Origin: Tubiluchus corallicola
Taxonomy: Eukaryota; Priapulida; Priapulimorpha; Priapulimorphida; Tubiluchidae
DNA: 64,000 bases
Reading direction: 5' to 3'
NCBI GenBank assembly: GCA_030141605.1
Contig: JAQGDQ010000008.1
Location: forward strand, 827,501 to 891,500
This document shows positions 1 through 64,000 of the stretch, one piece after another. The translations under genes and the position numbers were made by a program. How positions within the stretch are numbered: position 1 is the first letter of the stretch; each line of letters starts with the position of its first letter. Below the pieces are notes generated by a model that saw nothing but the letters and a program-made list of their open reading frames with translations, was not told the origin of the DNA and ran no database searches.

Positions 1-2056
1 ACTAAAGTTTATTTTTTGTTGCAAGTTAAGGACTGTGGCCCTTCAGTCCATTAAGGGCATTTTGGGGTGCCATACTGATCGAATAATATTGTGTCGAATA
101 ATATTGTAAATCATCCTGAATATCGCAGGAAAGTGGTCTTTGCCATGCTGAATGCAAATCTACTTTTGGTTTCATGAGGATACAATACCATGTAAATTTT
201 GGCTACCATTTATAAAGATGTAGGCTGGCAATATGCTATTTAGGATGTGCAGAAGGTCTCTTCACATAACATTGAAAGTTTGTAGTTTTAGCATTTAGAT
301 ATCGATCTCTTTATGACCATTTAATGTCGCATAAATTAGCAAATAATAATAATTAGTGGTAAACAAAAAATATTTACTTCACATATTATTAGCATCAATA
401 TTTATTTTCCGATATGCAATTACTTGCTACTAGGGAATTTTATTGGCGAGGAAAAAAGGAGAGATCAAATGTTTCTTTATGTTTGATATTTTTACATAAA
501 ACAAACTGGTTGTGAAAAGGACCCGGGAAGTGAAAAGTTAGTTTACTAACTACACTTTAAGCAATGGCGGAAATATGACGAACTAATGACACAGTCTTAT
601 CATTTGTGGGGTAAATGTCCCACCAGTTTTGCAGTAAAAAAATTCCAAGTCTGCTACCGTACGAAAATGTAAATAGGCTTGCAATGTAAAGATAAAATGT
701 AACCGCCCGTTATAACGAAATTCATTATTACAAGATGGAAATTTTTACAGGTATTTTTCTATCAGAGGCGTCATTTTTCATGTTTTACCCTGTACCGAGG
801 TAGAAATAGTTGATGATTACAAGTAACTTGGATGCTTTATAGAATTAACATTCTCTTCACATGTCTCTCATGTAGTCAGCAAGGCTAATAAGAAAATGTA
901 TTTTTTCGAAAAATGAAAAATTTTAATGTTGATAACTCACTTACTATATTAATTATGTTTTATAAAACAACTATCTCTTCTGTTATGAACTATCGTAATA
1001 TGGCCCTTTTTCATATGCTTTCTAACTACCGTAAAATTGATTTAGACGAACAAAGAAGTAAGGTATTAGGCTCGTTGGTGAATAATGAACATCTGACCAC
1101 AGTGTCCTGTCTAATTGATATGTTACTGAAGATGTTAAAGAAAATTAATGCAGACAACTTTCATCCTCTACATGAAGAATCATAAAAAAGGGAAGATTAA
1201 ATGTACCCCTTTCAAAAGAAATCGCTTTAAATTTTCTTTTGTTCCCACTTCATTCAAAGCATTCCATACTAGTTAAACTCTAAACACTTTTCATTTTTTT
1301 CTTTTTTTATTTCAATTGTAACACTTAGATTTATGTGCACTGTGCACAATTGAATTTATTTTCACAGGTACGAATTTTTAGCGCTAATTCTTTTTACTAA
1401 ATCTGTGCAAAGCTGAAACGACAAATTTCGTGTATCTCGTATGTAGTATATATGACCAAAAAGATGTCTTTGTCTAGGTGTATGTACATTAAAATCTGAT
1501 AGCCGGTTACTCGCCAGATTATCATGTTAAGATTTCATAATACGTTTCAGTAGTTTCAGCGGGTTCACCACGGCTTCTCCCCCCCCCCCCCCTGGGAGGC
1601 ACTTATCTTGAACTGCGCGTTCAGGCTAACGAGTTTTCTCGCCAAGTAAAGTGACGTTTATGTAGCATGCGAATACATTTTGGGGGTACGGAAGAGATCG
1701 GTTTAATTGTTTTCAATGCACCCGTTTATGCAGCCTGCGTATGCGTTATTTTTCTGTAACTATTCCTATTGATATTTTTCCGCAGCTAGTCCGCATATTG
1801 GAAAACGCATCCGAATGCTACATACACGCCTTTAACTGTGTCAGTTGCGTTGTGAAATCTTGCAAGCTACAGTAAACGTTTATTTTGTTTTTAGTTTCAC
1901 TCAATAGATGGCACAACTGCATTTGGCTGTTTCAGGTTTTGTGATGTAGCCTCTACTGTAGCAGGTTGCACTGCTGTAGGGCAGAAGTTGCTGATTTTAT
2001 TTTTATTCATAATAAATAGCAGTAATTCATAGTTTTAATTTGCGTATTCATGGAAA
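1..2056. other. Upstream region of the PDE2A-like gene
   Basis: AT-rich sequence with no recognisable gene. A 90-codon open frame at 913-1185 has no motif I can name. A run of 14 C lies at 1579-1592. CpG dinucleotides become more frequent from about 1600 to 1830, which would suit the core promoter or 5' UTR of the gene starting at 2057, but I see no clear TATA box. A short upstream frame starts with the ATG at 2050 and ends at 2109, overlapping the main start in another frame; it could dampen translation. Confidence 0.4.
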
Positions 2057-2329
2057 ATGCTAGTGCTACATCATATGCTTGTGTCGGCATATTTGTATTT
2101 TCGAGATAGGGCAAGATTCCTGGCTGTACCTAGAAATGAACACGAAGTTGTTGCCCTTCCTGGACCCATAAACTTGAATGACGATGAGACTCCATCATCT
2201 ACCAAACGATTAGATCGTGAAAGGATTGGACGACCTGTGGCCAGCTGCTCATCTGACAAAGATACAATGCCTGCGGGTGAGAGTTCAAGTGGCAAGCAAC
2301 GCCGAATTTCTCGCAGTAGCCTAGCTCTG
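2057..2329 (+). CDS. PDE2A: PDE2A exon 1: start and N-terminal extension (residues 1-91)
   Basis: Starts at ATG 2057 and ends in phase 0 at the donor gtacag. The first residues, [20 protein letters not shown], resemble the start of the vertebrate PDE2A2-type isoform as I recall it (VLVLHH followed by a hydrophobic stretch, an Arg-rich turn, then a Phe-Leu-x-x-Pro segment). In mammals that hydrophobic head directs membrane or mitochondrial association. The remaining residues (31-91) are polar, rich in Ser, Asp and Arg, and include RRISRSS, a possible PKA-type phosphorylation site (inference). This similarity is the reason for choosing the start. Confidence 0.8.
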
Positions 2330-5300
2330 GTACAGTATCAGTATGCTTCGTTACTTGGCATATTATATCTATATTATATAATTCCTACCCTAGCAAATGC
2401 TCACTCATAGTGAGAGTGACATAAAAAAGAGGCCTTTGTCGCAAGTTTTGATTTTTGTATACTTAAGAAGGTACACAAAATTTTAATGTATGTGCTGCCT
2501 TCAAAATAATTATTCACAATATAGGAAATACTGGGAATGAGACCTTTATGATCAGGCGTATATGACCACGGTTGATTCTGTGGACTGGCTTTGTGCTTGT
2601 TTATCGTTAGTTCGTTGTTGATGGTCACTGTTCCTGTTCTCTCGGATGGGAAATCACAAAAGGGTAAAAAGCAGGACGTTGTTATGATCTCTGCAGCTAG
2701 GCTATGTAGAGATGTTTTTGGAACTGTTTTAAACATTGTAAGAATATTAGACAAATTTGGAATAAATACGTGCAAGTTATTTCAGATTTGCTTATCTATT
2801 AGGCTTAGGTTACAAGAAAACCATACACAGTTTTAAACTATAGTTCAAAACATTCTACCCTGTTAAATATTGAAAAGGAACATGCAGTTTTTTTTGAAGA
2901 GTGACGTATGCAGAAGAATCATAACCACAAAAATGTACTTTCACGTTCGCGCGGCTATTTGTAGGCTGTTTCACCATTCGCTAGTTAGATGGGCATTCGC
3001 GCGGGCGTCTCGGAAAGGCAGTTGCGGTACGTCTCTGTTCAGAGCTGTGTCATGGTGCACATCCTCGAGTGTGAGCACAGCAGTAAACTTGAAATTTAAT
3101 TTTAATCTTAAAATTTGCCGAGTTTTTGTATATCAGACTGAATGTTGTATCGTAGCCTGTACTTTAATTTTTGCTTTTGCAAATACGTGCAACACGCTCA
3201 TGGAATATTTGTGCTGTTGAAAATTATGTGCGATTCTGATGTCGTTACTAATTGGGTTCGCTCGCCATTAACTAAATTTTTAACCTATTATTTAATTATT
3301 AGAAATACAATTATGAAATATATACTTTTACCGTACTGCAAAAGGGTAGGGTATGAAAAATCATCCTGTTTTCCTTTAATAGTCTCTCTAGGGAATAAAA
3401 AAATTATTTATTACTTTATTTGTACAACGAGTCCACTAACACAACACAATCACATAGTACATTAGTAATATTTACAAATGTAGTAAGTTAACAGGCCATG
3501 AAGCTTCTTACACAAAAACAGCTCTACCGAATGAAATACATTGCAGTTACTGTAGTGCCCTTGTGTTTAAATTAGTAATTGAACAGCATAAATGTCAGTA
3601 TTTGTATAAATTTGTTTTCTACAGACAAATTTAATTTATTTACTTGTTCACCTGCAGGAACCATTATGTCCTGCACAGGTTTCCAGGTCCGTGAAATTTG
3701 CACACACGCACGATCATTTTACAATTTGATTTTTGTACATTAAACAGATACAGCATATTCATAGTTCAAATCACAAGTTTGTGCAGCAAGACTATGCGAT
3801 GACGCCATTCGCATTTTAAAAGGAATTGCTGAAGGACAGTGTGAGGTGGAAATAAATGGAAGCCTGCCATATTTAAAATTGGGTCAACACATTCTTTCTG
3901 AAATAACTGTTAGCCAACTGTTTGGTTTGGTTTGACCATATAAGGCAGCTGTATTTTTATACTATTTATTTCACAGTTGTAATTTGTTGTTACATGTTTA
4001 CTTTTGAAAAGTCATCAATAGCTGTTTAAAAGGATTTAGCAATTAATTCAAAAGTTTTTTTATCAAGCTTACTTGGGTTCGAATTTATTAATTAGTAAGT
4101 TTTCACATTTTAGATGATGTTTTGAAATTTTGCTTGAGTATTTTGAAACTCAGAACCAGACTTAAGCATTGGGGATTTCTCAGTTTTATTGGCTGTAAGA
4201 GTAACTTTTCTCTGTAATTTAGGCCAGAGTGATACAAACTACTGGCAATTAGATAAGTTAAGAGGTGTTGCCACTGTTGTGTTTTTATTTCTTTAAGTTA
4301 TGTATATCACTCACAATTTTTGATGAATTTTACTTTTTTATATTTTATTGTATTCACACTAAATAACAGCAAATACACACTAAATAAAGAACTCTAAAGA
4401 ACACAAAGAAGTTTAGGTTCCCTGTTAAATTCACAGTTGGCAACAAAAGTTTAAAATGAACAAATTCAATAAAAATGCGTAAGAAATTCACTTTACATGA
4501 GAGCAAATCAAGACAGGCTCCTGGCTAGCACATGTTTGAAGTATTTAGAGAGAAAGAAGAGAGAGAGAGCATAATCTTCCCAGCCTGCAAATCATGCAAA
4601 TCACATATTTACACTAGCAATCAGAATGGGGATATTTTTTTTTAATATAATTAATTTTCATAGCATGATTGTAGTTCATGGTAAGTATGGATAACAGTTT
4701 TTTGGTTAATAAAACATGGATTTTGTGATTTATTTACAGTACTGTAATGTAAACAATTATGCACATATGTTACAGGAGGCGGTTCTTCAGCTAGCAAGTG
4801 TGGGTGATTTTAGTTCATTGCGAAACACAGTCAAGGAGGCAGTGGTATCACTAATGCCTGATGTGGTATGTAGCTTATGAACGGTCTTTTATGTACTTTT
4901 GCTTGATAAACCTTTTTGGTTCTTGTAATGCTAGGCTCTACCAAAATTTATTTTCCTGTTAATTTATAATGTATGTTGTCATTGTTGTGCTATGTTAGTT
5001 ACTGTAAGGCACTCAAATGTGAATTGTAAAACCTTTCGTCGATACAGCTTTTAAGAACGTAGCAAACTCGAACATGACGCAGCGTGTTAGAATTGTTAAT
5101 CCTCCGGTAGTAATCCGGAATTGTCCAGAGCCTTTCGTGTTACTCAGACTTGGAACATGTAGTTAGCGCTAGAATATTGATTGGTGGCAGCAATTTCAAT
5201 CATAGAAGATTAAGGTCTGCTTGTGCTGTCAACAATGCTGATTATATTGTTTCTTCACAATGCCAGCAAGTTAATTAGCTAAATATTAAACGACGAAACG

Positions 5301-8300
5301 TTGGGATAGATGAATTCAGCTAGGAAATTTTCACATGATAATAATGTAGTGTGCAGTATATTAATGCAGTTTTTCTTGCAATGAATTTTTGAAATTGAGT
5401 GATTACGTCAGGATTTAAATAGGTGACCATAGTGCTGAGGATGAACGCCTGAATTGTAAACAGACATAGACATGTCTATGTCTGTTTGCAATTCAGGCAT
5501 TCCATTTCTTCAAGGGGAGTAGATTCAGATGGCGAATATTCGTTTAGTGACTTGCTAGAAATTTTAAACTTCAACTTAGTTTGTCTTTTGTTATCTGTGA
5601 CTAGAAATTTTAAACTTCAACCTAGTTTGTCTTTTGTTATCTGTGACTTAATACAAACAAATTGCTTTCATGCCTAGAAATCCCTGTGACATTCATAGAA
5701 ACTTTAGTCAACTTCACTGCACCTGTTATATGAGTGAGTCTAAAATATTGCCCCATTGGTTTTGTCAAAACTGATTAGAATTCAGATCAAGCAGTAGTGC
5801 AAGTATAATAAACCATTGACGTTTAGTTTGGTATTCACTGTGAATAATTAAATATAAGTTTTGTTTTACATGTGGATCTTGTATCACATTTATGAAACAC
5901 ACTTGTTAGTTCAGCTAGAATTAGTGTAGGTGAATTGGCTAAAACAAATTGCTGCAAATTTAAATCATTTTCAATGCAGGACTTCATTTTTGCTATCCTA
6001 ATGCTGAATTATGTTTAGAGCACAAGCATATCAGCATCATAATTACTGGTTATTTTATCAAGATTCAGTTCTTGGTGCACCATCTCTCAGCAAAAGTGTT
6101 ACACTGTCCTGTTTGATGCTACATTAATTCCATTTGCCTGGTTGCATGAATGTATCAAAGGCGATGGACTTTATTAAATGAGACTAACCTAAATCAAATC
6201 AATCAACAGCCTGCAGGGCAGTCATTGGACTTGCTTCCCAGGGCTTTGCTGGCTTCCCTATTCAGATAGCCAAACAAGTCATGATTACATGAGAGGACAG
6301 TGTAATATATTAATCTACAGCAGTTATATTGACATTTAATTATACTGATGGGCGAGTGCCCTGCTGCAAATGACTAGTATTGTGTGTCGTTACAATTTCA
6401 TTGTGATTTCATGTCTTATGCACTTCTGTTTGTCCTGTCTGCCTGCATGTCATTTCTGGATGTTGTACTATCATTTTACACTCTTATACCTGCAAGCCAT
6501 TTCTGAATGCCACATTGCCTTTTTTGCTGCCCCGATGCATTCATTCCTAGATGACCCTTGAACTTGATGTTGTCTGCTTGCAAGTCATTCTGGATGCTGC
6601 ACTGCCCTTTACACTGTCCACCTGTAAGCCATTTCTGGCAACTGCATTGTCCTTTACCTCTGTTTGCCTGCATGTCACTTTTGGATGCTGCACTGCTGTT
6701 TGTGCTGCCTGCCTTCGAGCCATTCTGGATGCTGCACTTGCCGCTACACTGTCCACTACACAAGCCCTTGATGCTGCCCACTTGGATACTGCTCTTTATC
6801 ACACCTACAAGCCATTTCTTAAAACTGCACATTAATATTCATCGAAATCAATTATTGTACTCTTAACTTTGAAAGTAATTAACCAGATTTATCCGGTTAT
6901 GAAGTTCCAAAAAACAACATAAATTCATGGATTTACAATACTACAGCTTACTGCACACTAAATTATGATTGTCACACTGTTTCTCGTAAGATTTCCAAAT
7001 ATCTACCTTTCTGGAGTTCTCTAGGTATCGGCGTGAAGCTTGTAGCGCTAACGTAATCCTGTCCAGTCATCTAGAGGACGTCTAGCTACAATGACCAATC
7101 AGGTGCTCCTTTCATCTTCTCAGCTGACAGGCTGGTGCAGTATTACAAAAGCTAGGGTCACAAACAGACATGGGGAATGTATTGAAATATGCTGAGTCTA
7201 AAGCAAATGTGTATTATTTTTATTTTTTCTAGCCACATGAAATTTCTACGTCTCAGGTTATAAGATTATAAGTTTTTTCAATCCAAAAAAGGCTTAGACT
7301 CAGTACTGCTAGGTAAAATCTCTTGGGTGACAAATTGAGCTAAACCATTTCAAATTAATAAAAACTGTTCACTTTTGGCTACATGCAAGACTGGCATGCT
7401 ACACTTTTTATCCTCTACATGCACAACAAGAGTTTAGCAGATACTGCTCTGAATCATAAAATAGCATTAATGTTTGTTAAGGTTGAGCCTCCAGTATTTG
7501 GTAGACCTTCTATGTTTATTATTTGGTAAGCTTTGTTTATTAGAAGACCCTAGTGTTTAGCTACCGCTTATCCTGCCACGTTAATTTTTTGTAAGCTAAT
7601 GTAAATAATTTTTACGGAAGTTTTTAGAGATGTTTTTGATGTATGTAAAAGTACTGTTTATCAGTGGTAAATTTATGATATTCTCGTCGTGTATTACCAA
7701 AATAAATTAAAAACGTGTAACCTGGTCTTACCTAACAACCATTTGAGACGAAGTTGTGGATCCACTCATTTTACATTCGTGTATCCATAAGTAAATATAT
7801 AGTTTTATATACTGGATTTGTATTTTAATAATTCCTTTTATACAGATGGTTTGTATTAGAAATGTGTGGAAAGTGTGCTATAGTGTCTGCCATCACTAAT
7901 AATCTGGGATTTGAAATGTTACGAACCTACAAAAGCCATATCTTTTATACAATTGATACATAATTTCCCTTTTTGTTTACTATATAGCATGTTGGTTTCT
8001 GTTTTCATTGGTTTCTACTGCTATATCTCTAATTGCTGATGGTACTGGCTTGTGATATTTAGCTTTGTGCTAATTTACATGAGCCTTCTGGGTACTATTT
8101 TTTGCGGATATTCTACCAAGTTGAGCGGCGTCAAACTTGGTTCGTTATTGGATGCGTGATCACTGGGATAACTACTTCTGGACTTTATCTGCCTTACTGA
8201 CTTCTGGCTGTTGAGGTCATGAGAAAAACCTCTTCTAGTTTATTCTCCTGTTTTGCAGAATTAGTCTATGTTCCAATTTTGCAACAACCTACGTTAAGTT

Positions 8301-11300
8301 GTCCCTTTGAATCCCCTTCTAGGGAAGAGACAATTTGGCAGATTTAGTCACGGGGAAATAAATCTACAATTTTTACTCACCTTCTGATGGAAACACTTCC
8401 GGTATGAAGAAACGCTTCCGGTGCAGGCAGGTATCATGTTTACAACGTGATGAAGAGCAGCAATGCGCAATGAGGTGAAGCCAGCGACACGCTTGACTGA
8501 GCATCGATTGCGCAAGGCAATGAGCCCTGGTTGTGCGAAGCTTCGCTTCAGCTATGTGCAACGCGTAACGTGGACATGGGAACCTGTCCTTAGAGGGTTG
8601 ACATGTTTTACTACTCGTAAACATCTTAGTTCTTGGCGCAGGTGTACACACATTATTTTGCACTTTCTACAGTGCTATGAGGAGCTTATCTGTCAAGTAG
8701 CTACTGTATCCTATGTATACTGTTTACACGTACGTCAGGGTCTAGAAAAGCGTGGAATTTGTGGTCAAAGTTTGTTTTTAGTTAAGCTACGTAATAGGTA
8801 TACGCAGATTATTAAAGGCAGTTTAAAACGTGAAATATTGCTGCGGTTTCGAATCAACATAAAAATGACTGTGACATCTTAGTACAAATTCTGTACCTAT
8901 CTAGTGATTGGTGATCCAAAGGTGACAGATTAACACGTGAAAGTCAATTCTGTCAAAGGTAAAGTGAAAAACTTTTTTTGTTTTTTGCAAAGCACAAATT
9001 ATTATAGCGTGAGTAATAATGAAAAACTATAAAGCGAAATTGCCCAGTTCATTGGCATGTATAGTGGAATATTGTAAATGTCTAGTGCAAGAGTCACACG
9101 TCTCACTTCCCCTTGCAGTTCCTGGTTTCCTCATTGTCTCTCCCATTTCAAATTGTCATCTAATAACTTTTTCGCTTTTGTTTCTTTAACACTTGTGAGT
9201 AGCAAAACAATTTTTGAAACAAATTTTTTTCAGTAACAGTTAAATTAATTTAAACAAATCCTTGTTTCAGTGGCTCATAAATGTTGTATTTGATTTGTTG
9301 TTGGGATGGCTATAAGTTTTCTATTAGGTAGTTAGCCTGAATACTATCAAAAGAGGAAGAGACTTTATGACCTTCGCTACATAAAACTTTCAATCGAGTT
9401 TTAATGGTTGTAATACTCTTCAGTCCATACTAACTTCCATGGAGAGAAACCAATTACATGTACTTTATATGTACATATACATATGTACGTATGTTTAAGA
9501 TACACAGTGTATACAATGTTCATTCATTTCTAGCTCGGAATTTCTTTTCTCCCTGAAATTCCTTTCCAATTCGTCGCCTAGCGAACTTTCGTCTTCTTGG
9601 ATTTGAAATTTCTCTCCTGGGAGCCAAGTGCATCACACTCGAGGGAAATCGGCTTTGTTCCTATCTTCAAGCCTATTTAATAAAAATGATTTTTTGTTTA
9701 AAGCATCTAATTAACTTTTTATCTGTTATTCTTGTGTGTCTGTTAGCCTTTTATCTATAATATGTCCTGTGTACAGTGAGTATTTTTATTTTGCTTATGC
9801 AAAGCTATGTACTTTTAAATGAATTTTAAATAAAATGAAAAAAGTATAAGACACTTATCAGTCATTAATATTGTCACAAAAAAAATCGTTTTATCACGTT
9901 TATTAAATAAGATATTAATAGTAAGTCAAACTGTCAAAGTTGCAATTTCACCAAAAGTCAGCATATCCAGTGATCCTTTGTCTGGTGGTCCTTTGTCCAC
10001 CCACCTAACTGGTTGTCCTTTGACTGCTTTTAAAATGGTAAATATGATTCTTTGTCCGGTGGTCCTTTGTCTAGTTGTCCTTTGTACGGTGGTCCTTTGA
10101 CCTACAGCCATCTTTGAAGCTCTGTTCACTCGCTAATATTGCAAGAGGCTTAGGCTTAGTCCTTGCAACAATTGCATTGTTATGGAAACGCCAATCGATA
10201 CTAAATCCATTTAGTACAGGAGTGGCATTTGGGTTGGCGTTGACAAATTGCCAAAGTGAGTAGCGTTGCATTTTTTATATGTATAAGAATTGGAAACATA
10301 GAAAGGACAAATGGTCAATATCACTTTTGATTATACACTTTAATGAACCCTCGTTTACACTTAAGTTTTCCAAATTGCTAAAGATAGTTTTTGGTTTAAA
10401 ATAATAGGTTTGTATTTGTGTAGATGCTGGGATCTTCATTCAGTTGAAACATAATTGATTAATTAATTCAGTTAATTCATTCACCTAAGTTAAAACTTTT
10501 AGTGCACATTTAAGCGTTCTACATGTTGAAATGTAGTGAATTGTCAATTCTAGAGTGCATTTACAAAAATGAAACAACAAGAGTTGCTATACACACAAAA
10601 CAGCATCATATTATCTTTCGGGACTTCACTATCAGCCTTCATACAAAGTTGACATTAGCTGTGACAAGCTTGCCATTTTACAGAACAGATTACCTAACCA
10701 CTTTTCACAGAATACGTTTTGTCACTAATTATATAGTTGCGTCAGGACATAAAACCGCTGAAAAGTCCTTTGGATTAAAATGTAGACATTCATTGTTGTA
10801 ACCGAACTCCTTAAATCTTTTATGAAAAATTGAAAGTACAGTATAGCATCCTGTTTACGGTGTATACATGTATTAGTGTTAACGTCATCAAAACTGATTC
10901 TGTACTTTTACGCCTGTCAAAAAGGTCCTAGTTGTTGCAAATGTCACAAGAGGTGATTGGCTTGTAATGCTATGTAATGTTGAACTAATTGTGAGCTTGA
11001 ACGATCAAAATGAGCTGAGCTGGTTGTGACTTTGGAGACCAAGTGGCACAATTACTGTAAAAGTCAGCAGTAGTTGTTGCTAATGTCCTAAAACGTAACG
11101 GGCTTGTAAAATTTAGTGAGTAATGGCTCACTTTAGTGTCACTAAACCTGGGGCGTCACACAGTACTTTATGTGATCACGCGAATAGTCACGTGACCCTA
11201 ATAAATGTCACTAATAAAATGATTTTCGAAAGGCCACAAAAACTAAATGATATTCTGATCACATCTTTTACAAGCACAGGTTATTACCCGCTTGCACTCT

Positions 11301-14300
11301 AGGCTACCCATGGGGACTTGATGCTAAAACGAGTGATTAATATTAATGATTGCTTGGAGGTGAGGACATGATGAATGATTAATAATGAGAGCTACAAGAA
11401 CAGTTGATTTTCACACGTGCATTCTCTGTTTAGATTAAGAGTTACAAGCATCAAACATCACACGTGAAGCCATTGACTTCTGAAGCCATTTATTCGCTAG
11501 CTGCTCGTTATAAATCAGACCTTATCCGCCAGGTCGCGTTATTGCCGATGTCCTCATTGGCTTATAGCTGTTGTAATAAGGGAAGTTCCCCGAATTAATT
11601 GAAGAAGCTGCAGATAAGCCTTGCAAGCTAGCACTCATGCTGAAAATGCAAATAAGACTTGTCCATTTTAGGCGTTGATTTGACGTGCCTGAATGAAGCC
11701 AGTGCGACTAATTTCATAAAGCTGTGTTCTCGTTGGTTAAATTACCGAATCTTCTGTCTGCTAGTAACTAGCTAATCATTACCTGTTTCCACATTCTAAA
11801 AATAACTGTCATTTTGCTTTCGGCAGCATGCTTATGTAATGAGGAAGTAGAGATCTTTGTCATTACATGCCAATATGGACTAATCAAGTAATAATAATTA
11901 TGTTAGTGTCGAGAGGTTCTCTTGTCAGAAGTTGACGTTTCGTCTCTCTTTTTACTAAAGTTTAGATTTGATCGTGAATTATTTTTATCATGAGCTTGCC
12001 CAGGTTTTCATGCAGCTATTATGCAGCAGTTACCTCCATCTCATGGTTAAATTTTTACAATTTTAATTTTGTTCATGACATTCTTGCACTGTAATAGTAA
12101 GAAAACTAATGTTATCATATTTCTTGCACTTTCTTAAATGCTTCTAATTAATTTGTGTTTTTACTTTTTCCTATTCTAATCTTATACTACTAGAATTTCA
12201 GCTGATTATTATGATTGGAACGCCACACGCTGACTGGGTAAATGGTACCCGGCATACTCATTGTTATATAAGTACCATCCCAAGCTCACCTCCAATATGA
12301 ACAATGCTTTCAAATCGATAAAAATAATTAAAGAATTTCAAAGGTAAATATAAAATGGAATTTCTTGTTGAATTTTAAATGAATCGCAAAAAGCGACGGA
12401 AAACACCAAATGTCAATTTGCTTAGGCCTGTAGTGAATTCTCAAAGTTTTAATATGCACCCTCGTACATAATTTTATTTAGTGGCCTATGTGTAGACATT
12501 ACTTTAACCTAACTTATACAAGTTTCAAAGTGTAAAGATGGACTTGCATCCTGTACATACGGATCGGTTTCATTCTACCTTACTATGAAAAATGTTTATT
12601 ATAAACGTCATTAATTTTCGAACACACATGTACAAATTGTTTATGACAGACTGGTCTTGGAAAATAGCAGCTATTTTTGTGCATCTTTGTTGCACTTTTA
12701 CTTTTGAAGTTTTACCTGTTAATAATATCAGCAATAATGACAAGTTGTTGAAAAGTTTTCATAAAATCACTGAAAACTAATTTATTCTATAAAATTATTA
12801 ATAACAGTTTAGTTTAGCAAGCTAAATAGTGACCAAATGCTACAAGATATTCATTTGTATGTTTACCGTTTTAATCAGTTTCTGATTCAGATGTAAGGTA
12901 TTTTCAACTCTGTTTATAATACTCTGTGTTCAACTCTGTGTCGAATTGGTGCACAGAATCAATCATCTCAAATACAGTAAATGAAACCAATTAAACTCTA
13001 TGTATAGTAGGATTAATAACCTTCAAATGGATGTACAGGAATTAATGTCTATGGTTCACTTTAATGTGGACCACTATTAAAGTGCAAAAATGTCGATCTA
13101 TACTTCGCTACAGATAATCTTCATTAAGTTTTCAAACATAACTTAATCCGAAGACTTATTACTTGTCTCTGAAACCACGAGATGTCAGTATAGTTTCCCA
13201 TATCCATGATTTGGCAAAGAACAATGTGTGCTAGGTGTACCTCTCTTTGTAAACACTAATTTGCCTTGTACAAACCTTCACAAGAAATCGCATGACAGTA
13301 CCAGAAAGTTTGTTAGAAACACTTATTAGAATACATGTAGAAACAAAATGTGTCCTGTATCTTACATGGGTATGGGGGACAATACTGGACTATTCAAGGG
13401 CAAACTGGTGACAATTAACAACCAAATAAGCTAAAGAACTAAACATCTCTTAATACTAGTCAATATGAACGTTAGTTTTCAATTTTTTGTGGATATTAAA
13501 ATGACCAGGTTCGTTTTCCCCAGCCATAAATATTCCAAACAGACTTACTGGTGATACTACATTGAAGTTGAATTGAAAATTTCTCTTGGCAAAATTAGAG
13601 ATTTCAATGCTGTAATTGCCTAGTTGTGAAGGAAATACCAAATCTCTTCAGACTGTCAGACGAATATTATGTGCCTGTCACGCATGATGGTTTCAAACAG
13701 GTGATCTTAATTTCTTACCTGTGACAAAACCATAGCACTTCTATCTCAACAGCATGATAATTCAATTAGTGACGTTATTAAGTTGGGAATTGAATATTTC
13801 AGCTTCAGCATGCAAAATAGCATCTCTTCTTCTTGCTATTTTCTTAAATTGTTGTTGGGTTAATCGTTCACTAAATTATTCACCTTAGCTATTATTTCTG
13901 TGTCTTTGTCAATAGAATTGCGCAGACTCTCACCTAACTGCATTCCCTAGGCAAACATAAGTCTTTACAGCTGGTAAAGGCTTTAATGTACGTAGCCATA
14001 GCATTTTGAATCGCATTGATAGGTTTAAATGGTATTGATTTTTATAGCTGTTTTTTCCGTCAATCTGCTTGAATGTCTCTTGGGATACAGGACTACTGTT
14101 CAAAAAAGGAACTTGCATTGGGGCATGGTCAGATGTGCCGAAATAACACATTTAAGTAAATTTTGCGATAAACCTTGATGAGGATCTGTCTCAGATTAGC
14201 AGCAGGATTGGCCTTTGTGATCAGTTACAGGTTAACAGCGAGAATGGGCCATTGTGATCAATTACAGGTAAATAATGAGGATGGGCCATTCTGATCAGTT

Positions 14301-17300
14301 TCAGGTTCAGTTACAGGTTCACAATGAGGATAGGCCTTTGTGATCAGTTGCAGGTTAGTGGCGTGGTTGGGTCATTGGCCATTCTGACCTGTTGCAGGTC
14401 GTAGTGATCAGCTGCAGGTTAGGGCTAAGGCATGAAGCATGAGGATGGGTCATTGTGATGAGTTGCAAGTTAGTGGTGGGGAGGGTTATTATGATCTCTT
14501 GCAAGTTAGTGGTGATGATGAGTCATTGTGGTCAACTGCAGAGGTGAGGATGGTTCATTGTGATCAGCTGCATGTTAGTGGTGTGGATAAAACAGTCGCA
14601 GTTGGATGGGACTTCTGATCAGTTGCAGATTAGCAGTGAGATAGTATCATTACGTGAAATGTCACGAACAAAGCAACGGAAAAGGGACGCATTTCCAACC
14701 TCGGTTTGGCAGCACGAACATATTATACTTATTAAACTGAAGTGTGTCACTGCGTGTACAGATGTTGTGCTATAAAAAATAATGTAGTGTAAGGTATTAT
14801 TGTAGTAAAAGTAAGAACTGTCATCTTGGCAGCACCGCTTCCGTCCTTACTAGCCTTATTAGTTGTACTTGCTAGCCTTATTTATAGACTTATTTTTAGT
14901 GTACACCTTTACTTATAGGCATATAATTCTAGCCTAAAATGCATTGTTTATTTCCCGGGAGTGTGGAAAGCTATTCACTGATATTCTAAGAAGTTTCATT
15001 GAAGGTGTATCGATTTCATTAATTTTCTTATTTTGTAAACCACGCTTCGCAGAAATCCGCTTGGGTAAGACGTATTTATCTGGAAAGCTATTACTCTTCA
15101 TATTGGGAAAGAGGAAATAACACATGATTAGCAAAGTCTCAAGCAACAGTACTTCATGACTGTCACAGTAAATCAAATGCTTAATCAAGTTGCTGCCTTT
15201 TCTCTTGAAGGCGCTAAAATGGTGCTAAATAACAAAGGTTTCTCAGTTTTGCTTCCTCAGTTAGCTCAAATGGCCCTAAATTGTGGCGGGTTTTCATCTT
15301 CTTTGTATTGCAGTCTTCGTTTTATTGAATAAAATCAGAACAAATTTGCAAAATCGCATCTTTCGGGCAAGAAATTGCACCGTTTCAGGATTGAATTGAT
15401 ATCAGAGCAGAGAAATTGCCCTTGTGGTAATTTCGTACAAGATATTGCTTTTAGATGCAGCCTTAAACCAGAACAGATCAGTTTTTGTTGTTTTATGTTA
15501 AAACTGCAGGGTGTTCGGAAAGTCACTGTGCACTTACATATTTATTAACACACGTGCTTCAAAATAGAATACATGAGGTAAATATGTATGACAGTTATAA
15601 AGAATGTTGAAATTGACGCCCGTTAGAATCAGTTCGGGCTTGAATCCTTCTTATTTAGTTTGGATCAAAGGTTGAAATATAAAAAGAACGATTAGAACAG
15701 TGCACACTTGCACACTGAGTTTCCGAACGCTCTGTAGAAAGCGTCTCATATGTGAAGAAACCTTAATGAAACAATAACACGATTATTAGCTGGATACACA
15801 TTTCAGAATGCTAGAAACTCACAAACTAGGCAAATAGTTTGGTGGGGCTGTAACGTCACGCTTACGTCACAAAGGTAATTTTGAATACGTTTGTCAACTT
15901 GTAGTAGTGATGTATAACTCTAAATATATAGACTTAATCATATTGGAAGCCATTACCAGCACCGTTGTGATAAATGGGCGATTTTTACTTGAAACAAAAA
16001 GGTGTCTGACAATTATTGCAAATACGCATAAACTCTCTGTAAGTTGATTTGACACCTGATACACTAACTAGCAATTCACTTATGCATAATTTCTCTGTAA
16101 GTTAATTTGACACCCGACAGAATAATTAGCAATTCACCGAAAATACTGTTCAGTATTTTCATTTTTCAACAGTATAATGTCTTGACGTCAAAGTCGCACA
16201 TCTGGCATAACCGATTGATCCTGCACCTGTTGAAATACCTTGCCTATGTTGCCTACTTGATTAGATGTTAGAATTCCGCAGAAGCCTTGTTGGTGACTGT
16301 GAGCTTGTTTTCTGCTTCTGATTGACAGAAAAGTAGTGCAATTGTAAATACTTTGGAATCAATATGCATGCTTCTGCCTGATTTGTTAACACTATTGGTG
16401 CATTGCTAAGTGACTTGACCATGACCACTTGGCGAGTTCCCTCGTCCCTAAACTGTATATTGCATAATAAGCACGTTTCATCACGTTAATTGTGATCTTA
16501 TTAGGTCCCTTGATTAAGAAACATTGTAATATTGTAATAAACATCAGCTGCATAATGGTGTTATATTATTCTAAAGTTGCATGATGATATACTGATGATG
16601 CATGATACCGACTCACTTGTCAAGGGAATAACAATGATCAGATTTATTCATTCCTAGCATTCAAGCAATGTACATCGCTCATCATAAAATGCCTTTCGCT
16701 TGCTGTACGACTATCAACCGGAGTTGTTTGCTTGCTACTGAAGCCTGAAGTTATTTTGAGTTTTTTTTTTCATGAACGATGCCTCTGTCATGTTGTATAA
16801 CCCATTCACCCATCTTTTTATGCAGCTTCCCGTTGCTCAGCAACAACTAGTGCATCAATCACATACTTCTGAGCAGAATAAGCAACAATCATATGCTTGA
16901 GCGATTCGTGGACAAGTGAATTAATGAATAGATGGGTGAATGGAGGAATGAATTAGTGAACGAATAAATGAATTAATAAACAAAGGAATAGGCAAACGAA
17001 CATTCAAGTGAATGGATGGATGGATGGATGGATGGATGGATGGATGGATGGATGGATGGATGGATGGATGGATGGATGGATGAAAAACATGCGAACAAAC
17101 ATATGAATGAATCGATGAACAAATACATAAACGAATGTTTCAGTCGATGCAGAGTATAAGAAAATAAAGGCGATTTTATCAACTGAAACTCCTGGTTTCA
17201 ATTAACTAGGCAATATAGAAAAGTTAAGCACTCTTACAAACTCGAGATTTCATTCAGTTGCAAATCAAATCTAATCTCAACCTAGTCAAAGACTTTTGTA

Positions 17301-20300
17301 GTTGTACAGTTGCGCTTTGCAACCAATCCAGCAGTGCGGCATTTTTACCGCTGCACTGAATCTGGCTTCTTTTTACATTCAAGGTCATAACAGACAACCA
17401 GGTTGCTTATTATTAGGTACTGTTGTGTACCGCGTTAACAAAACGTTGCTTTCTTTGAAAAGTCTTTATCGGCAATTTGCCTCTAATCACCTGCCGCATC
17501 TGTTCACCGCCATTAGTATTGGCTGACGTCAGCAGCTTATTGTCTTCTTTGTGTTGTCACCTGTTTTTCCTGCTGGCTTCTTTATTCGCTTCTTTGTATC
17601 GTTAGATTCTGAGTTATCTGCTTTGTGAAAGCAGTTTTCAGCATGATTTGTTTATTGCAGATAGCAGTTATAGAAATTAGAGGCACACAGGTGCTTCATA
17701 GGAAGATAGGGCAGATGAGGTTGGTCAGTAAACGGATGAGTGACAATGAACAAGAGCCTGCCTCTCCACAACCACCCTTAATGAATAGGCTTCAATATGC
17801 TACATAGTGTTGTGTTCCAACTTGCCTAGCTATATATAAAAATCTTAAAAGATTATATTATAGAGCAACACCACCTCCATGAACATGTTTTCAACCACTC
17901 TAATCATGAACGAGTATGTTTCTGTATATTACTTCAAAATTTTTAGACACAATACAGAATCGAGATTCTAGAACCTGTTATATTCTTGTCCATTCTATCG
18001 AGTCGTTTGGATACGTGAAGTTCGATTTTGGCCGTTTATTTTTCTGTCAGTCCATCCACCCATTTGGAGGTTAAAGGTCGAATGCTAGAGGTCAAGTATC
18101 ACAGTAATATTAGGAATTCATGTGAGAACACGTCTGACAAAACACTATGCCGGTTGCATTCACCAATTAAGTTAGAATGATAGGTTGGGCAAAAGTGGCC
18201 AGGTATGGTTTGCCATAGGAACCCTTTGTACTCGGAAATTCACGTCATTGACGTTGACAGCCTGACGTGTGCGTGCATGTGATTTGTCCACTAAAGTACA
18301 AGAGTTTATGTGATCTATGTTGTTTAGCTTAGCATGAAGTTATAAGTCTTCGTTAGACAACACAGAGAATGGCAGGTTATGTGTAGTTGTCGCTAAGGCC
18401 AAGCTAGAAAATGTTAGTCACAGTTAAAACGTATAATACTGCTTACCGGCATACATTACTTGATTACCGTTGATTTAAATGTCGCATGTAATTCCGCTGA
18501 CCTGCATGTATCGCGCGCAGGTGTGAATGTCACACGAGAGGAATTTATAATTCATCTTTAATTTAAATTTCGTTGAAAAATTTTCAAACGTGCAGCATAA
18601 GTTATGCTATGTTAATGGGTGTCTATAATTATTAGTAATATGGTTCAGCACTTTGAGCGTAGAGAATAATATACACCGTGTTAAAAACAGCACCGCTGCA
18701 TTTTTCCTAGAATTGTGAGATAAGTTGCAAATGTAGAGAATGGTGCACCACGTTCATACAACATTTTAAGAACTGTGCGAGTATTGTCGGAGTAAATATT
18801 TGTTGTATCCTAAAAAACAATGTAAACTATGTTTATACGAGTTACATCTTGCTACATCCTGCTACATCTTTTCTAGTCTGGAACTGTGAAATATGTTGTA
18901 AATGTAGAGGACCCACGAGTAAACTAGTAAATGTAGAAGGACCCTTTGTGATAGCTTAGAACAAGTGTACTCCCTTTATTCCATATTTACACAACATTGC
19001 TGCTGCATCTTTCATTGGCTTAATTGTGTCACAGTGTGAATAATATGATTGGAACACTGGCTTCGCAGGAATGTATAACACAGTAGATCGATACTCTGAA
19101 CATTGTGTATTTAAGCATTTACTCTCCTGGGATACTACTATATACTATTGTGGTGCGCGTTCAATTCATTGTAGGCTTAGCCAGATCAAACAGTGGATGA
19201 AAATGGTTTCCGTTAAAAACATTTGGCAATTTTGGCACTTATTGTCATGGCCTTCTTGAGTTAAAATTGGCAGGAATTTAAAGCAAAAATTTTGTGAGGC
19301 AATACTTCTTTAAATTATAAAGTAAATCAAAAAACTTTTTTGTGAGTTAAGCTAAAGTGAACACAGTCTATTGTTTAGCAATGCAGCAGCGGAAGTTTTC
19401 GTTATGTTCACATTGTTAAATGTTGCAAAATGGCTTTTCTCATTTATTTGGCGAATTGCATTTTGGAAAACGACAAAATTACCACAGGTAAAAAATTTGT
19501 TGGACCATGCAGATCGCAGTTCTAGTTATCTGAAACTGCTCTGAAAAGAATGTTTGAAAAGAACGTGTTATCAAAGAAAAACTTCTGAAGGTTGGTTTGA
19601 TATTTTTACCAACAGATGGTATTCTTTCGACTTTTGCAATAAGCCAATCGGAATACACAACTCGCCAGGTGGGCATGCTTAATGTAAATGACTGTGCCGA
19701 GACCAGAATAATTATTTATTAACCATAATCCTCTAGGATGAATTACCTGAACCTGCAGAATTTCTTAGCCGCATTCGGATGCCTAATAATCTTCTTTTAA
19801 GGAGAGAAATAGCTGAGGTCACTATGGCAGAAAAAGCAAGTTTTCTCGACGGGGCCCTACCCATTTACTATCTTTCAGTGCTGTTTAATTTCGTAGCCAA
19901 GCGCTCGCAGTGATTACTCAGCTATTCTCCGATTCCCCGTTTGTGCAATTTTATTTTATACTGTTATTAAATCGCTTCACATTAGCAAAAATCCAGTTCA
20001 GCTGGCTGGCGGCGTTGGTATTTATGCTGTGCTTGAATACTTGTCATGGAAATTTGTCCAGTACTGAGCAATTCATATTCAACATGAAGATAATTATTCA
20101 CTACTACTTCCATTATAGCCTGTAGTTTACGCTTAGAGTAACAGCATTATTATTATTTGTACAACGTTTCAATGTCTGCTGTGGTAATTTATCTAATACA
20201 GGGATGTTTGTACATGCGTAGTGCTGGATAATTTCCATACGCCACTGTATCCCCCTAAAGTTTGGACTAGGGAATAATAGAGGGATAACGGTGCATAACA

Positions 20301-23300
20301 ATTGAAGTTAAGCAATATCGACCATGGTTAGCAAATTGGTTGATGACCGATAGAAAGCTTGTTTCTTGGTGGTTTCGCCTACCGTACTCTGGCCAGTCCC
20401 CTCTTTGAAAAAAACCTTTACGCTATGTGTCATCTGCCAACTCAGTGTTTTATCTTAACACAGTGAGATAGATTCTAGTCCTGCCGCAACGTGGTATAAG
20501 TATATACTGTCATTGAGCGCTGCATGCTAGCTTGAACTATACCAAACTGTATTTTAAAAAAAGTCACAATATTACTCAATTTTTCTAAAGTTCTCACCAT
20601 AAATTTCATCATGATACGTTTGTAACTAATTTTGCTGAGATTTTTTTATATTGTTCGTTCCAAGCAAGACGATCACCCAAACTAATAGTTTCTTAGTGCA
20701 CTGCAAATAAGTAATAACTAGGTATGGTCGTCTACGAGGAATGTGAAGTGTGCCTGCAGATTTATAAATGATATTTTTCTATTCGATTGACTGTCAGTTC
20801 GGTTGGACTATCCAAACGTTTTAGTTATTAAACAAAGTGAAATATTTATTGGTAAATTATGATTAAGCTTTGATTTTGAACTGTAGTAATTACAATTAAG
20901 GTGTTTCATCTTGCAGACGACCTTGCGTGCAGCCAATCGTCGCTAAGTCAGAAATATTGATAATTTCTTTAATTTTCCACTAAAATAGCCGCCAAGTTAA
21001 TCAGCGAGCTTCAGACTTCATTAGTTTCTATCACTGCAGCTAAACGTTTACACGCTTCGTTATCTTTATTAGTTTAGTTAGTACCACACTGTTGGTAAAA
21101 CTGACCGCTTGGGAGCGCTTGGGAGGCTATGTAATTACATTAATATATTACCATTGATAGCATATAATAAAAATACTGAATCAGCAAATTGTTACGTGGA
21201 GGGGAACAACCGAACGGTTACAGTGTGTGCTTGACAGCCGAAGTTAAGCAACACCAAGTGAACACCATTGGCTCAGTAATCGTTCTGCTGATCATATATT
21301 GTACTGCGTTCACTACCGTACCGACTATGTCATTAAGGGGGGGGGGTATTGTCATCCGAACACGCCTTTGGACATCTCTCTTGATTCAGTGGCTTATCTT
21401 AGAGAGTTGTCTTGATGATGAGCTAGATTTCAGTTATCCCCTTTGATCCTGCTGTTGAATGAATGAGGGATGAAATGATAGGGAATGATGAACTACATCT
21501 TCTGTGCAGCAAACTGCAAAGGTGTTTACTAAAATTACGTTGTTTTTTGAAATCTTTGAAGACATTCTCTAAAATTTGCAAACACCACTGTATTTGCGAA
21601 GTGAAATATGACGCTGCAGTACTCACATACGGCGAGTCCTAGATCATTCTCTTATCATAGTCTTCCGAGTCCTAGTCCTCTCTTCGTCTTATTTTTGTCT
21701 CTTTACTCTCTCTCTTCTTTTCTGGTGCAACGTAGGAGGCGCTAGTTGTATATCAACTAAAAGACAATCACTTCAATCAGAGTGTGGAAAAGGGCTTTGG
21801 ATTTAAAAATGATTGACATGACATATACATTTTGGCACGTTTTATATGACTATCTGTCAATTCAGGTGTTCACTAAGCCTGAGTTGCTAACAATCACGGA
21901 TGAACAGCTCAAGTTTGAATTAACCTGACGCCCAGTTTACATCATCAGTAGCAGATGTATTCATTGCCAGTGTTTACAAATCGGCAAGATCAAGGCGAAA
22001 CATCTTAATGCAGTTAGGGAAGCCATTTACTCCAGATTCATATGTCTGGCTTCTTTTATTTGTTACATTCACAATTTGGCAGATCATTATGTAGCATTGG
22101 ATAAAAGCAAACATTAATTTAATCACAAAATTATGCAATTGGTAAATTAAACAACAGTGCGTAGATAAGTGTTATTATTACTACATATTGTATTGTTAAG
22201 GCTTAATCTAAAGGCCTTGATTTTGATCTTGAAAGTAATAACGTATTGGCACAACTTGTTATGCAATTTGATATGGTGCAGATATAAATTTATATTATTT
22301 TGTTATTACATTAAGTAATTTTATAAGTTTAGTCTATAGCATTTCGGATTGCATAACAAATTGCAACAATATTTTAACTTATTTCGTATTCAGATTACAG
22401 ATCTCTCCGCTAGTTTGCACATATCTTCCAATAAACAATCCACGTCTATCTTGCACTCAATTCAATTCAGTTTATTCGCCTATTTTACAAGATATAACAA
22501 TATACAATATTTAAATGTGAATAATACTGCTATGATAATTGAGACGGGATGGCGAGAGGTCACCTAGCAGCCACCCCTACTTATGCAACATTAATTAGTA
22601 TAGTTAATTATGTGACACAAGTTGCAGCTTTGTGCGAGACTTATTTAATTTGAGGAAAACAGTGCATCGAAATGATAAAATAATAAAAATAATAATAGTA
22701 ATAATAACTATGCATCAAAGTACCAACGTAGCAAAAAACACATTGTGTGAATAATCAGTAAAAGTTGCAGTAACGTATGTAATACACTGGAAAAAAATTA
22801 ATTACTTACGTTATAAAATCACATGCAAATAATCAAACAAAATATTTATATGTATTATTTTAGCTGTTGAAAAAACAGTTCATGGAAATAACAAAATATA
22901 AAATAATAATAATATTAATAATAACCATACATCAAAATGCATATTGTGTCAAAAATTAATGACAGTGAAATACATTAGGAAAAAATGAATTACATGTAAA
23001 ATAAAATCACATGCAATAATCAAACAAAAAATGAAATTGTAATTACAAAAATGTGAACTAAGATATCAAAATAAACCATGCATCAAAATAATCAGATATG
23101 TGTCTATATAGAAATGGAGGTTACTTGTAATCCCAAGATTTCTGGTCCCATTGCTTCTTCGTGCAGACAGCCTCCAAATGTCTTTTCTTGTCACAGAAAT
23201 GGCACTTGGCATCTTTGTAGGGACAGTCTGTCACTTTGTGGGCCTTTCCACAACGGTAGCACTTTGTATCCATGTATGTGGAATTTGACTACTGATGGTT

Positions 23301-26300
23301 CCTTCGTTGACCCTTGTTCTGGTTCAGCTTGACTTTGTTGACGGCCTGGTCTTGGAACTGTAGACAGTTTCCTTAGCAACCTTTGCCGCGTCTTCAGTCT
23401 CGATAGCGACTTGGACAGCACTTGGACGGGCGAAAGTCAGCTCTTTGTCTTGATCTTGAAAATAGCCTTCAAGACAGCTTCATTTTTGACAGAGCATATG
23501 AATCTCTGCCTCAGAGCTTCATCTTGTGGGTCTTGTATTGAAGAACAGTCACAGGTAGCTGCATCTTGGCGTATGCGAGCTGCTAACTCCTGAAGAGTTT
23601 CGCCTGGCTTCCGTTGCATGTCACTCCAGAACTTGAAGCGTTCTTGCACAATGAAGAGTTTCGGGTCAAACTGTTCCTTCATAAAGTCGACAATCTCGTC
23701 TATCGACAGTTCGTTGATGTCCTTGGATGGAGACTGTTGCGTCGCCAGATTCGCCAGTTGTTTGTAGATGGCAGCAGTCTGATTTGTTAGGAAAACATGA
23801 GCCTTGCGTTGGTCAGGCACTGCGTTGGCAGCCACGAAGTTACAAAATCTTGACCAGTAGTCAGGCCACAGTTCAGAAGTTGGATCAAAAGCAGCAAAAG
23901 GTGGAATAGCAGCTGTAAGTACTGATGCAGGTGGAAGATGGGCGCTTGAGGTGGAATTCTCTTCAGCAGTTCGAGCCTGAAGCAGCCTCTTCATAGTGTC
24001 CATATCTTCTTTGTGCTGCTGCGCCTGCCGATCCATCTGTTCCCTCTGGTTATGAATCTGCTGCGTGAGGAGCTTGAGAAGTTCGCCAATCTGCTCCGCC
24101 GTCATTGCTACGATAAACAACTGTCCACTGAGTCACCAAGGATCCTGTCGACTGCGCCAAAATTTGTTGTGTTTTGTTTCTCTCGGACGGCTCGTAGAGA
24201 AAACCAGAAAACACGTCGTCAAATTAAACAGGTTTATTGTGTGAGAATTCTACAACACGCAAGTATGAATGAATGCGAAATAAATATACACAGTCAAGTG
24301 ATAATCTGGAAACGTGAAAGCTAGAAAGCGAGAATCTGAGATTAATACGAGAATAAACTCCAGCGGCCAGCTCCGCCTTATATATCTGTGCAAATGAACA
24401 ATCTAGAAACTACTACTACTTCTCGAAAATTCGACTGCTTCTATAAGGTAAGAAGGTTGTTCTACTGTACTATAGAATGTTCCAGATCTCCACAACACCC
24501 ATGTGCTTAATTGTTTTTTGTAAGCATGTCAAAGTGTAAAAGTGTCAAATGTAAGCAGAGTAAAAGCTACAAAAAAAAACGCAAACTCTCTACTCATTGT
24601 AGAGAGTTTGTGTTTTTGTACTTACACTCTGCTTACATTGATACTTTGGTTAAAAACTGAAGTGAAGAGACAGTAGCCCCATTCACTGAGACATTGGTTG
24701 TTAAAAGCTGTCGCATTTAATAAACTTCTTCAGAAATGAATTATTTGGACTCATTGTATGATCATTCGATTTCCAATAGCTAGTAAAAAACAGGAAGATT
24801 TTGCTCATGCAAATTTCGTTAGCGGAGTTGTCGGAAAAAATGTAAGTGTGCTTTTTGAACTGCAGGCAGCACATTGCTATATTGCTTTAAGTCACACACA
24901 TTGCACTATTTTATTTCTGCTTTAAATTAGGAAGCAAGTTTAATTTCCAAGAAACGACTGTGATGCAGCAGCCCACAGTTCAAAGGGAGTCTTGCACTTG
25001 TTAGTATTTTTTGATTTCTCATTTGTCTTTTAATTTGTGTTTCACGTTTGACCGCGTACCGTATTTCTTAATATGGCTTCCTCCGCACTTTGAATCATAA
25101 ATGTCTTCTGTGATTTCAAGTGCTTGCTTGTACTATTTGTTACGTTTACATGTAATTTGATTTCTCAACTTTGTTCATATTGTTCAAAAAGTGTCAAGGT
25201 TCACAATTGTTTGCTTAATTTATTAACGTGTTTATTGTTTAGTTTAGTTATTGAGTTATAATTAAATAATTACTGATCAAGTGCTTTAATTTTTCAACTT
25301 TAGCCTTTTTTATGAAGTCTGTTATCGTGTTTGCATTGCGACTTATAAATCCTGTGGTAATTTTTACTCATCGCTGGATTATGAAATAAATACTTGTGTT
25401 TCCCATGATTTGAATTGGGTTTGCGTTAGATCCACGCTCAATTGATACTATAAAATAATAAACCATTACCCGCTAACACAAGTGGTCCATGACCCGGTGA
25501 TACCACATAATAGTCACCTATGACCAAATAATGCTACATAACATGTGACCCATGATTGGCTGGTTTATGTTCTGCTGACCCATGACCAATTTCAACTCTG
25601 TATGTTACTTAGTTGCCTGTCACATAGTTTGAATAAACATGAAGCGAAATTACACTGTATTGTACCTCTGATATAAATCACCGCAACTCTGGTTGGCACA
25701 AGAAACGCTGATTTTGTTGGGTGATTTGTGATTGTGCAATCATTGGAATGGAGATTAAAACTTGCCATTTTGTTTCTGTTTAATGTGAACTGTTTAAAAA
25801 TTTTAAATGGAAACTGCGATAATTGCGAATTATTCTAAAATGCTTCTGACTTTTGAGAATTTTCCAATAACTGACAGAGGCCTAATGTGTTACTTTTTAA
25901 AGTTCTTGTAGTTTACCCTAAAGTGTGTTTAGGACACAAACGAAAAGTCCCTTTGCCGAGTGACTTAGTCTCGTCCGCGTAAATATATTTCACGTGAATG
26001 GAGCTTTACTAAAACCTGCTGCAAACGTAAATTTAACCAAATTGGGGAAGTATTTTGCCTGTCACATTGCCTTTTTTCTGTTGATGTACTAGTAGACTTT
26101 AAATGACCAGCAAACGAAAAACAATGTTATATAGTTCAAGTGTGGACCACCATGTGGTGTGCTGAAGAGAACCGCATGCTGAATACTTGCAACGTTCGCT
26201 GAAGTGTTGTTGCCTGAGCAGCAGTTCCACTTCTTTTCATCTACCCTGTCACAGATATAAGGATATGCAATGCTTGTGACCCAGCATACTCACTTCTAGT

Positions 26301-29300
26301 TTGTTTTCTGTAATGTGTAAAACCATAGCGTCCAGTGTGCATGGTGCCTCAACACCAATGACAAGTAATGTACAAATTTTTGTATTAATAAAGGCACTGT
26401 TATGCCTGATAAAGTGCTGGCAACTTTTGTATGGTTACTTGTGTGTTTGCGTATTGTTGATGTAGTGTATTTCTAAGTGGTTATAGGGGGAGGAAAGAGA
26501 TGTGCTTCATGCAGTCAGGTACATGTGACATAGTAATTACCACACAGTATTAAGGCTTTTCCGTCTATTCCGTCTATTAGTTACACAGTGTTCGTCTGAT
26601 ATTGACGTGGGTCTTGTCACATCAGTACAATGTCATACTTGTGATGGTTATTCTCTTCTTGGGAATGTTTTCCAACATTTATAAGTCCAACATTCTCTGG
26701 GGGTGCTGTTATTGTACGTAATTGCCATTAAACCATTAGCGAGCTGTCATAAGATGAACCTACCTCGTTAATTACTGCTAGCGACGAGGAAGTTTTAATA
26801 GCTTGCGATGGGAGTTGAAAGCTTTTTGGTTGAATTTGCTGTTTATTAGAACGTTAACACGTGTTTTTTCCCTGCAGTTCCCATTCATTAAGCTTGTAAC
26901 TACTTCCTTCAAGATAACTGATGAAAAGCTAATTCAGTGTTTTTACAAGGTACATTTTTGCCAAATTCTTAATTCTTTCTTTGTGAAAGCGTAGGAATAG
27001 AGTGTTAGAGAATGTATTTACGAAGCTTAGCTACACATAAGGACAATGGTTAGCCCATCACCTGGCCCTGAAAACCTCATCTTGGATAGGAAACGAGCCC
27101 GAAACTTCTGGATCAGCACCCGAGCATCGTAAAACCACTAGACCACCACAGCTTTCCAGTTTAAATTTTGTCAAAGAGCTCAAATGAAATTACAGTATAT
27201 AATACGTATGAATGACTAACTTCATATTACTTTAAATTGTCATCCGCCTTTGAAAGTTTCTTACTACTTTTTGTCATTTGCCTTCGTTTCTATGTCTAGA
27301 GACAGACTCTCAAGTATTATTGCAATATTGCACTAACTATGAATTCGTAAGCCCTCAGTGAATTAAGCAAGTTGAGCATGAGTATCTAAGAAATTTGTCT
27401 GCAATTCTGAGCTTCTTTGGTCAAATGGAGCAGTTGCTGCCTCTAATTTTATAGTGATCTGTAGAGGTTTGGTTAGCTTCAATGCTGACTGTTTGAAATG
27501 GTTTCTTTATAATTGCAAACTCCCACACAGTGAACATCTTCCTGGGTCTGGAATTGAGGATTCTGGTTTTCAGTTTTAACTATACTGCATCAGAGCTGAG
27601 GTTTTTGGGCTTTCTTACTATGTAGACCAGTATCTGTGTGTGTAAGTCTGGTAGATGCCCACCTCTGTCTTATTTGTTGAAATCGGTAAGCGAATAAATG
27701 ACAGCGATTATGCATAAAACAAGAGACTAAACATCAACAAACGACTATGACAAGATAATGAGCAACAACAATGATGACTATGACAAATGAACAGACAACC
27801 ACGATGTCAACCTCGACAAGAGAACAATCAATAATGGAGATTATGTGAAGATTATGACAATGGAGTATGCAACAACAGTATGACTTTGATAGGGGTATGA
27901 CAGTGAACAAGCAACAAGCATGACTACCTAAATAATGGAACAAAGAACAACAATGACAACAATGGTAAGGGAATAAACAATAACATTGTTCACTATCACA
28001 AGAGAATAAGCAATAACAAAAACAATGCTTACGATTAGGATAAAATAAGCGTCATGTACAGACATATTGGTAGGATTTTAACCGTTCTTGCCAAGGGCAT
28101 TATGCAATGAATTTTCTAAGGATTGCAAAAATCTCTTACAAAATCATTACAGCTCTTGGTTAGTCAAGCCACCTCCTATCAGTTTAGTCAAGCTACCTCC
28201 TATCAGCTCCGGTTTTTACGGACTTAACTTAAAAAGTTCCACCATACTAAATGAATAGTCTTCTATTAGTTTTCTTACATGACTTATTCATTTCATCAAG
28301 TGGCAGCAGTTTCCTTGGCAACGAGGAAGGCTGAACACTTTTGGTAATACAGTTTTAATGACAGTGGATGAAGACATATTGCTCCCTTAACAGATATAAA
28401 TTAATTTCACGTTTTGATGAAGAGTTATTTCGCTTCATATATTTTTTTGTGAATATTGCAAATTTCTCAGAAAGATAAGAAAGAAATGCATGAAAGAAAT
28501 AAATGCAAACATCGGAGATGCACTTCAACAAATTTAAAATTATTTACCCATTGCGACATAATTTCACTCTTAGGAAAAAATAGTATCTAATGGGCAATCG
28601 TCCCGAAATTAACTTTTGATTATGGTTTTGTCTAGTCTGCTAAACAGTGATGTAAAACTTCATTTGCTTTATGTAACATTAATATTTTTAGTTACATTTA
28701 GTACATTTATTACTAGAAACCTGTAATAATAAATAATGATGGCTGACAAATCATTTACTTTTGTTGGCGCACACATTTCCTTTTATTGCAACATATCCTC
28801 AGCAATCTCTTTTTTCAGGAGAAAGTAATATTCTACCTTTGGAACAAAGACTCGCAAAATTTGTTCACTGATGATATAGAACAGCATGAGATTCCCGAAC
28901 ATGGCATTGTAAGGTGAGTCAGTGAATTTGTACACTCATAAAATAGTATGAGATTCTTGAACATGTGATCTTCAGATAAGTCACTGTGTTTGTACACTGA
29001 TAGAATAACACGAGAGTCTTGAACATGGGATTGTAAGATGAGTAAGCAATATATTAATTTCAAACTGAAATTACTGAACATAGGATTGTAAAGCAAGTCA
29101 CCTAGTTTGTACATTTATAGAATAGCACAAGATTCTTGAACATGGGATTGTAAGACGATTCACTGAGTTTGTACATTTATGATGTTGAACAACACAAGAT
29201 TTATGAACATGGGGTTGTAAGTTGCATCACTGAGTTTATACACTGATGAGTCGTATAATAGGACAACATGAGATTCTTGAACATATGACTGAAAGCTCAG

Positions 29301-32300
29301 TCACTAAATTTGCATAATGTAGGGTTAAAATGTCATGTTTAGTACAAAGTTATCGGCTGTTCCTCATTGTTTGTACTTTAATATGTGAATTAACTAAACC
29401 TTTTTTGCTGTTTGTTGGGCAAGATAATGAATTGGACAATTATCATTTGCAATTTTAAAGAATTTAATCTCTTCTATATTTATGTTTTGTAATATGTAGC
29501 ATAGAACATCCTCCTCTTTTCAGACTTGTCTGTTGCTGTCAGAAAATATTAAGTGTTGAAATGTGTTTTTTACAGGTTAGCCGTACAGTGTAAAAAAGAT
29601 TTTATAAGCAGAACTCCACTGCGTCAAACTGATCCAGCCTGCCACCTTCTAAAACACACTCAAAACTCAGGAAATAATAAAGTCGGTGAGTAAAAAATAA
29701 TTTGATGACAGAACTGCTTCCTCTTGGCACTAAAATAAGCAATGTACATTTCATACAAGATTTAGATTTACAGCTTTTTAACAGTGGTATATCTAGACTA
29801 TCTCACACTTCCGGTTCCGGGTCACTTAGTGTCGCTTCGTGGATAGAGTGTCTCGTGCAAATTTTGTTATTTCCTTTGTGCTAGTCATCACTGAAGTGCC
29901 AAAAACATTACCTACCATCTTTATGATGCCACAATCTGCAACAATATAGTGTTGATTTGCCGTAGGAATATTCAGCCACGTAGTGGTAATTAGTAGTTTA
30001 CTGGACTTGGTACAGTCAAAATTTGTGCCAACATCATTAATTTAGTTACCTGACCAGACCGGTTATGACATAACGGAGCTTTTAAGTGTAGATTCGAAGA
30101 TTTCCACATTTAGCAACCATTTATGAAAATACACAGAAAATTCGTTATTCACTGTTTAAGCTGTAATGGAAATTGACCATTTTTGCCAAATGAACAAACA
30201 GCTAATCGCTAAGTGAGTATGTTCCATATAATTGCTTGCCAGATACTATTTTCTTAAACTCCTGACTCTAGAGTTTAGATGACTTAATTGACTGGAAAAT
30301 AATGCCAAAAAAATCCACACAGACCTTTCCCTGTGGGCATTGTGGTGAATCGTTAACTGATAATGATGCATGTATAGCATGCAATATCCGTGGCTGTTGG
30401 TTCCACATTGAGCACGAAGACATGGACCAATCTACATTTGAACTACTGCAAGAACTAACTATTAAACTGCAACATCTGTACCAAAGCTAATGTAACATTT
30501 TACAAAATCTTGATGAATGTCAAGCAAGACTTACAAGAAGTTAAAGCTCAGGTTGCCAAAATTTTTAGCGTGTGCCAATCTAATACTGAAAAGCTTACCT
30601 TGCAAACTCATGGCTAAATCGACTTGAAGCTTGTGCTTCACAGGAAAAAATAGTCGAAATAGAGTCTGAGCAATATCAGAAAGAAATTCACCTGGAAACA
30701 TAGTTGTTTCTGGCTTTAAGCGACAAGTAGAATCTCCACTATCCATAGATACTGTTTGCATTGAATGCTCTAAAATATGCTCTATGATACACTAACATCC
30801 GATGCCACAAACTATAGCAGAAATTCTTAACAACCAGTTCTTCAGTGCATTCACACGATAAAACATGGGCCGTGTGCAGCCTACTTTGACACTCACCTTA
30901 TTGTGCAATGTGGATTTTCGCCCCAATGAAGTTTGTCCCACTCAGAAAGAACTCGTCTGCTGGTCCAGATGGTATCCACGCAGTGTTACTAATTAATGCT
31001 GCTGTCTGTCTAGCTGTACCACTGGCTTTACTTTTTATGAAATCAGTGAGCTTAGATTCTTAGATGATTGGCTTTTGAAATTTGTTTATGACACGAAACT
31101 TACGAATACAGTGAGCTCCGTACAGCAAGTAGAACAAATTCAACGGGACTTACATACCTTATCGGCATGGGCTGCATCTTGGCAAATGGAATTCAACACC
31201 TCTGGCTCCAAGTGCAAAGTCATTCATGTGAGACGTAACAACAATTATCATCAGTATTACTTTTAACAACACTATTTTACCGGCAGTTGACCTAGAAGTA
31301 GACTTAGGACTCACCACTGATGCCAATCTCAACTTCCGCAGCTATGTTGTTAATAAATCGAAGAGAGGCAACCAAGTTCTTGGACTCATACCAATTTCCT
31401 CATGTAATATTGCCTTTTTATATATCTGCCATCAGATCTCTTTTGGATTAAGTAAGTCAAGTTTGGAACCCATACTTCAAGAAGGACATCGACATCCTAG
31501 AACAAATGCAAGAGAGAGCAGTCAATATGATCCAAGGACTTGACAATAAATCATATACTGAGAAATTACAATGTCATGGACTCCATCGACCCTCTCCTCG
31601 ACTCTAGACAACATGGTCGACTGATCGAGATGTTCAAGAGTTTAGGTGGACACACCGATATCAACCATGAAACTTTCCTCACCTTAAGTAATACCAGAGG
31701 TCACTCTTTCAACACAGAGCTAACACCAAGTTATACATGGTTTATACATAACACCACAGCTTTTCTAATGCGGAAATTGATCTATAGATCACGTTTTTTG
31801 TAAATATCTATCCACGAAGAGCACAATGAATTGCCTATTACTTATGTGAAGATAACTGTTTTGCTACACGACAAATATCACAACGTGCTCACTGTTATGG
31901 TAAGCACTACTCACGACTATAAAAAATTTTCTGAACAGGACATAATGTGATGCTTATTAATACATTCTTATGTGGTTTGCTACATTGTTTGTGATACATA
32001 AAGCACTTCAGTGCAAGAGGAGTACTAATGCACAAAACAGTTGTATGTGTTTTTCAAGTATGTGTACTATTAATTTTGGTGATCTGATTACTAAATGTCT
32101 GGTTCTGTACTTTGTTTTTCCACCCAATCCCATATCTTCTGAATTTACTGTAATTTAATGGAAAATCCAGGGCAATTGTGTAGGTAATTACCATTTTCAT
32201 CCAAGAGCCAGTAATTTTCGCTATTTAACATTGTCCATCAGTCGTTGCTTCGATGTTCATTTTCTCTTGGGATGTTTCTAGAGACCAGAAAGTCATTTTC

Positions 32301-35300
32301 TTTGTAGTGCTGTTTTTTTCTTGCTCATTTATGTTACGTGACTTACGTACAGAGTTCGAGGGAAGTCTCAGCTGCTTGGCCTTTTCAGTTTCTGGCAGTG
32401 TACACGTACTCTCATGGTCACTGCTTTTCTTGAAGCTGCATCTTATAATACCAACCAAGCTGTCAAACTAGTGCCACTCAAGGACATCTATCGATAAAGA
32501 TTATTCTGTTGATCCTGCACTGTAAGCCTCTTGCAATGGATGGTCCAATTATTTTATTACTTAAATCTGTATTCTGTTTCGTGGCTTTCCATTTATTCTG
32601 TACGGAAAATATTACTTAATCATTGAGCACTGATGGTTGAAGTAAAAAGGTTATATGTTGCACGGAAATTATTTAGACCTATTTTATACATTTTTTTCCA
32701 AGATGTTTTCTAGGCATTTTGTACTGGCTTTGCAGCAAGAAAACAGAATAGTTTTAGTTCAGGTCAGCTTAGTTTATTAATGCCAGCAACCCATATTTAC
32801 AAATCACATAATACATTTCAACAAGGAAATATAAAGGCTATCTACATTCCCACCATCAGTTTCTGTACGATTAAATGAGTTAGTTGATTGTCTGAGATTG
32901 TTAGCATGATGCAGAATGGAATTTTTCCACATTGGAATTTTCGTCTTGCTGATTTTACAAGTTGTGTTTAGCAGCAAGTTATTGGCTTTACTATCACTCT
33001 AAGGCATTCAAACACTTCAAATGGCATTTAATAGAGCAATTACAACCATGTGCCTGAACCACGAAATCAAGTTCTGAAATGATCTTTAAAGACGTAGTTT
33101 TATACTGTGAGAGGAATCAACTTGAAATCCTCCATTTGTGTAGGTAATTGCGTAATGCTATTTGGCTGCACTGTACTGGATGGTATTAGTTCTTCAACTG
33201 CACAACAGGAACTTTGTCTGTCAAAAGGTGTTTATAGGCACTCTCATGCTAGCATTGTAGTTGACTGAGAGGTGTAAACAAGGATTCCAGTCGTCCAGAT
33301 AAGTTAAACTTCTTCAGAAAGGAAAGAGTTCGTATCCCTATTGAATGAAATTTCGGAAGATTTCTTTCTTACCTTTATTAACAGGAATGCAATTATCTTC
33401 TTAATGGTAAGATGCATTTATATTGAGTCAATAAATATTTTATTTTTTACTATTTTCTACGCTCTCTCTCTCTCCTTGTGCCATTGTGCACTACACTGGC
33501 ATAGAAAACTCACAACTAAAACCTTTGCAACAGATTTTCAGCTTTGAAACTCATCTCCTCTCCCAAGAGAGCTGCAAATGTTTGCCTTGTTGCAAGCAGC
33601 ATAAAAATAACTCCTCTGCAACATATTTACAAGTCATTCTGGTCGGCCTAATAGCATTTATGGGTTAAAAATATGTAGAAAAAAATCATGTCACATTTCT
33701 ATAGGCATGCGAAGTCTTCTTTATTCCCATCAGCAAGTGTGTTAAACATAGCTGCTCTTACATGCACTCTAACACAGCACACAATTTGGGTTGATTAAAT
33801 TCTACCTATTCAATGTTATTATTTGCCAGCACGCCAAATCTGATAGAATTTACTACTTTACTTGGTGCTTATTCGATTTTAGTTTTCTTGGGTAGTTGAT
33901 AAACATCAGAAAAATCAACAGGAGATGAGCTAAACTTCGTTGTCGAAATGTTGCGATTGATGGATTTCAACTCGATAACATTCTGTGCAAATTGAATGTA
34001 ATCTATTATATGTGGCCTAGAGCCTTTTTATCTAAATCAGTTTACCATTTTCCGAATGTCAGTTGCTAGTATTTCTTTCTAAAAACACTGAGCATTCATT
34101 TTTGTCTATCTACCTAGAAACACTGAACATGCATTTTTGTCTATCTGCCTAGAAGTTGAATTATTCCTACATATGTTTCTGCTTTTGCATATCTTTCTGC
34201 TTTTTATATTGTATTAATATTCCAATAAATGAGAATGATTGATACTCTTCTTTTCATCCCAGAAACAAGTTTTGAAGAGTACTGAACACTGCTTTTTCAT
34301 CTTGTGTTCCCCATGAGACCCAAAGCTTACCTTCATTGACTCCGTAATACGGGCAATTCTTTAACAAGCTGTTTTTGATGTGTTGATTCTTTATATCTGC
34401 CCATTGTGGGATTCCATTTGGTCATGTTATCACTTTTAGAAGTTTGATTTTGATGCTCTAAAAAGGCCAAATCTTTTTGCATTCATTCTCATTCTCAGAG
34501 ATGCTTTCTCAGAGTTGGATTGAACTCAACTTGTAAGCTTATTTATAAATAATGCATGAAATAAAATACTTGATCATGACTTGTATTTCTACCAGATTAT
34601 GTTTACTTCAAGAAAAATAGCCATATCAGTTGCTCATCTTATGTTTGTCTTTCTCTTATGCCACTTTGGTGTGGTTATGATCTTTTAATGCTCCAGGGAA
34701 TGCTTTATGGTTTGTACTACAAACAAGCATTTATTTTTCTATTAAATTTCTCAGCTTCAAGGAACAGAATTCTTTTCAGAACTCGTATCGTGTGCATTAA
34801 TAATAGATGCAAAAGCTCTGCCTTTGATGTTGTTGTATCACTCTTATCTGTAGTTCATTGTTAGACTAGGTGGACAGATGCACATGTTTGACCTTCCATG
34901 CAACCTGTAACTTCACCACCCACAAGAGAAAACGTCAAATGTAAATATATATAAATTACATTGGAAAGCACACTGCAGTGTCAATTATATTACATTTTTT
35001 CATTATTTCGATTCAGCTTAATGGTATTGTGCATTTGCATTATATGTTTGCTACCTGAATGCCAAAAACCTTTAAAAGTCATTTTACTTTATCATAAGAC
35101 TCGTAGTCACTTATTTCACATAACCAAAGAAAAGTTTGTCGTTGCAGCACAACCATTCACTTAAAAACTTGTGTAGGGTGACTACAGCTATGAATTGTGC
35201 CATGACTGGTCAGTGAACGGTTCATGATCATATCTATTTTTGCTAGTTTATATTGATTCTGGCTGTTTACTGTATTGAAGGAGAACATATTCACATTATA

Positions 35301-38300
35301 ATATGGCTGAAACACGTGATTCATTAACTCATTTTAAATGATTATCCTTGATAATGAACGTAATTCCAGTTTCACCGTGCAATCATTCAATGCCACTCAG
35401 AGAAGGCAAGACGGATTCCAGCTTGCAGAGTGTTGAATTGTATAAAAATTCTATTGTTGGTGTTGTTAACATTTTCTGTTTTTGTACTGAACTCATTACT
35501 GTGTTGTACATGTAGTGTCTTAACAGCGTCTGGAGCTTCACTGTACTAAATATTTCAACGTTCCTATATGGTTTCTATTGGCGTTTTTGTTTGTAGATTT
35601 TATTGTAACACGTTTTTCTACAACATTCTTCCTGTCAGGCTTTGCACAAACGCTTTTTTCAGCTTTATGGTAATGAGGCCCCTTTGAAGTGTTTTGGCTT
35701 TACAGCAGTCAATGCCAAAAACATTAAGAGCATGTAAGAAGATGCTTGTGCGAAGTCAATTAATTGAGAGTCATAAAGTTTAGGGCTTCCTTTTGGATAA
35801 GACGATGTAATAGGATAAGCTTTCTGACTGTCATTGAAGTTGCAAGCGTGCATGTAAGTGCTTGTTCCTGTGCGCCTGCATGCATGTGAAATTAGATGCT
35901 ACCTGGCTTGTGCCTTGTATTAGTAACTTTGTTGGGAGCTAGTAGATTTTTATGGTGGGGGTGCAACTCTTTACCTCCCAACTCATCCACAAATCTGACT
36001 ACCCTGTCGCGTCATCTTTTATTCACAATAAAAGGGTTGTGCAACATACGTGGGCGGTTGTTGTCCTACAATTTTCCAGAGGGCAACAAGGCATATGAAC
36101 CAAAATTCAACGACACAGGTATAATTAATATATCTTTAGTGAGGTTGCAATGTCGAAGGGCTCACTTGAAAAACCAGCGGGTCTAAGGCTTGATGTTACG
36201 TTTTACGGGGGTTTACTTAGGCATTATGGTTTTCCATGTTGACCATGACATACATAGATTCCAAACATTCCAACAACAAAATCTTATATGAAATGGAGGA
36301 AAAGATTATGATTATGTTTACTATTTTTATTCACTTTTTACTCTGTTTAGATAAATTAGAACAGGTTAAATTATCAATAACAGTTTCGCATAAAAGCATA
36401 ATAACAAAAATGACAAAGTGAAAAGAAAACAAAATGTCTACTTATCAGTTAACCCTTCCCCTGAGAGGACAAGGACATAGGATAGGAGTCCGCGGACGTA
36501 GCTCACTCCAGTCAGTCACAGCAACACATCAACGACTTCAAGTCTATGGCCATAACAATCAACGGTGATGACGCCGGCTGCAGCACCAATCAAACATGAA
36601 CTAAGGAATGGCTCACAAGTCTCTGTGGTTGACTCAGGATACGTCCACAATCCACAACGTCTGGACACTGGTGGCTAGTCACGCATTTCCATGTAGTTTA
36701 GAATAAGACACATCGTAGAGAGTTCCAACATCTCATCAGTGTGAATAAAGCTCCATCCACAACATCAAAACTGAAGTAGTTTGGTATCACCACTGATAGT
36801 CTCTTTATGTTAGATCAGTCAAATAGTAGATGTGCACAAGTTTAGTGCTTCAGACTCTTATATAATCAAGTTTAGGATTTTAACCATTTTCGTAAAGTAA
36901 AGTTAAAGAGTTAACGCATTTTAGCTGCTTTCAGATTCAGCAGTTACACTGTACTCCCCTGGATATCTGTGTCATGCACTTTCCAAGATCATGTTATGCA
37001 TGGACAGGTTATAGTATTATGAAAGGAGGGGTGATAGGTAGGAAGCCCTTCCCACAGACTATACTACAGCAAGATCTAGTTTAGCTATGTGTAAGAACCT
37101 TACAAACTTCTTGCCCTGAATTATTTTACTGAAAGATGTTCTTTTCTGAAGAAAATATGGATAAGGTAATGAAATACTTAAATGAACCCTCAGTTATTAA
37201 TTGTTTAGACTAAACTAGACTGAAGAATGAGGAAAAATAAAAAATCCAGCCTAAGCTTAGATATGAATCAGGGTCTTTTGGAATTGCAGATGAGGGTGTG
37301 CATCAAAGTGCATACATTATAGCATAATCAATTTTCCCATTTTTGTGCATTCCAACACTCATGAAATCCTGGAATCCATCAATTACTGGCAGGGCATGCT
37401 TAATCTGGGTGGTTGCAGGACTGGAACCTGGCTCTTTGGCCAATATTGCCAATATCTAAGATGAGTCATATGCCGAATCGGCAAATATGTCTTGGCCAAG
37501 TTTAGACGCGAATGCATCCTCCCGCTGTGAGAGAAATAACCATAATCAGTATGACTGATCAAGCTTCCTAAAGTCAATGTGGAACTGACTGCCATCCATC
37601 CCATTCACAAATCTGCTTAGGCATTGCTTAATTTCGACCGTAAAACTCAAATAATGACAACTCAGGTGCCACCCTCTCCCCAGTGCTTTCATTCATGTTC
37701 TTATTTCTTTTTGTTATTATTATCTCCAATGCAACTCTTATATACATCAGCATTTGAACTTTAGTTTTCCCAAATGGCCATTAACTGATGAGAGCACAGG
37801 GAAGCCATAGTTAACGAATTAGCACTTATATCTGAAACCCACCTGCATCTCCACTTGATCAACCTCTCGCCTGCAGTGACGTCTTAATGTGAGGCTGATT
37901 AGCCCTGTTATCCAGTATAGTCTAGGGGATTACTCGTGTTGTAATTTCAGTGAACATTCATGAAAGTTTGATTAAAGGTGCACAAGGTATGTTGAATGTG
38001 AACAGAACTGAAGCATGATACCAGATCAATACATTGCTTGAAGCCAGTAACTAAGCAATAGAAAAATTGCCAATCAAAGTGAACAGCAAATACTTCTGTC
38101 CTCTAGTGTCATTAACATGCGTATGAAGTACTTGTCATTCTTGACCTTTTGGGTGACATTGTATCGTGGTGTTTGGAAGACTGTGAATAGCGTAATTCAA
38201 CTAGTTGACATTGCTTGATTGGTAAATGAATTTAGTGGTTATGGTTTGTTAACATGAGTATCCCTTTGACCTTAAATGAAGCCAAACACAGGCTCTTTGT

Positions 38301-41300
38301 CTAATTTTTTGATCAACAACTACTGCAAAGTTGTCTTGCTTTGCTTTGCCTTGCCTTGTCATCCTTTGTCTTTTGTTAACTTGTTTTGACTTGTTTTGCC
38401 TCACACTTGTTTTACTTTTGTTTTGTTTTGTCCCTTCTTGCTCTGATTTTTTCTTGCCTTGTTTTGTCCTGTCATGCCTTATTTTAGTTTTTTCTTGCCT
38501 TGTCTTACCCTCTAACTTGCCAGCTTTGGTCAGTTTCATTTAAAAGTTGACACAGTCTTACCTTTGGAATATAATTTGTGCGTAGACTCTGCATGGGTTT
38601 GGTGAGTGGGATGATGGGCATGGTTTGGCACAAATGGACTCCACCAATTTTGTTAGCTTCAACTAGATTCAAATCTGGTAGAATTCTCATTTCAGCACTA
38701 TTGAAGGGTAACTCGAGTCCTTTTAAGGGAGGTGTTTTTTTTGGTGTGCTTCCCCTTAGAGTTCAAAACTGCTTGTTTTATGTAGTTTCTTGCATGAAGT
38801 CTAGAACTAGCTGTTGGCATCTTCTTACCTTTCAAAAGAGATGGTAATTTTCTTAATTATTTTCAGTATGACATTCATAATACGTCATTGAAAGCACTTT
38901 TGGCTTAATTATTATAAGCTAGCCGGACCACAGTCTTATTATTGAGAGCCTGCAGAAGCTTATTGTATAATAACCTGAATCGTTTAAGTTGAACGTGCTC
39001 AGGCTCATATAAAACAATGGCGTGCCACACGAACCATAATGGATTTAGCTGAGAATTGCTGAATATAGAGACTCATTAGTAGATAATAATTGCTAAGTTT
39101 CTTCTTGCAGCTGTGACTTGTTTATATAACTGGGTGTTTGGCTTCATCTCCTTTCAGGGGCTATCTAACTGCTAGTTGTGTAATTTAGTTAAATTTAAAA
39201 TAATAAGTGAATAGTTTTAAATGGTGGCCAGTGAAGAGCCGAGTACCTTGTGTATTTCGAGGCTGAAGTTAAATGATGCCTTGGGTGGTCAGTGAATGAA
39301 TATGTTTGACTTTTGCTTGCCTGGTTTCATCTACCATGTAAAGAGAGGATATATTCCATCTCTGCTACTTCTGTGTCTTGCCTTAGAGGATTAGGGTTGA
39401 TTTGGTCCTATCACAACCATTCGAATTAAGCTGGCCTGCAAGGATGTAATCGCCTTTTATGCTTTTAAATAAGGTTTATTGTTGATTTGCTTTTTGCTGT
39501 TATTTATGGTATACATTTTTTTGTTTCAGTTATATGTAGTCCAGTGTTGGATGAAACATCAAACAGGGTCATAGCCGTTATAGTGGTAAGTATCTGTGAA
39601 ATGTTGCTTTGCCAAGTTAAATGCAAGCCAGGAGGCTTTTTCTAATTGTGTCTGGTGACATTCTTGGTGCAAAACTACCCTTATGAACTACCCTTTATCA
39701 TCTAATGTCTTCTGTAATCAAACCTCAACCAGTTTCTAAATTGTGTAAGAGGAACTCGTAAAAAGAGCTCACTAACCTAATGAGAGCAGATTGGTCTGAA
39801 TGTGAGCTCAAACATCTTTATGTCTTTTCCTTAGTGCACCATGCTTGTTTTTAGAGCTTTCCCAAGTTTGTCAAAGTGTGGCGGCAATGAACAATATTGC
39901 AAACCAGGAAGTTTTGTAACATAATACAAAGGCATCGTAACTTATTGTGTTGCTGATGCCATCAAGATTTTCTGATTCTCACTTGTACAATACATTTCCC
40001 TTTAATTGGTTTTCACTTTTCTCATGCTTAAAAACTAAGATTTGCATTAGGAACCGTTTATTGTGTAAATTAGGTTTAACCAAAGAGTTGTTTCAAATTT
40101 GTTGCATTGTACATGCATTTTAATTATATGCAGTTATATGCCTGAGTGAATTAATTGCCTGTTACTTCACACTGTGGCTTGTTATAAATTTTATGCATTA
40201 ACGCTGTTCTCGTAACTCTGCTATTTGTGCCCATAAATGAGCATTTTTATTTTGTTAATGATGCTAAATTATAAATGGAGAAAGTTCATGGGCAAAATTA
40301 GAATGACATAGTATGTGGTTATAGGGAAATAAATTGAAAGTTTCTGTCTAGTAATGGTCTAATTAGTGCATTAGATGTGTGTAGTACTGAATCAGTTTGC
40401 TTAGAGTCTGATGTTAATAATGGATTTAGTGATTAATGTGTGTACTGTGCCAACAAGCCATGAGTGTAACACCTGTAAATAAAAAATAAATGACAAAGAG
40501 AACATGCATGTTATGCCTTTTACATTCTGGCTCAACCTTGTTGAAAATTTAAACGTCTAAAGTTGAATATTAAATTCAAAACGTGCAATGACACTGATTC
40601 AGAATGCTCCTTTGAAAGCGATGGATCTTTTTGAGCTTCCTCCATGGGCACACACTTTAGGAAAAAGTTTTTATAAGAGTGCAGAACCGTGTTCACATAA
40701 ATCTCATGTCTGTCTGCAGAATGTCTAATGTCATCTTCAAGTTGCTTTGCAAGTTTTTGAAAATTTCATGATGAGTGCTTTGTCATGTTTACCTTGCTAT
40801 TGCCTAAACAAAGTTACACTGCTAGAATTTCAATATATGTTTACATTAGTGGCTGTAGTCAGTCTGTTGAATTAATATCTTTCCGTCTTTCATATTCTGT
40901 ATTATGTATACCATTTTCTGTATTATGTTATTATATTATAATTATAATATGCTAGTTATTACAAGCTACTTAGGCAGCCTGTCTTGTAGTATTTAATGTT
41001 TAATAAACCTACCAGATCTGCTCAACACGTATGCTAAATTAGACGTCCTCTTTCATGTGCTAAACCACTTGCAATTGATGTCTAACATCTCAAAGAAACT
41101 CAGCTGAAATATTTCAAAGAGTGTACGGCTTTCATGTGTTAAAACACGACAATTTGCTGTCCGGAACATTCAAAGAGAACGATTTGCTGGTGAATTACGG
41201 CCATGTCTGCAGATGCGAGAAAATTTTTATCTGCTCAACATTTAATTGACGGCTTGACGAAGTTGTTGCTTTGCTGGATTAACAAGATTTAGAAGCTGAA

Positions 41301-44300
41301 GGAATTGTGGGTAACTCTGAGTCAGTTTACAGAACATTTGCAGTTATGTTGAAACAGTAATGGTGTAAAATGCAAAATGACATTGCTGCCTGTATTCTAA
41401 ATGCTTCTAGGTATCTACATACTTTCTAATATCAGTACACTATGTTTCTGTGAGGACCTTTCAGGTGTAATTGCTTTGCTCTCATATTGGAAGATTTTTT
41501 CTAATTGCTCAACGATTACCTATGTTAAGTTGATTAATGCATCCTTGTGGTAGAAGGGCATTACACCCATCGGTATTAGTTTTCTCTTGATGGTTTAAGC
41601 ATCTAGTTCTGAGTGTAGTATATAGTTGCTCAGTACATCCATATATAGCGAATAGTAATGTATACATCTGCTTGAGAGGAAATTTACTCATATGTTTTGC
41701 ATCCATCTGTGCAGATACATTCTTGGCTTGTATCATTGGCTGCATGTGGTATTCCCTACACTGCGGACAAAATTACTAAAAAAAGTTTGTTATAATGAAG
41801 CTGAAGATAATACTAGGTTGCACTCTGCCAACGAGCTGGAAGGCCATAATAGTCACTTAGAGGTTTTGGGAAAAACGGATTAAACTTTTGGTTTGCTTAT
41901 GACATCGCCATACTGCATTTGATCTAATATGGTACTGTCAGAAGCTTTTGTGATGTATATGTATGTCATAACATGGTGGGATTAGTCTAAATAATAAGTG
42001 AAATATGTAAATATATGCTTTGTGAGATTTTTTATTGTGACACACCGAAACATTAAAAAATACGATTTAAAAAAGCTGAACCTACATAATAAGACTGTCA
42101 TATTTAATAAAAAGTGGAAACAATAATAGTTTTTTAATACATTTTGGCACAATGTTAGCCAAAATCCAGTGCTCAATACCAGAGCCTGCTTACTTGTGTT
42201 CATATGTATGATAAAACCTAGAAGCTCATTGTCAACGATAATTCATAACTAACCAGATCCACTGTTGCTTAACTTCATTTTCCATGTATGAGAATTATTG
42301 CATTTTCAACATCATATTTCTCAATTCTTGGCACAAGTGCCAGCATGCAAAATTTTCTGTGGAGATAATGAAGTCAAATTTCATAAAGTGAAAAGTTAGT
42401 AGTTTATGTTCTAATGGAATCAATTATCCTAATGTCAACAATAGTAGTCAAAGAAACAAAAGTTTTCTACATTTCTCAAAGTGTTCTAGTGTCTTTGTTT
42501 TTTCTACACTTTGAAGTAGTTCTAAATTGCTGTTCTTTTTTATATGTAATGTTCTTCGTATTTGGAATGCTGAGTTTGTTTAAATTTGGAACGCAAAGGT
42601 TAGCTCTTTTGGTAAATTAACAGTTTTCTACATTTAAGATGAGATTTGTGATTTGCACCATTAAAAACAATTTGTGGTGTTAATACAATGTAAGAATATG
42701 TGCTCATATGTCTATATTTCTATCTCAAGTTTTTTCTTCTCCTTAAAACAGCATTTGCAAGTGCCTAAGTGTTTAGGTTGAAGTAAGTTTATTATGCAAA
42801 CATTTACGGAGGTTTTTACAACATTTTTGCTTGCTTACTACATACTAACTTGTGAGATCCTTGATCAAAAATTAGTTTACCGCAAAAGCGTGTTCAAACA
42901 GTTTTTGCAATCATCTTGACTTTGCCACTAATAACTTCGGAATTTCATTACCAAAGATTGATTTTATGTAGCTTTTGACAATTGCATTTTCTTTTGTACA
43001 TGATATACTTCATGCGACATTTAATGGAAAATCTGTTGCAAATTTTCCTTCGAAAATTTTGATATTATTATTATCATCAGCATTAACAGGCGGTAGTTTC
43101 GCAGACTTTAATTAATTTTGTCTTAATCACAACATTTTTCTCTTTTATGGCTCGGCTAAACCTCTCAGTCATATTCTTTTCATATCGTATTCTTTTCCAA
43201 TTTTCTTTGATTACGGACGACATTTTCACATAATGGACAAGACATGTCGCAAGCATAAATGTCACAGCAGGAACTTGATATTATCTATTTTCACTTTCAG
43301 GTTAGCTGTTCTGAATTCGGTAGTTTGCAAGAAAAGCAGTTGGGTTTGCTCAAGAGACATGTAAGTACTTGAGTTATTTTACACTTTTTCCATCATAACG
43401 TGGTTGAGACAAAGGAAATAGGAGAGCTTAATGGGGTACTTCATCATTCGTTGCTGTAGGACATCGTTTACAAGCCATTTCCCAAATATGTTAGAATTTT
43501 CAGAAGCAATGCAAGAGCAACAGTGCAAGATTAGGAAACTGCCCATTAATAGGATCTCAAAATAAACTGTGCTCAAAAACAATGCTATTTTAAATGCATT
43601 GTTTTTGATGCTATTTTATAAATACGTGAATTTCATAAATTGGCTAAAGTTCACAATTGTTCATGCAAGAAATTAGGCTTAGGCTTAGGCTTAGGATTAG
43701 GATTAGGGTTTGGGGTAGGGTTAGGGTTAAGGTTAGGGTTAGAGTTATGGTATTTAAATTGTGTGGAGAATTATAAACTCCTTCCCATAAATTTTATTGC
43801 AAGTGTTAATTAGAAATAAAAATAGATGGCTTAATAACGGATTATGAAATTTGAAATTGATTTAATTGAAATTTCGGGCAATATTATCGTGGGACTAAAC
43901 ATCACACTTATAAAATGACATATCTTTAAAAACAAAGCTAATTGTTTTTTTCAGTTTTGAAAGATTTGCCATCTTGTAGTTGTGATTGTTCGGTTACTTG
44001 AAACGTTTGATAATATGTGTATTGTTAATTAAATCAGTTTTAAATTCTACATTCACCTGTTAAGCCATCTATTTTTATTGTTATAAAAGTGCAAAAGCAC
44101 AACTTTGAATAAATACAACCACTAAATAATTACTTGTATTACATGTATTACTAACTACTGCATATTATCTTACTGCACTAAAAACATCAACGATTTCCAA
44201 AATTTTCAAGAATGAAAATGAACTTCCAGTAGATGCAATTCTGTTATTAAAGGAAAATTTTTCGTAAGAGTCGATGTTTTTAATTTTATGTTACATGTTT

Positions 44301-47300
44301 TCATTTCAAACAACATTAACATCAGTGATTCCAGAAGATGCCTGCCAGTTTTCATTCAACAATTTGGATGATTATTTATAAAGACCGTTCAACGATGCGA
44401 ATAAACTTGCTTTGTTATCATACAGATATATTTTGCTTGGATCAGTATGCAGTCATGTTTATCGAACGCGAAGATTTCTCATTTCTGCCATCTTCATGAG
44501 AGCAGGCTTGGCTACGTTATTAAATTTTGAATCACCGAGTCGCTCACTATAATCTAAAAATCTGGTCAATCATTGCCGATTGCTTGTAATGATTATTACT
44601 TCTAGGTTATTGCCACTTGTATGGCGATTCTGGTTTGTCTTGCGTAGTCGTCCAGGGAGGCATTAAATATGAATTAGTGGTAATTAGATGCTCAGTCCAT
44701 TATTTCCAGTTAATTAGAGCTTATGGTGAAGCTCGAATAATCTACATAAACAGTGTTAATTTTTGCCATGATCATGGGCAGTTTCATTGTAAACTTTTCT
44801 GTATACTTGTTAATTTCTTAATTGATGCATTTTTAGTTTGTTTGATTGTTATTTGTAAATACATTTTGTATGAGAATACTCATTTTTGTTGTGGTTTTAC
44901 TAGATCGCAGCCTCTTGGCGGCGGCTCATAAATGGGAGACGGTCCTCCTATGCAGGTATGGCAGGTATTGAGGACCAGGAACATGCAGCGGATATTCTTG
45001 CTTTGTGTGGTATGTACTCAGACTTTCCTAAAAGCGTGTAATAATATTAAATTTACTAACCAATAATATAGCCACCTTTAGAGATTAAACAAAGCATCAA
45101 GCTATACTCATAATCCAATTTTCAGTATATTATAGGCATATTGGGTACCAGATATGCAAATATGGGGTACCAAGTTTACCTAGTCCTTGTGTAAGTTATG
45201 ATCGGAAGTGCTTGCAGTGAAATGATCATTGCTGCTAATTCTGTGGCTACCATTTGAGTGCAGTTTCCTGGACCAGTTTACCATTATTACGATCCTTGTG
45301 AGTTAGTAGATGTCTTTCACTCAAAGAACCGAGTAGTCTTGCATTTAATGGAAATTCCTAAACTTGTCATGTATAAATGTTCACTAACATTACTGTCCGA
45401 TAATTCTTTTCTTCACTAAACAAAGCATGAAGCTTATAGTCATTTTACAATGTTAAATGTTATCTTACATTTCTGACAAAAACTTGAGGATCTACAGCTA
45501 TGTATTTTTAGTATTTTATTGTTATCGTCTTTTTCTGTAATTTAGTTTCTATTATATTTTTATCTAGCGGAATTGTATGACCAAGATGCAAGAAAGCTCC
45601 AACTTAAGTTGGTCAACTATGTAAGTTTTTCATTTACTTATAATGTGAATGTTTTTTATACAAACCGTCTCTAGCTTGATGCGTGATCAGTGGTACCAAA
45701 TGATATGATACTAGATAGAAAGGTGGAAATAGAGACTCAGATCCAGAGAAATAGAATTCTTGCAACTAATTTGCTAGCGATGGAATGTATCTATTAACAA
45801 CTTTTCTGATGAGGCTGTTGGTAACAGGGAAACAGTTTTCTGGTAGAAAATTCACAGATACATGTAAAAGGCCTTAGGGAAAAACTGGATTTATGCCAGC
45901 TGTTTTGCATCTAGGAATGTCCAGAATAAAACCTTGAGACCGATTGTTCCCAGTAAACTGTCTAATAAAAATATTATGTATAAAAATGAACATTGAGGTC
46001 TAAAAATGAAAATCAAACAATAATGATATTCTAAATAATAAATTTACAGATCATGTAGTACACAACGCCAAATGACAAATGACCAATGCCAAAAAAAATA
46101 AAAAGAAGCGATGTTACTCCAATACAATTTGTTCTCTGACTAATGCCTGTGCGTGGTAATGAGACAAACTTTTGCACCAATGCATGAACAATACTGTAAA
46201 CAAGAACTGACAAGACAAGCTCAAAACAATTCTAGGGACAAAAAAGAAAGTTAATGATTAAGCTCTGGTTGAAGTTTTTTATCAAAAGAGTTTCAAACAT
46301 GTGCAAATCAAAGTTACTGCTAGTAGATTCTAAAATTTTGAAGTATTAAGATGAGTCTGAACAGTGCTCATGGATTAATGAGTGTGGTGCTGATTTCAGC
46401 TGCCTACCAGTAGCCTTTGACCTACCCCTTTGCTCATATATACTAACTGTATATATGTGACTTGTTTGCGTTAAATTGTGCAATTCTAGCAGTTGATGCT
46501 CTAGAAAATTTATCATTTTGTAAGTTTCTGGGCTCCTGAGTCCAGATTGTGTGGTAACTCACAGAATAGTGGATCCCTACCGAGGTGTAAACAAATTGAT
46601 ATCTAATGGAATTCCCTTATCGTGCATATTTTATACTTTTCAGCTACAAAAGCACACCTCAGCTCAATGCGGCTTCCTGATGCTTGTAGCTGAAGACACC
46701 GGAACTCTTTTCTGTCAAGTTATCGGTGATAAAGTCATTGAAGAAGACATAAAATACCCTGTAAGTTTACCCTTGTTATCAGCATCAGCAGGTTTTGCTT
46801 ACCGTGCAATGACATCGATTACATTTTGCACAGTTGGGCATATATTTTATAAGATTAAATATTCCTGTGTTTTTATGTTTGGTTTTTATTGTTTCTGTGT
46901 GATGTTAGTGATTTATATTTAACAGTATTATTAAGTTGAAGGATCATTAAAAACTTTGAGCAGGATAACATATTCTTTAGTGGGGATCAGAAATCACATT
47001 GAAAATATTTTATTCTATATGGGATCATCCAGAAAAATCCCAGACCAACTCGTAGCCTTGTGCCATGCGTGCCAAACTGCATAAAAAATAAGAATAACAA
47101 ATTAAACTTTGTGCAAATTGCTTTTGCAGCCTTGCTAGTGTATAAATTGATTTTCTTCTTATAAAATATTTTATGATTGCAAGAATTTTGTAAGCAATGT
47201 AATAATTTCGTAATGCATGCAGTATAAAATGGACAGCTAATTTAGTAGTAACATTTCCTGGCATTATTTATCGTATGCTTGCTAGTAGCCGACATTTACA

Positions 47301-50300
47301 TGGTGTGAGCAAATATTGATTTGAAACTAGTCTGTGTGGAACGAGGAGACACACTGATTTTAAAAATGTGATTTTGCAAAGTATAACTTGTGTTAATGAA
47401 TATATTTCACACAATCTACATGTTTCTTGTACATGTTTTGGAAACTTTGCAAAAGATGATTGCTGATAATACACGCACTTGAGCAGCATGTGGATGAAAT
47501 TTGTTGGTGTGGTTGCACCATTGCAGCAGTGCATTGTGTGGGAAAGCAAAGCATGTTTCACAGCTTAACCATATTCAATTGTATATCTGTTAAATATAGA
47601 TTGGACAATGACCGGCTAACTGTATATATTTATTTACATCTACACAATGCTTTATCCTTTCTGTCTATTCCTTTGTTCATGTGAAATATCTTTTATATGA
47701 TCTAGATAATTTACTTTGAGTTAGAGATTTCTCAGTAGTTGCTTTGTGTTACGATAGCATCATAAAGCAACATTTGTATTGATCGGGCTTGTGTTTCTTT
47801 ATGTTGTAATTGTAGTGGAACGAATCTGTTTGCAGTGATTTTCATGTCTAGGGAAAGCGGTCTGTATCATCAACTTTCGTACTTTGATTCACGACGACAG
47901 TAGTCAATATGTGGGGTAGTGCATTTAGTCGCATCTGTGTGTGTGTTGTTGCTGTCAAATCAAAACAAATGTATCTATAATCACAAAACTTGGCATATGG
48001 ATAATTCTGGACAACGTCTGGAAATCCATTGCAGTTTACTTCAGAAAGTCAAAATTTAGGTCACAAGGGCAAAAAAATGTCAAATTAATACTAAATTTTT
48101 GCCTGCTGGGTGTTGTTTGTGGTTGTGGCTCTACACTTCTATTGAGTATGTTCTAGTATTTTTTGTATTTTTAGTGTTTTACGTCTAGCGTAAAACAGAA
48201 AGTATGTTAATGATGATTTCAAGTATTTTTATGAGAACATATTTGCAGTCGTACTCCAGTACTTTAACACTTGACTGTTATGACGGTGTTGCTTCAGTGC
48301 TAAAACAAACTGAGCTGCATGGCATGCTATTTAGAGGCCATTGCATGCGACACGGTTACGTGCGAAGCCCGCAGCTGCTTCTAGTACACTCTGCTCCTTA
48401 TTGTATTTCTGGAAGTGTATCAGTTATTGTACTGTGCTATTTTTCAGAGTCACTGTAACAGTTTCTCCTCTGTCCTTGACGACAAGAAGCCAATTTCTCT
48501 AGATGATATTTCTCAGGTAGTTTAATTTTTGTTAATTGTTTCCAAGTTTGGGTTTAAGTGCTGCAAATGTTTTTTGTGCTTATTCTTGAGATACTGGGAG
48601 TAGAATGTTGGGTGTCAGTCTTCTTGAAATATATCAAATGCACTGCTTATCAAACTTATCGAAAGAGAATGTATCGAAGATTGTAAAACCGATAAATTAG
48701 AGAACAGCTCATTGCATTATTGTAATTTACAAACTTTATAAATGAGTTAAATTTGTTTCGAAAATGCAAAAGTAAGTACGGTTAAACTAGAGGTTTTTTA
48801 AAATGAACAACAACGGTCGTATCATCCACTACTCTTAAGTTTTTTATTCATTTGCAAACATTTGAGAATTCATTTGAAATGACAAGCATTATTGTGAGTA
48901 ATAACTTGCTGCTTTTATTTGGTTTTGCAGCATTTAATTAATAGTATTGATTATCAAGAAGCAAACTGGAGATTTGCAATTTGAAAGTCCTTGTTCAGAG
49001 TTAGGCAAACTTTTTCCCCAGATGTCAATATGGAACACGCTGAGTTCTCAAATTCAAATAAATTTATTGGTATCTTTTTAAAGTTACAGTACAATTTAAA
49101 GTTATCATTACAAGTTTAAAGTTATCATTACAATTATGTGCTAGCAATTCTGGAATAATTTTGTAATGCTAGCAGGTCTGTTTCGGCAAAAAACAACTAA
49201 ATTTACTCAATAAAAATGTTATGTTCACTATAGTATAGCACTTGTTGTTAAGCTAAGACAATTTGAAATATACTTTAACATATTTTAATGACTTTGAAAC
49301 GTCATCCTGTGATGTTGTCATTTATTTCGTTCTAATCTTGTCACGTACTTTATTTTGTGCGAAAATTTTTAAATGTCTAGAACATAGTAGGTATAGCGTT
49401 CTAGAAAACATCCATCAGATGAACAAATGCAGATTTGGATTTAATTTGCTAAACTTGCTCATTTGCAGGAGTCTAGAAATGATATCAGCAGTTTGCTCGG
49501 ATTTGATGTTCACTCGATGCTGTGTGTGCCTGTCATTGAACCGGCCGAAGGGAGGGTCATCGCACTTGCTTGCGTTGTCAACAAAATAGGAGCTTCCCGG
49601 TAATTGTTGTTGATGCTGAGGAGCCTGTTCACGTGTTTGATGTGAATAAATTGGCACAATTGTTTAGTTTCTTTGTCAACGTAATTATTTCTAATGCTTA
49701 ATGGCAGAAAGCATTTGAAATAACACTGAACAGCAGTAGTAACTAAGGGCAGCTAGTTCTACTCTTTATCAGCTAATCTTGATAAGCATTGTTTTGATCG
49801 TTGCATTTTGTTTTCCTAACGTGTGGAAGGCACCAACATTTTTGCCTACACTGAAATGTGATGAATTGGTTGGGTAAATCAACATTTGTCACATATGTGA
49901 ACATTTTTCTCTGAAATACATAAAATGTTGAGTTATTGTTCTTAACATAAAAAAAAGTTTTATGATTTCGAATACATGCTTATAAGCCCATAAAAGATAA
50001 TCTCAGTTTGGACTGTGATTGGATTACAAACTAGTTACGATTTTAATGCAGTTAAACGTAATTAATATCGGCATTTATTTCATAAAATAAAACTTTGCTG
50101 AACAAGCTTTCAGCCGTTTAAAATAAATTTTTATAGGCTATCATGATAGTTTTGAATAAATCCAAACTGAACTATTAATAACTTGCACTGAATTGACATG
50201 AATAAAACATGAGTCATTCTCTCATGAACCTCTGTGGTGTAAGAATGTATCAACTAAAATTCAAGTCATCTTAGTGGACATTCTTTACAGGTTTACCGAA

Positions 50301-53300
50301 GACAATATAAAAGTTGTGCAAACTTGTTTCAAATATACAACTCCAGTATTGACCAGCACATTAGCCTTCCAGAAGGAACGGATGCTCAAAAATCAGACAC
50401 AGGTAGCTTAAATTAAATTAATTAACCCGGTCAGTGTCTCATTCTGTACAACATAAAAGCTTGTTTTCTCATATCTGTTATAATTTATTTACGCTTAACA
50501 TCTGAGAATTTTTTCTATTGTTTCAATGATGTCAATGAGTGTAACATAACACAGTATTGCAAAGAAAAATTGTGTTAATTTGATGAACGGGTTTGTGACA
50601 AATTTTTTCCTTTGCAATTTCAGACTTTGTTACACGTTGCGAAGAATTTATTCACGCATTTAGGTGAGTACAGCCTTAGTGCACCATGTGAAGAAAGCCT
50701 TTCCTTTCCCGTGTTTCATAGCGGACACATTGGGTTGCGCCTTCAGCATTCGCTTCACCATGACTCATCTAGCGGACTGGATTCGCTTACTCGGCGTCTG
50801 AGTATCATTCGCAAAAACACTCCTTTGATACACTCCACAACCGAAGATTTGAGCACAATTGAAGAGAGTGCTGAGAGTGCAAGGTCAAGCGTTGAATTCG
50901 ACGGAAAGTCATTCATCTGTGACTGTGAGGTTGAGCAAGAGATTAAAGATGTGCGACCAAAGAGCAAAAGCTTAGAAGAACGCAAACTGCCTCTGGTTGA
51001 GCAAGAGATTAAAGATGTGCGACCAAAGAGCAAAAGCTTAGAAGAACGCAAACTGCCTCTGGTTTCTGGTCCAGAATCATTACATCTCTTTTCAAAACCT
51101 CACGAACCAACAATGAAAGATTCAAAAGAAAAACAACCAGTGCTTCCCATTCAAACACTTTCAGAGCCAGAAACAAATGATTCAGAGATAAAACAGCCGT
51201 TGCTTAATTTTCCAAAACCATCTGAGCTAGAAATGAAAGAATCGGAAAAAAAAGAACCATTGCTTTCTCTTCCAGAAACTTCTGACCTGGAAACAAAAGA
51301 CTTGGGAAAAAAAGAACCACTGTTTTCCTTTACAAAACCTTCCAAGCCAGAAATGAAAGATTCAGAGACAAAAGAACAATTGCTTTTCTTTCCAGAACCA
51401 TCCAAGTCGGAAGTGAAAGAGTCAGAGACAAAAGAACCATTGTTTCCTATTTCAAAACCTTCCGAGTCAGAAACAGAGAACTCAGAATCAAAAAATCCCT
51501 TGTTTCCGGTTCAAGAAGCTTCTGAGCCGGAAATAAAAGACTCGGAGACAAGAATGAAGAATTTCTTTGACCTAGATGATGATCAGTCTAGTGGCGAAGA
51601 TGATTGGTGTTTAAGTGAACCGTCCATGGAAATGATTCCTGTGTTACCTCCAGTTAAGAAAACGGGTGGAGAAACAAAAAGGACTGCTACTGCCCGCTCA
51701 CCTGTAATTAGCAGCTACAGTTATACTCCTCGAATTGAAAATTTTGCTCCACCTCCTGCAAGGCCACCCGTCGAGTTCGACATAGAAGATACCATTGTGC
51801 CTGAAGTGCTGAACAAGCCCGTGCGGAAGAGGTTCAGGATATTGCCACATATTGATACTAATCCAGATCTTCCTCCGAAACTTCTCCATGAAGATGATGC
51901 TGATGCTGACCTGGCCATTCAGCAACGTGTTTTCATCAACTCGCAAATTACAAAACAAAACAAGGTAGCTACTAGAGTTACTGGAAGTCCAGAGGCAGGA
52001 ACGAGTAAACCACATGCAATCATTGGTCGAATTGAACCATATCACCCACTGCCCAGTCCAAAACGGAAAGCTCGTGCAGAAACCGTGGCCAAAAGTCCAT
52101 CAGATAATAATGCACCTAGTAAACCAAAAAGTGCTAAACATTTGATCGAGAAAGACAGTGCTGGGAGTTACGGAGTGGACAATGCTAGCGTCAACCGAAT
52201 TTTTGATCATGTCAGGTGGAAAGGAGAGATGTCCACTCTGACTGGAAGAATAAGTGCTGCCGAAAGAATAAAAGATGATCTTGAAAAATCACTCAAAGCT
52301 AGCAGCGACTCTGACTCTGAAAATACGCCAACTGAAAAAGAACCCATGACTGTCGTTTGCAAAAATGAAGCTGCAGAGTTAGCTGCTGGTACTGCTTCTT
52401 CCTGTAGGGATGCTCCCATTATTTCTAGTTTAACTAGTGATAACCTCCCACACAGTGACTCATTTTTACAATTTTGTAATGACACATTCAGTGATGACTC
52501 TTTCGAAACTGCTGTAAGTCAAATTACAGCTGATCATTCGCTAGAGAATGATGCGATAGAATCTAGTGTAGTCAATAAGATTGTTGTGAATGTTGCTGAA
52601 GATGAAGCTGTTGCTACAACTGCTGCAACTCAAATTACAGCTGATCATTCGCTAGAGAATGATGTGACAGAAACTAGTGTAGTCAATAAGATTGTTGTGA
52701 ATGTCGCTGAAGGCGAAGCTGCTGTATCTGGATCTTTTGAAACATTTTTTCCACCAGATGAGAAACACACAAAGTCTCTCGATGCTGCTGAAAGTTCGAG
52801 AATGCTATGCGTAAACCAAGGAATTAAACTTTCTCATGCTAGCATTGAAGAGCTTATAGTTACGCAGGTACCTACTAGACAGAGGATATTAAGCCGAGGA
52901 TTACTAAAAAGCACTGAATTTTCAACTGAGTTTCTTGAAAGGTTATCAAGAATACGCAGCTCTACTGAGACGTCGATGAAGAGATCCAGCTCTGGCTTTG
53001 TCATCCCTCCTTTGAAGTGTTGGCCTTTGCATGTTGTGTATCCCGGCATCATGTTCCGCAGCATTGAAAATAAATGTCAGCAATTCCAGTGCATTCCTGA
53101 ATGTTTTCCTGTTAACGGTATCTTCCTTTAGTCCTCTATTAATGTTTGAAATGATTGATCGTTTTTTGTGATTTCGTTATTGTCAAAGAGAAATCAGCAC
53201 AATTTTTTTCTTTTTGAAGTTAGCCTTTCTCATGTTTCTCTACTTTGGTAGACCATAACTTTTCGAAATCGGAAAATAAACCCAATGGTTAAAAACACTT

Positions 53301-56300
53301 AAGGAAACAAAGTAGGCTTTAAGATTGATGAATCAAATGATGTGAAATTTTAAGGTCTTGCAATTGGTTTACTGACTGTGCTCAGTGTTTTCTCTGAGGT
53401 AATAACTAGCAGTTGTTTTTACTAACAAATATGTTTAATTAAATATATTTCATTTAATATCTGTTGAGTTTGCGCAACTAACAAATTAATTGTTAAACAG
53501 TTTCTGTATTATTGTTATTTGTGTACTAATTTTCATTTTAAATAACCATAATAATTCATTGTTGGTCGTGCTTTTTCACCATTGCTTTTTAACTACATTC
53601 ATGTACTAATTGTTATAATAAACTATAATTCTGAAGATGTTAGAATTTTTCACTTTTATTTAATTGAAACAAGTATTTTTGTTGCTGTCATACAGCGGCT
53701 GAACTGTAAAGTGCTATACTTTTTGTATATTTGCTAACAGATTAAATTTTCAATTCATTTCATTCAGTTTCCCTCTCTAGTTAAGAAATGCTGATTTTTA
53801 AATTTCATGATTATTTTAACTTTTCGTTTGCCGTACTTTCTTGAAAGTTTCATGTTTTTTTGTTTTTTTAGAGGATGTGACTTTGCTATTGAAGGAGATA
53901 ATGCAGGAAGCTCGACATCTGACTCAAGCTGAAAGGTAGACCTGGTTGTTCTTGAAATACATGTACTTCATTCTGAGAGGTTGTTTTTAAAATATTTAGA
54001 ATGTTTATTTGACACCCGCCATACAGAATAACGAGTATAGGAATAGATAATGAAAGCAATACAATGGGGTTATAAATAGTTAAGTTATGTATGCACTAAG
54101 CAGCATTTGGAATGCATGCTTGTAAATATGGTTCTTACAGGTGCACTAAACTTGTAAAGAACATGCGATCTTTACACATGTACTTAACATATAATTAATG
54201 GCCATTCCTGACAGTTGTACTAAATATGTAAAGGACACAGACCTACAGGTGTACTAAACGTAAAAAAGTACAATTCTTACAGGTGTACTAACTGTGTAAA
54301 AGACATACAATTGGTATTTAATCTATGAAGAATATATAATTCTTACAGGTGTAAGAATACTTAACGTGTAAGGAACGTGTAGTTCTTACAGGTGCATTTA
54401 ACTTATAAGAAACATGCAATCTTTACAGGTGTATTTAACATGTAAAGAACATGCAATTGTTACAAGTATAACTATGCGAAATTCATACAAGTGTAGTTAG
54501 GCTGTTATTAATGTGAAACCGTAAGGTGATGTTCTCACTGTACTATCATGTGCAATTCTTGCAGGTGCTCACTGTTCCTGTTGGATAGAGACCAGAATGA
54601 ATTGGTGGCTAAAGTTTTTGATGGAGACATTGCCAGTCAAAGTCCATCCAGAACAGACGTGAGTGCTGAAGAAAAAATGTTTTCAAAAATTACTCCTGCT
54701 AAACAGAGAGAAATGCAAAGGAGGCAGGAAATGGAGAATGAGGTAATGTATAATGTATAAATGTCGTATTTTCGAGCTTGTTAATAAGTACTTAGAATAT
54801 ATAGTGAGTGCTCACCTAACGTCTCCCCCGTTTAGTGACATTTCGTTTTAACGATGCAACACGTCTCATTTTTTCACTTAAAAATGCATGTTTCGTCTTA
54901 ATGGCAATTTTCTTGACTTGTTCAATGCAATTTTTGAACGTAATTTGAAATGTTGAAACACTACATGCTGCGTTATTCGGTTCAAGAGTTTTTGTAGTAA
55001 CAAAAAACTATGTACAATATTTATGTTGTGCTAAATGCTAAAGACTGCATCTCTATTAAGCAGAGATCTACTTGGGACTCACAGTACCTGACAGCCTGCA
55101 ATTTTTTTAAACTAAGCCTGCCTACATCCTGTTGCTATAGCAACTAATATCAGTCTAGATGAAACTTTTCTAAGGCATAGTTAGCCCAACTCTTCTATAG
55201 TGAGGCTCAACTTTAACATAACCATGTTCACGTTAGGGATGTGCATTATTTGCACAAAAAAGGTGGATTCACAGTTGCGTGTGTTGTTGAGATACCACTT
55301 GAAAGGGAAGCAGCTAAGAGTTGATGAGAAAAATAAGTGGTTTCAAGGCAAGTGGAAAAAAAGTTAAGGAACAAGTGATGCAAACATCGTAGCAGCTTAA
55401 TAAACGCGCATCACTGCAGCGATTTAGCACAATGAAGCCCACCCAAGATTTTCCACATCGCTAGAAAAAGCATCACTTTTAATTCAGATTTTTTATTGTA
55501 ATCATTTTATCTGCTGTAGAAGCTAAGCTTTTGTAAGCTAGTGACAGCTATCTTGTTGGCGATCTTGAAACATGCTACTGTATTGGGTAATTTGATTGGG
55601 CCCCACATTCAAAATTGATCACCTTTGTGTGTTCTATGATTGTGCAATGCACCGTGCTACTGGGATCTTAACTGGGTGTAGAAGGAGCAGTGACACAGAA
55701 AATGAACTTTGACTGTTACAATGCTGACAGATTTTCCGTTTTCTGTGCTCACTTATTCGTAGTTTTGTAAATGTAGTTTTTTGCCCTTACTTAATAAAAT
55801 CTAATTTGGCTGCTCGAAATCTGTCTTAAAAGGTGCAGTTAGTAATGGCAGCTAAGGCTAAAGTAATGTTGTGTGATTGGACAGCACTTACGGTATATAC
55901 TATCATGAATGAATTTATGCAGAGATTGGAAACTATGGCCAGCTTATCATTACAATTTTTTTCATATTACCTGCCAACAGCATAATTATGTCCAAGTTTC
56001 AGCTAACCCCGTTATTTTTAGGGCTACTAGATTAAAACTTTCAGAGAGGGGTTACCATATGCTCAAGTGTTTAAATACAGAAAAAGACATTCATTTAGCT
56101 AAACAGCAGTTTGTATACCTGTAGATACATCTATCCTTTTTTGTTTTAAAAATGCTTGTTAGTGCTTTCTTTGAATGGCTCTAAAATAGTTTATCATCAT
56201 TTTGACAAGTAAATAAGGTATCCTATGATACCAACATATAAGTGCTTAAAAAATATCTCTGGAGTTGCACAATATTCCAAGCTACAGGTATGAATTTCAT

Positions 56301-59300
56301 ATCAATTTAAGTAGTATACCCTATGCGAAAAATTCAAGTACTGTAAATTCTAGGACTCCCCATTTAACGACCTTTCATTTTAGCGACACTGAACATTTGA
56401 AACCTTTTTCTCACTTAACGACTCACTACCTGAAATTGTCTTAAAGTCGTTTTATGCAGGGCTTGGCTTTCACTACACAGAAACACTGGGACCTGTATAC
56501 ATACAGGCTTCAAGAAACCACTATCAAGGCTAGCTAGATATTGGTAAGAAAGATAGGTGGTTTCAAGCAAACAGAAAAAAATTAATCAGTAGAAATATGA
56601 ATACAGTCTAATAAAACGTTTGATGTATATGATTTAAGCGGCATTGATTTTTGCTTCTGGAACGTATCTCAATTCTTTTACATTACTTTCTGTGGAAGTC
56701 TTGCTTTTGTTTAACGACATTTCACTTAAGGTCTCATTTTGCTGGAACGCATTAGCGTCGTTAAGCGAGGACTTACTGTATGTGGAATCTGCTGTAAATT
56801 TGTTTTGTGAAGTAAAGTTTAGTAAACTTTAAAGTTAAAGTTGACATAAAGTTAACCTTACATAATCCTTTAACAACTTGTTTTAACATTCAGGTTCGCA
56901 TACCAGCAAATCAGGGTATAGCTGGACATGTGGCGACCACTGGTCAGCTATTGAACATACGTGATGCTTATTCGCATCCACTTTTCTACAGGGGTGTAGA
57001 CGATTCTACAGGATTCAAAACTAGGTACTTTTTGCTTTTATGGTTAAACGGCACCTATGGCGAATCTGCAGAAGTCACCTTAAAGTATTTTCACTTGAAC
57101 TAGACATTGTGGCAGGACCAGAATCCGACTCATTATCAAGGCGGCTAACCTTCAATATAAAACACTAAATGACAGAAGTGTCTCAGCCACATTTGGATGT
57201 GAGTACTATCTCCTTCAATGAGGTAAACAAGCAAAATCCGTATGCAGAATGAAGCCTTCTTGAACAAGTATTGAATTTAGTGGTCATCCATCCATTCACT
57301 GACCAGCCTGGCACTTATTTAACTTAGGTGGCAAAGCACACATTGTGACCATTCGGGTATTTGTTGCCCCAATGTCAGTAAATGAAATAGTGACATACCA
57401 GCAAAAGCTACAGTTATTATACATGTACAGCATGTTATGTTAGGCAATGCTGAAAAATTTTGGAGATGACTCGATTGCTTTGCGAAATTTAGCACTTCTG
57501 TTTCCTTTAGATGTTGTTAGTAGTTTCCAATACTTTGTTAAAGTAATAATAATGTCAAAATTTATGTCAGCTCAAAAAAATTACACTATTTATCTTTGTT
57601 TTAGGAATATTTTGTGCTTTCCAATAAGAGATGAAAAAGGTATGAATTTATTCATTTCTGATAAATACTGATTATGCCTGGAAGTTAGTGTTTTAGTATC
57701 TACAGGTCGGAAAAGCGCTTCTAAACACTAATTATGTCCAATATTAATCAGTTTCTACACATGAATAAGAAATTGGAAAAATAAACCTATTGATTTTTTG
57801 CTTGTAAACACAAGTTTCACCTCCATGTTTAGCAACTGGTGACGTAAAATCGAGTGGAGCTTTAACTATATCTTATTATGTAAAAGAACAAATGCATGTA
57901 GTTGAATGAGTGATAAGCACTGGCACTTAACTACAAAATTAATCGAGTACTTTCAAGTGCTTTGTACACAGCTACTTGGCTGTGAAGTTTGATCAAGTAC
58001 TTTTAAGTACTTGTAAGCAAATGCTAAGTATTGATCTAAGGTTTGACAGTTCACCTATAAAAATAGAAAGCTTAGTGTCACAATTGCTTAAAAAATTTTG
58101 AGAAACATAGTATACTCAAATTATAAAGTTTTTATAGCTCTTAAAAGTCTTTCAAAACTGAAATTTAATTCTTTCCTTTTCTGTGAAGAACATCGTTCAT
58201 CTGTTCTGTTGTCAGATCCTAAAGGAATGATTGTCAGTGTGACTCTCATCCAAACTGAATATTACAGTAGTTTACTGCTTAATAAAACTGTTGCCAGTGT
58301 GTGTATTTGGCAAAGTACAATATGTAAATGTTGCTCCCTAACTAATACTATGACAATTAAACAAAGGGCAGTCACCTCCCTGACATGCCTTCCAAATGAC
58401 TTAAGTGCACAAGTCATTCAAGTGCTTAGCATCTGTGGAGAGAGAGAGCAGTTGTGACGAAACAATTGACTAACTTTTAGGGTGACTTTGATTAAGTAGA
58501 GGTGAATCTAAGGAACGGCCCTTAAATTTCAACTGTATCTTAAAAAGTAGACAAAGCACTATTTAATATTTCATTTTGTTTTTGTTTTTCTAGCTTTTTA
58601 CTGAAAAATGTGTTCTTGTCAAATGATGCATTGGTTTTGTAGTCGAATTTTCTTAACTAAGTGGTTCTAAAGTGCGACTGGTTTTATTATCCTTGGTTTC
58701 ATTAAGTAGCATCTACTATATACCTTTTAAATTTGAGTACTTGCATAACACAATTCAAAAATACTGCAAACTTTTGACCATTTTCTTTTTGTTTTAGGAG
58801 TGATAGGAATTGCAGAATTGTGCAATAAGATCAATGGTGCTTATTTTACACAGTTTGATGAGGAGATAGCAACTGCATTCTCTGTTTACTGTGGACTCAG
58901 CATCGTACATGTATGGTTTTTTCATTATAGTTTCTCAGCAAAATATTCCATGCTAACACATGTCGTTAGTTGTTTTTTAAAGTAAAAACCAACTTTTAAA
59001 GACTCCGGCATAATAGCTGCAAAGTATTATAATTAGTTTACAGAGAGATTAACATGTTAATTTAATCCAGTAATGTAACTGATTAGCAACTCAAGAATTT
59101 AAAATAAATTAATTCATTAATCGCTTTTCTGAATTAGAAAATTTATTTGCAAAGCTTGAAATTTACCATGACTATGACTGTTTTAATATTGCCTCATTTC
59201 ATACTAATTTTTTTATCTTTAAATTACCCTATACTATCCTACACTGCTAAATGTATTTAAAATAAAAAAACTGAGAATTGAAAACTTGGGTTTTACATTT

Positions 59301-62300
59301 CTTGCTAATGGTTACATCATCATCAGATTACCAATATTCAAGTCGGAGAATTCACTTGTAATGACGTCGTAGTGTAGTGGTTACCATTACAGACTGAAAG
59401 TCATATAGTTTAGGATTCATACCATCGTGTATAATCTCAGATTTTTTCTGTAAATTTAATGTATGCCATTTATCTAGGAAGTTTTATCAGTAAGACAGTT
59501 AATTAACAACCTAACTTGTCACCATTAATTAACGAAAATGTGACACAATTTCTTTGATTTTTCAGTCTCTAATGTACAGAAAAGTTTGGGAAGCACAACA
59601 TCGGAGCCACTTGGCTAATGAATTGATGATGTACCATATGAAGGTTGGTGTGTCGTGCTTAAATTGTAGTAATAAAAGTTTCAGTATAAAAGTAATGTAA
59701 CCATTAGTAAGTAAGCAATTTATTTAACTATTACATGTACTATTGTAATAACAGCTATCTTGCAAACAGTCATTTCTAAAAGCCAAGTCATATGAGGATA
59801 GAAGAGGACGATGTATTTCTAGATTCCATTGTGAATCCTGTGGGATTGTTGGGAAAGCTCTCGGACACATATGCTATTGTTGTTCCATAACTGGCTATTA
59901 TGATTTTACAACTAACGTGTCTATGTCTACACTTCATCATTAACCTTATTGTTGTTAGGCAGTAGTAAACAACATGCGTGGAATGTTTATCTCATCGAGG
60001 GTTTTTATACATATTATTTTACTTAGCTCTGCACAGGTTTTATACTTTGTCATGTGACTACAGGTTACCGAACCGGAATACAGGAGACTTACTACCTGTG
60101 ATGTCAAACATCCGGAAGAATATGGAGAAATGTTCACGAAGTTTTGCTTTCTGCCACGGTCCCTTTCAACAGAGGACAGTTTATCGGTAAGGTGGAAATC
60201 TTGTCAAACCCTACAGAAGGGTTTCTGTTCTACTTTTGCTTATCCAGAATTCTTAATTTTAGGTGTTGTTTACAGTGCAATTAAATATTTTACTGTGTCT
60301 GAGAAATTTTTAGTGATTACATGAATATGTTCATTTAAGATATTTATTGTTTCATACACTATTTGCAGTACATTTACAAAACATTTTCACAAAATACTAA
60401 TTCTCACAGTTTAAAGTTCAATATACAATGAATCAATATGGTGAAACAAACATTAAAACAAATGAAAGCTGTTGTTCTGAAAATTTCCTAGGGTGCTTAT
60501 ACACTAGATTTTCTACATTTTCAGGCAATGTTAAGCATGTTTGATGACATGGGTTTCATTCGGAGGTGGCGAATAGAGAGAGAAACATTGGCTCGATTTA
60601 TAATCATGGTGAAAAAAGGATACCGGGACGTACCGTATCATAACTGGTTTCATGCTTTCGCTGTTACGCACTTTTGTTACTTATTGTACAAGAATCTCCC
60701 TTTGCTAGACCACCTCACGTAAGTACTGTGTGTAGTTGTTCAATAATTATTATTATAAACTGATGTATGCTATTATTATTGTATGCTATTTAAACCAAAT
60801 TAACTAATCTTGTTATCATCTTGGAAACAACATTTGAAATTTTACATGGTTTCTGACCACATTTGAGATTTTTGGTCCTGACAATGAAAGTCCTTTTTTC
60901 TTTTTTAGGGAAATGGAAGTATTTGCCCTGTTTGTTGCATGCATGTGTCATGATTTAGATCACAGAGGTACTAACAACTCATTTCAGGTAAAGTAATGAG
61001 TTTTTTCTAAAATATTTCATTCTCATTTATCTTAAGGTGTGGTCAAAATGTGCCATGCTGATGACCTAACTTTGAAAGTTTCTTTCGATAAATTGAATGT
61101 GTTATCTCACATCAATTTCTTTCTCAGTTAAAAATATTGATTTCTTTCTTTAGCAATTGTATTATACTAAACCACTAATGTTTGTCCTAAAATTCACGAA
61201 GCTCTGTACGTGTTTCATTGACTACATTCTGCCCTTTGAGAAGATTTGTGTATCTGTCCTCTATATGAAAGTTGTCTTTGTTAACTGTTACATCTTGCCA
61301 CTGTTGATACTATAAACAGAGAGTGTGTGTGAATGTAAACAATCAAAAGTAGTATAAACTTTGTTAAGAAAGCAAGACAAACAGCCATAATAAAATATGT
61401 CAATGATGTCATTGGGTATTCATGTTTCAGGTTACGTCCAAGTCCATACTGGCTGCTCTGTACAGTTCTGAAGGATCGGTAATGGAACGACACCACTTTT
61501 CACAAGCCATGTGCATCATTAATATGCAAGGTTCAGACATATTTGAAAACTTATCAAGCAAGGTAAGAAATTCCTCATCTTTGGAATTGTGGCATCTGCT
61601 TGTGTAAAAATAAAGTGCAGTCACTCAAAAGTTATCCTTTTGTAGGATCAAACTACACTTTCGGTTTTTTGTTAGTGTCTTGTCACATTCCTGTTGGCTT
61701 ACTTTGCATAAATGTGTTTATATATGATTCTAGATTTACAGCGTGGCATCTGGCTACATGTGCATTTGATCTACCACAATTATAATAAAACAACACTATT
61801 GTCAAACATTGTCAAATTTCGGTGAAAAAACCTCTGACAAAGCATATAGTAATCCACAATTCTAATATTATTTGCCAGAGTAGGGATTTTCGGCATGTAT
61901 ACGTATGTCATGCATGAAAACTGTTTTAATGAGTTATAATCATTATTGTAGCATGTTTTATTTATTTATCTGTATAGGAGTATCAACAAGTTCTGGACCT
62001 GATGCGAGATATTATTCTTGCTACTGATTTATCTCATCATCTAGTTATTATGCCTGAGTTGGAAGCCATGGCCAAATGTAAACTGCATATTTATTTATTT
62101 TCTCTAAGCTAAGTGTGTAGTAATTATTTTAGGCCTATAGTAGGCCTGTAGTTCATAACATTTTAAAATATTTGAATTAAGTGTTTCTGATAAAAGCTAC
62201 GTCGTAATTTCACACGCATCTCTATTATCTTATTATATTCAACAATGTATTTTTATAGGTGGATACCAAGCTAATAACCCAAAGCATCACAAGTTGTTAC

Positions 62301-63642
62301 TGTGTCTTCTGATGACATCTTGTGATCTCTCTGACCAAACCAAGAGTTGGAGTTCAACAAAGAAAATAGCAGTAAGCAACAGTCTATTTGTATTGCTGTT
62401 TTTCCAGAAATAGGTTGATAATAAGTACATTGTTGGATGTCATAATCACTGTTTTGAAGATTTAGATTGTCTTACGTAGAAATTACGTGTGCTGTTTGTG
62501 TAACATGCAAAGAATCAGATTTTTTGTCTTTTGTCCTGTCAAAACAGTCACAGCACTGTATCTTTTTTTCAGTGGCATGTATTCCTTAAGTGTCTGTCAG
62601 GTGTTTTAGACGTATTTTATATACATCAGTTTATGCTGATTTCAAGTAGAATGTTATTACAACTGATGTAACATCCCATAAGTTGTGCACAAAGTTTTAT
62701 CTCTATATCTAAATGAAAAAGTCTGTGTTTTCAACTGAATTTAAAAATCTCATTTGTTCCAGGAACAGATTTACCACGAGTTTTTCAGTCAAGGTGACCT
62801 TGAGAAAGCAATGGGTAATAAGCCACTAGACATGATGGATCGTGAGAAAGCATGCATACCTCAACTACAAATCAATTTTCTGCAACACATTGCTATTCCG
62901 CTTTACGGGTACATTTAGTTTATCATAAATTGATTGATGAAATGGGGTTTTTCTTAGACTTTGTTTGCTTACTTGCTGTTTGTATTGGTAAGCTTTTACT
63001 TTCATTGAAATACAAATTTCTTTTCAGCTTGCAGCAGGTTAGTGATGGGAATCTATTATAGTTTTATCGATGAAAAATTTTACATCAATTTTCGCATCTA
63101 TACACTTTTATCGCATGTATTATTACATGAATTATCGCATTGATAACCATAGGAAATCGATACAATCTGAGTACCATCATAGAAACCAAATTTCCTGTTT
63201 TTGTGCCATAGCAATACTGAGAAATAAACATAATGCACACTACTATCTTGCAAAATAACACAGCATTCGCATCAGCAATTGGGTGGTCATATTTTTCCCA
63301 TGCTGTGATTACTGTTTGCACTCCGCAGTTGGTCATTTCATCTGGTTTACATAAATTTTTGCTTTCACAAGTTTCATTGTGTCGAAGTACGTTGATCATT
63401 TCTTAATCAACAAAGTGTATTAAACTGTGAAGTACAAATTTTGCAGAACATGCTACAAATTCCTGAATAGCACAACTGTGCTGAAAACGCACATGGAGAA
63501 AGTAAAAAACCATGCTTTGACAATAACAGCTTTCATAATTTTTGTATGTAATAGTAAATTTATTCAACTCAATAAAGTTTCATATAATGGTTTAAGTGTT
63601 AGTATACAATATACATGTAAAAGGAATAAAGAAGAAATGTAA
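2057..63642 (+). CDS. PDE2A: PDE2A-like cGMP-stimulated cyclic nucleotide phosphodiesterase (whole gene, 27 exons proposed)
   Basis: Family knowledge: PDE2A hydrolyses cAMP and cGMP and is activated when cGMP binds GAF-B; it acts as a dimer at membranes, in cytosol and, for one isoform, at mitochondria. Seen here: 26 exons with GT-AG borders and matching phases give 932 codons in the family order. Residues 1-91 are an N-terminal extension, about 92-228 the N-terminal GAF-like region, about 250-424 GAF-A, 425-459 the inter-GAF helix, 459-611 GAF-B, 612-678 the second linker, 679-933 the HD catalytic domain. Catalytic marks include [30 protein letters not shown] and the purine-binding glutamine in LQINF. 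GAF-B keeps [14 protein letters not shown]. The gene spans more than 61 kb, with introns from 119 bp to 24 kb. The last exon is the least certain part. Paralogs PDE5, 6, 10 and 11 are excluded by the N-terminal GAF-like region and the linker sequence. Confidence 0.93.
2330..4775 (+). other. PDE2A: Intron 1
   Basis: Runs from the donor gtacag to the acceptor atgttacag. It contains a locally GC- and CpG-rich stretch at about 2940-3075, listed separately. A short GA-rich stretch lies near 4548-4568. I see no other gene or element. Confidence 0.75.
2940..3075. promoter_or_regulatory. CpG-dense patch, possible alternative promoter
   Basis: In otherwise AT-rich sequence this patch holds clustered CpG, including two GCGCGG/GCGCGGG-like strings (about 2948 and 2999) and several further CGs. 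It lies about 0.6 kb after the first coding exon. Vertebrate PDE2A uses alternative first exons, so an alternative start is plausible, but I see no core promoter motif or coding exon that would join in frame. Inference only. Confidence 0.25.
4776..4865 (+). CDS. PDE2A: PDE2A exon 2 (residues 92-121)
   Basis: Ninety bases, phase 0 on both sides, bordered by tacag and gtatgt. The translation [20 protein letters not shown], followed by [10 protein letters not shown], lines up with the vertebrate segment that opens the N-terminal GAF-like region (pattern LxSVxDxSxLxxxVKEAxxxxxPxV). This match anchors the gene at its 5' side. Confidence 0.9.
5443..5502. repeat. 60-bp near-perfect palindrome
   Basis: The two arms meet at the centre between 5472 and 5473 (agacatgtct). 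Pairing runs from 5447 to 5498 with a single mismatched pair, and continues outward to 5443 and 5502 after one more mismatch. There is no loop, so it could extrude as a cruciform or be the fused ends of a foldback element. Confidence 0.9.
5555..5646. repeat. 46-bp tandem duplication
   Basis: The segment starting ctagaaattttaaacttc at 5555 is repeated at 5601 with one visible substitution. The near identity points to a recent local duplication about 50 bp from the palindrome. Confidence 0.9.
6428..6830. repeat. Degenerate minisatellite, about 45-bp period
   Basis: Variants of 'cctgcaagccatttctggat' followed by 'gctgcactgccctttacactg' recur about eight times (for example near 6440, 6490, 6579, 6621, 6667, 6711 and 6805). 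The array leaves open frames on both strands with Cys-rich repeats; these are by-products of the array and not genes. Confidence 0.85.
8375..8600. promoter_or_regulatory. CpG-enriched patch with two CTTCCGG motifs
   Basis: Two CTTCCGG strings (about 8397 and 8417) match the core of ETS-family sites, which often sit at housekeeping promoters. The patch is richer in CG dinucleotides than its surroundings and includes several gcgca and gcgaa strings. A 139-codon open frame (8463-8882) starts inside but has no recognised domain. It might be an alternative promoter within intron 2; the evidence is composition and motifs only. Confidence 0.25.
9969..10102. repeat. Short-unit minisatellite (ggtggtcctttgtc)
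   Basis: About nine imperfect copies of a 9-14 bp unit built on 'tggtcctttgtc' and 'ggttgtcctttg' are arranged in tandem, broken by a non-repeat spacer near 10025-10050. Confidence 0.8.
14195..14640. repeat. Degenerate minisatellite (gatcagttgcaggttagtgg unit)
   Basis: About ten imperfect copies of a unit of roughly 40-50 bp, reading 'gtgatcagttgcaggttagt' and then 'ggtgaggatgggtcatt', lie in tandem. Copies vary in length and some have internal deletions, so the array is old. No coding content. Confidence 0.85.
15507..15734. mobile_element. MITE with terminal inverted repeats of about 29 bp
   Basis: The left end, cagggtgttcggaaagtcac, is mirrored by the right end, whose reverse complement begins cagagcgttcggaaactcag. 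The element is 228 bp with no coding capacity. The GTTCGGAAAGTC-type end resembles termini of non-autonomous Tc1/mariner-like DNA transposons in invertebrates; the family assignment is from memory and tentative. Confidence 0.7.
17012..17082. repeat. (GGAT)n microsatellite
   Basis: About 18 perfect tandem copies of the tetranucleotide ggat. Flanks from 16915 to 17130 contain degenerate gaatgaat and aatgaata strings, as expected of a decaying larger array. The minus strand reads as a Ser-Ile-His-Pro repeat, which is not a gene. Confidence 0.98.
22657..23060. repeat. Two diverged tandem copies of an AT-rich unit of about 200 bp, plus a partial third
   Basis: Copy one starts aaaacagtgcatcgaaatga near 22657. 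Copy two starts aaaacagttcatggaaataa near 22871. Both continue through aataataa strings, an atcaaa block and the shared string aaaatcacatgcaa, then taatcaaacaaaa. A third fragment with catgcatcaaaataatca lies near 23075. The array abuts the 3' end of the broken gag and may be its non-coding tail or an insertion target. Confidence 0.75.
23122..24105 (-). pseudogene. Broken gag of a Ty3/gypsy-like LTR retrotransposon
   Basis: Reading right to left, an intact frame from ATG at 24105 to 23437 encodes about 222 residues. It has a Gln-rich coiled N-terminus ([20 protein letters not shown]), then a capsid-like part with [15 protein letters not shown] and a late [19 protein letters not shown] segment. 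Both are typical of gag in invertebrate Ty3/gypsy elements. After a frameshift near 23440 and at least one in-frame stop, two zinc knuckles can still be read: [13 protein letters not shown] (C-x2-C-x3-H-x4-C, about 23222-23261) and [14 protein letters not shown] (C-x2-C-x4-H-x4-C, about 23165-23206). The frame ends at about 23122. No protease, reverse transcriptase or integrase follows, so the copy is truncated and inactive. Confidence 0.85.
24165..24497 (-). mobile_element. LTR (333 bp) of the gypsy-like element, 5' LTR in minus orientation
   Basis: The segment opens with tgttgtg and closes with cacaaca, a perfect 7-bp inverted terminal repeat of the TG...CA type. In minus orientation it carries a TATA-like string (tatatataagg) and, about 140 bp later, an AATAAA, in the order expected for U3-R-U5. 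Immediately inside lies ttttggcgcagtcgacagg, the position and form of a tRNA primer-binding site, then the gag start 60 bp on. No second LTR is visible at the other end of the remnant. Confidence 0.8.
24534..24648. repeat. Long foldback hairpin next to the LTR
   Basis: The left arm includes atgtaagcagagt and gcaaactctctac; the right arm includes gtagagagtttgtg and actctgcttacat, around a 5-base loop (tcatt, 24593-24597). Pairing extends outward through aaagtgtcaaatgtaagc and gcttacattgatacttt. An A-rich stretch opposite a T-rich one is the main imperfect zone. It could be a foldback transposon or a pre-miRNA-like hairpin. Confidence 0.85.
26878..26949 (+). CDS. Possible 72-base cassette exon inside intron 2
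   Basis: An acceptor with a strong pyrimidine run (gtgttttttccctgcag) is followed by 24 open codons, [20 protein letters not shown] then CFYK, and a donor, aag/gtacat. It is phase 0 on both sides, matching the phase of intron 2, so inclusion would add 24 residues between exon 2 and exon 3 without a shift. Vertebrate PDE2A has no such insert as I recall. It could be chance. Confidence 0.3.
27030..27152 (-). mobile_element. tRNA-derived SINE-like element (tRNA-like head 27079-27152)
   Basis: On the minus strand, gctgtggtggtctagtggtt begins a tRNA-like 5' half with an A-box-like TGGTCTAGTGG. About 45 bases on, a B-box-like GTTTCGGGCTCGTTTCC follows. The 3' acceptor stem does not pair with the 5' end, and a non-tRNA tail continues, so it is a tRNA-derived SINE or a decayed tRNA and not a working tRNA gene. 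Confidence 0.6.
27700..28035. repeat. Degenerate repeat region (acaacaatgac / gagaacaagcaa strings)
   Basis: Imperfect units of about 30-40 bp containing 'acaacaatgatgactatgac', 'agagaacaatcaataatgg' and 'gaacaagcaacaagcatgac' recur along the segment. It is an old minisatellite with no fixed period that I can define by eye. Confidence 0.6.
28160..28208. repeat. Short tandem duplication
   Basis: The segment agtcaagccacctcctatcag is followed by a second copy with one change (agtcaagctacctcctatca), spaced about 24 bp. Confidence 0.85.
28819..28913 (+). CDS. PDE2A: PDE2A exon 3 (residues 122-153)
   Basis: Acceptor ttttttcag, donor gtgagt, phase 0 in and 2 out. Translation [20 protein letters not shown] and then [12 protein letters not shown]. 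It aligns with the vertebrate strand that begins ETVYTYL and ends HELPQEGKVR. The last ~35 bases of this exon and its donor are the apparent parent of the minisatellite that follows. Confidence 0.9.
28879..29310. repeat. Minisatellite derived from the exon 3 / donor junction, about seven copies
   Basis: The unit is about 62 bp: 'gaatagcatgagattcttga', 'acatgggattgtaag', then 'tcactgagtttgtacact'. The gaac anchors sit at 28897, 28959, 29021, 29076, 29138, 29205 and 29279. The first copy is the end of exon 3 with its donor. Later copies keep the exon-like string but have changed the GT: cagataag, aagatgag, aaagcaag, aagacgat and so on. The array therefore duplicates a real splice junction while the copies appear disabled as donors. 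Confidence 0.9.
29576..29685 (+). CDS. PDE2A: PDE2A exon 4 (residues 153-190)
   Basis: Acceptor ttttttacag, donor gtgagt, phase 2 in and 1 out. Translation [20 protein letters not shown], then [16 protein letters not shown]. It corresponds to the middle of the N-terminal GAF-like region. This is the least conserved part of the protein, as also among known family members. Confidence 0.85.
30302..31915 (+). mobile_element. Decayed non-LTR retrotransposon (Jockey/CR1/L2-like group)
   Basis: Pieces of both ORFs appear in the right order on the + strand but in several frames. At 30320-30430 is a PHD-like Cys motif ([18 protein letters not shown]...CWFH) typical of ORF1 in this group. At about 30941-31050 is the reverse transcriptase piece [13 protein letters not shown]...AVPLALLF. 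At 31072 on is KFVYDTKL, a damaged form of the (F/Y)ADDTKL active-site block, then [20 protein letters not shown]. At about 31290 follows [16 protein letters not shown], at 31451 [20 protein letters not shown], and at about 31600 the 3' domain [12 protein letters not shown]...[11 protein letters not shown]. Stops, frameshifts and internal deletions show it is dead. Confidence 0.85.
38324..38525. repeat. Degenerate (ccttg/ttttg)n low-complexity region
   Basis: Runs of ttgcctt, ttgtctt and ttgttttg at roughly 5-bp spacing fill the segment. Long open frames on both strands are by-products (Lys/Gln-rich on the minus strand, Cys/Leu/Phe-rich on the plus strand). Confidence 0.8.
39530..39585 (+). 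CDS. PDE2A: PDE2A exon 5 (residues 190-208)
   Basis: Acceptor ttgtttcag, donor gtaagt, phase 1 in and 0 out. Translation [19 protein letters not shown], matching the vertebrate strand pair of pattern VLVxPLxDKExGxVAAVILV at the end of the N-terminal GAF-like region. Confidence 0.88.
39586..43300 (+). other. PDE2A: Intron 5
   Basis: AT-rich, with an AT palindromic stretch near 40905-40960. No gene or element recognised. Confidence 0.7.
43301..43360 (+). CDS. PDE2A: PDE2A exon 6 (residues 209-228)
   Basis: Sixty bases, phase 0 both sides, acceptor ctttcag and donor gtaagt. Translation [20 protein letters not shown], matching the vertebrate helix that begins HCGQLSDNE. Confidence 0.85.
43361..44903 (+). 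other. PDE2A: Intron 6 with telomere-like repeat and hairpin
   Basis: Holds a 12-bp inverted repeat (43574-43585 with 43596-43607, arms caaaaacaatgc and gcattgtttttg) and the TTAGGC/TTAGGG tract listed below. Nothing else recognised. Confidence 0.75.
43673..43748. repeat. Interstitial telomere-like repeat (TTAGGC then TTAGGG)
   Basis: Four tandem ttaggc-type units grade into ttagga, then several ttaggg units, with a few substitutions (gggtttggggtaggg). TTAGGG is the usual animal telomere unit. The ordered change of unit type along one short tract is notable. Confidence 0.9.
44904..45009 (+). CDS. PDE2A: PDE2A exon 7 (residues 229-264)
   Basis: Acceptor ttttactag, donor gtatgt, phase 0 in and 1 out. 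Translation [20 protein letters not shown], then [15 protein letters not shown]. It links the N-terminal region to GAF-A. The end matches vertebrate DRKILQLCGELYDLD across the next junction. The family's long Pro/Gln linker here is shorter in this protein. Confidence 0.88.
45568..45620 (+). CDS. PDE2A: PDE2A exon 8 (residues 264-281)
   Basis: Acceptor ttatctag, donor gtaagt, phase 1 in and 0 out. Translation [18 protein letters not shown], matching vertebrate GELYDLDxxSLQLKVLxY: the first helix of GAF-A. Confidence 0.92.
46644..46760 (+). CDS. PDE2A: PDE2A exon 9: GAF-A, first half (residues 282-320)
   Basis: Acceptor acttttcag, donor gtaagt, phase 0 both sides. Translation [20 protein letters not shown], then [19 protein letters not shown]. 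It matches the vertebrate [20 protein letters not shown] segment closely; the GDKV loop is conserved. Confidence 0.95.
48448..48516 (+). CDS. PDE2A: PDE2A exon 10: GAF-A (residues 321-343)
   Basis: Acceptor ttttcag, donor gtagtt, phase 0 both sides. Translation [20 protein letters not shown], then ISQ. It matches vertebrate [20 protein letters not shown] in position and in the DKKxIxLxD core. Confidence 0.9.
49469..49599 (+). CDS. PDE2A: PDE2A exon 11: GAF-A (residues 344-387)
   Basis: Acceptor catttgcag, donor gtaatt, phase 0 in and 2 out. Translation [20 protein letters not shown], then [20 protein letters not shown] and [10 protein letters not shown] and VIALAC-VNK match GAF-A. The following NK...F...DE signature is degenerate: after NKIGASRFTED comes NI where the motif has DE. 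Confidence 0.95.
50291..50402 (+). CDS. PDE2A: PDE2A exon 12: end of GAF-A (residues 387-424)
   Basis: Acceptor tctttacag, donor gtagct, phase 2 in and 0 out. Translation [20 protein letters not shown], then [18 protein letters not shown]. Matches vertebrate [22 protein letters not shown]. This helix leads into the dimer-forming linker. Confidence 0.95.
50624..50663 (+). CDS. PDE2A: PDE2A exon 13, spliced form (residues 425-438)
   Basis: Acceptor gcaatttcag, donor gtgagt at 50664, phase 0 in and 1 out. Translation [13 protein letters not shown], the vertebrate [13 protein letters not shown] helix between the GAF domains. Joining to 53872 restores the family sequence. The same frame also runs open past the donor for 822 codons (next entry). 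Confidence 0.93.
50624..53131 (+). CDS. Unspliced exon 13: alternative composite terminal exon encoding a long disordered tail
   Basis: Reading through the exon 13 donor keeps frame for 822 codons to TAG at 53129-53131, impossible to expect by chance in AT-rich intron. With exons 1-12 the product would be about 1259 residues: N-terminal region, complete GAF-A, then a tail. The tail has a Ser-rich start ([21 protein letters not shown]), a perfect 22-residue tandem duplication, seven and a half 20-residue acidic repeats, an acidic patch ([14 protein letters not shown]), a Pro-rich segment ([15 protein letters not shown]), basic patches ([20 protein letters not shown]), a 37-residue duplication ([11 protein letters not shown]...[11 protein letters not shown]) and a Ser/Arg-rich end. 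No known domain, signal peptide or membrane segment. AATAAA lies at 53275 and 53617. Alternatives: internal insert spliced on from a donor inside (for example cag/gtacct at 52868, phase 0), or a nested gene. I do not recognise the tail. Confidence 0.7.
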   Translation, partial: TLLHVAKNLFTHLGEYSLSAPCEESLSFPVFHSGHIGLRLQHSLHHDSSSGLDSLTRRLSIIRKNTPLIHSTTEDLSTIEESAESARSSVEFDGKSFICDCEVEQEIKDVRPKSKSLEERKLPLVEQEIKDVRPKSKSLEERKLPLVSGPESLHLFSKPHEPTMKDSKEKQPVLPIQTLSEPETNDSEIKQPLLNFPKPSELEMKESEKKEPLLSLPETSDLETKDLGKKEPLFSFTKPSKPEMKDSETKEQLLFFPEPSKSEVKESETKEPLFPISKPSESETENSESKNPLFPVQEASEPEIKDSETRMKNFFDLDDDQSSGEDDWCLSEPSMEMIPVLPPVKKTGGETKRTATARSPVISSYSYTPRIENFAPPPARPPVEFDIEDTIVPEVLNKPVRKRFRILPHIDTNPDLPPKLLHEDDADADLAIQQRVFINSQITKQNKVATRVTGSPEAGTSKPHAIIGRIEPYHPLPSPKRKARAETVAKSPSDNNAPSKPKSAKHLIEKDSAGSYGVDNASVNRIFDHVRWKGEMSTLTGRISAAERIKDDLEKSLKASSDSDSENTPTEKEPMTVVCKNEAAELAAGTASSCRDAPIISSLTSDNLPHSDSFLQFCNDTFSDDSFETAVSQITADHSLENDAIESSVVNKIVVNVAEDEAVATTAATQITADHSLENDVTETSVVNKIVVNVAEGEAAVSGSFETFFPPDEKHTKSLDAAESSRMLCVNQGIKLSHASIEELIVTQVPTRQRILSRGLLKSTEFSTEFLERLSRIRSSTETSMKRSSSGFVIPPLKCWPLHVVYPGIMFRSIENKCQQFQCIPECFPVNGIFL
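50930..51061 (+). repeat. Perfect 66-bp tandem duplication in the tail frame
   Basis: Units 50930-50995 and 50996-51061 are identical at every base I compared and encode [20 protein letters not shown] plus PL twice. The length is a multiple of three, so the frame is kept. Identity implies a very recent duplication or active homogenisation. Confidence 0.97.
51101..51553 (+). repeat. 60-bp (20-residue) coding repeats, seven full and one partial
   Basis: Consensus about S-x-P-E-x-K-D-S-E-x-K-E-P-L-L-x-F-x-K-P, starting at 51101 ([15 protein letters not shown]) and recurring exactly every 60 bases to [11 protein letters not shown]. Substitutions largely preserve charge and the PL(L/F) core, consistent with selection on the protein. 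Confidence 0.95.
52520..52729 (+). repeat. 111-bp coding duplication
   Basis: [20 protein letters not shown] with [10 protein letters not shown] starts at 52520. [20 protein letters not shown] with [10 protein letters not shown] starts at 52631. The period is 37 codons, in frame, with few substitutions. Confidence 0.95.
53275..53280 (+). terminator. Candidate poly(A) signal AATAAA of the tail transcript
   Basis: AATAAA 144 bases after the tail's stop codon. A second AATAAA lies at 53617-53622. T-rich sequence follows both. Position suits an intronic polyadenylation event, but AATAAA is common in such AT-rich DNA. Confidence 0.35.
53872..53935 (+). CDS. PDE2A: PDE2A exon 14 (residues 438-459)
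   Basis: Acceptor tttttttag, donor gtagac, phase 1 in and 2 out. Translation [20 protein letters not shown], then E. Matches vertebrate [21 protein letters not shown]. A second AG two bases on (tagag/gat) would allow a phase 0 join, relevant to an alternative splice from inside the tail frame. Confidence 0.95.
54125..54564. repeat. Minisatellite derived from the exon 15 acceptor, about eight to ten copies
   Basis: Unit of about 36-44 bp: 'catgcaattcttacaggtgt' and then 'acttaacatgtaaagaa'. CAG or CAA anchors end near 54140, 54248, 54282, 54348, 54391, 54428, 54465 and 54491; the true acceptor (caattcttgcag/gtg) ends at 54564 and shares the unit. Each unit repeats a usable acceptor (ttcttacag) directly followed by a donor-like gtgta, notably cag/gtgtaag at 54349. 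Confidence 0.88.
54565..54742 (+). CDS. PDE2A: PDE2A exon 15: GAF-B start with lineage-specific insert (residues 459-518)
   Basis: Phase 2 in and 0 out; donor gtaatg. [20 protein letters not shown] matches the vertebrate GAF-B opening (two extra residues, RD). Then, where vertebrates have about 10 residues before the RIPADQG strand, this exon adds a charged stretch ([20 protein letters not shown] and RQEMENE), about 30 residues longer. The Ser and the Phe-Asp that line the cGMP pocket in the family are present. Confidence 0.93.
54807..55885. mobile_element. Probable larger pogo/Tigger-like element
   Basis: The left end (agtgagtgctcacctaacgt, followed by gacatttcgttttaacga) has the 'cttaacg' style of the element at 56341. 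Internal sequence near 55340 (gtggtttcaaggcaagtgga, then taataaacg) is similar to 56560-56620. The proposed right end (cagcacttacggta) is only a weak inverted match, so the right border is uncertain. Confidence 0.4.
56341..56778. mobile_element. Non-autonomous pogo/Tigger-like DNA element, 438 bp, flanked by TA
   Basis: Left end ctgtaaattctaggactccc, continuing catttaacgacctttcattt. The right end, read inverted, is cagtaagtcctcgcttaacg and then acgctaatgcgttcc. Both ends are directly bordered by TA, the expected target duplication. No coding capacity remains. 'CAGT...CTCGCTTAACGAC' ends are typical of pogo/Tigger-type elements (family knowledge). Confidence 0.7.
56894..57024 (+). CDS. PDE2A: PDE2A exon 16: GAF-B core (residues 519-562)
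   Basis: Acceptor acattcag, donor gtactt, phase 0 in and 2 out. Translation [20 protein letters not shown], then [20 protein letters not shown] and FKT. Nearly identical to vertebrate GAF-B here; the Tyr, Asp and Thr of [17 protein letters not shown] correspond to family cGMP contacts. Confidence 0.97.
57605..57639 (+). CDS. PDE2A: PDE2A exon 17: GAF-B (residues 562-574)
   Basis: Only 35 bases; acceptor tttgttttag, donor gtatga, phase 2 in and 1 out. Translation [12 protein letters not shown], matching vertebrate [12 protein letters not shown]. Confidence 0.95.
57640..58797 (+). other. PDE2A: Intron 17
   Basis: AT-rich; a short repeated motif (aagtacttttaagtacttgtaa and tcgagtactttcaagtgctt) lies at about 57900-58025. 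No gene recognised, although a 119-codon frame exists at 58098-58457 without motif. Confidence 0.7.
58798..58910 (+). CDS. PDE2A: PDE2A exon 18: end of GAF-B (residues 574-611)
   Basis: Acceptor ttgttttag, donor gtatgg, phase 1 in and 0 out. Translation [20 protein letters not shown], then [18 protein letters not shown]. Carries the full NKxnFxxxDE signature, which is required for cyclic-nucleotide binding in GAF domains of this family. Confidence 0.97.
58911..59565 (+). other. PDE2A: Intron 18 with a tRNA-like remnant
   Basis: AT-rich; holds the tRNA-like element at 59363-59430. Nothing else recognised. Confidence 0.7.
59363..59430 (+). mobile_element. tRNA-like remnant or SINE head
   Basis: gacgtcgtagtgtagtggtt begins an A-box-like stretch (TAGTGTAGTGG). 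A pairing anticodon-like arm follows (acagactgaaagtcat, near 59389), then a B-box-like AGTTTAGGATTCATACC. The ends do not form an acceptor stem. It is a decayed tRNA or tRNA-derived SINE of a different source from the one at 27079-27152. Confidence 0.55.
59566..59643 (+). CDS. PDE2A: PDE2A exon 19: linker helix 2 (residues 612-637)
   Basis: Acceptor gatttttcag, donor gttggt (weak), phase 0 both sides. Translation [20 protein letters not shown], then MMYHMK. Matches vertebrate [20 protein letters not shown], the long helix joining GAF-B to the catalytic domain. Confidence 0.96.
60064..60186 (+). CDS. PDE2A: PDE2A exon 20: start of catalytic region (residues 638-678)
   Basis: Acceptor gtgactacag, donor gtaagg, phase 0 both sides. 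Translation [20 protein letters not shown], then [20 protein letters not shown] and S. Diverged, but PRSLxxEDS and overall length match the vertebrate segment before AxLSML. Confidence 0.93.
60525..60718 (+). CDS. PDE2A: PDE2A exon 21: catalytic domain, HNWxH motif (residues 679-743)
   Basis: Acceptor acattttcag, donor gtaagt, phase 0 in and 2 out. Includes [20 protein letters not shown], then [20 protein letters not shown] and [10 protein letters not shown]. The His in YHNWFH is the proton donor position of the PDE family; the first metal-binding His follows in AVTH. Confidence 0.98.
60909..60987 (+). CDS. PDE2A: PDE2A exon 22: HD metal-binding motif (residues 743-769)
   Basis: Acceptor ttttttag, donor gtaaag, phase 2 in and 0 out. 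Translation [20 protein letters not shown], then [18 protein letters not shown] is the invariant metal-binding block of class I phosphodiesterases. Confidence 0.98.
61431..61562 (+). CDS. PDE2A: PDE2A exon 23: catalytic domain (residues 770-813)
   Basis: Acceptor catgtttcag, donor gtaaga, phase 0 both sides. Translation [20 protein letters not shown], then [20 protein letters not shown] and LSSK. Nearly the same as vertebrate [20 protein letters not shown]. Confidence 0.98.
61978..62077 (+). CDS. PDE2A: PDE2A exon 24: catalytic domain (residues 814-847)
   Basis: Acceptor ctgtatag, donor gtaaac, phase 0 in and 1 out. Translation [20 protein letters not shown], then [24 protein letters not shown](A/S)HH is a strong family block. 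Confidence 0.97.
62259..62371 (+). CDS. PDE2A: PDE2A exon 25: catalytic domain, second metal Asp (residues 847-884)
   Basis: Acceptor tttttatag, donor gtaagc, phase 1 in and 0 out. Translation [20 protein letters not shown], then [18 protein letters not shown]. The Asp in SCDLSDQTK completes the metal site. Confidence 0.98.
62763..62908 (+). CDS. PDE2A: PDE2A exon 26: substrate pocket (residues 885-933)
   Basis: Acceptor tttgttccag, donor gtacat, phase 0 in and 2 out. Includes [20 protein letters not shown], then [20 protein letters not shown] and QHIAIPLY. The Gln and Phe of LQINF are the purine-clamp positions. If the donor is not used the frame ends two codons on (GYI then stop). Confidence 0.96.
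63447..63642 (+). CDS. PDE2A: Proposed last exon 27 of PDE2A (residues 933-997)
   Basis: The acceptor caaattttgcag joins exon 26 in frame (gg+a), giving [20 protein letters not shown], then [10 protein letters not shown] and a stop at 63640-63642. [12 protein letters not shown] can be aligned with vertebrate HWTKVSHKFTI, but the helix before it would be about seven residues shorter and poorly conserved. A rival 10-base microexon at 63028-63037 gives YGLQQ, matching vertebrate YKLLQ, but no in-frame continuation was found. The same strand also reads as a C2H2 finger if 63442-63446 is included. Confidence 0.4.
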
Positions 63643-63825
63643 ATTTGCAGCCAATTTTTATTTTATTCAAATTTGTTGTATGCAAAAAAATGTGAAACAA
63701 ATTGTATGCACGTGGAAAATTTATTCACTGATGTATAACTGTATGTGTTACATGCAAGTTTGTACATATATATCTTGTAAATGTATGCCTAAACATCTGT
63801 AAACTTTCCTAAGCTATGTAGTTGA

Positions 63826-63831
63826 AATAAA
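63826..63831 (+). terminator. PDE2A: Candidate poly(A) signal AATAAA of the PDE2A-like gene
   Basis: AATAAA 184 bases after the proposed last stop, with T-rich sequence after it. Another lies at 63571-63576, inside the proposed exon. Supports a transcript end near 63850 only if exon 27 is right. Confidence 0.35.
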
Positions 63832-64000
63832 CTTACTAAAAGGTATTAAAGTTTATTAAATCATTTTTTATCTGAAATTGTGGCATCGAAATTGATTAGC
63901 ATCAGTCATCAGAAAAGACATTTTCTTGCTAATAATGACTGCGTTGCTGTTGATGTAAGTTGTAATACTTTCAGAAAACAAGAAAGTGAAAATAGTAGCC
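63832..64000. other. Downstream sequence to window end
   Basis: AT-rich. An acceptor-like atcag at 63905-63912, 42 open bases and a gtaagt donor at about 63955 resemble a small exon, without a known match. Nothing else recognised. Confidence 0.4.

Follow-up and report, generated by a model that had tools for sequence, protein, structure and literature searches.

An open frame of 822 codons continuing from exon 13 of a Tubiluchus corallicola PDE2A gene is a candidate alternative C-terminal exon

In Tubiluchus corallicola, the reading frame of exon 13 of a PDE2A gene, which encodes an enzyme that breaks down the messengers cAMP and cGMP, runs on past its splice donor for 822 codons. This continuation, referred to here as the tail (50663..53131 on the + strand, closed by TAG at 53129-53131), lies in the 64,000-nucleotide stretch of DNA that we analyzed (the window). 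Judging from its frame, codon usage, and repeats, the tail is very probably coding sequence, and its product is predicted to be mostly disordered. We put the probability that it is an alternative C-terminal exon of PDE2A at about 0.5. This figure covers two routes jointly, read-through from exon 13 and a splice that links exon 11 with an acceptor at 50722, with read-through somewhat ahead. The sequence does not decide between these routes, and RNA is needed to choose.

The PDE2A gene is on the + strand. A tblastn search placed collinear exons over 45570-62906 for GAF-A, the linker, GAF-B, and the catalytic domain, and a genome-wide Pfam search put PDEase_I matches at about 60636-62918, inside the same stretch. 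The tblastn query was human PDE2A, which served only to locate exons, and the N-terminal region was recovered only in part by this homology. Exon numbers (11 to 15) are those of the initial sequence reading. Splice sites were scored with a simple position matrix built on general metazoan site frequencies; its scores rank the sites and are not probabilities. Exon 11 (49469..49599; GAF-A) was placed by homology and ends in phase 2 at the donor CCG/GTAATT (49600). The last part of GAF-A is encoded by exon 12 (50291..50402), which ends in phase 0 and is 59% identical to human PDE2A over 37 residues. Exon 13 (50624..50663), also placed by homology, encodes the linker helix. It has an acceptor scoring 10.0 and comprises 13 residues plus one base, ending in phase 1 at the donor TAG/GTGAGT (50664..50669; score, 10.4). 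Its usual partner is exon 14 (53872..53935; acceptor, TTTTAG/AGGATG), likewise found by homology. The original prediction was that exon 13 ends at a gtgagt donor and that splicing to 53872 restores the family sequence. This was correct, because the translated join gives the PDE2A linker as in the rest of the family. Two other features of this part of the gene were noticed. Intron 14 contains a degenerate tandem array with a unit of about 34 bp (ACAGGTGTACTAAA..., 54138-54400), and exon 15 (54565-54742) encodes about 35 extra GAF-B residues compared with human PDE2A, which replace a short loop before EIRIPADQG.

The claim that an 822-codon open frame passes through the exon 13 donor was reproduced. 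From stop to stop, the frame spans 850 codons, 822 of them after exon 13. At the base composition of the tail, the probability of a stop-free run this long is 2e-23 for 822 codons (about 1e-23 for 850 codons), which excludes a chance frame. The remaining five frames across the tail have between 20 and 89 stops each. An antisense gene was also excluded, because every minus-strand frame of the tail has at least 20 stops. Elsewhere in the window, the longest stop-free frames run for 231 and 142 codons, and the tail frame is 3.7 times as long as the longer of these. The 231-codon frame (23437-24132, - strand) is a gag-like retrotransposon ORF, apparently in a PDE2A intron.

Base composition and codon usage point to coding sequence. 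GC content is higher in the tail than in its flanks, and by codon position it is 51, 42, and 33%. The codon score of the tail frame is positive in every scoring interval from about 50780 to 52990, and the other frames are mostly strongly negative; the codon model was trained on the distal tail, so this is an independent test only for the part before 51560. The codon score lies close to zero over 50664-50839 and beyond about 52940, and it is below zero in the last 150 nt of the tail. The main tandem repeats, all on the + strand, are 66, 60, and 111 bp long, each a multiple of three. Tandem repeat analysis found two identical 66-bp (22-codon) repeats at 50929..51064. Eight degenerate 60-bp (20-codon) repeats at 51089..51568 have no stop and a pooled dN/dS of about 0.57. 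Two 111-bp (37-codon) repeats at 52505..52726 are about 90% identical, and with 3 synonymous and 10 nonsynonymous differences this pair shows no constraint. Serine (12.7%), glutamate (10.7%), and proline (8.3%) are prominent in the translation, which has 136 acidic residues versus 100 basic ones. These repeats and this charge bear out the earlier description of a coherent, acidic, repeat-bearing tail, and the translated composition matches a disordered acidic protein. AlphaFold2 run on the single tail sequence gave a mean pLDDT of 34.8 and no confident fold, a result that is uninformative by itself. Near the start of the tail (50663-50815) is LTRRLSIIR, which contains a textbook R-R-x-S site of the PKA/PKG type. 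The protein itself would belong to the cyclic-nucleotide pathway, but the motif may be chance.

Searches for relatives of the tail returned little. Pfam had no match above the cut-off and a single match at chance level, no relative was found in the PDB, IMG/VR, or prokaryote genomes, and the tail resembles no PDE sequence in Pfam or the PDB. A transposon or virus ORF was considered and rejected, because no known family matched and the genome has one decayed partial copy. That copy, which lies at about 105.9-107.7 kb of contig C34, is the sole genomic relative of the tail in the 343.5-Mb assembly searched. Its pieces match tail positions 52095-52842, part of the 3' half, at 77 to 90% DNA identity, and they are broken and partly inverted. 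PDE2A exons, including exons 12 and 13, are absent from the locus. We considered whether it might be a processed copy that reveals the splice junction, but it has tail sequence only and is silent on the junction.

The C34 copy bears on the possibility that the tail is a coding relic, a former exon that now sits passively in the intron and is open because its decay is recent, with the C34 fragments as another remnant. The copy is decayed and rearranged, as a relic would predict, and the divergence between the two shows no protein constraint. There are 20 synonymous and 57 nonsynonymous differences (dN/dS of about 1), and the three codon positions have changed at equal rates. The two copies thus show no visible conservation at the protein level. 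However, the reading frame tells against a relic. C34 has three frame-breaking indels within the blocks that align well (567 sites, 13.6% divergence); the window tail has zero frameshifts and zero stops over 822 codons, and its repeat expansion preserved the frame. If the window tail had been drifting over half of the C34 divergence, about 8 stops would be expected, and 0 were observed (P of about 4e-4). This argument is good but imperfect, because the C34 blocks are likewise without substitution-made stops. We consider a relic unlikely. As a separate observation, in C34:100001-110000 the tail copy sits between two ORFs that look transposase-like by eye, one Tigger/pogo-like (101-1219, minus strand) and one piggyBac-like (8390-9889, minus strand; positions within the segment). 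In front of each of two C34 tail fragments lies a copy of a single sequence about 75 bp long.

How would the tail be joined to a transcript? The first ATG in its frame, at 51113, follows about 149 open codons. Because this ATG is so far inside the open region, an intronless nested gene was excluded and an upstream exon is needed. Exon 13 fits the frame of the tail, and the coincidence of its frame with openness over 50664-50721 would arise by chance in about 9% of cases (1/3 x 0.27). To this extent, the original prediction is supported: the tail appears to be coding, it needs an upstream exon, and exon 13 is in frame. However, the donor that would have to be skipped is the best scored. At 10.4 bits, the exon 13 donor is the highest among the PDE2A donors scored, and it is equalled by 0 of 902 GTs in 15 kb of intron sequence, which argues against routine read-through. 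Sites at 50722 and 53118 also offer other routes.

The first of these is a candidate acceptor on the + strand, TTTCATAG, after which the first bases are CG (50722..50723), 58 nt into the tail. It is in phase 2 and scores 10.8; of 812 intronic AGs, 3 score as high, and only one of nine homology-supported acceptors scores higher. The chance of an acceptor this strong near the start of the tail is about 3% (there are 7 AGs in 50670-50800, and 1 of 188 tail AGs is as strong). Translated joins put 50722 in frame with exon 11 and out of frame with exons 12 and 13. Splicing of exon 12 or exon 13 to 50722 was rejected, because the frame is lost. We also rejected a short in-frame extension via a donor at 50925, because its join to exon 14 creates a stop. 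With read-through from exon 13 and the exon 11 splice, PDE2A has at least two ways of reaching the tail without loss of frame.

The acceptor at 50722 could instead belong to a nested gene that is separate from PDE2A and shares its strand. In that case the tail would be its last or only large exon, spliced through 50722 from a 5' exon elsewhere, and it would have no protein in common with PDE2A. The strength of the acceptor is consistent with a nested gene, as are the lack of relationship to any PDE in Pfam or the PDB and the partial C34 copy without PDE2A parts. Against this, in the 3.8 kb upstream (46800-50664) the only ORF longer than 4 codons with a phase-2 donor is that of PDE2A exon 11, which is the sole candidate first exon there, and the exon 13 frame enters the tail stop-free, at the 9% chance given above. 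We regard a nested gene as rather unlikely. Like the tail, nested genes and exonised intronic sequences are coding units in a host intron (PMC3192792), and such units can disturb host transcripts by intron retention, exonisation, or cryptic polyadenylation (PMC3192792). The tail differs from nested genes in that no first exon was found for it within 46800-50664. If it is a nested gene, it is an ordinary one.

The site at 53118 is a weak phase-1 donor (ACG/GTATCT, 53118..53123, + strand; score, 4.2), four codons before the stop. Its join to exon 14 at 53872 is open and in frame, and it restores the Glu of EDVTLLLKE. With this donor, exon 13 would be extended to 53117 as a giant in-frame exon, and the whole tail would become an 818-residue disordered insert between GAF-A and GAF-B of a complete PDE2A. 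No intronic poly(A) site would be required, and the score of 4.2 is within the range of PDE2A donors in use (lowest, 3.5). However, the strong donor at 50664 would have to be skipped in favor of a weak one, and the coding score below zero in the last 150 nt does not fit an exon extending to 53117. The chance of finding so good a phase-1 donor this close to the end of the tail is about 3%, but several such options were examined. Internal exons of 2.5 kb are also rare, which counts against a giant exon. Of the readings weighed here, we regard this one as the least probable.

Termination before exon 14 would need a poly(A) site. AATAAA occurs on the + strand at 53275..53280, as noted in the original prediction, and again at 53617, as possible poly(A) signals. 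From the base composition, we estimate that about 0.8 such hexamers would be expected by chance in these AT-rich 741 nt. Their number is at chance level and therefore gives no evidence for a poly(A) site, so that the hexamer after the stop is present but adds no weight to the prediction. The one at 53617 is better placed, having a T/G-rich stretch, GTATTTTTGTTGCTGTC, about 60 nt downstream. The certainty of the initial reading was too high on both read-through and the poly(A) signal.

If the tail is an alternative terminal exon of PDE2A, then by the read-through route intron 13 would be retained as part of a composite terminal exon, with poly(A) addition before exon 14. By the other route, exon 11 would be spliced to the acceptor at 50722, making the tail part of a skipped terminal exon, and the product would lack the part of GAF-A that exon 12 encodes, its end. 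The predicted protein would consist of the N-terminal part, all or most of GAF-A, and about 800 residues of mostly disordered, acidic sequence with repeats, and it would have neither GAF-B nor the catalytic domain. GAF-A mediates dimerisation of PDE2A (PMC7590001, PMC13095499), and we propose from this that the tail form might pair with full-length PDE2A through GAF-A and so dilute or relocate its activity. The existence of the transcript, its route, and the stability of the protein are all inferred. A tentative extension of this reading, which we think doubtful, is that PDE2A here yields a catalytically dead GAF-A protein with an 800-residue disordered tail, dimerising via GAF-A as a dominant-negative or scaffold form, or, by the 53118 donor, an active enzyme with a giant linker.

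The mechanism would be of a known kind, an alternative terminal exon, with an unusually long added frame. To our knowledge, the extensions in isoforms made by intronic polyadenylation (IpA) are short, far below 822 codons, and we know of no other PDE2A form in which the dimerising domain is kept but GAF-B and catalysis are lost. In many human genes, IpA gives rise to terminal exons of the composite and skipped classes, with 61.6% of assembled cases being composite (PMC5928244). By analogy, this supports an alternative PDE2A terminal exon. As with the IpA isoforms of immunoglobulin M, KCNH2/Kv11.1, CstF-77, and the human IpA atlas (PMC5928244, PMC7829756, PMC3708835), an intronic 3' end would truncate the protein and add a C-terminus, and as in the composite class the frame would continue beyond the skipped donor. 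There are differences, however. The skipped donor of CstF-77 is weak, whereas that of PDE2A exon 13 is strong. Human enzymes mostly retain their active site in IpA isoforms (PMC5928244), whereas the PDE2A tail form would lose the catalytic domain.

PDE2A1, PDE2A2, and PDE2A3 differ only at the N-terminus, and their domain structure, including catalysis, is common to all (PMC7590001, PMC13095499). The tail form would resemble them as an alternative form of one gene but would change the C-terminus instead, and no PDE2A form with a replaced C-terminus is described in the literature searched. If transcribed as a PDE2A product, the tail would yield the first form known to us without GAF-B and catalysis but with the dimerising domain, and a natural test of whether a product of the same gene can poison or relocate PDE2A dimers. 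The tail itself is very probably a fast-evolving, repeat-expanding, 2.5-kb coding exon in an enzyme intron, and it may represent a step by which a new protein end originates.

We also noticed GAF matches elsewhere in the assembly, on contigs C1 (28697-28954 and 53849-54106), C735, and C2177. All lie within open frames of 389 to 1019 codons, and C1 carries one GAF match twice, in opposite orientation. The long frames suggest that these three are bacterial contigs in the assembly.
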